64,000 nt of DNA from Populus alba (taxonomy: Eukaryota; Streptophyta; Magnoliopsida; Malpighiales; Salicaceae): assembly GCF_005239225.2 (NCBI RefSeq), contig NC_133290.1, positions 10,300,204 to 10,364,203 on the forward strand, given 5' to 3'. The translations under genes were made by a program, and so were the position numbers. Position 1 is the first letter of the stretch. Each line of letters begins with the position of its first letter. Of the stretch, positions 1 through 64,000 are shown piece after piece. Below the pieces are notes generated by a model. It saw only the letters and a program-made list of their open reading frames with translations, was not told the origin of the DNA and made no database searches.

Positions 1-547
1 GGGAACTGGTTATGTAATTGAAAGGTATTAGCACTCCAAATACGTCATATCTAAGGTAAGCTCCAAATATGCTAAGGTGTTATTATATTTGTAATTGTTG
101 ATCCGCCTATAGTTTAAGAAAATTCCTCCAGAGTGAGATTCTTATCTTATTAGTTAAAACCTAATCATTCTAATGTTAACAAAAAGAATTAACTTTTATT
201 ATAAATATGTCTTGCGTATAAGTTTGTAATCTCAGATATTAAAAGAAAAAATTAGAATTTTAAAAATATTAGCCTAGTTCTCGTGGCTTTAATAAACTAG
301 TTATTAAACTCAAAATGCATGCTAATATCTATTTTTGAAAAATAAATTTGTATGAAAATACAATATGATTTTTTTATCTTTTGAGAGACTTGGTCGTATG
401 TATAAAAACAAGACTTTTTTTTTTTGTTTTTTTTGTGTGTAAATCATTTTGCAATGTTTTGGCAAAAAACCGACTATTAAAAAATACCAGATTTGCATCA
501 ACCCAGAAGTTATTTTTTTTTCTTTTTAGCCTACGTTGTTCGGCCTG

Positions 548-641
548 GTGAACAGTGGAGCAGCTCTCCACTGTTCACATGCAACATGAACAATGGAGAG
601 TAAATTAATTCACGCTCCACTATTCATTCAAAATAGTGGAG
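548..641. repeat. pair of short hairpins in LTR leader
   Basis: GTGAACAGTGGAG (548-560) is followed after 5 nt by its exact reverse complement (566-578). A second hairpin has arms CTCCACTATT (615-624) and AATAGTGGAG (632-641). The two stems share the core CTCCACT.TTC, and a further single arm lies at 589-600. The solo LTR has a comparable perfect hairpin (GTTCAAGTGAA arms) near 27647-27675, at a similar place after its GTAAG motif. Confidence 0.75.
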
Positions 642-651
642 AAGCACTGGT

Positions 652-680
652 GAAGAAGAAGAAGAAGAAGAAGAAGAAGA
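652..680. repeat. (GAA)n microsatellite
   Basis: About ten uninterrupted GAA triplets, inside the minus-strand LTR, directly left of its splice-donor-like motif. Confidence 0.95.
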
Positions 681-869
681 CGAGAAGTAGAGGCTTACCT
701 GGCGGTTGCTCAAGGTGTTGCTGGTGATGGCAAAGAGGAAGAATGGTTGTAGTTCACGGTGGTTAGAAGAAAAAAAACAATGGCCACCAATGGGTGTTCT
801 TTCTCTGTTTCCTTTTTTTTTTTCTTTTCTATTTCTTTGTTATGGTTGTTCCTTTTTTTCATTCAATCT

Positions 870-872
<3 letters not shown>

Positions 873-923
<51 letters not shown>
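873..923. repeat. (TC)n microsatellite
   Basis: About 25 uninterrupted TC dinucleotides in the LTR. The Ser/Leu-rich open frames across it in all three plus-strand frames are by-products of the dinucleotide repeat, not genes. Confidence 0.97.
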
Positions 924-926
<3 letters not shown>

Positions 927-1130
927 CTCTGTTTTTGCTCTCTATTTGTTTCCTTTCTTTTTCGTTTATGTTTCCTTTGTTTCCTCTTCGGTCTCTATTT
1001 CTCTTTCATTCCTTTCTTTCTTAAAAAATGCCCCCCTTTTTTTTCTCCGATTCTCCCTCTGTATTTATAGGAGGCTGGGGGAGAGGTCACCCTACCCTAT
1101 CCAAGCGCAGGGTATAGTGGTCGGGCACGG

Positions 1131-1242
1131 GTCTTCTGTTTCTTCCATTATGGTGGCCAAGCATGAGTCTTTTGTTTCTTCCATAATGGTGGCAAGATAT
1201 GGTGGCCAAGCATGAGTCTTGTATTTCTTCCATAATGGTAGT
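1131..1242. repeat. short imperfect tandem repeat
   Basis: Three imperfect copies of a unit of about 35-50 bp containing TTTCTTCCATAATGGTGG and GGCCAAGCATGAGTCTT. It lies upstream (minus-strand sense) of the TATA-like motif of the LTR, where U3 repeats are common. Confidence 0.7.
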
Positions 1243-1440
1243 AGGGTATGGGTTATTTCAGGGGGCAGAGTGAGAAAGAGTTGGCGGGAAAAGAAGATTT
1301 GAAAAAACGCTTCTTCTTCCGCTGCTGCACGTCCAAGGAAAGAAGAAGAGCAATGTTGCTTAAAACGACATTGTTTTGTGTTTTTTTTTTTTAAGAAAAA
1401 GAAATGAATTTGGGGAGTAACCTAAAAATAGGTTATGACA

Positions 1441-1793
1441 TGCTTTATATGGAGTTGTCTTAATCTCATGACCTGATTTAAAAGTTTGGTAGGTTAGCTT
1501 GGTTTAATCCAATATGTCGTCATTTCAATACTTCAAAAACAAATATCATTTAATATGTTGTTGTATCAATATTTTAAAAATATATCTTCTGATATGTATC
1601 ATATTTTGAGTTTATGATTGAGTGTTTTTATTAGAAAACACGTTAGCAACGATTAGATATTTTTTTCTTCTTACGTTAAAAAAATTGATCTAACCAGCAG
1701 CACAACATCGGCAAATGATCTAGTTAAAGGAAGAATCATCACTTAACTATTAAAAATCCATAATAATCTGAGTGTGCATCCATAATAAAAATG

Positions 1794-1843
<50 letters not shown>

Positions 1844-2198
1844 AGCTCACGCAAAAGCAGACCATGGCACCATCACTAAATATTGTCTCACCATGTTCCA
1901 AAAAAACCAACAATGATCAGGTAAGGAACATCCTCAATTCCAACAATAGATAAACAGGATCTTCCCAAACATCATTGGTCTCTTAACAAACCTTATGGCA
2001 TTCAAAAAGGAACATAGAGGAATTCATTCGTGATTGACTGAAATTCTTTAAGCTCATGATCACATCTTTGACAACCACGAGCAATTGAGATATTGGTTGT
2101 CATTAAAGAAAAAGAATTTGTGAAATACCCCTCTCTCATAAAGAGTGACGCAAGTATACAACCCCAATAAAACTTGTCTTTTTTATCATGATGATGGG
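1441..2198. other. intergenic DNA between LTR and element A
   Basis: AT-rich DNA with no gene I can support. It holds the AT microsatellite at 1796-1839. It ends in ATGGG (2194-2198), the left copy of the target duplication of element A; the right copy is 25157-25161. A minus-strand open stretch at 2002-2190 has no recognisable domain. Confidence 0.6.
1796..1839. repeat. (AT)n microsatellite
   Basis: Uninterrupted AT dinucleotides, 22 repeats. Confidence 0.97.
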
Positions 2199-4653
2199 TG
2201 TCGCACCCGACATCGAGGCGGCCCACAAAATAATAATTCTCTTGAATTATGGAAAAAGAACCAATTTCCGGCATCCGGTTCTTTTAAGGAAAATGTCTTG
2301 TTTAAGGAGTCGCCACCTAGTATTATGGTCACTAGGAACCCTAACTGGTCAACAGAGATTCTATGACTCGGGATTGGTTACATAAAAGGGAAGATATTAT
2401 CACCCCTTAAAAACATTTTCTGCTAAGGCAGACTGCAATTGTTAGTTTTGTCTTAAATTGCTAAATGTTTATTAATTTATGCTATGATGATTTGTTTAAA
2501 TATTCCTGACTCTAGCGCCAGTGAATATTCGAGCTCGAATAATTCCAACTCTAGCATTGGTAAAAATTCATAGCTATAAAAAAAAAATCAGTATATTTTC
2601 TTCTCTTTTTTTTTATTCTGATATCAGTGAATAAATTTACAAAAATTGAATTTTCTAAGAAAAGAAAACTATACTTTTTTTTATGTTTGATTTTTTTTTC
2701 AAGGACCAAGCTTCGCAAGTGCACGCACAAACCGGTAAGAAGTGAATTAAATTTGCCTATGTACAGTACCCATGCAATTATAATTGCAAAGGAAAGGGAA
2801 ATGAAGAACTTACCTGTGCAGGAGGCGAAGTCGAAGACAGTGGCTTGCTTTGAATCCCTCGGTTTCTCCTCCCTCCTCTGATTCTTCTCCTCTTTCAACT
2901 TCCTTGGGTCGCCTGTTCTCTCATGTCTGTGTTTGTACTTCTTCGTTCGGCCCCCTGTGTTGTTCCTCCTATTTTGTTATCTGGTTTCCTCTATTCATCC
3001 GCTGGTTCTCTTAGTTTTCTTCCGTATGTTTTCCTCCCCTCTGTTAGTCTGCTGGTTCTCTCGGTTTTTCTTTCCATTTCCCTTCTTTTTTCCTTTGTTT
3101 TGGTCATCTATTGTGGTTCTCCTCTAGAGAGCTCAGGTTCTGGTGCAGTTGTTGCTGAAGATGGAGACCTGGCATACTCGGAGTGCTGGACCGAAGGAAG
3201 GAAGCTTGCTGTTGTGGTTGTGGTCCGCGGCTACTGAAAATAGCAGCTAACACACAGGAGATGAACATGCAGCTGTTTGTTTGCATTGCTGAAAGAGGAC
3301 CGTCAATTTGCGAGGGTCACGATGCTGTGGAGAACGAATGAAACAAAAGAAGCTGCGTTTGGTGGACTGCTGCAGAAACTGTCAAACCTGAGGAAGAAGC
3401 AGTTTGCACACTGGATGAGATGTTGTTGTTGACATGACGAAGAGCTGACGGTTTGATCAGCTGTGCATTGTAAGGAAGCATGCCCTTTCGGCTACCCTGG
3501 CTGGGAATGTCGTTGTTGATGGATGATTGTCAATTATGTAGTCTATGGGGGGAAGAGAAGACGAGGGTTTCTTCCGTTCTGGCGACACCGAGAGAAACAT
3601 GACGGTTCCATGTAAGGAGAAGTGAAAACACTATGCTTTTTTTAGTGTGTGAGATGAGGTGGCTGTGCACAATGATTTTCCCCGTGTGATTGCTCTTTTC
3701 TCGATGAGGAGATTGCAGCTCCTAGGGGTTGAGATTGAGAGTGAAAAGTGTCTGACGGGGGAAGAGATTGAGGCTGGAGAAGAAAAGCCCCCAAAAAAAG
3801 CCTAAGGGGGCGCAAAGCCTGGTATAGGGTTCGGTCCGCCCCCCTTTGTTTTTATCTTTTTTTTTCTGATGTGTTTTTACTCCTTCCTTTCTTTTTTCGT
3901 CCCTTGATTCCTTGTTTTCTCCAGCTTTATAGCCACAGCATTCCACCCGTTACCAGGTAACTCCAATTGACTGTTATGCAAGTAATGGTGCGGCCGGCAG
4001 CTGAAGAGTTTGAAGAAGATGAACAGTGCTGAGAAACTGGCCACCGTTTTTTTGGTGTTTAATGGTTATTTTTCATTTGGCCCTTGAACTTTTAAAAGTT
4101 TTTGTAATAAACCCTCGTTTAAATTGTAATTGGACCCCTTGCATTTCGACGTCATTTCAAAATGGTCCTTAGATTTTTAATTTTTGCAATTTAGACCCCA
4201 ATTAAACCTCAAACTTTTGATAATATCTTTCAATTAAGTCCCTGATTGGATTAAATTAAATTTAATTTCAAGCTTAATTAAGTCTCAAAACCCTTATTAA
4301 TTCTCCAATTCAAAATCCCTTTGATTGGTATGAATTTAAATAATTTCAACTTAATTAAGTCTAAAAAATTTTATCAATCATCCAATTAAACCCTTAATTG
4401 GATTTAAATAAATTAATTCCAAGCTTGATTAGATTAATTCCAAAGTTTAATTTAAACCCCAAAAACTTCCATTCATATTGCCCCTTAAACCCAAAATTTA
4501 AGCTTCATTCTTCATTTATTTCATTTTTGCTTGTTTTCTTCCTATCATCATTATTATTTTTTTCCATCAATTTTTTTATCCTTTTCAATAAATAAAATAA
4601 GTAATAATAATAATAATTAAAATAAAAATAGTCAAAAATTTAGGTTATAAACA
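2199..4653 (-). repeat. 3' LTR of element A (uninterrupted copy)
   Basis: 2455 bp. In minus sense it runs TGTTTATAACC...GGGTGCGACA. It contains a CAG|GTAAGT splice-donor-like site (2808-2816). It is the natural empty-site reference for both later insertions: GAGACCTGGCATACTC (3163-3178) is the intact target of element B, and GGGTCACGATGCTG is the intact target of the hAT element. Compared with the right LTR it carries many 1-2 base expansions of homopolymers, mainly in 3330-4650. Confidence 0.92.
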
Positions 4654-4667
4654 GTTGCCCCCTCTTT
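4654..4667 (-). other. polypurine tract of element A
   Basis: In minus sense AAAGAGGGGGCAAC lies immediately upstream of the 3' LTR start, the expected place for plus-strand DNA priming in an LTR retrotransposon. Confidence 0.8.
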
Positions 4668-4960
4668 ATAATATTTATTATGCAAAGATATTGGAAAATT
4701 TCATTTTCTTTTTATGTCTTAGTTGCGTAGTAAATTTATAAAGACAAGTATAGAGAAAAAAGAACCCCCCCCCCTTTTTTCAAGTCTTGAAAACTTTGAA
4801 AGCAGTAGATTGACACACGACCCTTTACAGAAGATGTAGAAATCAAGAAACAAGCCATTTAGAAGCACGACCTATTTTTTTGCTTTTTTGTTTTTTGTGT
4901 TTTTTTTAGAAGTGGTCTTATTGTGGTAGGTGACCTACCCAAGTGAAAGAAAAAAAAAAG

Positions 4961-6285
4961 GAAAATGAGGGCTCAAAGGCGCACTCAAAAGGAAGCGAGG
5001 GCCCAGAGGCGCTCGAAAAGGAAATGAGGACTCAAAAGCCCTCGAAGAGAAAAGTGAGTGCTCAAAGGCGCTCGAAAAGAAAATGAGGACTCAAAAGCCC
5101 TCGAAGAGAAAAGTGAGTGCTCAAAGGCACTTGAAAAGGAAAACGAGTGCTCAAAGGCACTCCTAGAGGAAAGAGAGTGCTCAAAGGCACTCGAGGAGGA
5201 AGGTGAGTGCTCAAAGGCACTTGAAGGGGAAAGCGAGTGCTCAGAGGCACTAGTGCTCAAAGGCACTTGAAAAAGAAAACGAGTGCTCAAAGGCACTCCT
5301 AGAGGAAAGCGAGTGCTCAAAGGCACTCAAAAAGGAAAGCGAGCGCTCAAAGGTGGCTCGAAAAAAAGGAAAGCGGACTGCTCAAAGGCACTTCTCGAGA
5401 AGAAAATGAGGTGCTCAAGGCGCTCCAAGAAGAAAAATGAGTGCTCAAAGGCACTTGAAGGTGAAAGTGAGTGCTCAAAAGCACTCGAGGAGGAAGGTGA
5501 GTGCTCAAAGGCACTTGAAAAGGAAAGCGGGTGCTCAAAGGCACTTGAAGGGTAAAGCGAGTGCTCAGAGGCACTTGAAGGCGAAAGCGAGTGCTTAGAG
5601 GCACTTGAAGGGAAAAGCGAGTGCTCAGAGGCACTCGTGCTCAGAGGCACTTGAAGGGAAAAGCGAGTGCTCAGAGGCACTTGAAGGCGAAAGCGAGTGC
5701 TCAGAGGCACTCGTGCTCAAAGGCACTTGAAGGGAAAAGCGAGTGCTCAGAGGCACTGGTGCTCAAAGGCACTTGAAGGCGAAAGCGAGTGCTCAGAGGC
5801 ACTCGTGCTCAAAGGCACTTGAAGGGAAAAGCGAGTGCTCAGAGGCACTGGTGCTCAAAGGCACTTGAAGGCGAAAGCGAGTGCTCAGAGGCACTGGTGC
5901 TCAAAGGCACTTGAAGGGAAAAGCGAGTGCTCAGAGGCACTTGAAGAGGAAGGCGAGTGCTCAAAGGCACTCGAAGAGGAAAGCGAAGGCTCGGAGGCCT
6001 TCGAGGAGGAAGGCGAGTGCTCAAAGGCACTCGAAGAGAAGCGAAAAGCGCTCAAAGGCGCTCTAAGAGGAGGGCGAGGGCTCAGAGGCACTCGAAGAGG
6101 AAAGCTAGTGCTCAAAGGCACTTAAAGAGGAAAGCGAGGGCTCAGAGGCGCTCGAGAAGGAAGACGAGTGCTCAAAGGCACTCGAAAGGAAGGCAAGTGC
6201 TCAAAGGCACTCGAGGAGGATGGTGAGTGCTCAAAGGCATTCGAAGGGGGAAGTGAGGGCTCAAAGGCGCTCAAGAGAGGTGGAA
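4961..6285. repeat. 30-bp tandem array of hairpin units in element A
   Basis: About 40 copies of a 30-bp unit of the type GAGTGCTCAAAGGCACTC + 12 purine-rich bases. Most units hold a short inverted repeat (GTGC...GCAC, often extended to GAGTGC...GCACTC) around a 6-nt loop. From 5713 to about 5942 the period changes to 46 bp, with two alternating subtypes giving a 92-bp higher-order repeat (starts near 5713, 5759, 5805, 5851, 5897). Because 30 is a multiple of three, long periodic open frames occur on both strands (plus-strand ECSKALEEE-type peptides). I treat these as by-products. The array lies inside element A between gag and the 3' LTR. Confidence 0.93.
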
Positions 6286-8669
6286 AAGCACGAAGATTTT
6301 TCAGATGGCCTATTTCTTATGGGCGGCCTTCCCATGTTGAAAAATTCTCAAAAATATTTCCAACAACAATTTCAATCTTTGGCCATTTCAAGTTGGCCTT
6401 CCACTTGATGGATTCAGCCATAAATTTCTCATACAAAATTTGTGAAACTCATTGTCCAATGTCTCAAATTTTAGATGATATGCATGCATATTTATCTGTT
6501 TTGAAATATAGGCCCCCATTTCTTCTTATTCTTCTCGTTGCTTGACTGATGAGGACTTGCCATCTCTGATTTGGGTCATCTTTGTCGCTTGGCTTCTAGC
6601 CCACTTGAGTTGGCCCATGTAAGTCTATTTCCAAATTTGTTCACACAACTCAGCCTTTGTGGTGCCCATCGTGACCCACTTGCTTGCTAAAGATTTTTTT
6701 GACTCGTCAAATAATTTAAGAGGATCATTCATTACCACTCGTCTCACTGCTAAAAACATTCGGTATCACTTGTTGAAAGGATCAAACTGTCTTTCATAAA
6801 CCAAAATGCCCCTTTGTCTTGTTATAAGGAATGATAGATTTTCCTTAAACACAATGTTGCCCCCTTGTACTGGTTATTGCCCTTAATTTGCTTTGTCAGC
6901 GACTTAGACAAATAATGGTTTTAGAAGGTCATTCTCTCATTTTTAGTTTGGTGAAGGAATATGGGTCTAGAATGAATCTTGAAATCTTGATCTTGCATTT
7001 TGAAAACAAAAATTATTTCGATGTGAATCTAAAACAATTTGCTTTTAAAATCTTGCAACTCCTTGGTTATTTTCTTTCTTGGAAAAAAAGGTTATTTGCT
7101 CTTGTGTTTGGCAATGAGATCTTCAGTCATGAGATGACCTTTTGTTTCAAAGTGAAGGGCTCGAGAAAAAACCTCGAGGTTTTATATGAGAAAAACTTGT
7201 CTCTTTTTGAACATTTATTTTTATCAGCATGAATAATAATGAGTAGTTTATTCTTGATGTCATGAATCTTATGAAAAAGTGTTCTTTGCATTTTGAGAGC
7301 ATTGTTTATTGTTCTAGGTTGCTTGGTTGCTTGATTAGAAAGGACTTCTATAGGCACGTAATGTAGGCTGTGGTTTTTGGCTATGAAAGAAAAGAATATA
7401 AGGCTCAAAGAGTGTTTCAGGGTTTCAAAGACTGAAGATCACGATCAATAGTTTGAATTTTGGCATCATTCATATTTCTTTTGCTGCTCTTCTTTGATTT
7501 GCCCCTCTTTTTTTCTTTTTCATTGCTTTGCTAGAGCATACTCATTTTATCTTAGTTATCACTTTTTCTTGTGATTTGGGCATGCCCCCTAGCATTTGAG
7601 TTTCTTGGGCTCTTTTGCCTTTTGGCTTTCTAACGGCTTTATCATCCTTCTTGATCATTGAAATTTCACTTGCCCCTTACTTTTTTTTCTTGTGATATGG
7701 GCATGATCCCTAGCATTTGTGTTTCTTGGGCTCTTTTGCCTTTTGGCTTTCTCACAGATTTATCATTCTTCTTGATCATTGAAATTTCACTTGCCCCCAA
7801 TGTAGGGTGTGATCTTAGTCGAGATTTTTTATAAAGAAAAATTATTCAGGCTCAAAAGGGGCTTGCAAGGGATGTACTTTATTTCAGAACGTGAAAGGAA
7901 TAACAAAAATGGCCTTTCCTCATTTCAAGTGCAAGCAGCTATGATCAATAAACTTTGACCTCATCTAGTGTGATGGTTTAGTCTTTGCAAAGATGTAATT
8001 CATGAGTTATGAGCAACAAGTTCACTACATACCATTATTCATACATTTAAAAACACATGATTCAAGAGTCAAGGGATAAGGGTATTTATTCATTTCTTTT
8101 TTCTTTTTTCTGTTTAGAGTTTGGTCACCTTTATAAAGGAGTTGCTTGATTCACTTGTCATTCTACAAGTAGAATGTCAAAAATATCGTTTTTGAATAAA
8201 CATCAAAATTATTTTTGAAACCAAAATGCCAGATCAATTTTTCAAAACTCCAATAGGGAAACTAATTTTGGTAAAAGAGATGAATTGCATCTATGAGATC
8301 ATGCGAGGCTTCAAAGATGTGTTTATGAGTCTTTGTAAGAAAACTCTCTCAGAAAAAATGAATAAAGCTTAATAGTCAACACAATTGAATGACAAACTCA
8401 TTATTTTCATTGAAACTTTGGAAAATAAGTTCAACAACAAAGAACTTATGACAACATCTTGGGCTATGAGTATTGGCATGATAACATATTAAGGGGATAA
8501 ACATTTAACGATCATTGATTGGAATTTCTCGAATCTTTCAATCATTCATTCTCCTCGACATGGCATCTTTTTAACAATCAATTGAAATCAAATGTAGATC
8601 ATTCTCGACCTAATATCACCATAGCTTTATCTTCAAGATAGTTGATTTCTAGGAGTCGATGTGAAGCAA
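6286..8669. other. non-coding internal region of element A
   Basis: No protein domain is recognisable on either strand. The DNA is CT-rich on the plus strand, with many GCCCC blocks. It contains a tandem duplication of about 120 bp (7561-7680 and 7681-7799). This is the place where gag C-terminus and pol would be expected in an autonomous relative. Confidence 0.6.
7561..7799. repeat. tandem 120-bp duplication
   Basis: Two adjacent copies sharing CTTGTGAT.TGGGCATG, TTTCTTGGGCTCTTTTGCC and CTTGATCATTGAAATTTCAC, with about 10 percent mismatches. Confidence 0.85.
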
Positions 8670-9400
8670 CTAGCTATATGAATGATAAGTGCCTTGGCAA
8701 CGACCTTCAGTGAAACTTTTCTTCTCAGTCGGGTTAGCAATCTTACCTAACCCAATGGCTTGTTCAATCCTCTCAGCTATAACAACTAGGTCAGTAAAAT
8801 GTTGTGCAGAGCTTCTAACCAGGTACTCAAAGTATGGAGCTTTAAAGGTGTTGGAAAATAAATTGATCATCTCTTTTTCCAACATGGGAGGATTAACTTG
8901 TGCAGCTATCTCACTCCATCTCCGGGCGTATTCTCTTATGGACTCCTTGTTGTTCTTCTCCATAGCTTGCAAGCTTAACCGATCAGGGGCCACGTCTATA
9001 TTGAACTTATATTGCCTCATAAAGGCATCAACTAAATCTTTCCATTTTTTAACCTTGGTATTGTCCAACCGCATATACCAAGTGAGGGCAGCATCACTCA
9101 AGCTGTCTTGGAAGAAATGAATTAACAGTTTCTCATCATCAACCACCTTGGCCATTTTGTTGCAATATACTTTAAGATGAGTTATAGGGCATTGAGTTCC
9201 CGAATATTTAATGAATTCTGGCACCCTAAACTTCTTATGAATGACAACATTAGGTACCAAACACATATTAACAGCTTTCACTAAGTCACACAAATGGTTT
9301 CCCTCAACTAACCTTATCCTCTCTTTTAGGGCGGTCTATTTTTCCAAATCCTCTTCTTTCACCATCTTGCTCTTTTGAGATTCTTTCAAAGGGTCTCTCG
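8670..9400 (-). pseudogene. gag remnant of element A (Tat/Ogre-type)
   Basis: The open segment 9293-8670 encodes 207 residues that look like a plant Ty3/Gypsy Gag (retrotransposon gag domain). Recognisable blocks are ITHLKVYCNKMA, AALTWYMRLD, EYARRWSEIAAQV and EKEMINLFSNTFKAPYFEYL, the capsid-like order seen in Tat/Ogre elements. Gag builds the virus-like particle in the cytoplasm. The same frame continues upstream to about 9400 but is broken by a TAG near 9340, so the N-terminus is lost or non-functional. No zinc knuckle or protease follows. I call it a dead or partial gag; the superfamily is secure, the clade less so. Confidence 0.85.
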
Positions 9401-9738
9401 CATGCTCAGTGATCGTCCATGAAAAGGTCGATTTACAAGTAGTGTGAAGATAGAGGTCCTGAGTAATATCAGTTTGGCATATCAACCACTTCCAAGTAAA
9501 CAATCAAGCGAGAGTTGGATGGTTTCACGAGTCTTACCCAGGCTAAAGCCATTGGGGTACCGTTACTTCCCCACTTATCCTAGGTTGTAAAATGTGTGCT
9601 CTCAAACTGATGCATGGCAACATAAACAAGGATGCATGCTAAAGCGGTAAATACAGGAAAAATAAACAAATAAACACAACAAAAAAACAAAATAAAAAAA
9701 TAGCAATAATATGACAAAAGACAAAGCTTAATCCTAGA

Positions 9739-9756
9739 TCCCCAGCGGAGTCGCCA
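9739..9756 (-). other. primer-binding site of element A
   Basis: In minus sense TGGCGACTCCGCTGGGGA lies 3 nt inside the right-hand 5' LTR. It starts with the TGG expected for pairing to a tRNA 3' CCA end. This sequence type is usual in plant Tat/Ogre elements and is probably complementary to a tRNA-Arg; the tRNA identity is from memory, not tested. Confidence 0.8.
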
Positions 9757-9759
9757 TTC

Positions 9760-10721
9760 TGTCGCACCCGACATCGTGGCGGCCCACAAAATAATAATTC
9801 TCTTGAATTATGGAAAAAGAACCAATTTCCAGCATCCGGTTCTTTTAAGAAAAATGTCTTGTTTAAGGAGTCGCCACCTAGTATTATGGTCACTAGGAAC
9901 CCTAACTTATCAACAAAGATTCTATGACTCGGGATTGGTTACGTAAAAGGGAAGATATTATCACCCCTTAAACATTCTGCCTAAGGCAGACTGCATTGTT
10001 GGTTTTGTCTTAAAATGCTAAATGTTTATTAATTTATGCTATGATGATTTCTTTAAATATTCCTGACTCTGGCGCCAGTGAATATTCGAGCTCAAATAAT
10101 TCCAAATCTGGCGTTGGTAAAAATTCATAGCTATAAAAAAAATCAGTATATTTTCTTCTTTTTTTTATTCTGATATCAGTGAATAAATTTACAAAAATTG
10201 AATTTTCTAAGAAAAGAAAACTATACTTTTTTTTATGTTTGATTTTTTTTTCAAGGACCAAGCTTCGCAAGTGCATGCACAAACCGGTAAGAAGTGAATT
10301 AAATTTGCCTATGTACAGTACCCATGCAATTATAATTGTAAAGGAAAGGGAAATGAAGAACTTACCTGTGCAGGAGGCGAAGTCAAAGACAGTGGCTTGC
10401 TTTGAATCCCTCGGTTTCTCCTCCCTCCTCTGATTCTTCTCCTCTTTCAACTTCCTTGGGTCACCTGTTCTCTCATGTCTGTGTTTGTACTTCTTCGTTC
10501 GGCCCCCTGTGTTGTTCCTCCTGTTTTGTTATCTGGTTTCCTCTATTCATCCGCTGGTTCTCTTAGTTTTCTTCTGTATGTTTTCCTCCCCTCTGTTAGT
10601 CTGCTGGTTCTCTCGGTTTTCTTCTGTTTCCCTTCTTTCTCCTCTGTTTTGGTCATCTATTGTGGTTCTCCTCTAGAGAGCTTAGGTTCTGGTGCAGTTG
10701 TTGCTAAAGATGGAGACCTGG
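9760..10721 (-). repeat. 5' LTR of element A, segment 1 of 3
   Basis: Aligns to 2199-3174 of the left LTR. It ends in CCTGG (10717-10721), the left target duplication of element B. It contains the same CAG|GTAAGT motif (10360-10368, minus) as the left copy. Confidence 0.93.
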
Positions 10722-12297
10722 TGATTAGTACTTAAAAGTGCATGTTTATCAAGGTTTTATATCATCATTTTGCACTTGAAGTGTCAATAACTCCTTAACT
10801 AAAGCATGTTTTATAATAACAAGTTTGATATTATAAGATACCTTAATTTATGGTAAATGCTCATTTTAAATGCAGGACTATCACATAAATAAAAGGATTG
10901 ATTGATGAGTTTAAGCATTGAAAGTTAAAGGACAAAGAGATGGCCAAACTTAGAAAAGAGATGTCGGTGCAGTCCAAACCGGAACATTGCTCGGTAATTG
11001 GATCATATCTGGAGCTCTAGATTTCGGATTTAGGTCCACTTTATATGGATGGAAAGGTAAGACAAAAGCCTACAACTTTCATGAGGAGCCCAAGATTTGA
11101 AAAGGTCGTTTTGAAGTCCAAATTGAAGGAACAACGAAGAAGTCCGAAGCTGTCCTGCAGCCCAAACACTATTTAGTGTTCAGCCCATATCTTGAGTTCT
11201 AGAAGTCCAAATGACCTCATCTTTTTTTTTGTTGGAAAGCTGAGACAATTTCCTAGAACATTCTTGAGGATTCTGGGCAAATTATGATGTTAGCAATGAC
11301 GTCTTGTTCAGACAAGAAGATAAGGATTGTTACCAAGTCAAGATGTGGCCACCCACTTATCAATTAATTAACAAATCAATAGTTCCAAATTGTGGCCTAT
11401 AAAAGGAGGCACTTACCATGTATTGAGGCATCTTGGTGTTCAGATCAAGATCATGCTCTTGCTTTCTCTCTTTGTATTGCTTATGTCTTGCTTTCATTAA
11501 TATCAAGTTTATGCACTTCATTTCCTTTCCTTTGTCTAGTTAACTTCTTTCTCATTTATGTTCTTGTCTTGCTCATTTATGTTTCTTTCTTTTATTATGT
11601 CTAGCTAAGTTAATTATGTCAAGGTGAAATGGGTACACTAATGGTGTAAGAACAAGTATAATATAAACTTAACATGGACCTTAACGTTGGATACTAACAT
11701 GTTTTATATTTGTTATCTTGTTCACTTTAATACTTTGCTTTGTTAAATGGTTAATCTAGATTTATGTTGTGTAACACTTGGTACAACAAATACTTGGCAC
11801 TTTCATAGCCCATACTGTATGGTTTAACCGACACCTGAGCTATGAAAGGAACTTGATTTGTTGTTAACATAAGTTATAATCATGAATGCCTGCCAACATT
11901 TACAAGTATTAGCTTTATTCGAATAAGATAATTAATGTAATCATGTTAACAATTTATAATCTGATTGGAACCTCCTTTATGTGTGGTTTCCAATTGAGTA
12001 ATAAGAGTTTATATTATACTTGTTTGAAGTACCATTAGTGGATCCTCTAACCTTGACATTTGTTTTTATCATTGTTTAATCCTTACGTTAATCTTTTATC
12101 TCAAAGTTCTCATTAATTTCTTCATCTTCTGTTATTATTATTATTATCATTGTTATTATTATTATTATTTACATTCTGTTTATATTATATAATATATATC
12201 TTTGATCTTTTCATAAAGTCAGTATATAGGCTGGAAACCTGTGACCCGATCTTTAGATCATTCTCAGGTATAACAACGCCACGTACTGAGTATTATT

Positions 12298-12338
<41 letters not shown>

Positions 12339-12457
12339 CTTGTTATTTATAATTTATATAATTAACCTCTCTGTGGTTCGACCCCTGTCTTGTCGGGTTA
12401 TTTATTACTTCGACACTCCTGCACTTGGGAAAAGACATCAAGCTTTTGGTCGTGTCA
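10722..12457 (+). repeat. 5' LTR of element B
   Basis: 1736 bp, TGATTAGTACTTAAAAG...GGTCGTGTCA. It has a TATA box at 11398-11404 and a (TTG)n tract at 12299-12337. It differs from the 3' LTR by about five substitutions, one base in two homopolymers, and one TTG unit. Confidence 0.97.
11398..11404 (+). promoter_or_regulatory. TATA box of element B LTR
   Basis: TATAAAA in the context CCTATAAAAGGAGGC, identical in the 3' LTR (21497-21503). The likely start of genomic RNA is about 30 nt downstream. Confidence 0.75.
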
Positions 12458-12463
12458 AGTTTT

Positions 12464-12481
12464 TGGCGCCGTTGCCGGGGA
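12464..12481 (+). other. primer-binding site of element B (tRNA-Asp type)
   Basis: TGGCGCCGTTGCCGGGGA, 6 nt after the 5' LTR. This is the well-known tRNA-Asp-complementary site of Athila and related plant Gypsy elements. Confidence 0.92.
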
Positions 12482-12688
12482 GGTAAATTCTTGTATAAAT
12501 TATAATATTTAATTTATTTTCTCTTTTCACTTTTCATTTTATCTATTTTTGTTTCCTTTGTTTTGTTTTGTTTCTTTTTCTTCTATTTTCTTTTCTTGCT
12601 TTTATTCTCTTCTTACACGTGCATGAGAGTTTGGTCACGTACATTAAGTGGTAGACTTTGTAGGGTATCCTCATCATTTTCAGAAAAT

Positions 12689-13979
12689 ATGGCCGAAGAA
12701 GATAATCAATCACTTCATAATGAGAATAATGAGAATAACCGTATGAGAACACTTAGAGACCACATGAATCCCACAAGAACAAGTGCACCCTCATGCATAG
12801 TTTTCCCTCCTGATGCATCTCATTTTAATTTTAAGCCAGGCATTATTCAACTTTTACCATCTTTTCATGGCTTAGACTTAGAAAATCCATACTTGCATTT
12901 AAGGGAATTTGAGGAGGTCTGTAATACCTATAATGACTCAAATTGTAGCATGAACACCATTCGATTAAAGCTTTTTCCTTTTTCATTAAAAGATAAAGCT
13001 AAAACATGGCTACAAAATTTGAGACCAGGATCCATTCGTGCTTGGGATGATATGCAACAACAATTTTTAAAGAAGTTTTTTCCATCTCACAGAACAAACT
13101 CTTTCAAAAGACAAATCATCACTTTCACTCAAAAAGCCAGGAGAAACATTTTACCAATGTTGGGATAGGTATCGAGATTTGCTTAATACTTGCCCACATC
13201 ATGGTTTTGAAACATGGAGATTGGTTTCACATTTTTATGAGGGTTTAACACCTAGAGATAGGCAAATGGTTGAATTGATGTGCAATGGAACTTTTGAAGA
13301 TAAAGACCCTAATGAAGCAATGGAGTACCTAGACTTGCTAGCTGAAAATGCTTAAAATTGGGACACCACAGGTACTTATGAGGCACCAGGTAAAACTCAA
13401 CCTCATACATCTAGTGGGGGTATGCACAACCTTAGGGAAGATCATGACCTCCAAGCCAAGTTTGCATCTTTAGCTAGAAAAGTTGAGGCACTAGAATTAA
13501 AAAAGAGTGGTCAATTAAAATCTGTTCAAGACATTGTGTGTCAAATCTGTGAAACAAATGAGCATGCAACCAATGATTGTCCAACTTTGCCTTCTTTCAA
13601 GGAATGCCTCCATGAACAAGCCCATGCTTTAAACAGTTTCCAAAGACCCAACCATAACCCATACTCACAAACATATAACCCTGGTTGGAGAAATCACCCA
13701 AATTTTAGTTGGAAGAGTGATAGCAACAATGCACAAACTTCACATCCACCGTTTCAAGCACACCATAATTTCCAAAATTCTCATGGATATGCACCTCCTT
13801 ATGCTCCACCTCCTAGAAGAAATTTTGAGGAAACATTGCATGCATTCATTGAAAAGCAGGAGACAATCAACACTCAACTCGCTCAAAGCATGACCGATTT
13901 TAAAGATGCTCTTGCAAAATTAACATCTGCTCTCAGTTTCCAAGAGAAAGGTAAGTTTCCTTCTCAACCACAGCAAAAA
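12689..13979 (+). pseudogene. gag of element B (frameshifted)
   Basis: Starts at ATG 12689 (MAEEDNQ...). It contains a retrotransposon gag domain with the blocks LENPYLHLREFEEVC and KLFPFSLKDKAKTWLQ, then a CX2CX4HX4C zinc knuckle (CQICETNEHATNDC, about 13536-13577) that would bind RNA. The product would form cytoplasmic virus-like particles. Breaks: one extra A in the run 13131-13135 shifts the frame, TAA at 13353-13355 interrupts the continuation, and one extra A in 13975-13979 shifts it again before the link to pol. Everything between the breaks reads as normal Gag, so the damage is recent or artefactual. Confidence 0.9.
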
Positions 13980-14077
13980 TCCAAAGGGGCAATACAATGC
14001 AAATGCAAGTAGTTCTGGAAGCCAACACATGGATCAAGTCAAATCAGTCATCACTCTTCGTAGTGGTAAGGTTATTG

Positions 14078-15804
14078 AAAAAACCTATTCTTGAACCTTG
14101 TGAGAAAGATGATGAGTCTATCTCTGAGGGTAAGGAAGGGGTTGAACCTGAACATTGCAAAGAAAAGGCTGATTCCCCGCCAGCACTTCCATTTCCTCAT
14201 GCCATGATCAAACAAAGGAAAGTTAGTCACAACTCTGAAATCTTTGAAATTTTCAAACAGGTAAGGATCAATATACCTTTGTTGGATGCTATTAAACAGG
14301 TTCCTTCCTATGCTAAATTTTTGAAAGATCTGTGCACTGTGAAGAGAAAATTGAATGTGAAAAAGAAAGCATTTTTAGCCGAACAAGTAAGTGCCATTCT
14401 TCAGAACAATAATGCTTTGAAATATAAAGACCCTGGTTGTCCTACAATTTCTTGCTTTATTGGAGAACATAAAATTGAAAGAGCCTTACTTGATCTTGGA
14501 GCTAGTGTGAATTTACTTCCATATTCAGTTTTTCAAAGTCTCAATCTAGGTGAGTTAAAACCAACTTCTGTAACTCTTTTACTCGCCGACAGATCTGTAA
14601 AAGTGCCTAGAGGAATAATTGAAGATGTGTTGGTACAAGTTGATAAATTCATTTATCCTGTGGATTTTGTTGTCTTGGACACGCAACCTGTTGAAGCATG
14701 TAATTCAATTCCTGTCATTTTAGGACGTCCATTTCTTGCCACTTCTAATGCATTGATTAATTGTAGGAATGGACTGATGAAGCTATCATTTGGAAACATG
14801 ACATTGGAGATGAATATTTTCAACATTTACAAGCAACCTGGAGATGATAATGATTTACAGGAAGTGGACTTTATTGAAAAATTAGTTCATGATCAATTTC
14901 AAACCACTTCTAGTGAAACTGAGATTGATGAATCTGATGATTTGCAAATGGTCTACTTTCAGGAATCAAAGGCATGCAATTGGAGACCACAAATTGAAGA
15001 ATTGCCACCACGATCAATTGAGCCCATACCTTCAAGTGTTCAACCACCAAAACCTGAATTGAAGCCGTTACCATTTAATCTCAAATACTTATTTTTGGGA
15101 GAAAATGAAACTTTTCCGGTAATAATCTCTTCCAAACTTAATGCACATCAAGAAGGTAAGTTATTACAGACTCTGAAAATGCACAAAAATGCATTAGGAT
15201 GGACCATAGCTGACATAAAAGGAATTAGCCCTTTGATTTGCACACACAGGATTTATTTGGAGGAAAATGCTAAACCCTCTAGAGAAATGCAACGAAGGCT
15301 TAATCCTAATATGAAAGAAGTAGTGAAAAATGAAGTCATTAAGCTTCTAGATAATGGAATCATTTATCCTATTTCTGATAGCAAATGGGTAAGTCCTACC
15401 CAAGTTGTACCCAAAAAGTCTGGAGTCACTGTGATAACAAATGAGAAAAATGAGTTAATTCCAACTAGGACTGTTACGGGTTGGCGCATGTGCATTGACT
15501 ATAGGAAACTTAATTCAATGACTAGAAAAGATCATTTCCCTTTACCTTTCATGGACCAAATCCTAGAAAGAGTTGCAGGTCATGAATTTTATTGTTTCCT
15601 AGATGGTTATTCAGGTTACAATCAAATTGAAATTGCATTGGAAGATCAAGAGAAGACTACTTTCACATGTCCATTTGGTACTTTTGCATATCGAAGGATG
15701 CCTTTTGGATTATGTAATGCACCAGCCACGTTTCAAAGATGCATGCTTAGCATATTCAGTGATATGGTTGAACGTTTTCTTGAAATTTTTATGGATGATT
15801 TTTT
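14078..15804 (+). pseudogene. pol of element B: protease and reverse transcriptase start
   Basis: The open segment begins after an extra A in run 14078-14083. It holds an aspartic protease with active-site motif LLDLGAS (about 14485-14505; the DLGA form is usual in Athila-like proteases) and the flap/ILGRPFL region near 14740. Reverse transcriptase follows, with WRMCIDYRKLN (about 15483), FLDGYSGYNQI (about 15597), RRMPFGLCNAPATFQ (about 15694) and the catalytic FMDD (about 15788). The segment ends where an extra T in 15799-15804 breaks the frame two residues after the catalytic aspartates. Confidence 0.92.
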
Positions 15805-16430
15805 CTGTTTTTGGTGATTCATTTGATGATTGTTTGACTAACTTAGAAAAGGTTTTGAGCAGGTGTGAAGAGAAGAATCTTGTACTGAATTGGGAAAAAT
15901 GTCACTTTATGGTAACAAACGGCATCGTACTTGGTCACATTGTTTCATCGAAAGGAATTGAGGTTGACAAATCTAAAATCGAGTTAATTGCCAACTTACC
16001 AACACCAAAATCTGTTAAAGATGTTAGATCATTCTTAGGACATGCTGGTTTTTACAGAAGGTTCATCAAAGATTTTAGTGTAATATCTAAGCCCTTGAGT
16101 AACCTTCTAACAAAGGATAATATTTTTGAATGGACTGAACATTGTGAGGAAGCCTTTGTTAAACTTAAAAACTTGCTTACTTCTGCTCCTGTCATTCAAC
16201 CTCCTGATTGGTCATTACCTTTTGAAATAATGTGTGACGCTAGTGATTATGTCGTGGGTGCTGTCTTGGGACAAAGGAAAGATAAGAAACCTTATGTGAT
16301 TTACTATGCAAGTAAAACTTTAAATAGTGCTCAAATGAATTACACTACCACTGAAAAAGAATTACTTGCAGTAGTATTTGCATGTGACAAGTTCAGATCT
16401 TATCTTGTTGGCTCACCTGTTATTGTTTTT
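15805..16430 (+). pseudogene. pol of element B: RT end and RNase H
   Basis: Continues RT after the 15799-15804 shift with the connection motif NWEKCHFMV..GIVLGH (about 15888-15940) and RSFLGHAGFYRRFI (about 16027). RNase H starts at FEIMCDASDYVVGAVLGQ (about 16222) and has the usual [21 protein letters not shown] block. It stops because of an extra T in the run 16426-16431, inside the last RNase H block. Confidence 0.92.
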
Positions 16431-17913
16431 TAGTGATCATGCAGCATTGAAATATCTTCTCTCTAAGAAAGATTCTAAGGCTAGATTGGTGCGGTGGATT
16501 TTGTTACTTCAAGAATTTGATATCACAATCAAAGACAAGAAAGGCACCGAAAATGTTGTCGCGGATCATTTGTCAAGATTGACAACCGATTCGAGATCTG
16601 ACATTACACCAATCGATGACTACTTTCCTGATGAATCTTTATTTTCTGTCTCTACGATGCCTTGGTTTGCTAATATTGTTAATTTTCTTGTTTCAGGACA
16701 ATTGCCAGCTCATTGGAGTACCCAAGACAAAAGAAAGTTCTTGAACGAAGTAAAGAACTTTTATTGGGATGACCCTTATTTATTCAAATATTGTCCTGAT
16801 CAAATATTTCGAAGATGCATTCCTGACAATGAGGTAAGTAGTGTCATTAAATTTTGTCATTCTGAGGCATGTGGGGGTCATTTCTCATCAAGAAAGACAA
16901 CTGCAAAAATCTTACAAAGTGGATTCTATTGGCCCACCATGTTCAAAGACTCACATGCATTCTGTAAGATTTGTGAAAATTGTCAAAAGTTGGGATCTAT
17001 TTCGAAACGTCACATGATGCCTTTAAATCCTATTCTTGTCATTGAGATCTTTGATTGTTGGGGTATAGATTTCATGGGTCCATTTCCTCCATCATTTGGT
17101 TTCTTGTACATATTGGTCGCAGTAGATTATGTATCAAAATGGATAGAGGCAATTCCAAGTCGAACCAATGATCACAAAATAGTGATAAAGTTTTTGAAAG
17201 AAAACATTTTAAGTCGATTTGGAATCCCTCGAGCCATGATAAGTGACGGTGGAACACACTTTTGCAACAAGCCATTTGAGTCTTTAATGAAGAAATATGG
17301 AATCACACATAAAGTTGCCACCCCTTATCACCCTCAGACAAGTGGACAAGTAGAGCTTGCTAATAGGGAGATCAAACAGATCTTGGAGAAAACAGTGAAC
17401 CCTAATAGGAAAGACTGGTCTTTAAGACTTAATGATGCACTTTGGGCTTATCGAACTGCTTATAAAACATCATTAGGTATGTCACCTTATAGACTAGTCT
17501 ATGGAAAACCTTGTCACTTGCCTGTGGAAATTGAACATAAAGCTTATTGGGCTATTAAAGCTTTCAATTCAAGCCTTGATGATGCTAGTCAGCTGCGAAA
17601 ATTGCAAATAAATGAGCTTGAGGAAATAAGACATGATGCATATGACAATTCAAAAATTCATAAAGCAAGAAGTAAAGAGTTTCATGACAAGAAAATACTG
17701 AGAAAAACATTCAATGTTGGTCAAAAAGTCTTGCTTTATAATTCTCGACTCCATTTATTTCCTGGAAAACTAAGAACAAGATGGAGCGGTCCTTTTATTG
17801 TGAAACATGTGTATCCATATGGGGCCTGTGATATTGAGAATCCAAAGAATGGCAATGTTTTCAAGGTAAATGGGCATCGTTTGAAAGTTTATTTTGACAA
17901 TTTTTTCGGTTGA
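16431..17913 (+). pseudogene. pol of element B: RNase H end and integrase
   Basis: Opens with the SDHAALKYL end of RNase H, then an HHCC zinc-binding domain (about 16855-16995: CHSEACGGH...CKICENC). The integrase core has all catalytic residues: Asp at 17068-17070 (GIDFMG), Asp at 17245-17247 (ISDGG) and Glu at 17353-17355 (VELANRE), the last two 35 residues apart as in DD35E. The C-terminus ([13 protein letters not shown]) lacks a chromodomain, consistent with a non-chromovirus. This 494-codon stretch has no internal break and ends at TGA 17911-17913. Confidence 0.93.
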
Positions 17914-18151
17914 AAATGACTCTATTGAATTGAGTGATCCTGTATATAAAAGATTGATTCTTTTTCTCACATTGTTTTGTGTTTTGTTGTTTTGCTAGTC
18001 TCTCTTTCACCCCGGTCAAATGGCGGATAACGGTACTCCGTGACTTAAGTCGGTTCTTTCAGTTTCCCAAATAACTGATATCTGTATATGTTTGTATAAT
18101 TCTTAGCTCTTTCTTCCTTCTTTGAATCGCTTCTCTAATTCTCTTTTGAAA

Positions 18152-18700
18152 ATGGACACCACTCTTGAAAAGTTGAAAAGGTATTTTCCCGCTTTGCCTC
18201 CACATGCGATTAATAAAATTTACCGTGCTAGGTGTGCAAGATTGAGGTTGTTAATGAATCATGGAATTCCTGAAGATATCCGTTGGGTAATTGAAGCAAA
18301 GGTTCGATTATCAGGTGAGTCATCCAATTCTTTCATTTCACACATGCCTGGAACAGGTAAAAGCACTTTTGCAAAGAAACGTCGTGCAAAACGACTGAAA
18401 GTCTGTCATCGATGTGCCAGATGGACTTGTAATACAACATGTCGTTCTTTAGGAATGGTATCTGTAAACCGTGAAGATAAGATACAATTCATTAAGGATG
18501 GCCTGAGTAAGGGGTCTTTAGATAATCTTTTGTTGACCCTTGAGACGCATCCTAGTGGAGATGTGCATCGCGTAATTCATGATTTATGGCCACAATTCCA
18601 TAAAGAACATGATCGACTTAGTCTTGGGAATCTGACTAAAAAAGACCCTGTTTGCCAGTTTTTAAGAAAACTGGATGGGAAGCCTATCCCCGACCCATAG
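18152..18700 (+). CDS. unknown ORF downstream of integrase, Cys4 motif
   Basis: 182 residues from ATG 18152 (MDTTLEKLKRYF...); the frame is open from 18122 but without an earlier ATG. I do not recognise the protein. Visible features are a basic N-terminal half, the stretch GTGKSTFAKKRRAKRLK (18345-18400), and immediately after it VCHRCARWTCNTTC, a CX2CX4CX3C motif that could bind zinc. The GTGKST string resembles a P-loop, but no NTPase fold follows, so I give it no weight. It lies 239 bp after integrase and 250 bp before the LOG-like ORF, on the same strand. Athila and Tat elements often have extra or env-like ORFs here; I see no signal peptide or membrane segment, so it is not an evident envelope protein. 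Confidence 0.75.
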   Translation: MDTTLEKLKRYFPALPPHAINKIYRARCARLRLLMNHGIPEDIRWVIEAKVRLSGESSNSFISHMPGTGKSTFAKKRRAKRLKVCHRCARWTCNTTCRSLGMVSVNREDKIQFIKDGLSKGSLDNLLLTLETHPSGDVHRVIHDLWPQFHKEHDRLSLGNLTKKDPVCQFLRKLDGKPIPDP

Positions 18701-18877
18701 AGGGCGTTTAAGCCGTTCTTGGACGTAAAACCAAGGGAAGATGTGAGCCACAATCACAACTACCTGTACATACATGCTTTTTCAAAATAAATAATTAATA
18801 AAGAGAGAAAGAGAGAGTTTGTGAGACTACAGCTGGCCTACATATAGGTGGTATGATTGCATTTTCACTTTTTCATC

Positions 18878-18884
18878 TATAAAT
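18878..18884 (+). promoter_or_regulatory. possible TATA box for LOG-like ORF
   Basis: TATAAAT 66 bp upstream of the LOG-like ATG, followed by a CT-rich leader (TTCTTCTCTTCCTTCCCTTC), as in many plant genes. This could be a private promoter. It could equally be chance in AT-rich DNA, with expression from LTR-driven RNA. Confidence 0.4.
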
Positions 18885-18949
18885 TCTTCTCTTCCTTCCC
18901 TTCATTTCTACTCATCCCATATATTCATCAAATATAGAAGTGTGTAGAA

Positions 18950-19603
18950 ATGGCAGGTTCCTCAAGTCATCATATAAGAAATATTTGTGTTTTCGATGGA
19001 TCCAGTTCTGGGAAAGAAAAAGAGTTTTTAGAATCAGCAAATCATCTTGGTCGGGTACTAGCTGAGAGAAAGATTCATTTAGTGTATGGGGGAGGCAGCC
19101 TTGGGTTAATGGGAGGTGTGTCAATGGCTGTATTTTTAGGAGGCAGTCAAGTTTTGGGGGTTGTCCCCAAAGCTTTAGCAACTGGGGACATCATTGGAAA
19201 AACAATTGGAGAGGAACTACAGGTCCCAACAATGTCTGACCGACTGAATACCATGTTTAACCATGCTGATGCCTTCATTGCCTTACCAGGTGGTCTGGGC
19301 ACATTGGAAGAGATCTTTCATATTTCATCTTGGGCCCAACTGCACATTCACCATAAACCTATAGGTTTGTTAAATGTTAATGGTTTTTATGATAAGTTGC
19401 TGTCTTTCCTTGATCAAGCTGTGGAACAGGAATTTCTAACATCTTCGGCACGACGAATCATAATCTCTGCTGCTACTGCTGAACAATTGATTGACCAACT
19501 ACAATCTTTCATCCCTGTCATTGATCCCTGCATGAGTCGTCTAGATTGGTCAACTAAGGAAAGCCGTAAAAAGCTTAGATTAGATTTGAGCCTTCATCTG
19601 TGA
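18950..19603 (+). CDS. LOG: LOG-like cytokinin riboside 5'-monophosphate phosphoribohydrolase in retrotransposon
   Basis: 217 residues from ATG 18950, no intron. LOG enzymes cut the ribose phosphate from cytokinin nucleotides to release active bases. Family marks are a Rossmann start (RNICVFDGSSSGK, residues 10-22; the usual Cys is Asp), VYGGGSLGLMG (45-55), Arg98 and PGGLGTLEE (113-121), the lysine decarboxylase-like/LOG signature with its Glu, then WAQL.IH.KPIGLLNV.GFYD and ARRIIISA.TAEQL. Length matches LOG proteins. The RKAEM-type block after Arg98 reads RLNTM, so activity is uncertain. Host LOG genes have several introns; this frame has none, suggesting capture from spliced RNA. It sits inside element B between integrase and the polypurine tract, with matching LTRs and target duplication outside it. 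Confidence 0.9.
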   Translation: MAGSSSHHIRNICVFDGSSSGKEKEFLESANHLGRVLAERKIHLVYGGGSLGLMGGVSMAVFLGGSQVLGVVPKALATGDIIGKTIGEELQVPTMSDRLNTMFNHADAFIALPGGLGTLEEIFHISSWAQLHIHHKPIGLLNVNGFYDKLLSFLDQAVEQEFLTSSARRIIISAATAEQLIDQLQSFIPVIDPCMSRLDWSTKESRKKLRLDLSLHL

Positions 19604-20243
19604 AACCTTGTGTCTTTTGGTTTTATTAATAGCATATTATTTTGTTTTGTTACTTCTTATGTTTGTTTAAGTGTGTTTCAGGTTTGTCATTGTTCGCTGT
19701 TTCAGGTGATGTCTTTTATACTCTATCTTTCTACCTTCGAACATTGAGGACAATGTCTCGTTTTGGTTGGGGGGAGAGGGTAGTAGTTTAAAAAAAAAAA
19801 TACTAACTTGCTAACTGTTTTTGCTATTATTAAAACCATTTGACAAAATTGTTATTAGGATGGCAGAGTATGGAATCAATTTTATTGACTCTAGAGACGC
19901 ATCTTAGTAAGTTTCATTACCAAGGTCTATCATAATACTTCTTGAAATATTCAGGTTTACAAACTCTCACATTGTTATCACTTGATTCTGCTTCTATACT
20001 CATTTAACAAGTATTATTAAACCTTCATTTTCACACACACACTTTAACATATGATTGTGGGTTGCACATTGGATTATTACATTAATTATGTTCTTTTGTT
20101 GAAGGTAACAACTAAGGGAAAAGGATAGTATATAATTTGCAAAGAAAAAAAAAGAGAAAAAAAAAAAAAAAAAAAAGAAGATAGTATTGATGATAATAAA
20201 ACGTGGATAAGTTTGGTTTCGTAGCCTCCCTAACCTAAGCAAT

Positions 20244-20480
20244 TAAGCCCGAAGGGGTGTTTTAACACCTAATACCCTAAAGTCAACTGACTTGGGAGCT
20301 ATTGGCCCAAAGCTTGTTACATGGGTTAAGGAGAAAAGCTTAAGGGAATCAAACATTGCACTATCTACGTATCAGTATCTGCAACCCGAGTTGTTAAGCT
20401 CGTAGGGGTGTCTCAACACCTAATGCCCTAAGACCAACTGGTCTGGGAGTCATTAGCCTAAAACTCGTTACATGGGTTAA
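20244..20480 (+). repeat. two 86-bp direct repeats with internal dyad
   Basis: 20244-20329 and 20395-20480, about 80 percent identical. Both read TAAGC.CG.AGGGGTGT.T.AACACCTAAT.CCCTAA and end in GTTACATGGGTTAA. Each contains a GGTGT...ACACC inverted repeat. Confidence 0.85.
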
Positions 20481-20809
20481 AGATACATTGTGTTTTAAGT
20501 TGTATGTGTATATAAATAAAAAAAAAAGAAGAAAAAAAATCCCAACCCAAGGAAGTTCACCTTAAACATTTGAACATAATATTGTTTTCTTCCAACAAAA
20601 GCCCCATCATCTATGTTTTCATTGAGCACACAAAAAGAAGGTTTATTAATATCTTGTTTACGAAGTATGAAGCAGGAATATAAATTTAATGAGAGTTTGT
20701 TTATCTGGATAGATTAATGGAAGTTGAATGATGAATGCCTTGCTTTGTGGAACTTGCAAATTGTTTCTCTATTTTAACGCTTTAGATTACTAGGGACTAG
20801 TAATAAGCT

Positions 20810-20821
20810 GGTTGGGGGGTG
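20810..20821 (+). other. polypurine tract of element B
   Basis: GGTTGGGGGGTG directly before the 3' LTR start at 20822, the expected plus-strand priming site. Confidence 0.75.
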
Positions 20822-22395
20822 TGATTAGTACTTAAAAGTGCATGTTTATCAAGGTTTTATATCATCATTTTGCACTTGAAGTGTCAATAACTCCTTAACT
20901 AAAGCATGTTTTATAATAACAAGTTTGATATTATAAGATACCTTAATTTATGGTAAATGCTCATTTTAAATGCAGGACTATCACATAAATAAAAGGATTG
21001 ATTGATGAGTTTAAGCATTGAAAGTTAAAGGACAAAGAGATGGCCAAACTTAGAAAAGAGATGTCGGTGCAGTCCAAACCAGAACATTGCTCGGTAATTG
21101 GATCATATCTGGAGCTCTAGATTTCGGATTTAGGTCCACTTTATATGGATGGAAAGGTAAGACAAAAGCCTACAACTTTCATGAGGAGCCCAAGATTTGA
21201 AAAGGTCGTTTTGAAGTCCAAATTGAAGGAACAACGAAGAAGTCCGAAGCTGTCCTGCAGCCCAAACACTATTTAGTGTTCAGCCCATATCTTGAGTTCT
21301 AGAAGTCCAAATGACCTCATCTTTTTTTTGTTGGAAAGCTGAGACAATTTCCTAGAACATTCTTGAGGATTCTGGGCAAATTATGATGTTAGCAATGACG
21401 TCTTGTTCAGACAAGAAGATAAGGATTGTCACCAAGTCAAGATGTGGCCACCCACTTATCAATTAATTAACAAATCAATAGTTCCAAATTGTGGCCTATA
21501 AAAGGAGGCACTTACCATGTATTGAGGCATCTTGGTGTTCAGATCAAGATCATGCTCTTGCTTTCTCTCTTTGTATTGCTTATGTCTTGCTTTCATTAAT
21601 ATCAAGTTTATGCACTTCATTTCCTTTCCTTTGTCTAGTTAACTTCTTTCTCATTTATGTTCTTGTCTTGCTCATTTATGTTTCTTTCTTTTATTATGTC
21701 TAGCTAAGTTAATTATGTCAAGGTGAAAAGGGTACACTAATGGTGTAAGAACAAGTATAATATAAACTTAACATGGACCTTAACGTTGGATACTAACATG
21801 TTTTATATTTGTTATCTTGTTCACTTTAATACTTTGCTTGTTAAATGGTTAATCTAGATTTATGTTGTGTAACACTTGGTACAACAAATACTTGGCACTT
21901 TCATAGCCCATACTGTATGGTTTAACCGACACCTGAGCTATGAAAGGAACTTGATTTGTTGTTAACATAAGTTATAATCATGAATGCCTGCCAACATTTA
22001 CAAGTATTAGCTTTATTCGAATAAGATAATTAATGTAATCATGTTAACAATTTATAATCTGATTGGAACCTCCTTTATGTGTGGTTTCCAATTGAGTAAT
22101 AAGAGTTTATATTATACTTGTTTGAAGTACCATTAGTGGATCCTCTAACCTTGACATTTGTTTTTATCATTGTTTAATCCTTACGTTAATCTTTTATCTC
22201 AAAGTTCTCATTAATTTCTTCATCTTCTGTTATTATTATTATTATCATTGTTATTATTATTATTATTTACATTCTGTTTATATTATATAATATATATCTT
22301 TGATCTTTTCATAAAGTCAGTATATAGGCTGGAAACCTGTGACCCGATCTTTAGATCATTCTCAGGTATAACAACGCCACGTACTGAGTATTATT

Positions 22396-22433
<38 letters not shown>

Positions 22434-22552
22434 CTTGTTATTTATAATTTATATAATTAACCTCTCTGTGGTTCGACCCCGGTCTTGCCGGGTTATTTAT
22501 TACTTCGACACTCCTGCACTTGGGAAAAGACATCAAGCTTTTGGTCGTGTCA
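20822..22552 (+). repeat. 3' LTR of element B
   Basis: 1731 bp, nearly identical to 10722-12457. It is followed by the CCTGG duplication (22553-22557) and then the rest of the LTR of element A. TATA box at 21497-21503; (TTG)n at 22397-22432. Confidence 0.97.
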
Positions 22553-22708
22553 CCTGGCATACTCGGAGTGCTGGACCGAAGGAAGGAAGCTTGCTGCTGT
22601 GGCTGTGGTCCGCGGCTACTGAAAATAGCAGCTAACACACAGGAGATGAACATGCAGCTGTTTGTTTGCATTGCTGAAAGAGGACCGTCAATTTGCGTGG
22701 GTCACGAT
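22553..22708 (-). repeat. 5' LTR of element A, segment 2 of 3
   Basis: Resumes the A LTR at the point matching 3170-3326 of the left copy. It begins with the CCTGG duplication and ends with GTCACGAT (22701-22708), the left duplication of the hAT element. Confidence 0.93.
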
Positions 22709-23869
22709 CAGTGGCGGAGCCACGAGGGGACAAAAGGGGGCAATTGCCCCCTTAATTTTTTTTTTTTTAATATTAATATATTAGTTTATGAAATGTTTTA
22801 CTGCAGGAAGGAAAAAGGAAAGCTGTCAATTGTTTATAATTGTTGACTTGTAATATAATATAATATAATATATATACATAGCTCATTGCATAATTTTTTC
22901 CTTTTTCCTTTTGTTTCCCTATTAAATTGAGGGTACCGGTTTTAAAATATAGAATCCCTAGCTATCAAAAATTATTTTTTGTTTCCTACTTTTGCCACGT
23001 TATTCTTTTCATGAGTTGCTCTGCCGTTTTATTTTTTTTCATGAGTTGTTGTTCTCTGCCTCTCTCTTATGCAAATTTCTCATCAAGTATAGGTAATCAA
23101 TTAATCTTTTTTGTCTTTTGCTTTATATTTTAGGTAAATTTTTTTTATTTTTTCTATTTATTTCATTGTTTAATTTTAATTTTATTCTTTTATAATTAGT
23201 TATAAAACATATTTGGGTTTATGATAATTTATAGATTTTGATATAAATATGTTCAAAATAAATGTTTAAATTTACTAATTTAATCAATTAAATATTTCTT
23301 TTCTTATTATAAAGGAATAGATTAATATTCATGTAAAACCACTATTCTTGACATTTCTTGTATTGGCAGAGTAGTTTATTGAAATTTAATATTTTCATAT
23401 GACTTGTTTGTAAGTAAAATATCAAGTAGAAAACATGTTTTTCAAGAATTGTTTCTTTTACACATACACTAGGCATTGCTCCTCAATTAAATATCTAGAA
23501 ATAATTAAGTATAATTCAATCAACATACTTATTATATGTATATAGATATGAATTGAAATAGGTTTTGATTTTGATGAATTGATATGTATTTTGCTATGAA
23601 TTTCATATGGAAGATTTAGAATTATTGTGTAACTCAACTGATTTTTATTTAACAGTGAATTATTATGTAGTTGTGTTAATTATTATGTAGACACTAATCA
23701 TGAGAACAATTATAATGTAAGTTCTTTCATTTTGAAAGTATTTTTAAATTAATTTTACTTGATATGAATTAGTATATATGCTTTGAATTGATTTCTAATG
23801 TATATCTATATAATTTAGTATTTGTTAATAATTTGCCCCCTCATTAAAAAAACTCTGGCTCCGCCACTG
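22709..23869. mobile_element. non-autonomous hAT element (Tip100-like ends)
   Basis: 1161 bp bounded by 14-bp terminal inverted repeats CAGTGGCGGAGCCA. Subterminal GGGGGCAA blocks are also inverted. It has an exact 8-bp target duplication GTCACGAT (22701-22708, 23870-23877), diagnostic for hAT. The left LTR of element A carries the same place with a single GTCACGAT, a natural empty site. The terminal sequence resembles the Tip100 subgroup (from memory). The AT-rich interior has no transposase domain, so it must be moved in trans. Confidence 0.93.
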
Positions 23870-25156
23870 GTCACGATGCTGTGGAGAACGAATGAAACAA
23901 AAGAAGTTGCGCTGGTGGACTGCTGGCAGAACTGTCAACCTGAGGAAGAAGTAGTTTGTACACTGGATGAGATGTTGTTGTTGACGTGACGAAGAGCTGA
24001 CGGTTTGATCAGCTGTGCATTGTAAGGAAGCATGCCCTTTCGGCTGCCCTGGCTGGGAATGTCGTTGTTGATGGATGATTGTCAATTATGTAGTCTATGG
24101 GGGGAAGAGAAGACGAGGGTTTCTCCTGGCGACACCGGAGAAAACATGACGGTGGAAGGAGAAGGTGAAACACTATGCTTCTTTTTTTTGTGTGTGAGGA
24201 TGAGGTGGCTGTGCATAATGATTTTCCCCGTGTGATGTGCTCTTTCTCGACGAGGAGATGCAGCTCCTAGGGATTGAGATTGAGGAGTGAAAAGTGTCTG
24301 ACGGGGGAAGAGATTGAGGCTGGAGAAGAAAAGCCAAAAAAAGCCTGAAGGGGGCGGCAGCTGGTATAGGGTTCGCCGCCCCCTTTGTTTTATCTTTTTT
24401 TTTTCTGATGTGTTTTCTCCTCCCTTTTTTTTTTTCGTCCCCTGATTCCTTGTTTTCTCCAGCTTTATAGCCACTGCATTCCACCGTTACCAGGTAATCA
24501 ATTGACTGTTATTGCAGGAGTAATGGTGGCGGCCGGCAGCTGAAGAGTTTGAAGAAGATGAACAGTGCTGAGAAACGGCACCGTTTTTTGGTGTTTAATG
24601 GTTATTTTCATTTTGGCCCTTGAATTTTTAAAAGTTTTGTAATTAAACCATGGGTAAATTGTAATTAGACCCTGCATTTTGACGCCATTTTCAAAATGGT
24701 CCTTGGATTTTAATTTTTGCAATTTAGACCCCAATTAAACCTCAAACTTTGATATCTTTTCAATTAAGTCCCTGATTGGATTAATTAAATTAATTTCAAG
24801 CTTAATTAAGTCTCAAAACTTATTAATTCTCCAATTAAATCCTTGATTGGATGAATTAAATTAATTTCAAGCTTAATTAAGTCTAAAAATTTATCAATTA
24901 TCCAATTAAACCCTTAATTGGATTAAATAAATTAATTCCAAGCTTGATTAGATTAATTCTAAAGTTTAATTAAACCCCAAAACTTCCATTCATATTGCCC
25001 TTAACCCAAAATTTAATTCATTCTTCATTTATTTCATTTTACTTTTTTTTTCATCATCATTATTATTTTTTTTCATCAATTTTTTTATCCTTTTCAATAA
25101 ATAAAATAATATAATAATAATAATAAAATAAAATAGTCAAAAATTTGGTTATAACA
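23870..25156 (-). repeat. 5' LTR of element A, segment 3 of 3
   Basis: Matches 3319-4653 of the left LTR and ends ...GGTTATAACA, followed by the target duplication ATGGG (25157-25161). It is shorter than the left copy because it lacks many single-base expansions in homopolymers. Confidence 0.92.
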
Positions 25157-25516
25157 ATGGGTATGATACAAAGGACTACTATGCTCTAAAAAAGATAAAG
25201 AGCTTGATTGCTAGGGGTTAAATTCAACAGTTGCTCCCATAATGAGGTTGGTGCATCCCATAATGCATTGCCAGAAAAGAGAAAGAGGTTGGTACATCCC
25301 ATAATGCATTGCTAAAAATTAGATAGTTTTCATGAATTGTATCTCCATTTTCATAAGAAAATATTCTGAAATTTTCAATGAAAAAGAAATATTATTTCTC
25401 TAAATTGTCTTTGTACTTTTTTTGCTTAAACATTTCAATGAACTTAGTATTGTTTATCTCCAAAAAAATCTTTATATCTTCAAGTCTCCAATGAAATTTC
25501 CATGTCTCCGTATAGT
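25157..25516. other. short pre-insertion DNA between two LTR elements
   Basis: 360 bp between the right duplication of element A and the left duplication ATAGT (25512-25516) of the solo LTR. It contains a 41-bp offset duplication (25244-25280, 25285-25321; GAGGTTGGT.CATCCCATAA). No protein domain is recognised. Confidence 0.6.
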
Positions 25517-28500
25517 TGTTGTTACTCATTTTGGGACCCCGTGCTGAAGATGGTATGTACCCCTTTTGAACCAAGTGCAGGGGTATAGCTCATGTTTGAT
25601 GGAAAATTGACAAGAACGAAGGAGAAAGAAATATTTTTTTGAACCCTATTTGAGCTATTTTCTACTCTTTTTATCCCCCCCTTTGCTGCCAAAAGCATCA
25701 GGTTTTTTTAGGCTGATAAGGAGACTTCATATAAATCCCTCAAAATTTGCATTTAAAACAAAATTGATTTTGTTGTTGTCGCAATTTTTTGTTCCAACTT
25801 AGGCTCTGATTCTAACTTGGTTTCATACGATATCTGACCATTCTAACTATATTCTGTCACTCATAACATGTTGAAAAATTGACCTACACCTTTATTGGGT
25901 CCTAGGAATCATTGTTCTTAGGGCAGACTCTTAGTCATATTTGGATTCTCGACATCATCAAATCAAGAAAACCTTTTTAACCAACCAGATTCCTGCCAGA
26001 TTTTGTTATCTAAAACAATTTTATCTCACTGCAAATCCTTCATCAAAGTTGTATTCGGAGACACGTAGATGAATGTGGACTTTTGAATTACTTGATTTTG
26101 ATATCAAAAGCTCATAATATTCCCGTTTGAATAGCTAACGTAAAAGCAAAGAATTCTATCGTGAAAAGGATCTTGACCTGAGTTTTGAACTAAAGACTCT
26201 ATTTCCATCACAATTTTTTTTATTTTTTCTTAGGTCATACTCTTAGTCATATCAGGATGCTCAGCGTTTTCAGTTTCTGAATCAAATCATGAGACCCTTT
26301 TTAACCAACCAGATTACTGTTAGTTTTTGTTCTCTAAAACGATTTTATCTCACTTCGAATCGTTCATCAAAGTTGTAGTCCTAGATGTGTAGATGAATTT
26401 GGGATATTGAATCACTTGATTTCAATATCAAAAGCTCAAGATATTCCCATTTGAATATCTAATGTGAAAGTAGAGAATCCTACAGTGAGAAGGGTTTAGG
26501 CCAAGTTTGCAGGCCTGATTCGAAGGATTTTTTTTTGGACCAAGGATTGAATTGAAAAGTGCTAAAATGAGAGATTCGATTGAAGATGAAATCAAAAGGA
26601 AATTGTTTGGAACTGGATCATCATAAAATGACAAGAATTCTACCACACTGGATAAGGAAATAAGACTTTGCAGCATGCACCCCTCCCCATCTGATTTCTT
26701 TCCTTTTTCGTTGCACAACCATCCCCGTCTGATCTCTTTTCTTTTCTCTACAACTTCCTACTAGCTTCCATGATTCTCTCATTTGATTTTGGAGCTGCAT
26801 ATCATAATTTTGTGCAGCTATAATTCATAGGAAACAACAGCTTTTGACAGCTGCAAAATGCCATAAAGAGAATAACTTCACCATCATCTAATGGCTGGGA
26901 TTTTATCTCTAACATAGATGGTTAGGATGATATGTTAATGTTGGAAAGAAATCAATAGAATCAGCACATAATCAATGAGAATATTGTAGTTTCCTCATTT
27001 GTATTATCTAGTTGCAAATCAGTTGGGATTTGCATCTTAGATTAATGCATTGAATCTTTCCTAATAAGAATTGTGTATAGACTACATATACACTACCTCT
27101 GGTGACCTAAAAAAGAAGAAGAAAGAGGATAAAAAAAGAGAGGAGGAGGGTAGGAAAGAGGAGAGAAAAAAGAGAAAAAAAGGGAGAGGAACGAAAGAAA
27201 AAAGAAAGCAAAATGTCATTGTCAAAAGCAGAAAAACACAGAGGCAAGGGCGTGAACTCAACCAGCATAACATGTTTTCATCGTCATCTCCCTCATCATC
27301 TCCACAAATAGCATAAGCAGAAGGAAAGAAAAGGAACAGAGATCATCAACCGGCATGGCCATCGTTTTCACTTTCCCTAGAAGCAGTGACCACCGGCTGT
27401 GCGCAAAAGCTGCAGTACCATTGTCTTCATCCATCTCAGTTACCAGAGAGGGAGAGAAAGAAAACACAAAAAACATGACAGAAAAGAGGAGAGAATAAGG
27501 GGAATGAAAATACATAGAAGAACCCACGAACGAAAGCAGCAGAAGGCAAAAAGACCCGATCGATAGCAGACTAGGTAAGATGTCTGTTATTCCTAGCTAC
27601 TGCATAGTTTCTGCATGCATCCTTAATGGATTTATTACTGTTCAAGTGAAATTTAATTCACTTGAACAATGATCAGCCAAGGCATGCGTGAGAGGAAACT
27701 CATGCATGCCTTTGTGCTCAGATGGGTCACTGGTTTGGCCAATGACCCGACTAGGCCTGCTGGGTTCAGCCCAACCACGTGGGTCGAGCTGGACCTAACC
27801 CCCTAGAAAAAACGAGTAATATCATTGTTTTTTTCATGTATTTATTTTGTGGTTTTTTGTATTTTTATATTGTAAAAATACAAATCTCGTATTTAGAATA
27901 CCCGATTTTCGACACCATGTGACAAATATACATATATATCAAAAAAAATATTTTCCTGCATACAGCCAATATCCTAACATGTTTTGAACATTATTTAACA
28001 AAATATTGAAAATTTCAAAAATGTGTTTTCGCATGAATTTCTTAAACACAGCAAAAATTAATTTCTTGCACTTTCTGGATTTTACAATATGTTTGTCTCC
28101 AAAAGGTATTGGCCAATATTCCAAAAAATTCAAAAATCTTATTTTGGGAGAATTCATCTATTATTTCACCGTTAATGTTTGGATAAAGAAATCCCAAAAG
28201 GATGAATATCCAAAATATTATTGGGAATAACTTGTTATTATTCACTGTTAATATTTGGATAAAGAAACCCTAATTGGTAAATATCCAAAATAATTTTCTA
28301 GGAATAATAAGTCATCACACATCCTTGAAAGAAACCTTGATTGTAATCGAGGACATTTTAATTTTTTACTCCACAGTTTACGAGCCATGAGAATATGAAA
28401 CATTAAGGCAAAATAGGCTTTTAAAGCGCCTTGAATTTTCTTAGATTTCTATTTTTTTTGTCCCTCCTCCTTGCGGTTTACGAGTCGCAAACTCTTGAAA

Positions 28501-28983
28501 TACTAAATGAAAAATAAGCTTTTAAAGCACATCGAATCTTCTTAGATTTCTATCTTAATAAATTTAGTTTGAATCAAACACAGATTTCAAGAGATCTACA
28601 TTGGTTCTTCTTGGTACTTTGTAGATATATCTAAGGGGTGTGATCCATATTGACCAAGGATTCTTTCTTTTTAGACATTGAGTCCAAGTTTTTTCATCAT
28701 AGCAAACTTATCCTAGGAAAACTGATGGGATTATAAAAACACCAACACCATAGCAATTATAAGGCAAACCAAACATCAAACAGCTTACCTTGGGTAAAGC
28801 GTATTAAGGGTGCTAATACCTTCCCTTTACGCAACCAGTCTCTTGCCTTGGAATATCTGAAAAACCAGTTAGGATTCCTAGTGACCAAAATACTAGGTGG
28901 CGACTCCCTTTTACACAATAAAAAAAACCTCGAAATCGATCGAGGGTCGCCGCAACACCGCGCTCCGCCGTGAGGGTGCAACA
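25517..28983 (+). mobile_element. solo LTR of a Tat/Ogre-type element
   Basis: 3467 bp starting TGTTGTTACTCATTTTGGGAC and ending GGGTGCAACA, flanked by exact ATAGT duplications (25512-25516, 28984-28988). Both ends align with the minus-sense LTR of element A (TGTTATAACC.AATTTTTGAC...GGGTGCGACA), as does the GGTGCTAATACCTTCCCTTTACG block near 28810. No internal region or second LTR exists between the duplications, so it arose by LTR-LTR recombination. It contains a TAG|GTAAGA motif (27572-27580), a purine-rich stretch (27107-27220) and several internal duplications. Confidence 0.9.
25930..26535 (+). repeat. tandem duplication of about 312 bp in solo LTR
   Basis: Copy starts near 25930 and 26242. 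Shared blocks include CTCTTAGTCATAT, TTTTTAACCAACCAGATT, TTTATCTCACT.C.AATC.TTCATCAAAGTTGTA and GATATCAAAAGCTCA. Lies in U3. Confidence 0.85.
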
Positions 28984-28988
28984 ATAGT

Positions 28989-31030
28989 GATTCCTTAAAC
29001 ATTTATTATGACAATTTCTCCATTGGTTCTCCGTTGTCATTATATGGCTCAATAAAATATCTAACCCCAACACTATGAAGACACAAGGAAAACCTATAAG
29101 CACTTCATTATTTTTGCACAATCCTTTCAATGACACAACTTTCAAGACCATAAAGTGTTATCTACCTTCTCATGAAAATAGTCTTCTTCATCTTGGTACA
29201 CTGTCCATTCAAAACTACTTGTCACAACCAGAAAGTGTTTAGGAAAAATCTTTATATTTCTCTCCTAGCAACCAAAAAAAAAAAACCAAGGAACTATAAG
29301 GTGTCTGTGCTATTATCTTAACTTGATTTTTTACAATATAATATATGCTCTTAAGCATTAGTCTTTGAAATTACATGAAACTTTAACTATTAAAAGGGGT
29401 AGTTTATGGGTTGAAGGCCCAATGTAAACTCTTGGTTAAATTTTAAGTAAATATGAAAAGTATAATGTATTTTAAGCAAGTTTAAATGAATATTAAATTA
29501 ATTAATTAATAATTTAAATTGGGAATAAAGTATTTACTGAAGGTTAGTCAAGGAATACGAATAAATTTGTTCAAATATAGTATTAAATTTTGTTGGAAAC
29601 TTGGAGAATTACTTGGAATTACTTAAGAGATTTAAAACAAGGGAAAAACTATAATTTTGAAAAAGACATTCCAATCCCTCCATTACTTGAAACTCGCCAG
29701 CCATGAGAGATAAAAAAGAGCTTTCTTTGTCTTTTTTTCCTTGTTTTTTTCTCCAAAATCTCTTGGGTAAAATCAAGTTAAGAACATTATGAGTGAGATT
29801 AATAGAGTTTTAAACACAAATATAAAAATCTAAGAGAGATTAAAGTTTGAGAAAATGAGAGTTAGAAAAATAAACCAAAGAAATTATTAGAGCAAGGAGT
29901 TGTGGAAAGTTACATGGTGGGCTTATTTTGAGCACAAAACAAACGAGTAAAGTGTTCTTTATCGATTAGCTTGTTGATTTCATGAGATTAGGTAAAGATT
30001 AAGCAAAATACTTAAACTTACTATTAGGGTTCTTGGTTAAAATTTAGAGGAAATATAAAATTGATGAAAATTGATCTATTTTGGATGAAATGGGGTAGGA
30101 AAGGGAACAAAAATTTTGAGAAATTGAAAAAAAAAATAAAAACTTGATATCATAAAGGACTTTAGGGCCAACCAATGAGGAGTAAAAAGGGAATTAATTT
30201 GTTTGGTATAAATGTTCACTGATTACATATAATTGATGTGTAAGATTATTATGTTGATGTGTGAAGATGAATGCTTTATTTAACCTTAGTTGAAGTTTTA
30301 GTATACTTTGAATTATGACTCCTACAGAAAGTTAAGATAAAATGTATGATTGTTTAGGACATTGTTGAATCAGTATATGGTGACTATTTACTAGTTAAAA
30401 TCATTGGGGGGGCCTTTAAGGTTGGTCAAGTGTAGAGTTTGGGAGAAATTTGATAATCGATAATGAACTTTATAAATTATAATTAACTTTTCGTTGTTGA
30501 TATAAATTATATGTGGACTATTCCTAACTTCATGAAATTTTGAAAAGAAAACCTTTGACTTCTTAAGGATAAGATTTGGCTAATAAGGAATTTTAGAAGA
30601 GGGAATTGATTTTGTGCAGAAGCTTGTGTAAAGGATGATTGTATATGGTTTTGTTTATGGGAGAAAATATTTGATAGAGTCATTGAACATTATTTGTTAA
30701 GTTTATGAATGAGTATGTAAGGGTTGTGTTTTTTTTATATGTATATCAAACCCTATAATTTTATTTTATTTTTATTGGTTGGGAATATAGGATTGAAGGA
30801 GAACCGGAATAGGGTTCCTATGATGAGTTTCTAAGTTTATGATAGTTTGGACCTATTAATGCAGGGGAGGTTGTGGAAGTTGGACAATAGATAGGAGCAA
30901 CTAGGCATTTGCAAGCTCAGGTAGATGCTTTGGACCTTGAATTAATCTTTTAAAATTTTATGTCTTATGCTCTATTTTATTTTTATTTCTTAAAAACATG
31001 GATGTAAAGGGGGGGAAAAGAAAAAAAAAA
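28989..31030. other. intergenic, no gene recognised
   Basis: AT-rich DNA right of the solo LTR. No domain-bearing frame, LTR end or terminal repeat could be identified. A minus-strand open stretch near 28990-29150 crosses the solo LTR boundary and is not a gene. Confidence 0.5.
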
Positions 31031-31546
31031 TGGAATGTGGAAAAAATGGTAACTTTGACTATCTTCCATGAGTGGAGTTAGATATATATGAAAAGAAATA
31101 ATAATGTATCTAACCCCATTCATGACAGTTAATCAAGATAAACACTGGCACATCAGATATATTAATTCCTCTAGCTCCACTTGTGGATGCTAATCAAGGT
31201 AAACACATTGACAAATTAAACATACTAACACTTTTAGCTCCATTCAAGGTAACTGGTCAAGGTAAACACATCGATAAGTCAGATATACCGACACCTCTAA
31301 CTCCATTTAAGGTATCTAGTCAATGTAAACACACCCACAAGTCAAACATATTGATGCCTCTTGTTCCGTAACTCCCTTTATAGAAACTAGTCAAAGTAAA
31401 CACACTAGCAAGTCAGATATATTAATGTCTTCAATTGTACTCATAAAAGTTAATCAAAGTAAATATACCAGCAAATCAAATATACCAACGACTCTAACTC
31501 CACTTATGGAAGATAATCAAAGTTATCATTTTTTCCACATATTACC
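31031..31546. repeat. foldback-like element with tandem units
   Basis: Left arm 31031-31082 (GTGGAAAAAATGGTAACTTT...) is the inverted complement of right arm 31494-31546, with about 85-90 percent match over some 52 bp. Between them are about six imperfect units of roughly 60-68 bp (TCAAGGTAAACACATCGA.AA.TCAGATATA...CTAACTCCA). The units themselves resemble the right arm, so the whole looks like a foldback (FB)-type repeat or expanded MITE. No ORF. I did not find a convincing target duplication. Confidence 0.7.
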
Positions 31547-31914
31547 ATCTTCCATTAGCTGTTAATATGTATAACATCTTTTTATAATTTCCATTAAACA
31601 AGATGTTGATTTATATGAAAATAAATGTTTTATGGAAATTATGATGAAGGTCATGAATGATGATGCATGATAAGTTTATTTACTATATGATGTAGTTATT
31701 AATTGTAATCTAAAGTTGTATAAACTTGATTACAAGTTCTACACGGACAAGCAATAATTATAGTTAATATTTATGGTTTAGGTAATGGAGTTGTGAATAT
31801 ATTTATGTTAAACCTTTTTATAGTGAAATACTTATTATTTATATTTTGTTGTGTAATCAAAGTTTATAGTTAAACATGTAAATTAATTATTAGTCTCTTG
31901 GATGAGGATTTGTT

Positions 31915-32060
31915 TTTGTATTATAACATATTTTTTTAAAATACTTTTTAAATTAATTTTTATGTAAAAAAAATATCAAATTAATATTTTTTATTTTTAA
32001 ATAATTTTAATATAACAATGTTAAAAAATATATTTTAATATAATTTCAATTAAAAATCAC
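31915..32060. repeat. AT-rich dispersed repeat, copy 1
   Basis: Belongs to a family seen at least five times here (35585-35760, 43935-44120, 44940-45095, 48240-48425). It is marked by AAAATATTATTTTAATATATTT and TTTTAAA runs near GTGTGG or ACACTTCC ends. Possibly MITE-like; class not settled. Confidence 0.45.
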
Positions 32061-32336
32061 ACAACATTATTTAATTTGCGTGGGTATATATGTTTTCCAC
32101 GCGTAATTATAATTGCAATCACCGAATTTAAAGAATACTCACTTTTCAGTATTAGAGGACGCTCTCTTCCGCAAAACTTTACTTACTTTTCCGTAAAACT
32201 CTTAAAAGTGGTTTTGCATTTTCCAAAGCGTTGAATAACAATTTAAACAGTTCTTTCAAAAATCAATATCTCTCACCCATTTCTCCCATCTCTCCCTCGA
32301 AATCCGATCAACAGAATTCAATATCAATTTCGAGAG

Positions 32337-32779
32337 GTAAAAATTTTCTCCCTAACCCCTTAGAGTTAAAGATTCTAACTTTGATGTTACTTTTTGCTTA
32401 TTAGGACTCTAACTAAGATTTAAATATTTTTCCTGATAACCCTTTTAGCAAGTGTGATTTCAAGCTTTTTTTACTGCTGGGGTTTCTTTTTTCTTTTTTT
32501 ATCAATTATGTTGTGCATATAGTAAAAGGAATCAACTTTTCCATCATTGTAATGTAAGTATTGTTATTTACTACACACCTTAATGTGTAATCGTGTTTCT
32601 GAGAGTTTGATTGTACTGTGTTGGTGATGACCGTGAAATCTCGATCGTTTAGACACAAATTCAGCAACCCTTTATTTTTTTTCAGAGAAAGATGTCATTT
32701 TTGAAGCAAATTTTGGGTGATATGAAGAATGAAGTTTCAGGATTAATAATGTATAGCTGCTGCTGTCCTTCTTTTTCAG
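32337..32779 (+). other. probable 5'-UTR intron of ICMT
   Basis: Donor GAG|GTAAAAA at 32337 and acceptor TTCTTTTTCAG at 32779, after a CT-rich leader (32260-32336) and about 100 bp before the start codon. Predicted by eye; no transcript evidence. Confidence 0.5.
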
Positions 32780-32880
32780 GTTTGAAGTTATATTTACAGT
32801 CATTGGGTTTAGCACATTAGTGTGAAGAAAAATTTGAATGTTACAAGGGACTGAAATTGGCTCACTTTGATTTGACAAAA

Positions 32881-33474
32881 ATGACAGAAATTTTTGGATA
32901 TACGGCTTGCAGACAGTTATCCCAGATGTTTTTGGCTGTGCTCTTTTTTCATAGTTCTGAATATGTTTTAGTTGCTGCTATTCATGGGAGATCAAGTGTT
33001 AATCTTAGTTCACTCTTGATCAGCAAAGCTTATGTGTTTGCAATGATGTTCGCGTTGCTTGAGTATGTTGTTGAGATTGCTTTATTTCCTGGGTTGAAGG
33101 AATATTGGTGGGTAAGCAATTTAGGTCTTGTGATGGTTATAATTGGGGAGATTACTCGGAAGCTAGCCATTGTAACAGCTGGACAAGCGTTCACACATCT
33201 GATTAAGGTTAATCATGAGGAGCAACATAATTTGATAACTCATGGAGTGTATAGGTTTGTACGTCATCCATCATACACTGGTTTCTTAATCTGGTCAGTT
33301 GGAACTCAGATAATGTTATGCAATCCTATATCGACAATTGGGTTCGCTATTGTTGTCTGGCGCTTCTTTTCTCAACGGATACCATATGAAGAGTTTTTCT
33401 TGAGGCAGTTTTTTGGGTCGGAGTATGTGGAATATGCTTTGAAAACTCCTTCTGGAGTTCCATTTGTGAAGTGA
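32881..33474 (+). CDS. ICMT: protein-S-isoprenylcysteine O-methyltransferase
   Basis: 197 residues, uninterrupted. Methylates the carboxyl group of the C-terminal isoprenylated cysteine of CAAX proteins (ROP GTPases and others) at the ER membrane; in plants it acts in abscisic acid signalling. Start MTEIFGYTACRQ at 32881 matches the N-terminus of plant ICMTs; an in-frame ATG at 32857 would add 8 residues. The protein is mostly hydrophobic, with several membrane segments. The C-terminal half carries the conserved core: GQAFTHLI..N.EEQHNLITHGVYRFVRHPSYTGF (the RHPSY cofactor-binding block) and RIPYEEFFLRQFFG.EYVEYA. Length agrees with Arabidopsis ICMTA/B. Base use and frame are normal. It is followed by an AT-rich 3' region and then the dead peroxidase on the opposite strand. 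Confidence 0.95.
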   Translation: MTEIFGYTACRQLSQMFLAVLFFHSSEYVLVAAIHGRSSVNLSSLLISKAYVFAMMFALLEYVVEIALFPGLKEYWWVSNLGLVMVIIGEITRKLAIVTAGQAFTHLIKVNHEEQHNLITHGVYRFVRHPSYTGFLIWSVGTQIMLCNPISTIGFAIVVWRFFSQRIPYEEFFLRQFFGSEYVEYALKTPSGVPFVK

Positions 33475-33915
33475 AGATCTTATGGAGTCTACACACAGAG
33501 TTGAACTCATTTGTTACCCTCATCTTGTTTCATGGAGAAAGATTCAGAAAAGTTCCAGTGATGCTTTGTTGAAGAAATTTGGAATTTATTTGAAGCTGAA
33601 ACTGATCAACCCCAGTGAGCTTACATTTGCCAATACTACATTTGGTAGTAAAGATGACGCTGATTTCTTGAAGTGGAACCATTTAAATTTGCGAAATTCG
33701 TTGGATTGGAATGGTTTTTCTTTGTTGAACATCTTTTTGATCCTCACCAAGACTGCAAGTCTGTAATTTTGCATATGCCTTATTTAATGATGTATTTTTA
33801 TTCATGTGCACATTTGAAAATCTCCATTTACTGTATTTTATGTTATAGGATTCGATTACAATGTTAAAGAAGCAACCTATACATGGTATGCTAGTTGGAA
33901 ATGGAATAATTAATC

Positions 33916-35020
33916 TTATCTATTAAATGATCCACAACCTTGCGTGATCTCTCCCTCGTTCCCTGTCTTGACCCTTATAGTACCCAACTTGATCATGGCT
34001 GTGATGAAGTGACTGTAAAACACATCTCGATCTTTGTCCATTAAATTCACATAAACCTGAGTTCTTGGGTCCAAAGACCTTCTGAAGATGATTCCGGTAA
34101 TAAGCATTGTCTAAGGTCAATGCTGTCGGATCATTCTGTGCATCGTTTTTTAGCATAGTTTTGGTCCATGGTTGTGTCCATGTCAAATTACTTGTAGCCA
34201 TGGATTCTGTACATGAACTCCTTGCATTGAGAGGCACTGATGGAGTGGGCCCCTGATAAGTCACCATTTCGAAGCTAGATAATCCTTTGGATTTGAAGGG
34301 TTAGATTACTTCAGAGAGTGACATTTGCCTGAGGAATGTTTCCGGCCACTCTTGAAGCCTCAGAGACAAGGTCTTCTTCCCATTTGCACTCTAACCCTTG
34401 GGCCTCCTAGCTGATGGTGTATGCATTTCAAGTGAGGATTGTAGACAAACAGAGAATGAAAGAATCTGTGGAGGTGGTAATTGTCTTGGCTCTTTACCAT
34501 TGAACCTGTATCTCTTGGGACAATTGCCACGACATCTGCGCAAGAAACCACTCTTGGACAATGTGATTCAACAGCTGTCGTGGCTCTAAAGAAGAGATCA
34601 AAACCATTTCCAGACAATGACAGGTTTATTTCTGCATCCCTTTCTAGTTTTACAGTGTTGCTTGATGCTACAAATGCATCACAACCCTCCATGAAAACCC
34701 GAACATATAGTGTTAGACGCGGTCTTGAAATTTATCAAAGATTGAACTCGAAAGTTGGAAAGAAGCTGAATAGAGTACAATTCCATGAATATAAGAGCAG
34801 GAAATTAAAGGGGTCCGGCCCAACAAAGCAGTCAAGGGAGAAGATTCGTAGAGCGCCAGCAGCAGAAACAGGATCTCTGAAAACTTGTCAGCAACAGCAT
34901 TAAAGATTACCTGCTCAACATTCGGGCAGGTTTCAGTGCAAAAGCAATATCTTAGACCATGAACTGAATCGAAAAATAGGAGGTTTAAAGCCAGAAGAAC
35001 ACGAAACTAGGCCTTGGCCA
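33916..35020 (-). pseudogene. class III peroxidase pseudogene
   Basis: A decayed paralogue of the intact peroxidase 0.9 kb away. In minus sense: exon 1 relic (about 35000-34830, CPNVEQVIFNAVADK, then frameshifted); exon 2 (about 34690-34500, GCDAFVASSN...RDAEINLSLSGNGFDLFFRA...CPRVVSCADVVAIVPRD); an intron-like gap; exon 3 pieces starting GGPRVRVQMGRR, with several stops and shifts; and the C-terminal piece ending VRVKTGNEGEITQGCGSFN near 33930. The distal FFHDC block is corrupted and the proximal-His region is lost to frameshifts, so no active enzyme is possible. Exon order and intron sites follow the intact copy, so this was a DNA-level tandem duplication. Confidence 0.88.
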
Positions 35021-35331
35021 TAGAGACTAGAAGTGTTAGAAGATAATGTTACTCTTCAACTCAGATGTTTACATAATAGCAGAAAGTTGGACAGTGATGA
35101 ACTGGTTTACTAGTAAGAACTCAAAAGTTGCCTCTATTTTCCCCATTACCAACCATCAAAAGGTGGTTCATGTGATAAACCAGTTCTATTACTCGTGGTA
35201 TAATGTTAGATTCGAAAATAACGAGAGATTTTGATAAAGAAAGTCTTGATAAATATAACAGTCTATAGTGATATATATAATTTGTATAAAAGAAAAATGC
35301 CGCATTAGAATAACAAAAAAACCAATACAAA

Positions 35332-35404
35332 CGCCCACCGTGGGGCTCGAACCCACGACCACAAGGTTAAGAGCCTTGCGCTCTACCAACTGAGCTAGAC
35401 GGGC
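35332..35404 (-). tRNA. trnK-CUU: tRNA-Lys (anticodon CUU)
   Basis: 73 nt, minus strand, GCCCGTCTAGCTCAGTTGG... The 7-bp acceptor stem (GCCCGTC with GGTGGGC, wobble pairs included), the D arm with AGCTCAGTTGGTAGAGC, the anticodon stem CAAGG/CCTTG around loop CTCTTAA (anticodon CTT), and the T arm GTGGGTTCGAGCCCCAC are all present. A boxes and B boxes (GGTTCGAGCC) are intact. No intron. A T-rich pol III stop follows at about 35310-35324 in minus sense. Confidence 0.97.
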
Positions 35405-35584
35405 TTGTTGACGGTGTTTACGGTTATTTTATATAACAACATAGCTAACGCTGAGGCCAGCTACCGCTTATTCCGGCGCCCGTCCAACGAAAAAGATGGA
35501 GACTGGCAAAATGCACGCCGAATATGACAAGTTTGTGCCGTCAATCTTCTTGGTTAGATGAAGAGACGGTTTGTTTTTGTTCTT

Positions 35585-35760
35585 AAAAAAAAAAAAAATT
35601 ATTTTATATTTCCTTCATATTAAATTTTTTGTATTTTCTGATTATTTTGATATACTAATATTAAAAAAATAAAAATATTATTTTAATATATTTTTAAATA
35701 ATAAATATTTTAAAAAACAATCATTAATATATTCTTAAACTCCCTCGTGATAATGTCAAA
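35585..35760. repeat. AT-rich dispersed repeat, copy 2
   Basis: Same family as 31915-32060: TTTGATATACTAATATTAAA, AAAATATTATTTTAATATAT and an AAACTCCCTCG end. Confidence 0.45.
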
Positions 35761-35930
35761 TCAATTTTTAAACAACACATGAAGACTGCAAGTAATTTGT
35801 TTGTAAGCATTCAAATAATGTTTGCCCGATGAAACATTGTCTAATGTAACGGGGATTGGAATTTGCATTAAACAACTCTCACCGTACAAAGAAGATATCA
35901 CAAAATGAAGAACAGCAGAGCGTCTTTTAA

Positions 35931-37118
35931 TTAATTATTGAAGGAGTCACAACGTCTTCTAATCTCACCATCACTCCCCGTCTTGACTCTAACTTGGCCT
36001 AGCTTTATCATGGACTCAACAAAGAAATTGAAAAAAAGTTGTTGATCAGCAGCCATCATATCCACATAACCTCGAGTTAAGGGGTCCAAGAGCAGCATCT
36101 GGTCACTTGCTAGCAACCCAAGACCCTTTTTAAGGTTGTGGTAATAAGCATTGTCAAAAATAAATGGTGTAGTTACATCATTAAGGGCAACCACAGTAGG
36201 ATCAAGATGTTTCTTAGGGCACGGACTCCGAAGGGTTCGTGCATATTCCTGGTTCATTGTCGGGTCTATGTCAAATGTGCTGTTGTAGCCATAGATTCTT
36301 GGCATGAATTCCTTGCAATGTGAGAAACCTATGGTGTGTCCGCCTGATAAGGCCACCATGTCCATGGTGGATAGACCTTTGGATTTGAAAAGTGAGATTA
36401 GTTGAGGGATTGTTTGGTTCACCTGAGGAAGGTTGCCGTCCACCCTTGAGGCCTTGGAGATTAGCCCATCTCTTCTCCCCTTCTTCACTTCCCACCTTGG
36501 CCCACCCACCTGAAAAGAACATGCACTGTAAGTTGTAAACTATTACTCTTCTTTCAGATTTCAATACTTGTGATCTAACAAATGTTGAATTAAAAATGTT
36601 TCAAGGCAAGTTTGAGACAACACCAAGTTAACCAAGTCTCTAGTGGCAATGGCCATAACATCAGCACAAGAGACAAAGCCAGGGCATTGCAGCTCTAGAG
36701 CTCTCTTGGCTCGGAAGAAGACATCATAGCCATCTCCTGGCAAAGAAAGATTTATTTCTGCATCCCTCTCTGCCTTGTTGCTCTCCCTTGATGCTATTAA
36801 GACTGACGCATCACATCCCTTCAAAAGATGGAGAAAAAGAGAGAACTTTCAGTGAAATGGCCATGATGGTTTTTATGTACATTGCACTCTCTGTACCTCA
36901 ACAAAGCAGTCATGGAAGAAGATGCGAAGAGCACCAGCAGCGGCGACAGGAGCTTCCAAAAGCTTTTGAGAAACCACATTGTGGATGATTTTCTCTACAT
37001 TGGGACAAGTCTTATCGTAGAAATCGTAGCTAAGGCCTTGTGCATTTGGTCCTCTAGCCACGCAAAGAACCAAAACCAAGAAGAAAATTTGGGTAAGACG
37101 CAATTGAACTCTATCCAT
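35931..37118 (-). CDS. class III peroxidase (secreted heme peroxidase)
   Basis: Three exons: 37118-36897, 36818-36624, 36509-35931; GT-AG introns, both in phase 0; 331 residues. A secretory signal (hydrophobic IFFLVLVLCVA, cut near residue 26) sends it to the cell wall, where class III peroxidases oxidise phenolics with H2O2 (lignin, suberin, wall cross-linking). Visible: distal Arg65 and His69 in RIFFHDCF, GCDASVLI calcium site, proximal His197 in MVALSGGHTIGFSHC, and eight-cysteine layout including CPN, HDCF, CPGFVSCAD and RRRCDSF. Sequence style is nearest to the Arabidopsis PER31/41/63/65 group (SLPGDGYDVFFRAK, KKGLGLLASDQ). Start 37118 chosen because the upstream in-frame extension (37163) would put 15 polar residues before the signal. 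A degraded tandem copy lies at 33916-35020. Confidence 0.93.
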
Positions 37119-37163
37119 GAACAAGTGATGAATACTGTGACGGAAATCAATTATGCTTCTCAA

Positions 37164-37265
37164 TTATTTATGGCTGTTTTTGGCAGCAGATGCCACAGTA
37201 AAATCCAGACAGAGAAGGCTAGTTGAGACAACAAGAAAAGCCAAGATACCCCATTTTGAAGTCAT
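37164..37265 (-). CDS. small signal-peptide-like ORF upstream of peroxidase
   Basis: 33 residues, MTSKWGILAFLVVSTSLLC..., ending AAKNSHK. The whole peptide looks like a cleavable secretion signal with a very short tail. It resembles the start of plant glycine-rich or other small cell-wall proteins whose body is missing. It lies 46 bp upstream of the peroxidase ATG on the same strand, so it is a truncated gene or an upstream ORF in the peroxidase leader. No function assigned. Confidence 0.35.
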   Translation of the reverse strand: MTSKWGILAFLVVSTSLLCLDFTVASAAKNSHK

Positions 37266-38554
37266 AATATATGATTTCCAAGTCCATGTAATGTACTTTT
37301 TAAATGGTACTGCTGACAGCCAATTATAAACTATAATTTGATCACTGTAATAAAGAGAGATCAATGAGTTGGTTGGCTTTACTTTCCATGGTTCCTACTA
37401 CCATCAGCTTCAATTTCTTCGTTTCAACAAGTCAAGGAATACGTGTACAAACTTCTGAGTCCTCAATCTAATATTCTGGCATTTCTTAGGGGGAATCTTA
37501 GCATGATGCTAGCTACCATTCACTTTATTGCAAGATTGCAAGTAAGAATTGTGAGAAATAGAATACCAATGTTAATTTGTCTTAAATAGATTGCTGATAA
37601 CATATGGTTCATTAATCCTGTCTAAAAAGGCTTCATAATTAGGGTTTGCTTTGTCTTCACGTGAAGGTTTCTTTGGGATGTGGACAAGGCTTGATCACAT
37701 GTGAGCTAGCAATACGACAATTTCTGGATTTTGCACGCACCTATTGATGATGTAGCTGGCGTTTCCAGATGCAGATGATCACGGGAGAATATCAGAAAAA
37801 TTTCAGAAACTGATAGCTTCTTATGTACAAGAATATGCCTTGCTTTGCTCACATGCCTCTGGTTGAGGTCATTAGCAGGCGCCCAGTACCTCTTTATTGT
37901 TCAAGTTAAGCCCTCCAAGATGTGTAAGAAAATTTCAATATGTCGAGCAGAAAATTAATAAGATATATATCTTATATCATGATTGATTAAATATTAAATT
38001 AATTGTCTGGAAATGCTTGTGCTGCCGGGAATTAAACTTCAAATTAGTTAGTGTGTGTAAATGGAAAACACCAGATTTTTTATAACCATTTTTTGGCTGG
38101 ACTAAAATTCCTTTATATCCTAACTTTTGCTCCTCAATTCATCATAGATGTGCTTGGCCCCTACTAATCTAATATGCTCCAAGTCTTATTTGTCACTTAG
38201 CTTAAAATCTACATGACATATGATATAAGGGTGAACATAAGGATATCTTTCCAATATTTTTTAACTTGGCTTATATTAACACCACCTAAAAGATGATAAA
38301 ATTTTTATAAAATTTAAAATATATAAATAAGTGAAAATACTCATACTTAAATGAAGAATACAACATATGAATCATAACGGTCATATTTTATAATTAAATA
38401 CTTCCTTTCATGTATTACAATACATTTCATTCTAAGAATAGTTCAACTTTATATATTCCAATAGATATAAAAATAATTCACAAAACATCATTTTAATCTC
38501 TAAGAATAACATGTACGTAAAAAAATTTCTAGACAATCAATTAAAAGAAAATGA
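37266..38554. other. intergenic, no gene recognised
   Basis: Upstream DNA of the peroxidase; no domain-bearing frame or clear repeat seen. Confidence 0.5.
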
Positions 38555-39340
38555 AGTCAAACATCAAATGGGTTAACTATACTCATATTATCCACATGAT
38601 CTTTATATTGTTTTGCTAGCAATGCTTTAGTCATGGGATCCTCATTCATTAGCTCAATGCTACTATGCTTAATGAAAATTTCGTGTTCTTTCACTTTATC
38701 TCTCACAATAAATTACTTTATGTCGATATGTTTATTTCAGCTTCCACTTTTATTAATCTAAGAGTATAAAACTGCAGTCAGATTATCACAATATATCTTT
38801 AGTGGTCTTGATATGGAATCGACAACTTTAAGACTAGAAATATAATTTCTTAACCAAATCACTTGTATCGTTGCTTCATAACATGCAATGAATTATGCTT
38901 CCATGGTAGATGAAGCAACAATAATTTACTTAGTACTTCTCCAAAATACAGCTCCTCCAACAACAAGAAAAATGTTTCATAAAGTAGAACTTTTCTTGTG
39001 TATACACAATCAACAAAATACAAGTCTAAATAACCAATCACTTTAAGGTGATGAGTATGTTAGTGAGTTAACTAGTAATCCTTGGATCCTTGCAGGTATC
39101 TAATAACTTTCTTAGTAGCTTTTTAATTGGCTATTCCTAGATTATTTTGGAACCTTTTTCACATTCATACTATAAATACTAAGTCAAGTCTTGTACAAAC
39201 TTGTGCATACATCAAGCCAACAACTATAAATACAAAGGGAATATTACTCACTTGCTTATTTTTCAATGCATTTTATAGGCATTAATTTTGATTGAATTTG
39301 TTCCCTTTCACAATAGATTAGAGCCAAGTCATATAAAGAT
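38555..39340 (-). mobile_element. decayed Ty1/Copia pol fragment (RT end and RNase H)
   Basis: In minus sense the pieces read, with several stops and shifts: GLMYAQVCTR (about 39215-39185), the KVIRYLQGSKDY block (about 39110), GYLDLYFVDC.YTRK (about 39035, from the RNase H start) and a STMEAEFIACYEAT-like region (about 38920-38870). They follow the order of Copia reverse transcriptase end and RNase H. No LTRs or other domains adjoin it. It is an old truncated fragment. Confidence 0.75.
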
Positions 39341-42149
39341 TCTTTATATATAACCTAACTTTTGCACCTCCTTCCATTATAAATGCGCTCAACCATCTAC
39401 TAGAGTTCAATAGACTCTAAACCTTAATTATAATCTACATAACATATACACCACAATAATGATATTTTTATAACAAGAAAAAACTATTTCAAAACCAAGT
39501 TCTTTTTTATAACACAAAAGAATAGCGATGCAATGACATCAACATCAATAATTTAGGGTGACATTTGTTTTGATTAATGACATTGGCTGAAAAGGGTCAT
39601 CAGTTTTTTCCACAAAAAAGTTCTATTGATCATCTGCCCACAAAAACTATAATAAATCAATTAATTCTAGAACACAAATCTTGAAATAATGGAGTCATAT
39701 CCATGTTCTTGAACACAGGCCAATAATATTGTTCCAGCCAAAAAAGTTGAAAGAAGGAAAAGTTATAACATTATTGCTAAAAGCATCGCCTAATTGGATT
39801 TCATCTGTTTCTGCTTGGAGCTTTGTTTCCACGCTACTTCCACCCTGCTAATCTCCACAAAGATTAGACAATATCAATGTTATAATTACATCAAACTATC
39901 CAAGTCCACATGGATAATTAGAGCGAGCAGGGAGATCATAGATTTCTTGTTTGTCCAATTTCATGCATTCCTAACCTCCCCTTGTATGACATGAAATCAT
40001 ATTATTAATCCTTCAGGGCGTAAGTCCTGTGTATATAACTATATATGTTCCATCGGGTAGCCGCCTCGCCTCCCCAGCATCTTCCACCAGCTGCTCCGAT
40101 CAAAAGGAGCGAAGGTAGCCTGAATTGAAAGGAAATAACTTGGAGAAATTAAGCTTTTTTTCATTCAAGTTTATCTGCAATGTCCTTTAACGGGATGGTT
40201 ATTCATGCAGTAAGAAAAAGATTTTGAAAGCTCATATCTGAGTTCCAATGTCAGCTTTTTTTTAGAGAAATAGCAACAATATCAGAGGTGAAAGCAGCAA
40301 GTGCCAGAGGGCCATCTGGTGTAATCCATTACAAGAAACCTTTAATCAGAACGTAACGTTGTAAGGTCAGAGACAGTGGACCTGAGATTTAGCTTTCGCC
40401 AGTCTCCATAATAGCTATAAGATAGAAAAGCCCATGACCCATTATTGTTCCTTCTGGCTTCCTTGTTGGAAAGCTTTTGCAAACAAAAGAGACTGCTCAA
40501 TTTTATTTTATTTTTTTGCTTAAAAGTCTTTATCGAATGCTAAAAGGGCACTTTCTCTGATCCTCTCTATCGAGTTAAGACCTTTTTAATAATTGAAGTT
40601 GGTTTGGTCTACCATACTCATCTTCTCTTTTAATATCCACGTTACTGCCATGGGAGCTACAAACACATGGGGCATTATGGTGCACCAGCCTTTTCTAATC
40701 TTTCTTCTTCTTTTTATTTTATTGACGTTGGTATTTATACTAATTTCCGTCGATTTCGACTAATTTCACAAATCATAAAATTAATTATTATATAAACTTT
40801 TTAGTAATTTGAGGGAACTCGAATCATAATCATTAAAAAATAAATTTAAAATTTGATTAGTTAAGCAACCATGTTAATCCTTTTTCTTTTTGATTCGTGA
40901 TATTGCTCTTCCTAGCTCTTGCACTGCTCTTGGGTACAAGTTTGCCTGTAATGTGACAGTGGTCCAATTAGTCTTCAAAACTGGTTAGTGGAATTGTTAA
41001 CATCGAGCTATGATGCTTCAATCACAAACCCAGATATAGCAGCAATCAAACTCAATCCCTTTTTGTCATCATAATCATTTGGAAATGGTCTGATTGATAT
41101 TTAATTTCTCATTATACATGTGAAAGACGTTGTTATTGATGCAAGAAAAATCCCATCTTTTGATGCTAATTATCTAGATATGGACACCACTAATGTCGAT
41201 ATATATTCCTTAAATTACTAGTTTTCAACAGCAGCTTGCATGTAATTAATGATTGATTAAGCAAACAATTTGAACTTGTGAATGTTTTCTTGAGATTATG
41301 CTCATAAAAACACGCCTCAATGATGTTGATTGCCCCCACTGTTCATCCTCATGCTATGAATGATTTGTCTCATTACTTCCAAATCTCAATGCTAAAGAAA
41401 AGATAATCTATTCTGGATCAAAAACTTAGTTTAATTAGGACGGCCATGTCAACAAGTACAAAATCACGATGAGGTTACTCTGAAATCGGTGGCCTGTCGC
41501 ACTTTTTGGTTGGTGAGGGCATGTTATGTGATATCATATTGAGGCCCTTTTCATTGCTTAAATTAATCATACAAATAAAACCTATCCAATCATTCCAAGT
41601 GCGATAAACTCTTCTAAATTAAATTGTTTTTTTTTTAATTCAATTTTAAAAATTCCAAAAACTCTTGAACATGCTATTGAATTTAAATAAAAACAATAAT
41701 TTTAAGAGATATAACTTAATTAATCAAGTTATAAGTTTGCTTTGTAGAAGTTATTGATTCGAATCTTATAAATTTTAGAACTACTGGAAACTTATATAGT
41801 TATTAATTTCATGGCCCATGAAATTAGTCGAGGTACGCGCAAGCTGATCTAGACATCCATATTAATTAAAAAAAAAAAAAAAGCGCAATTCCAATCACTT
41901 AAAATGATATTAATATAACATATAAGGATGAGATTGCATTGAAATAAAGTTTGATAATCAAAATAAAATATAAAAAACAATATCGCTCTTTGAACAGTGT
42001 CATCAACTTGAATATTGGCCTTCTGTCGCTTCAGTTATTCCTCGAGCTGAATGATCACTGACTGAAGTTCCTTCTTTTCATGTTAGGTCCCTTTCTAGGT
42101 TACCTACACCAAATGATAGCTAACCCTAGACTTGTGTTTTCCCATGGAG
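39341..42149. other. intergenic, no gene recognised
   Basis: AT-rich DNA. A small GC-rich pocket (40055-40115) stands out but has no frame or motif I can name. Confidence 0.5.
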
Positions 42150-42352
42150 GGTCCACTGCGTCTGAACGAAGAAGCTAGGAGTTTGCTAATGGACAAAGGA
42201 AGAAGAGAGTTCCTATAGGAATGATTCATCAAAAAAGAAAAAAATTGTTTCTTTTCGTTCTATAAGTTTTGGTCACTTTCATGCATATACGTGGCCATTA
42301 CTAGAAAGAACTCTCTTCTTCCATTGTCTTGTAGCAAACTCCTCGCAGTGGC
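42150..42352. repeat. long imperfect hairpin locus
   Basis: Left arm 42176-42213 (AGGAGTTTGCTAATGGACAA...) pairs with right arm 42308-42345 (inverted) with about 4 mismatches in 36. Pairing continues outward after a 16-17-nt one-sided bulge (CCACTGCG at 42154-42161 with CGCAGTGG at 42344-42351). The loop is about 90 nt. No ORF, no terminal repeat signature. Arm length, loop size and mismatch pattern fit a plant miRNA or other hairpin-RNA precursor, or a young inverted duplication. I do not recognise a known miRNA in the arms. Confidence 0.65.
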
Positions 42353-43934
42353 TATAAATCCCATTGTATTTTATATTTTAGGGATTGTAAATATTTAATT
42401 GTATTCAATTTATCATTTTAAAGTTATTCATGACTTTTATATATGCAAAAAAATATAACCTTTCGCTAAAATATTATAAAGAAGAAGGAAATACTTCTTT
42501 TTGAAAGAAAAAAAAAAATCTCAGCTCGTACGTGAACATGCACTCTTACACATGCAAATCCTTCACAATTGTTGCATGAACACTCTTGTCTAACATGAAT
42601 GGGGCTTTCGTGACTTCAATATGTGCAAATCTTTTGTTTTTAAAATTCCAAACAACTACTATCAGAGAAAATTGGTAAATATAAATAAAATATCAATAAA
42701 AAAATTTCATCTATAGATTATAGTGAATTTTACCAATATAATAATCTCTTGTTATATGGAATTCCAGTGAAAAAAATAAAAAACAAAAAAAAATTAAAAA
42801 ATATAATGACGTGTTATTCATACAGACGGAATTACCAATGAAATTAACTCATCACGGTGAATTTTGCCTGTAATGTTGTCGATAATATTTAATTTATGAT
42901 CTAGTTAGCGATTCATCTCTCCTCCTTCCCCAATTATTCTTCTTCTTCCTCCAACTTCACAACAAACACCCCCCAAAAAAAAAATTCATCATAAATCACC
43001 AATAATAGGTTTTTTGATAAAGTATTTTTGTTTGTGAGTCTATCGATAAAAGTAGTGCCAACGAACTCAGTCTCTAACTACCGACAAAATATTCCTTTAC
43101 TTAATTAAAAAATTATGGCAGTGAATATTTCAATGAAGTATTTTTGTTAATTATGTTCTTAATTTATTTATATTTCATTTATAGTGATGGGTTGGTTTTA
43201 AGTTATAAGATGAGAGTAGCTCTTATGATTTTATTTTCTTAGATGCATATTTACTTGTTTTAAATATTTTGAATAATCATTGAAATGATTACTCAATTTT
43301 ATCTCCGTGCATAGTATGCAATTGAAAAATTTAATTGTTAATGATGAATTTCATTTAAATAAATAAGAATTTTATTTTTAGGTTTTCTCTTCTTTTGTTT
43401 GTTTTATTCTAAAACGAGATAAGGATGGAATTGAATAGGATTATGTTTTGGTGGCAATATTGCTAGTTTGACTACAAAATCAATTATCGTTGTCTCTCTC
43501 TTTATAATGATGCTTACAAGTGAACGAGAAATAGAGTCAACTCAAGATGAATAAAAACTCTGAACAATATTATATATTAGACATTCTAAAATATTTTAAA
43601 AATATTCCTTTCGTTATTTTTTATGTATATATGACAAGTAGGGCTTTGAAAATTTTCATTTTGTATTTGGAGTTTTTTGTTAAGTGGAGATAATCTTCAT
43701 TTCATAAAGCATAATCGACAAATATACCTTACTTATTTTTTAGAGCTTTTTATTAAATAGGGCTTTGTGCCATTGTTCAAATGGCTATTAACTTAAGTCT
43801 TATGATTTAAAAAAGGAGAGGAAAAAAAAAAGGAAGGAAAATTTGACAGAAAATATATTTTTTTTATTACGAGTTTTTGTTTTAAATTTAATGAGCTTTT
43901 TATACATTTCAAGTGTATATATACGCTAACCTTT
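42353..43934. other. intergenic, no gene recognised
   Basis: AT-rich DNA; nothing supportable. Confidence 0.5.
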
Positions 43935-44120
43935 AGAGAATTTAAATAAATGAAATTCTTACAAACAAGTAATAAATTTTATTTTGATGTTTTCATATTA
44001 TTTTGATAAGTTGATGTTAAAAGTAATTTTTTAAAAATAAAAAATATTATTTTAATATATTTTTAAAGTGAAAAACACTTTAAAAAAAATTATTATCACA
44101 CTTCCAAACTAGCTCTTAAC
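43935..44120. repeat. AT-rich dispersed repeat, copy 3
   Basis: Same family as 31915-32060; it ends ATTATCACACTTCCAAACTA. Directly after it, TAACCTCGGCCTTATGGAAC-type sequence is tandemly duplicated (about 44117-44160). Confidence 0.5.
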
Positions 44121-44939
44121 TTCGGCCTTATGGAACTTTAACCTCGGCCTTATGGAACTTAATAGTGACTTAAAAAAAGGCATAATAACATGATACTAAA
44201 ACCAACAATATGCATTTACTTTCATTTTTTTAAAATAAAAAAAAAAAGTAAGAGAAAAAACAAAGGGTTGAGATGGGCCTGCCTGAGGCTGATGATCAGA
44301 TTAAAAAGACAATCAGAATAATCCAGTATCAGTGCATTACACCTTATGAAGTCAACATTTGCCAGCTTTTTTTTTTTTTTTTTAAAAAAAAAGGGAGTCC
44401 ACGTGTCATAAGCTCCTTCTCTCAATTTCACATTTTGCCGCCTATAACCGTTCGATTTCGATCCAACGACAGCACATTAGTATTTGACTCCCTCCAATAT
44501 TTGCTGACTTTTGTACTCTTTTTTTTCATGTCAACTGACATAATCACCCTCATATCTTCTTTTGTGTCATCATCCTATTTTATTTTTATTTTTTTATGGG
44601 GCCATCTACCGTGCTCTATTCCTTTCTTGTGGAGCTATCATCTGTGTGTGTTAGTTCTATGATTCCAGAAATTGTGGATAATCATGGACAATATGATTAC
44701 CTATAGCGATGTGATCATAGAAGATGCTAAATCTAATCAATATTTCAAATATTATGCGATGTGATTATGATATAACAAGCTCTATTTTTATTGTTATATC
44801 AATCAATTTTACCCATCTTTGTCCAAGGTAAACAACACTTAATGGAAATTTATTTATTGGACTTGTGATATGAAAAAATTGAGGATCATATTTCATATAA
44901 TTTCTGTATTTCTATCTAGTATACTTGTGTTTATTTGGC
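44121..44939. other. intergenic, no gene recognised
   Basis: A/T-rich tracts at 44226-44250 and 44370-44392; no gene supportable. Confidence 0.5.
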
Positions 44940-45095
44940 GTTGCATTTAAACAATTATTTTATTTTATTTAATTGTTTTCACTTTAAATTTTTTTAAAAT
45001 GATTTTTTATTGTTTTGATGTACCAAAGTAAAAAATATTATTTTGATATATTTATAAGTAAAAAATACTTTAAAATACAATATCCACAATACTTC
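44940..45095. repeat. AT-rich dispersed repeat, copy 4
   Basis: Same family: TTTTGATGTACCAAAGTAAA, AAATATTATTTTGATATATT, AATACTTTAAAATACAATAT. Confidence 0.5.
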
Positions 45096-48000
45096 CTGAC
45101 ATTCGTTCAAATCGACTTGCAATCATCTCAAGTGGATCTAACTCCAAAACACTAGGTCTCGTCCAGGTTTGCCTGAGTCATGGGTTAACCAGGTTTTGGC
45201 GGGTTGTTGTCCTGCCCGGTTTTTTATTAAATTCAGACTAGTCTAGCCACTGGATTGATCAAGTCAATTTATTGAACCAGGCCGAATTTAATATCCATGG
45301 TATTCAAAATGATGGTGATTAGGAGACACATCTAAGGCATTTACCTTTCTATTTAAAGCATAATTAAATTTCCACCAACTAGGGTCTTTTTTGTGAATTT
45401 CTATTGTGTCATGAAAACGATAAATTTTAAGGTGACAACCTACTATCTTAATGCTTTTAATTCTTTTTCCATTTAGCCTGTGGGTGTTGGGATGTAGCAA
45501 ATAACAATTACCAAAATATTTAAATTCAAGTGGGTTAGGACTATCCTAACTAGGAAACTTAATTCATCAATAGGTGGTAGCAATTGACTTCTGCCAACCA
45601 AGTGGGAGGATCGATATTCCTGCCAAAGGTTGCAGCATTAATCCTTTCCTTCTACACAAAATTACAAAAAGATAACCTAATATGGATTAAAAATAATATT
45701 TATGGTTCTAAATTTACTTTTTAAAGATTACCAATTTGAGTTTCACAAATCTTAAGGTCATTGGAGATTTATATGATCGTTAACTTCAAGACCCGTGGAA
45801 TTAGTCGAACTGCATGCAAGCTGATCTAGACACCCATGTTAATAATAATAATAATAATAATAAAAAGAAATAGAGAGAAATTAGATATGCTGCCCACGCA
45901 CGGTCCATAGGGTGAATAATTTTTTATTTTTAAAAAATAATAGGTTAAAAATATTCAAATCTCAAGTTATTAGTTAAATTGACAATTTAAATATTTATGA
46001 AAAAAACAACAATAAAAAAAATTGATAAAAAAACAACGAAGAAAGAAAGAATCATGTTTGAGTCTATTCAAATTATCAAACAACCCAACATTAATCTAAC
46101 TAAAATAAAACCAAGAAAAAAAGAGAGTCAAACTTAAAATAATAATAAAAAAAAACAAAATAAGAATGGAGCTAAAATCTAACAGGAAAAACCAGTAAGG
46201 ATGAAATCTTAAAAACAATTATCGCAAACAAAAAATTGCAATTAAAAAAATTAAGGCCAAACTTGAAAGATTTAAAAAATCATAGGGGGTGAAATTAAAA
46301 ATAATTTGTAATATGACATAGATTATTTATAGATTAAAAAATAACAGGGATGAAATATAAAAAAATTACTGAGGGCTAATCAAATATAATCAAATTGATA
46401 AAAAAATAAGAAAATAAAAGTTAAAAAAGAGAATTAGACTAAAAAAATAACAAAAGAAAAGTAAAAAAAAAAAGGGATAAAAAATAAAACAATATCAATT
46501 TAGAAAAGGGAAAAATACAAGGCAAACCTCTCAAACCTAGTCTAATCTCTAAAAGCCACATCCTATGAAATGTTTTTACCCTAATTCAATCAAAAAGCAT
46601 ATTTCTCAACCAATTTAATTTTAAAGCATGAGATCAGTAGAAAAATATTAATAAAAAACCTTGTAAAAGCATCAACAAAAAATAAAGAAAATTTGATAGA
46701 AAAAACCGAAGGATGATGCAATTTAATGAAAAAAAATAAAAAATAATCCCAACTAAAATAAATATCAATTATAATAATAATGACCAATTTTTAAAAATTA
46801 AAAAAAATCATATGGGTTGAAATTGAAAACATTTGTAAAAACAAAGCAAACCCGGACAAACATCCCAAACATGATCAAATTTTTAAAAAGCTCATAATTC
46901 GAGAAAGAAAAGAAGGAAAAGAAAAGCAATTTTGGGCCAAATCACGTTAAACAATACACACACCATCTCAGGAAGAAAGAGGATACCAAGACAAATCAAA
47001 TACTACGATAGAATCATGGTTACAACCACTGGAGCCAGTTGCATGTGTCGCCAAAAGGCAGCAAAGCAGCTGGCGTGTTGAAGTGTGTGAGGCAAATATC
47101 AACAACTTTTTTGTTTCTTTTTATTTTTACAAAACCCAAAAATTCCCTTAGAATTAAATAATAATAATAAACAAACTATAATGGAATTACAACCAAGCTT
47201 CTAAAATCAAAACTAAAATATTCAAATGGTAAGAGTGATATAGTAATTATATTGTTCAATCAAATATGAAAATACAAAAACACCTTTGTGCAGAAGGAAT
47301 TTGATTATTTTATTCAAGAGTTATATTAGTAATTTTATTGTGTATTAAAAAACACAATTACCAAAATAATCCCGCATAATCCTTAAAATATCTTTATATC
47401 ATGATGAAAAGATCACCTTACCCCAAAGCAAGGGCAAAAAAATAAAATGATCAAGGGGTAAAATAGTAATCATACTACTGTAATGAATAGTAAATCCGTG
47501 TCTTAGGTCATAATAATATCGCTAGATGGATTAGTTTTTTTTTTTGTTTTTTTATAATAAAATAAAATATATTTTTTTTCATTTTCTTTTAGTCTATGGT
47601 GACCTAGTTTTTGTAAATTGTTATTTTACTTGAAAATAAAATAATTAAACAAAATTATTGAGAACCACGGTGCTAAAAAAATAAGACTAATGATAGCTAT
47701 TTCTACGAGAAATTTACAAAAAATTAATTTGTAGCATTCCCAAACTTGTATCCAATTTAATAAGACCACTACTCGAATTATTAGCTCGATCAAGTACATA
47801 CACTCATGAAACAAATGTGGTTGGTAGGGGCAATTGCCAATTTCTTTATATGCCCAAATATCATCTTTTATGTAATAATTTTAAGTAAAAACTATGAGAA
47901 ATATATATCAATCAAACTTGAAAGACTTGACTTGATCGTATAAGAGTTTGGAGTTAAAAATTCTTATAAATTTTTAATACAAATATAAATAATTTATTTT

Positions 48001-48239
48001 TAAATGTCATAAAAAAATTTAGTTTTGATACACAAACTAATTTTAAAAAACCCTTGGACTTTAAAACAAAGGAATACAAATACAAATGATTGTGATATGC
48101 TTCTCCGAGCTTAAAAAAAATAAAAAACAAAAAGAAAATGCTAATTTATAATAAATGAAAAAGTGGATGGTAAAACGGTAATTGACAAAAACCCACATGA
48201 GTAGTTAAAAATCAAACATGGTATTGAGTTTTCTTAAGA
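45096..48239. other. intergenic repeat-like DNA
   Basis: Strongly A-rich on the plus strand from 45950 to 46950, resembling decayed repeat sequence. It contains an (AAT)n microsatellite at about 45840-45863. The 45150-45290 stretch (GGGTTAACCAGG, GGCGGGTTGTTG) is a GC-richer block reminiscent of dispersed poplar repeats. No gene found. Confidence 0.5.
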
Positions 48240-48425
48240 AAAATAGATTTTTTTTTAAATTTTAAATTATTTTAGATGTTTTTATATTATTTTAATATGT
48301 TATTATAAAAAAATATTATTTTATTATAAAATATTAATTAATTATTTATTTGTGAGTGTGGATATGATTATTTTTTAAAATAATTTTTATTTAAAAATAT
48401 TAAAATAATATATTTTTTAAAAAGA
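48240..48425. repeat. AT-rich dispersed repeat, copy 5
   Basis: Same style as the other copies, with a TTTGTGAGTGTGG motif. It sits directly upstream of the myosin transcript region. Confidence 0.4.
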
Positions 48426-48597
48426 GAAACAATACTTAGCTTTCTTTGTTTCCTCTCTTTATTTTTATTTTATTTGTGAAGCAGAGAAAAAGCTGCTTCT
48501 TCTCCACAAGCCTGCCTGCCTCCGTCTCCTCCTCCCATTTCAATAATATATTTTGCTGCTAAATTTCTCTCACTTTCTCGCAGACCAAAAAACACTC

Positions 48598-48624
48598 CTC
48601 TCTCTCTCTCTCTCTCTCTCTCTA
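48598..48624. repeat. (CT)n tract in myosin leader region
   Basis: About 13 CT repeats about 1 kb before the myosin start codon and upstream of a probable 5'-UTR intron (donor TTCAAG|GTATGC near 48851, acceptor TTTGCAG near 49279). CT tracts are common in plant leaders. Confidence 0.8.
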
Positions 48625-49619
48625 TACCTTCATTTGCCGTGTCTGCTATTGAGCTGTTAAGTTTTTGGGCTTTTCTTTTTATATAGAAAAAGAGAGCTTC
48701 ATTTTTCACTGTTTCACGTCACTTTTTTTTTTTTTTTTTGTATGTAGTGAGGGTTTTTTTTTTCTTGAGATCGATCTGCCAGCTTTGGCTTACTTTGCTT
48801 TACTGAGAAGGGTTTTCGTTTCCTCACAAGACCCAGTTTAGACCATTTCAAGGTATGCGAAGAGATGCTTCTTTCTGTTTTTTATTTTCAAATTGTTAAG
48901 TTTGGAGTTGAGATTTCTGGTTCTTACTGTGAATGTTAATGGGTTGAAAATGTGAGTTTGGATATTAGATCGGTTTGATTCAGCACATTTTATTTGCTTT
49001 TAAGTGGGAAGAAAATGAGGGAAATTGGAGAAAAGTTCGGTTCTTTGATTTACTTATTATTTTGTTTTTTGGTCTCTAATGGAGAAAAATTGAAACTTCA
49101 AACTTCAATGTTCAAGTTTTGATCTTTTTCATTATTTTTTTAATTATAAATTTTGGTACCTTGCTTAAAAGCATATACAAGTCAAGTCTTACAAGCATTG
49201 TTGTCCTTTTTAACCTTGTAAGTGAGATTTGTGGTCAAGGAAGGTATAAAAGTTTGTTAACTTGCTTAATGTTTGCAGAAACTAGAGCGGTTTTCTAGTA
49301 ATTCAAGTTTGAAGAACGGAGAGGAATTTGAAGTATTGAACCATTTTTTTTAAAGGATCCGTGTGAAGTCTCTGCTAGTGAAGTGTTGTATTGATTTTTC
49401 ATTTTTGGGTTACTTGAAGGACTTGGATAGATTTTTTAAGGTGTTGAGCTTGTGAATGGTGGTGACTAAGTATCGAGGGAGCACTAGGGCTGGTTTCTAA
49501 AACTATGGTCCCCTCCATCAAGCTGTATCCAAATAAGTTTTAAAGTGTGGCCTTGTGATAAGACCTTTTTTTAGGGTGAAAAAGCTAAAAAGTTGGCCTT
49601 TTAATTGATCCTTTATCTA

Positions 49620-52600
49620 ATGGCATCTGTTGGAACTCAATCGTCAGGATCAGAGAAAATGTTACCGAAATCCCAGGTCTTGCCTTCTCTAGAGTCGATC
49701 AAATCTTTGCCGGTTGATTTTAGGTTTGTGGGTTCGCCAACATCTGAACGATTAGAAAAATCTGTGGATGTGAATTCATTAAATAGCAATGCAGTCTGTT
49801 TGAGTTTTCCAGAAAAAAATGATATAGGGAATGGCCTTGTTGAGGGAGCTGAGGATAGTGTTGGCAATGATATCAGTGAGGATTCACCTTATAGTCGGAC
49901 TGCTATCTTGATTGAACAAAGGCCTTCTGTGGGTGATGAAGATTTGGACACTGTGGTTATGCCTTTGCCTTCGATATCAACATCTCGCAGGGAACGCAGG
50001 TGGTCTGATACCAGCTCCTATGCTACAAACAAGGTACCCTTGCATGAATGGGATTAGTTTTTGGTCTGATTATGGCTAAATTCTTGCAGTTTTGGATGCA
50101 TATTTATCTAGAGGCTGTGGAGGTTGATACTAAATTATGATGAAGCTATTCGGATTCAAGTTGATTGATTATCATTCAATTCATTGATCTTGTTACCTAT
50201 GTTAAAGTTTACCATTTCAGAAACTTCAATCTTGGTTTCAACTTCCTAATGGGAATTGGGAGCTGGGGAAGATTTTATCAACTTCAGGGACCGAGTCTAC
50301 CATTTCTCTCCCTGATGGAAAAGTAAGTGAAATTTTCAGAAAATTTTTTAAGATGTTTTTGTGGTATAAATAATTAGGGATGCTTTAATTTGACTTGCGT
50401 TTCAAATCATAGGTTTTAAAGGTGAAAACTGAAAGTCTTGTGCCAGCAAATCCTGATATCCTTGATGGTGTAGATGATCTCATGCAACTTAGTTACCTAA
50501 ATGAGCCTTCAGTGTTGTACAATCTTCAGTATAGATACAATCGTGATATGATTTATGTAAGTGTTTGTGTTAGTATTATATTTGGTTTTGAATCAGTTAG
50601 TGAAATAATGAGTTCCCCTAATTCTTTTGAGTGCAATTCAGACAAAAGCAGGGCCAGTTCTGGTAGCCATCAATCCTTTTAAGGAAGTTCCTTTATATGG
50701 AAATAATTACATTGAAGCATATAAGAATAAATCTATGGAGAGCCCACATGTGTATGCCATTACAGACACGGCCATCCGGGAAATGATACGAGGTGGTTTA
50801 ATTTTTCATATATTCTGAAAGATTGAGTTTCTGGTGGTTTGTAACTTTCTGAAATTTGTCATATCTTGTAGAGTTCTTACTCTTTTTTTTCCTCTCTCTC
50901 CAGATGAAGTAAATCAATCTATCATTATAAGGTTAGTAAAGTGTGAGTAATTAAGCTTTTTTTTTTTTTTTTTTTTTGAAGGTGCTTCTTCAATTAATAG
51001 CTTATCAATTAATTGTTCCTCATGCTGTTTGCTTCTAGGCAGTTTGAGTAGGAACTCATAATGTGGCATTTTGTAGATAGTTTATATGACAGGTTGAAAC
51101 CATGCGTGTTTCACACCTATGTCAATGTTCATGTTGAAGGTTTAGTGGATGTTCATCTGGAAATAACATCTAGAGAGATACCATCTCGTAATCCTTGTGG
51201 TGACCAGAGTTTTGCTTTTGTTATTATATGATATAGTGTTCACTGTTAACATACAAGACTAAATAATTTGCACTATATAACAAAGGCCATGAAAAAAGGG
51301 TGAAGCTACTGGAGAACATAATGAACTTTAACTATTATAACTTCTTTGCATCCCAGCGTGTTCAAAATAGCCCATCCACTTAAAAAATGGGTTATAGATT
51401 CTGCTAACCTAGCCTCATTGTCTGCTCAAGGACTTATTGCTTCTCTTGTCTTCTTTGGGCATGCAAAGTCCTTGTGATTATTATATTTGAGTGACTCACA
51501 CTATCAGATGGAGTATAATCGAGGAAGGAATTCTATCTTTCCTTGGAACTCTGCTTGGTCGTGTACTTCTCACTTTCATTTGTCTTGTGTGTTTTAGATT
51601 TTGATGATCTAGAAGTTTTTGGATGGTTTTGGATTTATACTAGCACGTGCCTCCCTTTTGTGCTCTTTTAACGAGTTTATCAATTTCTGAAAATGATACA
51701 TTACAATGATGCACATCATCCAATAAATGGCACATAACATGACATACCAAAGAAGCACAAGTTTATAGCATTTTTAGCACAAGTTTATAGTGTTTTTATT
51801 AAAATTCCTTGTACACATCTGAGTTCGATTCCATTTGTTTGTTGCCTCAGTGGTGAAAGTGGAGCAGGAAAAACAGAGACAGCAAAGATAGCAATGCAAT
51901 ATTTGGCTGCTCTTGGTGGTGGCAGTGGGATAGAATATGAAATATTGAAAACCAATCCTATTCTAGAAGCCTTTGGTAATGCAAAGACATTGAGGAATGA
52001 CAACTCAAGTCGCTTTGTAAGCTCCATGTTCTTTGTTTGAACATCACAGTGTTCTTTACTCTTTAGGTTAACCTACTGGTATTGAGGGATGACAGTTATT
52101 ATTGTCATCCAGAATTTAATTTTAATTATCAATACTTGTTCTGAACATGTTGCAGGGAAAGCTGATTGAAATCCACTTTAGTGAAACAGGAAAAATATCA
52201 GGTGCCAAAATTCAAACATGTAAGATTGCTCAGATTACTGATGCACTTCAATGATGTTGGATATATTTTCATGTTCACTTTTTTGAAATTTCCGTTACTG
52301 ACTGAGTTATGAATCTATGTTCGTTCTTGTTTGGCGCACAGTTTTACTAGAAAAGGTAATTTTCTATTCCTCTTTCATATTGCCTGCATCATTTTTTTGA
52401 GTTGCCAATTTAATCTATTAAATAAACAGTCCAGAGTGGTCCAATGCATGGAGGGTGAGAGGTCATATCATATATTTTATCAGCTTTGTGCTGGGGCTTC
52501 ACCAAAACTAAGAGGTATGTACTGCCATATATTTTCTCAATGTGTTCAAATTTTGATGCATAATTTAAGAGCTCACCGAGTTCCTTTCTTTAAAAAAAGC

Positions 52601-55600
52601 ATCCAAATATACTGATTCCTATATAATAATAACAAATGATCTGACCCCCTTTCTGCTGCTTCTTTCATGAGCACAGAGAAAATAAACTTGAAGATTGCTA
52701 GTGAATATAAATATTTAAGGCAGAGCAATTGCTACACAATTACTGGGGTTGATGATGCTGAACGCTTCCATGCTGTTATGGTTTGTTTTTGGCTTCCCAT
52801 TTTTTTTTTTTCGCTTTTATGTTGAGACCAGAGGTTTTGCATGCCAACTTGCTTATAGCTGCTACAACTTTTCAGGAAGCTCTGGATATTGTTCATGTCA
52901 GCAAGGAAAACCAAGAGAGTGTATTTGCAATGCTTGCTGCAGTGCTGTGGCTTGGAAATGTCTCATTTTCCGTTGTTGATAATGAAAATCATGTTGAACC
53001 TATGGAAGATGAAGGTAAGATGCTTTCAAAAATTGGATGATTAACATATTTAAATTCATCATATCCATTGTTTCTCACTATTATTATCCTAATCCCACTG
53101 ATTGCCATACTCATTGGCTTCATTGAACTGTCTGCGGGGAGATTCATACAAGATTTTAGGAGAAAGGGGAAAAACTGAGATTATGATTATCCTCTTGCCT
53201 AGATCAAGATGGAAAGATGGAACTGTAAAAAAAAAAAAAAAAAAAAAAAACCCTTGTAGGAAAAAATAATAATTCTCTGGACTTTTTCTCTTGAAAAAGT
53301 AATAATGTTCAGAAGTAAATCTATAGAAGAGTTGCTTTGATTGATTGGCCACCCTGCATCGACATGGACCATTGAATATGAATGACAGCAGAACTTATGT
53401 TGCTAGTCACAGATGGTTTGACAAATATAGTCATGGAGGATTAGATTTAGCACAGTAATTAAAACAGCTGGCAATGCTAATTAAAAAGCTGACCTCCCAA
53501 GTAATGAAACATGCAATAATTGCAATAATGCTATTTCTGTTTGTTTCATTTTTCTGTTTTAGTTATTTTGTGAGGATGCAATACAACTTCAGTTGTGTTC
53601 TATTATATGTTGTATTAGTTCCAACAGCATCTTAGATTTGATCTTATTGATACTTCTTAGAGTGACTGCTTGTTTCTAGAGGCAAATCAAACTCCGTTTT
53701 CTTCTTTTTCCTTGGAAATTATTTGGTATGGTGTCATCAGCATGTGGTCAAATTGTTGCACTGAGGCTTGCTTTTATCATGTTCAGGTCTAACCACTGTT
53801 GCAAAATTGATTGGATGTAATGTTGGGGAGCTTAAGCTGGCTTTATCTACTCGCAAGATGAGGGTTGGAAATGATACAATTGTCCAAAAGCTAACCTTAT
53901 CACAGGTGAGAAAATGTAAAAAATCAGCCTTTTCTGTAGTTAGATATTTAAGGGGAGATTCACTTTTGTGTTTGACTTACACTTGCATATATAGCAAGGC
54001 AACAAGTATATGCTTCCTCTCATAAGCGATGGATCTAAACAAGCACCAACACCCTTTCAAACTTTCACCTTCAAAAGTCAAAACTGTAATATTGGACAAC
54101 CCTGCAGTCTGTCCGGAGGTGGTATCTATTTGAAAGTTAATTGAATTTTAAAAACATATAGATATGTATGAATGCAAAGGGCTCTACTTGAGCTCTTATT
54201 AATAGTAATTTTCCATGGAGTGCATAAAGGCATTCAGTTATGAACAATTTTTTCTTCTACTTTTCAGGCAATTGATACAAGAGATGCTCTGGCAAAGTCG
54301 ATATACTCTTGCTTGTTTGATTGGCTTGTTGAACAAGTCAACAAATCACTTGCAGTTGGTAAAAGGAGAACCGGCAGATCCATCAGCATTCTTGACATTT
54401 ATGGATTTGAATCGTTTGAAGTGAGTTTAGTCATCATCCTACTGTGATATTCTCTCTGTTTGTGAGTTGAATTTTGATATATGGCATTCTTTGCTATTTA
54501 CTGTATCTGTAGAGAAATAGTTTTGAGCAATTCTGCATAAATTATGCGAATGAGAGATTACAGCAACACTTCAATCGTCATTTATTCAAGTTGGAGCAGG
54601 AGGTAAGTATCTTAAAACATCTTACAAGACTCCTGGTTTCATAGTTGAACTCAAGGCAATAATGGGTGAGGGATGTCTTAAAATTTCACTCATTGATCCT
54701 CAATATCCAAAAGTGAGTTCTGGAATTCTCCTATTTGTTAAAAAAAAAAAACTTCTGTCTCCTCGGGGGAAAAAAGGTTAAGAATTCTGGCATATCATTA
54801 TGATGGATTAGTAGTGGTTTCAACATCTATATATGACAGAGTACTAGGCTTTTGAGCTTCTGTAGCCTAAGAAATTAGGATGTATTACAACATTTGTGGT
54901 GCATGTGTTTACAAGGTGTTCTTGTCTTCCAGGAATACATACAAGATGGCATTGACTGGGCTAAGGTTGAGTTTGAAGATAACCAAGACTGTCTCAATCT
55001 TTTTGAAAAGGTACAGAGTAACTCGCTAGAATGTTTAATTTGTGCTTTTTATTTGTTTCTTTGAATTGTAGTGTTGGAAATAGAAACATGTACCTCTATT
55101 GTAATATTACTGCTTCGAGCCTGTTGAATATACCTTGATATGATAATTAAATTGATGTCTCTGTTCCTCACCGCATAATGTTTTGTGGACTACATTCAAA
55201 CCTTGTGGTTATTTCTATGGTTAACCAATGCATTTTTGCATATCTTGAGAAGGATAGGGATTCCATCAATGTTGAATGCAAGTTTCATACCCTGTCTTCT
55301 TACAAGTCAACTGAGGTCTTGAGGTGCAAATGGGATAGTTTCTTGATGTGGTCAGCAAAAGAAATACAAAACATGTTTTTTTTAGAGTTCTAATCTGACT
55401 CCCTTCTTATCATGAGTGTATTTCTCATATATTTTTTTCTAGTTTGTGTAATAGAGGTATAGAAAACCTGATACAATGAGAATTTCTTCGTTTTGTTTGA
55501 CAAATTAAAATTAACAAATGTGAATGATTGTGCACTGTAAAAATGGTTTCTTAAATTTGTTTTCTGCATTAGTTCTAATGCTCAAGTTTCATAGTTTAGA

Positions 55601-58600
55601 CAACTTTTATCTTTTATGCAGGAATTTCTTGACTTCTCTCAAATTTCTTCTGTTTTTTAAATTTGAATTTATACAACTGGAACCTTTTATCTTTCATGCA
55701 GAAACCTTTGGGGTTATTATCGTTACTGGATGAGGAGTCCACCTTTCCAAATGGCACAGATTTGACATTTGCCAACAAGCTTAAACAGCATTTGAACTCT
55801 AATTCTTGTTTCAGAGGAGAGCGAGGCAAGGCCTTCAGTGTTAGCCATTATGCTGGCGAGGTATTGGCCTTTCAGTCAACAAATAGTCCATTGTGCTTTC
55901 CTTTTGTTGTGACTCAAGTGCTTTTAATGGTCAAAATTGACCAACAAATTTGATATGGCACTGTTTGAAAGAATGCCATTGTTCAGATCCCTTTTACTGT
56001 TAGTGTGACCTGGCCAGCTGTGGATGACTGTGCTTCTGATTCTTTTAGTTTACCTTAAGATTAAAGTGATTTAACAATGTAGGTGCCATGACCTTTTGGT
56101 TATGAAAAGGCTACCCCATTTAATGCTGTCACTGTTGAATTTCAGGTTACTTATGATACAACTGGATTTCTGGAGAAGAATAGAGACTTGTTACACTTGG
56201 ACTCTATCCAGCTTCTCTCTTCATGTTCATGCCATCTCCCCCAGATATTTGCTTCCAATATGCTTATACAAACTGAGAAACCTATAGTTGGTCATTTATA
56301 TAAAGCAGGTGGAGCAGATTCACAAAAGCTAAGTGTTGCAACAAAATTTAAGGTATATTACGTTCTGTTGTCTGTACCCAAACCTAAAACTGGGATGCCC
56401 TAAGGTTTACATTGGCCATGAATTATTTTTCTTTTATTTTCGTTGCCTAATGATACAAGGTTTTGTTCACTATCAAGAAAAGGGTTTTGTAAGCCATTAT
56501 TTATCAGATGTTGATTTGTGATGATCAAGAATATGAACTGTTCATTCCTGATAGTTAGGAAACTAGTTTCTTTTTAATTTGGATCAGTTGAGAAAGAGTT
56601 TGTTCTTAATCAACACTTGTATTATTGATGGTAGTGCTTTGAAAAGTGTCCTTGGAAGTCAGATGTATGTTGCTTTTAATGGTAAAAAAAGGGATCATCA
56701 TTGTTCTCTTGCATGTTTCCCCTTACATCTGAATGGTTAGGCTTTTATATTTGACGTGTTAAGCACAGATGAGTGAATGCTAGGTAACAATCTAGCTTCT
56801 GCTTGTCCCAATAATTCTATTAACCTAGCATTTTGGTGTATAGGGCCAACTGTTCCAATTGATGCAACGTCTAGAGAACACAACACCACACTTCATACGT
56901 TGTATAAAGCCTAACAACTCTCCTTCTCCCGGGTCATATGAGCAAGGACTTGTATTGCAGCAATTGAGATGTTGCGGAGTTCTAGAAGTAGTTCGTATAT
57001 CAAGGTGTGGATTTCCTACCAGAATGTCACACCAGAAGTTTGCCCGAAGGTAAGGAAAATTACTCTTTCAACTTCCAGAATTGTCTGATTCCATAGTGTT
57101 TAGTATCTCATTTGGCTTTTGGGATGCTTATTGCCTGACACGATTTTTGCATCAGATATGGTTTTCTTCTGCTGGAAAATGTTGCTTCTCAAGATCCACT
57201 CAGCGTTTCAGTTGCAATTCTTCATCAGTTCAATATCATGCCAGAGATGTATCAAGTTGGATACACAAAATTATTTTTCCGAACAGGACAGGTGAAATGG
57301 AGAATCTGCTCATGCACACAAAACACGTGGAAACCTACATGCATATGAACAAACATACAAACAAATGACTATTAGATGTTTATCATACATGGCTTCTTTA
57401 GATGGTTTCAAGAACTTTTTTTTTTCCTGGGATAAATACCATGGATTATTATCAACCTACTTTCAAGCATGATTGTTAAACCTTTGTGCTCATCTCGTAC
57501 ATTTTATGCAGATTGGTGTGCTTGAGGATACAAGAAACCGCACTCTACATGGTATTTTACGTGTTCAAAGCTGTTTCAGAGGGCACCAAGCTCGCAGTTA
57601 CCTCAGGGAGCTCAGAAGTGGAGTTTGTGCTCTTCAGTCATGTATTACCCTCTCTTTTCTAGTTTGAACCTTTGTTTACTTTAAACCATTGTCATACTTG
57701 TAAAGGAAACATAAATTATATGTAAGAATGCTTGTGATGATGACTTATTTATTCCTTCATACAGTTGTTCGTGGAGAGAAATTCAGAAAGGAATATGCAG
57801 TCTTACAGCAAAGACATAGAGCTGCTGTTGTTATACAAAGACACATCAAAAGCACAATCTGTAGGAAAAAATACAAAAACATGCATCAAGCATCAATCTT
57901 GATACAATCAGGTATTCATAAGTTCTGTCCTGGACTTGTGAGTTTATTGTGGTAAACAGATATCTTTGCTCATCTGAATGATTGAGATCAGAGTTTGCAA
58001 GGAACAATCTCTGGGTTGCTTTCCTGGAGGTTGTGGTCTAGTTGGTTTCAGTCAACACTTGAGATTGTTTAAATTTTCTGTTTGGAAATGTTCAAACCAA
58101 GCTGCTTTGCTTTTATTAATAAGATGGTCTGTCTGTTATTCATGAAATTGTTTGTGCTATGCTGCAGTTATTCGTGGATGGTTGGTGAGAAGATTTTCAG
58201 GTGATGTAGGATTATTGAAATCTGGGGCAACTAAGGTACCTATTCCATCTTTTTCCTGTACACCCATTATAACTATCACTCGTTTGCTAATTTGATCTTG
58301 CTTCCAATTTTGTTGTCATTAGTTCCCTATTTGATAGAATCCTGATTTGTTTTTGTATTTTTTTGCTGTCTATTTATATTGAACATGCTATATCTATCCT
58401 GTCTCAACTGTACTATTGAAAAAACAGGATATCCTGCACTGGTTTCAAATGAGATTGGGATGATAATTTCTATGTATATGCACCTATTGTTGTATCTATC
58501 CATGCATGTGATTTGTGAGTATACTATATTAAATTGATGTAGATATATATCCCATTCTGTCTGGTTGCATGTCCTAAGGACTCTGCTTTACCCCCCACCA

Positions 58601-59586
58601 AGAGCTTAATTTTATGAATTCCTGGTAAAATCTACATGTATATAATGAAGGTGAGGATCCAGTTCCAAGGATGGATCATTTGCAGCCTGTCACTTAACTA
58701 TCATACAGGCTTAATTTTATAGGACACAACTGTGTTGCCCTCCCCCATTGTTAAACCCAACTTGTGATCTTTATTGGCTGACTGAGACAGTATTTAATAG
58801 TGTAAATATCTTTGGTGATTATTCGTTAGGGTAATGCTTTGGTCCTTTCCTAATAAGACACTGTTCATATTGGAGTCTCTTGTATTCTTACAGTTGAGAT
58901 ATTAAACAATTACGTGTTCTCAACAGGGCAATGAGTCAGATGAGGTGCTCATGAAGGCATCTTATCTTGCTGAATTACAGCGACGAGTTCTCAAAGCTGA
59001 GGCTGCTCTTAGAGAGAAAGAGGAGGAGAATGACATCCTTCACCAACGGCTCCAACAATATGAGAGCCGCTGGTCTGAATATGAGTTAAAAATGAAGTCC
59101 ATGGAAGAAGTGTGGCAGAAACAGATGAGATCCCTACAATCCAGCCTCTCCATTGCAAAGAAGAGCCTATCTGTTGATGATTCTGAGAGAAATTCTGATG
59201 CATCAGTCAACGCAAGTGAAGAGAGAGACTTTAGCTGGGATACAGGAAGTAACCATAGGGGTCAAGAAAATAATGGTGTGAGACCAATTAGTGCGGGCTT
59301 GAGTGTTATAAGCCGGTTAGCTGAAGAATTTGAGCAGAGGACTCAAGTATTTGGAGATGATGCCAAGTTCTTGGTAGAGGTAAAATCTGGTCAGGTTGAT
59401 GCAAGTATGAATGCTGACCGAGAGCTCAGACGGTTAAAGCAGATGTTTGAAGCTTGGAAGAAGGATTATGGATCGAGACTACGGGAAACAAAGTTGATTT
59501 TGAACAAGCTCGGAACTGATGAAGGTGCCCTTGATAGGGTGAAAAAGAAGTGGTGGGGCAGGAGGAACAGCACGAGGTATAGTTAG
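49620..59586 (+). CDS. ATM1: class VIII myosin (ATM1-like)
   Basis: 23 coding exons, all GT-AG, 3564 nt, 1187 residues: 49620-50033, 50221-50322, 50413-50556, 50642-50792, 50904-50931, 51851-52016, 52156-52219, 52342-52355, 52430-52514, 52677-52780, 52876-53014, 53787-53905, 54268-54420, 54513-54602, 54933-55010, 55702-55860, 56146-56352, 56844-57049, 57156-57291, 57512-57641, 57765-57911, 58168-58235, 58927-59586. Actin motor found at plasmodesmata, cell plate and endosomes. Domains: class VIII N-terminal region (1-138), SH3-like fold (139-190), P-loop GESGAGKT (281-288), switch I NDNSSRF (329-335), switch II DIYGFE (553-558), actin-binding [10 protein letters not shown], 3-4 IQ motifs (about 860-965), short coiled coil (about 985-1060) and a basic tail. 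Exons of 28 and 14 nt are needed to keep the frame. The first ATG of the frame is 49620. Confidence 0.96.
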
Positions 59587-60184
59587 ATTACTTTCTATAG
59601 TGAGTTATAGTTGTTGCTTTGTTTGGTGGTTAGCTCCTGGCTATTTAACATCCAAAAATTCTATAGCAGAGAAATTGTGTTGAGTTTTGTTATACAAGCG
59701 ATGTGGTGATGGCAGAGCCTAGTAGTTTTCATTGGAGCCTAAATGAAAATGTACATCATTCTTTTTCTATTATTACACAAGTTGAAGAAGTAGACCTTCC
59801 ATTGGCAGTCTGTTTCCTATCTAATCTTTTTTACTTGAACAGGAAATTCAGTCTCTTTATTGCAATTGTTGACCCATATTGCTGACATGGAAACTTCCAT
59901 AAATGTACCCTCACCTGTCAGAAATTCTTGAAACCCTAGCTAGATCCCTCCCTCACGTTACACCCTCTTACGCTTAAAGCGGAGCAATAACTCTTCTTCA
60001 AACTCTTGTTTGATTTGACCTGCAAACTTTCATTGTGACATTGGTTAAGCTGTAAATAGTGGCAGATAATTTCAGTCTTTGCAGCATCGATTCTTCAACT
60101 TCGAAGTCGGTTCCCTTACAAGCTCCTTCTGTATCTAGTCACCTATTATTCCAGGCCTTGTGATTGCTGATTAGAGCTCCTGTA
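59587..60184. other. myosin 3' region and spacer
   Basis: 3' UTR of the myosin followed by spacer DNA. No gene is seen until the F-box-like remnant. Confidence 0.6.
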
Positions 60185-60730
60185 ATGGTGGTTCCCAAAT
60201 ATACCGTTTCTCGCCCATGACACAAGCAAAGTCTTCTCCTCTATGGATCACTCCCTATACCTTTCAAGCCTACCCAAACTAGAACCGTTCTTGTTTCAGA
60301 AAAAAATTGTTGCTTTATTGGTTCGCAGTAGCACTCCCTCCTGCCACTAATCATTCTGGTTATAATGACTGGAATTCCAAATCTCACCGGCCCGCTCTCG
60401 AAACTTTCTTTTATTCTACTCCATCCTCGAGTAACCTGCCATGCTATGTTATGATTCTTAATTATGAAGAAGTAGAAGCTGTGACTTTTTGCAAGATCGG
60501 AGACGACAAACATTGGAGAATTGGAATCTTGTCGTTGTCGGAGGCGGTGGCGGTGGCCTGAAGATATGGCAAGCTGTGATGGACGGTTCTGCTTCATGGA
60601 CTCTGATGGAAATTTGTGTCTCTCTGATGATTTAAACTCAACCACTCCAAAGATATCTCAAATCATCTACCTCCCCTGCTGGGATTATTATTATGGTGAT
60701 GATGATGAACGAAAGTGCTACTTGGCATAA
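60185..60730 (+). pseudogene. F-box/DUF295-like gene remnant
   Basis: Broken frames on the plus strand. The first, around 60190-60350, reads WFPNIPFLAHDTSKVFSSMD..LYLSSLPKLE. A second (60331-60561) contains VMILNYEEVEAVTFCKIGDDKHWRI. A third frame takes over near 60555 with EDMASCDGRFCFMDSDGNL. The order and wording (a bare propeller start, then CKIGDD.W, then a SCDG.FY.LD.G.L-type block) fit plant F-box proteins with a DUF295 domain, but the middle is missing and at least two shifts are present. No F-box motif is visible upstream. Identification from memory of the family, moderate at best. Confidence 0.45.
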
Positions 60731-60827
60731 GTATCAGCCAATTACTTATTGCAGTGCAGTGAAAGAGTAAGTATCAGCCAATTACTTATTGCAGTGCAGT
60801 GAAAGAGCAAATATCAGCCAATTACTG
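60731..60827. repeat. 40-bp tandem repeat, about 2.4 copies
   Basis: GTATCAGCCAATTACTTATT plus GCAGTGCAGTGAAAGAGTAA, repeated at 60731 and 60771 with one partial copy at 60811. It directly follows the F-box-like remnant. Confidence 0.95.
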
Positions 60828-63800
60828 CATCGTCTCGGAAGGTGCAGGAGTAGAAGGAAATCGCATATACTATACCGAGCAAAATCCATTAATCATATAG
60901 AGCATGAAATAGATGCAGTACCTCCATTTCAAAGACAGTAGCTTGGATGGAATGTGGTTCGCCCCCTTACCAGATAATCAAGCATCAAACATAAACAATT
61001 TTCAGTTAATAATCATAAATCAAAATAGATTTCAATGGAAAAAACAAAACCCTAACATTAAAACTCAAAAAAACAGTTCAGTTATTGATGCAATCTAACC
61101 CTAGATTATTTATTAACAAATTCACGTGAAGATGTTGATGAAAATAAACAAACAAAAATGATCAAAATCAAGTAGCCAAGGCAATGTGCATATGAAGAGT
61201 CAAAGTTTGTCTCATGTTAGAATTTACATTTTCCTTGCATGAATAATAGCAGGCCACTACTCATATTATTAGTTTATAGGAAAGGTAAAATCATCATTTA
61301 TCAACCCAGGTTGTATGCGCTTAATTAGAAAGGACTTTTAAAGACATTTATTGTAGACTATTGTTATGGGCTATGAAATAAATGTATGTAGGTAATTGAG
61401 AATTTCTTAAATCTTATTTTGAGCATATTATGATTCATTCCTTGTAATTATGCACAAAACTAGTGTTTTAAAGATTTTTTCAGGAAAAGAATTTCAAATG
61501 TTGTGAGATCATGCAATTGGTAAAGAAATGTTCTTTATACCAAGAATTCATGGCTAAACTTTATTAATTTGAAAAAAACTGGACACATCATACATAGTAT
61601 TTCTCTACATAATTGAATATTTGATAATATAATAAGGATTGAAATATGATATTGAAGCTAATTACAATCATGTGTATACATCTAATTGTTTATGTATAAA
61701 ACAAATTCTGGATTTGTCAATGACCTATGATGTTTTAGGTTCAATACAGTCATAAAAGATGAGGGCGCTATATATACATTAAAAACTACTATGTATTTGT
61801 TAGGTGGGGTTTGGTAATTTCAAAAACACCTTATGAACCATGAACTGGTAAAAAACATAGTTTAAAACACTTGTATGTTTAGGGTTACTTGGAAAAAGTA
61901 TTAATTTATAATATACATGAAAAGAATTACTAGTATTTAAGTACAACTAGTGGTTTCTTTATAGGTTATCTAGAAAAATATAAAACATATAAGAGCCGAG
62001 ATTCAATTGAAAAGTTATAATAAGTTATAATGGATTCAAAGATTAAAGTGAAATGAAAAAAAAAAAAAAGAATTGTGCGTGAATAACATGAACCAACATG
62101 TGGAGGGTGGCAGTGAGCTTTGGGTGTGATATTATTTAAAAACAATCTTATTTGGTGTTCTTGAAACTGTCTCTACATCCCTGTGATGAAAAGGTGGCGC
62201 GTGTAGCAAATTACCCACAACACTTTTTTTTTCCCTTCTCTCTTCTTTATTTTCCCTCTCTTTTCCCCTTAGATTATTTTTTTTTCATCCTTTACAACTT
62301 TTTTTTTTTTAATTTTTTCTCAATTTTAGTCTCTCTAGATTAAATCTCTTCAAAAACGGCTGATCAATTTTCTGCAAAATCGGGTGTAAACCTAGTCCAT
62401 GTCCTATTCGATGTAAGATAAGGTGCCATTGAAAATAACCAATAATAATGCACATGAACATGCTAATTTTTCACATGGTATTTCATTGACCGTGTTTTTT
62501 TTTTTATTATTCCACACTTTACTGTATTTTAATATATTTTTTAAATAAAAAATAATTGATATTATAATATTAAACACGCTATCCAAATTTTCAAGAAAAG
62601 GATAGTAACATGACTTTCTTCAATAGCTTTCGTCATTTGATTTCAACCAAGGAAGTAGCATATATCATTTCATTTAAAATCTAGTACCACTATACAAAAT
62701 TTATATGCCTCTTGGAGTGCTAGAAATCAGCTAAATTTAGATGCAAGATGTATAAAGTTAATTTTAGTGGTTAAAATCACGCATGCTCTCTCAAATATCA
62801 ATTTTATTTTTTATCTAATCAATCTCCTACTCCATTTTTCAATCAAATTGAGTCCTCTAGTTTCAATTTACCAATTACTAAGGCCACCTTTCAACTCATG
62901 ATCATTAGATGACTTCCACCTTTTTTCCGTATGTAGAAATAAAATTATAAAAATAGATGAAAGGGATTCAATCATGGATAAATTTAAATTAAAAAGGTTC
63001 TATTTAACAAAAATTAATAGGGTAAATTAAAAAAAATCTGGAGATAAACTATATTTATTATCTTAAAGTGTAAAAAAAGCCCCCTCGTATTTAAATAAGT
63101 ATTTGTAAAAAACCACTTTTGTATCCAAAAATACCCATACTAGTTTTAAAATCATTCTCATTAACCTCAAGGATATTTTCAGTATAAAATGAGAGTTTTG
63201 TAATATCTTGATAATTTTGAATGTAACTATAATTTCATGATATTATGGGGTTATTTTGATAAAATATTGATACTTGAGAAGCCATATATGTTTTCTATGT
63301 CGTGACGGCATAATATATGGGTCTCCTCTATAAAAGTCTTAAGAAAAGAAGGCCAATCCAACCGATCTATGGTTTGGGGGTTCGTTAAATTTGTTTTATG
63401 ATCCAAAGTGATCCATAAAATCTCATGTCGCATTCTGTCCGCTATATTTTTTTTTAATACATTTAAAGAAAAACTAGTGTAATAACACAATTGAAGAAAG
63501 CAATAGTGAAATAGTATAATTTGGACTTGTCGTGATTGAAAAACACAACCTCAACCTTTATAGCTTCTTAAAATAATGACATCTAATAAAAAAAAAAATT
63601 AAATGGGCTGGAGAGAAAAAACAAAGAGAGAAAGTAAAAAAAAAAAATTTTGGAGACACATTTAAGCTTCAATTATGACACTATCAGTACCATCAAAAAG
63701 ATTTCAATGAGACAAGTCTAACAACCTTAAGAAAAGTCATCAACGGTAACCCGAGTGAGTTACACTTGTCATCAAAGACAAGTGAGATACTCTCCTTTTT

Positions 63801-63870
63801 TAGGTGGCAATGTGGACTAATTGAGTCATCATTGGTGACTTTACTAGAAAGTTGTTACCATCCGATCTCA
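60828..63870. other. intergenic, no gene recognised
   Basis: AT-rich DNA with poly(T) tracts (62224-62310). A further piece of the AT-rich dispersed family is possible at 62515-62590. No gene is supportable. Confidence 0.5.
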
Positions 63871-63990
63871 AGTAATTATTTTTAATAGAAAATAAAATTT
63901 TTCCGGTAATAATCTCTTCTAAACTTAATGCATATCAAGAAAGTAAGTTATTATAAACTATAAAAATACACAAAAATATATTAGGATTGT
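63871..63990 (+). mobile_element. fragment of Athila-like pol, same family as element B
   Basis: Aligns without gaps by eye to about 15095-15214 of element B (shared TTTTCCGGTAATAATCTCTT, AACTTAATGCA, AAGTTATTA, CACAAAAAT). That is the region between protease and RT. Nearly all differences are C to T or G to A. The match weakens after about 63985 and the window ends at 64000. Confidence 0.85.
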
Positions 63991-64000
63991 AACAGTTCCG

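What the first reader, a model, noticed from the sequence alone, without database searches (positions are those of the whole stretch)
18950..19603. Retrotransposon carries an intact, intronless LOG (cytokinin-activating enzyme) homologue
Seen: a full 217-codon frame with VYGGGSLGLMG and PGGLGTLEE lies between integrase (ends 17913) and the polypurine tract (20810) of an element with matching LTRs and a CCTGG duplication, so it is cargo, not a flanking gene. Known: plant LOG enzymes release active cytokinin from nucleotides, and host LOG genes have several introns. Inference: the gene was captured from spliced RNA and is copied with the element, perhaps letting it influence meristem or cell division state. 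The frame is clean while gag-pol has six lesions. I know of no established description of an Athila-like element with LOG cargo, but uncharacterised LOG-like genes in plant databases could be such copies.
Basis: partly seen in the sequence, partly recalled or inferred. Interest (0 to 1): 0.92.

Follow-up and report, generated by a model that had tools for sequence, protein, structure and literature searches.

The report
Retrotransposon carrying plant hormone enzyme gene
A highly repeated plant retrotransposon carries two extra genes, one resembling the enzyme that switches on the growth hormone cytokinin and one resembling a plant-virus protein, and both show signs of being kept in working form by selection, although some copies have since dropped the enzyme gene.

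Summary
Confirmed: a clean 217-codon LOG frame (18950-19603) lies inside an 11.8-kb LTR element (10722-22552, CCTGG duplication). The source genome holds at least 150 copies of the frame at 94-100% identity, 139 of 150 scored without a stop. Variants shared between copies are depleted in amino-acid changes in both ORFs (omega about 0.3 LOG, 0.4 CRP). The LOG has the LOG fold and catalytic motif but branches outside the plant LOG3/LOG8 clade, so capture from an ordinary spliced host LOG mRNA is not shown. LOG is dispensable: at least 40 near-identical copies share one 774-bp deletion of it. LOG-family domains in LTR elements of Citrus and Populus are already in print, so the cargo itself is known; the CRP partner, the selection evidence and the LOG-loss lineage were not found in the searches made. 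Cytokinin activity and silencing suppression remain inference.

The parts
10722..12457 (+). 5' LTR, TG...CA; preceded by target duplication CCTGG at 10717-10721
12464..12481 (+). primer binding site TGGCGCCGTTGCCGGGGA; its reverse complement ends in CCA like a tRNA 3' end (tRNA-Asp, recalled)
12563..13168 (+). gag (Retrotrans_gag), frame broken downstream
13997..17913 (+). pol: protease, RT, RNase H, integrase, in three broken frames
18152..18700 (+). CRP ORF, 182 codons from the ATG: carlavirus-type cysteine-rich nucleic-acid-binding protein (basic KKRRAKRLK stretch followed by CHRC...C...C)
   Evidence: Pfam PF05515 E 2.6e-7 and PF01623 E 7.7e-6, both above gathering score; same in 6 of 6 further copies scanned
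18877..18886 (+). TATA-like CTATAAATTC 73 bases before the LOG ATG, possible internal promoter (inference)
   Evidence: unchanged in 31 of 33 copies; no expression data
18950..19603 (+). LOG ORF, 217 codons, LOG fold, PGGxGTxxE motif intact
19604..20821 (+). 3' non-coding region ending in the polypurine tract
20822..22552 (+). 3' LTR; followed by CCTGG at 22553-22557

Best explanation
The window copy is a recent, pol-broken member of a high-copy Athila-like Ty3/gypsy family whose standing gene set is gag-pol plus two sense accessory genes before the 3' LTR: a carlavirus-type zinc-finger protein (CRP) and a LOG enzyme. Shown: presence in many copies, LOG fold and motif, purifying selection on both, interleaving of the 3' gene block between full-length and RT/INT-deleted forms (read as recombination), and a lineage that has deleted LOG. 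Inferred: LOG protein made from the element releases active cytokinin (or hydrolyses a related nucleotide monophosphate) in cells where the element is transcribed, keeping those cells dividing or permissive so that more copies reach the germ line; CRP blunts RNA silencing or binds nucleic acid. Because both products can act in trans, copies that lost pol or LOG can be carried by relatives.
For: At least 150 LOG copies at 94-100% identity, 139 of 150 scored (of 1782 candidates) without a stop (my count of the listing); CRP at least 150 copies (150 scored of 1735). 47 of 47 distinct copies found through LOG carry CRP sequence, some partial or broken. Selection with a mutation spectrum taken from the element's own non-coding DNA: LOG, 53 copies, shared variants S 43 N 34 against 72.8% N expected, omega* 0.30 (bootstrap 0.20-0.45), P 1.1e-7; CRP, 47 copies, S 24 N 26, omega* 0.39 (0.23-0.66), falling to 0.13 for variants in 5 or more copies; CRP singletons 0.83 (P 0.26). 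Foldseek: the top ten hits are plant and bacterial LOG-family structures, TM(target) 0.88-0.92. E121 is the position that is E in 5zbj and A in the AMP complex 5zbk. Five LTR pairs have K 0.0018-0.0053, so recent insertions.
Against: At least 40 copies at 99-100% share one LOG deletion and amplified without it; 16 of those 40 lie beside CRP hits. LOG copies were mostly ascertained by similarity to LOG, which lowers apparent N: LOG singletons are also below 1 (0.67, P 0.03; 0.51 in the first 33 copies and 0.24 in its deleted-pol subset). The less biased subset (N-terminal 94 residues of 20 copies) gives shared omega* 0.34 with P only 0.011. A and D forms interleave in the 3' tree, so selection after loss of pol cannot be shown separately; shared variants private to one form are few and mixed (LOG in D S 4 N 1, in A S 1 N 1; CRP in D S 0 N 1, in A S 0 N 7). 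No expression, enzyme or silencing data. CRP fold unresolved (pLDDT 40.7).
Confidence: 0.6

Rival explanations
1. LOG serves the element's own nucleotide metabolism: it hydrolyses AMP-like monophosphates inside or near the particle and has no cytokinin role.
For: The matched families (TIGR00730, Lysine_decarbox) are broader than cytokinin LOGs; the score against the cytokinin-specific model NF058542 is 111.9, below its cut-off of 300. The residues after R98 differ from the MHxRK pattern of the other LOGs aligned.
Against: The closest solved relatives by sequence are Arabidopsis LOG-family proteins with about 50% identity; the motif residues are intact.
Confidence: 0.2
2. Passenger: LOG was fixed in one master copy and simply rides along; the low omega comes from sampling the most similar copies and from a short history.
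For: Ascertainment by LOG similarity; LOG singletons also fall below 1 (0.67; 0.51 and 0.24), a sign of that bias; LOG lost in a thriving lineage; 2 of 10 copies found through CRP have a frameshifted LOG.
Against: The shared-variant signal is strong (P 1.1e-7) and persists, more weakly, in the N-terminal part of copies picked by another part of LOG or by CRP (omega* 0.34, P 0.011). CRP, not used to pick most of its copies, shows a clear contrast between shared and private variants.
Confidence: 0.15
3. The LOG is a deep plant LOG-like paralogue captured from a host gene outside the LOG1-LOG8 clade, or a bacterial-type LOG acquired horizontally; the function is whatever that source gene does.
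For: It branches outside the LOG3/LOG8/host clade (98% support for that clade), and is 50% identical to both AtLOG3 and a Nitrospirales LOG.
Against: Only nine sequences in the tree; long branch; no plant protein database could be searched. This concerns origin and is compatible with the best explanation.
Confidence: 0.35

Closest known systems
LTR-retrotransposon consensuses with a YgdH/LOG domain in Citrus and Populus trichocarpa (PMC9289625, abstract and section 12 read; it cites Steinbauerova et al. 2011, not held, whose abstract I recall as naming two Athila-like elements similar to LOGL4)
   Same: LOG-family domain inside plant LTR elements, one of the species a poplar; probably the same or a sister family (inference)
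   Different: That section reports the domain hit only: no partner CRP, no selection test, no deletion lineages
Athila elements of Arabidopsis (PMC2410132, abstract and section 8 read)
   Same: pol-less copies that keep intact gag or env-like ORFs under purifying selection, and recombination between lineages
   Different: Their extra ORF is env-like; here the 3' ORFs are a CRP and a LOG
Orchid Gypsy elements with an AlkB-type RNA demethylase (PMC9289625, abstract and section 12 read)
   Same: Cellular-type enzyme fixed as an extra ORF in a Gypsy lineage
   Different: Different enzyme, reported active in vitro; no virus-like partner named in what I read
Carlavirus cysteine-rich proteins (Pfam PF05515, PF01623)
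   Same: Basic stretch followed by a compact cysteine cluster, over both gathering scores
   Different: Encoded by an LTR element; no virus sequence could be aligned here, only the Pfam models
Plant LOG cytokinin-activating enzymes (At2g37210 2a33, At5g11950 1ydh; the names LOG3 and LOG8 are recalled)
   Same: Fold, PGGxGTxxE, R98 and E121
   Different: 46-50% identity, outside their clade, intronless, MSDRLNTM instead of MHQRKAEM, longer C-terminal tail

Membership tests
Type-I LOG phosphoribohydrolase | PGGxGTxxE motif with the catalytic Glu and conserved Arg | tested here: met
   PGGLGTLEE at 113-121; R98 and E121 invariant with three bacterial LOGs; the E position is the one changed to A in 5zbk
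Type-I LOG phosphoribohydrolase | LOG Rossmann fold | tested here: met
   AF2 mean pLDDT 74.6, pTM 0.76 on a 4-row alignment; Foldseek best 2a33, 1ydh, 5zbj, TM(target) 0.88-0.92 for the top ten
Type-I LOG phosphoribohydrolase | NCBI cytokinin-specific equivalog NF058542 above cut-off | tested here: not met
   111.9 bits against a cut-off of 300; TIGR00730 is met (167.9 against 96.35)
Type-I LOG phosphoribohydrolase | releases free cytokinin from its riboside 5'-monophosphate | not testable with these tools
   needs an enzyme assay
Plant LOG1-LOG8 clade | groups with plant LOGs in a tree | tested here: not met
   outside the clade AtLOG3+AtLOG8+host LOG (98% support), 9 sequences
Athila lineage of Ty3/gypsy | long LTRs, gag-PR-RT-RH-INT order, PBS complementary to tRNA-Asp, sense extra ORF before the 3' LTR | tested here: met
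   the tRNA-Asp assignment and the list of features are recalled
Athila lineage of Ty3/gypsy | RT phylogeny | not tested
   no reference RT set was built
Carlavirus-type CRP | Pfam Viral_NABP / Carla_C4 above gathering score | tested here: met
Carlavirus-type CRP | close relatives among viral contigs | tested here: inconclusive
   two scans of IMG/VR confirmed none; the scan needs exact short words, and I do not know how well carlaviruses are held there
Carlavirus-type CRP | silencing suppression or gene activation in plants | not testable with these tools
   recalled function of viral CRPs; the paper I looked for is not held

The most novel reading that the evidence does not exclude
The element family runs a two-gene host-manipulation cassette assembled from different sources: a virus-related CRP that weakens RNA silencing and a LOG that raises active cytokinin in the cells where it is transcribed, shared in trans by a guild of full-length, pol-less and LOG-less copies. 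A transposon would then act on plant hormone balance much as a gall-forming pathogen does.
Probability: 0.3. Interest if true: 0.87.

Novelty: new variant of a known kind. Interest (0 to 1): 0.62.

Why it matters
[quoted passage not shown] Here a recognisable hormone enzyme and a recognisable virus-type protein are standing, selected sense parts of a large family. That makes a direct test possible of whether a transposon profits from changing host hormone or silencing state, with natural LOG-plus and LOG-minus lineages as controls. It also warns that 'LOG genes' in gene lists of this and related genomes may be transposon genes.

Tried and rejected
Flanking host gene or chance ORF: rejected (LTRs, target duplication, at least 150 copies). 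Unique late insertion or single-copy capture: rejected.

Claim that pol-less (D) copies keep LOG under their own selection: looked true at first but dropped, because A and D copies interleave in the 3' tree. In one search I had put L023 with A; it is a D copy in a nested insertion and was moved.

Reading-frame counts for integrase (0 of 10 intact) are not used: the window copy that served as frame reference has its own indels.

Host ancestor of the LOG: not found. Host exons are hidden behind more than a thousand candidates in a search that scores only 150; one host LOG exon surfaced and its locus was read. CRP structure: unusable model. The PDB search found no relative of CRP. IMG/VR scans with P0002, P0001 and a CRP piece confirmed nothing; the single genome-contig scan gave three bacterial LOGs. 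The sigma-70 promoter scan is for bacteria and was ignored.

Counts of the D junction and of the CRP-less junction, Pfam-wide censuses (PF03641, PF05515) and a second host-exon query could not be run: the genome search was busy each time (the same happened to queries that were in part answered later). Paper searches failed.

Full report
What is there. The frame at 18950-19603 is a complete 217-codon LOG-family protein (Pfam Lysine_decarbox 1.7e-38, TIGR00730 above cut-off). It sits between integrase (ends 17913) and the 3' LTR of an element bounded by LTRs 10722-12457 and 20822-22552, 99.4% identical, with TG...CA ends and a CCTGG duplication. The primer binding site at 12464-12481 and the gene order fit the Athila lineage; the tRNA-Asp assignment is recalled and no RT tree was made. 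Five base differences between the window's LTRs give K 0.0029; four other LTR pairs give 0.0018-0.0053, so insertions are recent.

A second cargo gene. These families are the cysteine-rich nucleic-acid-binding proteins of carlaviruses; their role as silencing suppressors or activators is recalled, not taken from a call. The PDB search found no relative, the AF2 model is useless, and two viral-contig scans confirmed none. The direction of exchange between virus and element is open.

Copy number and linkage. The source genome has 416 Mb in 96 contigs, C1 to C19 being 13-55 Mb each; that is Populus-like, recalled. The LOG protein has 150 scored matches of 1782 first-look candidates, all 94-100% identical, 139 of 150 without a stop by my count of the listing. 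CRP has 150 scored of 1735 candidates. Of 47 distinct copies found through LOG (the window included), 47 carry CRP sequence next to it, some truncated or frameshifted. LOG is open in 44 of 53 full-length copies and CRP in 32 of 47.

Copies found through CRP. I read 10 of the 150: L069-L073 (the five best, one of them the window itself) and L074-L078 (five of an every-8th series of 18, chosen partly because they were absent from the LOG lists, hence biased towards LOG loss). LOG is open in 5 of 10 (one of these, L078, matched to residue 206 only), frameshifted in 2 and missing in 3. In L071 a 774-bp stretch (18792-19565 in window terms) is gone and the last codons of LOG remain, so this is a loss, not an ancestral state. 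L076 is in the junction list below; L074 is inferred from spacing alone. A 140-base probe across the junction gave 40 matches, all full length at 99-100%; 40 of 2168 candidates were scored, so this is a lower bound. Of these 40, 16 lie beside CRP hits (compared by eye). A LOG-less lineage has therefore amplified well.

Pol-less forms. Of 10 loci examined, 7 share a deletion of window 14966-16526 (RT and RNase H); 6 of these also lack about 16993-17717 (most of integrase), with ends agreeing to a few bases, and one (L028) lacks 17009-18507, which removes much of CRP; L063 shares that last break. Classified by integrase sequence, 15 of 33 copies are full-type and 18 are deleted (with L023 corrected by me). 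In a tree of the 3' non-coding parts (30 copies) the two kinds interleave, as expected if packaged RNAs recombine. Arabidopsis Athila elements show the same habit: pol-less copies with selected ORFs, and recombination between lineages (PMC2410132, abstract and section 8 read).

Selection. Counting variants against a neutral expectation built from the element's own non-coding mutation spectrum, LOG variants shared by two or more of 53 copies are S 43, N 34 (72.8% N expected; omega* 0.30, bootstrap 0.20-0.45, P 1.1e-7); those in five or more, S 14, N 9 (0.24). CRP: shared S 24, N 26 (0.39; 0.23-0.66), in five or more S 17, N 6 (0.13); singletons S 25, N 58 (0.83, P 0.26). Integrase, 10 copies: shared 0.17, singletons 0.44. 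For CRP this is what a gene needed during replication looks like once copies decay after insertion. Caution for LOG: most copies were picked by LOG similarity, and its singletons show that bias (0.67, P 0.03; in the first 33 copies 0.51, and 0.24 in the pol-deleted subset). In the N-terminal 94 residues of 20 copies (14 picked with a C-terminal AtLOG3 piece, 6 through CRP) shared variants give 0.34 with P 0.011. Shared variants private to one form are few and mixed (LOG in D S 4 N 1, in A S 1 N 1; CRP in D S 0 N 1, in A S 0 N 7), so no subfamily-specific claim is made. Pairwise NG86 omegas (0.17 INT, 10 copies; 0.25 CRP, 30; 0.29 LOG, 33) agree.

Is it a LOG enzyme? The AF2 model (pLDDT 74.6) finds plant and bacterial LOG structures first. 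R98 and E121 are in place; E121 corresponds to the residue changed in the AMP-bound 5zbk. But the cytokinin-specific NCBI model is not reached, and the protein lies outside the clade of AtLOG3, AtLOG8 and a host LOG (98% support, nine sequences), with 50% identity to AtLOG3 and also to a Nitrospirales LOG. The host LOG read on C2 is split into about seven exons by protein matching (no cDNA), and the element's frame runs through without interruption. Intron loss fits capture from RNA, but the parent gene was not found, and a bacterial-type source is not excluded.

Expression. A TATA-like CTATAAATTC 73 bases before the LOG start is unchanged in 31 of 33 copies, in a spacer that is conserved overall. 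An internal promoter is possible; nothing here tests it.

Prior work. PMC9289625 (section 12 read) reports the YgdH domain, which it says is found in the LONELY GUY family, in LTR-retrotransposon consensuses of two Citrus species and, with a looser filter, P. trichocarpa, in line with Steinbauerova et al. 2011 (not held; I recall its abstract naming two Athila-like elements similar to LOGL4). So LOG cargo is known. Answered searches: carlavirus plus cysteine-rich protein plus LTR retrotransposon gave two papers (listing and abstract starts only); silencing suppressor plus LTR retrotransposon plus env-like gave none; lysine decarboxylase plus retrotransposon plus Athila gave none; LONELY GUY plus LTR retrotransposon gave two, of which I opened one; a mixed search gave 254, of which 40 were listed (titles and abstract starts) and none of those 40 held 'carlavirus'. 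In PMC11963269 and PMC6317226 only term searches were made: no hit for decarboxylase, cytokinin or carlavirus in either. The library holds open-licence papers only, so an earlier report of the CRP partner elsewhere is not excluded.

Verdict. Real, selected, family-wide cargo; LOG cargo itself already noted in print; apparently new are the virus-type CRP partner, the selection evidence and the natural LOG-loss lineage. The hormone and silencing mechanism is a well-motivated inference at about three chances in ten for its strongest form.

Noticed in passing
18152-18700: Carlavirus-type cysteine-rich protein ORF in a plant LTR element, under purifying selection; it became part of the finding.
   Followed up: yes
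L071, L076 (and L074 by spacing): LOG-less lineage with one shared 774-bp deletion, at least 40 copies.
   Followed up: partly
L028 and L063: Another derivative that lost RT, most of integrase and much of CRP with one shared break (17008 to 18508 in window terms) but keeps LOG; in L063 the pol and CRP remnants form one open frame (3-824).
   Followed up: no
L023: A pol-less copy with another stretch of the same family (integrase to 3' region, 87%) in opposite orientation beside it, read as a nested insertion.
   Followed up: no
2199-2900 and 9760-10452: A second LTR-like pair (88-98% in pieces) with a gag frame on the minus strand (8670-9293): another Ty3-type element just upstream.
   Followed up: partly
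22552-22708 and 23937-24124: The 3' flank of the element matches 3167-3323 and 3385-3572 at 98%, so the element sits in a repeat that also occurs further left.
   Followed up: no
5011-6178: Minisatellite-like array with a 30-base period (with 16- and 46-base steps).
   Followed up: no
20243-20332 and 20394-20483: Two diverged direct repeats (about 80%) in the 3' non-coding region, at least one of them reported in 9 of the 10 loci.
   Followed up: no
63849-63987: A piece 84% identical to pol 15062-15200 at the right end of the window: a related element may run out of the window.
   Followed up: no
32857-33474: ICMT-type (isoprenylcysteine methyltransferase) frame of 205 codons; a peroxidase frame at 35931-36509 on the minus strand.
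   Followed up: partly
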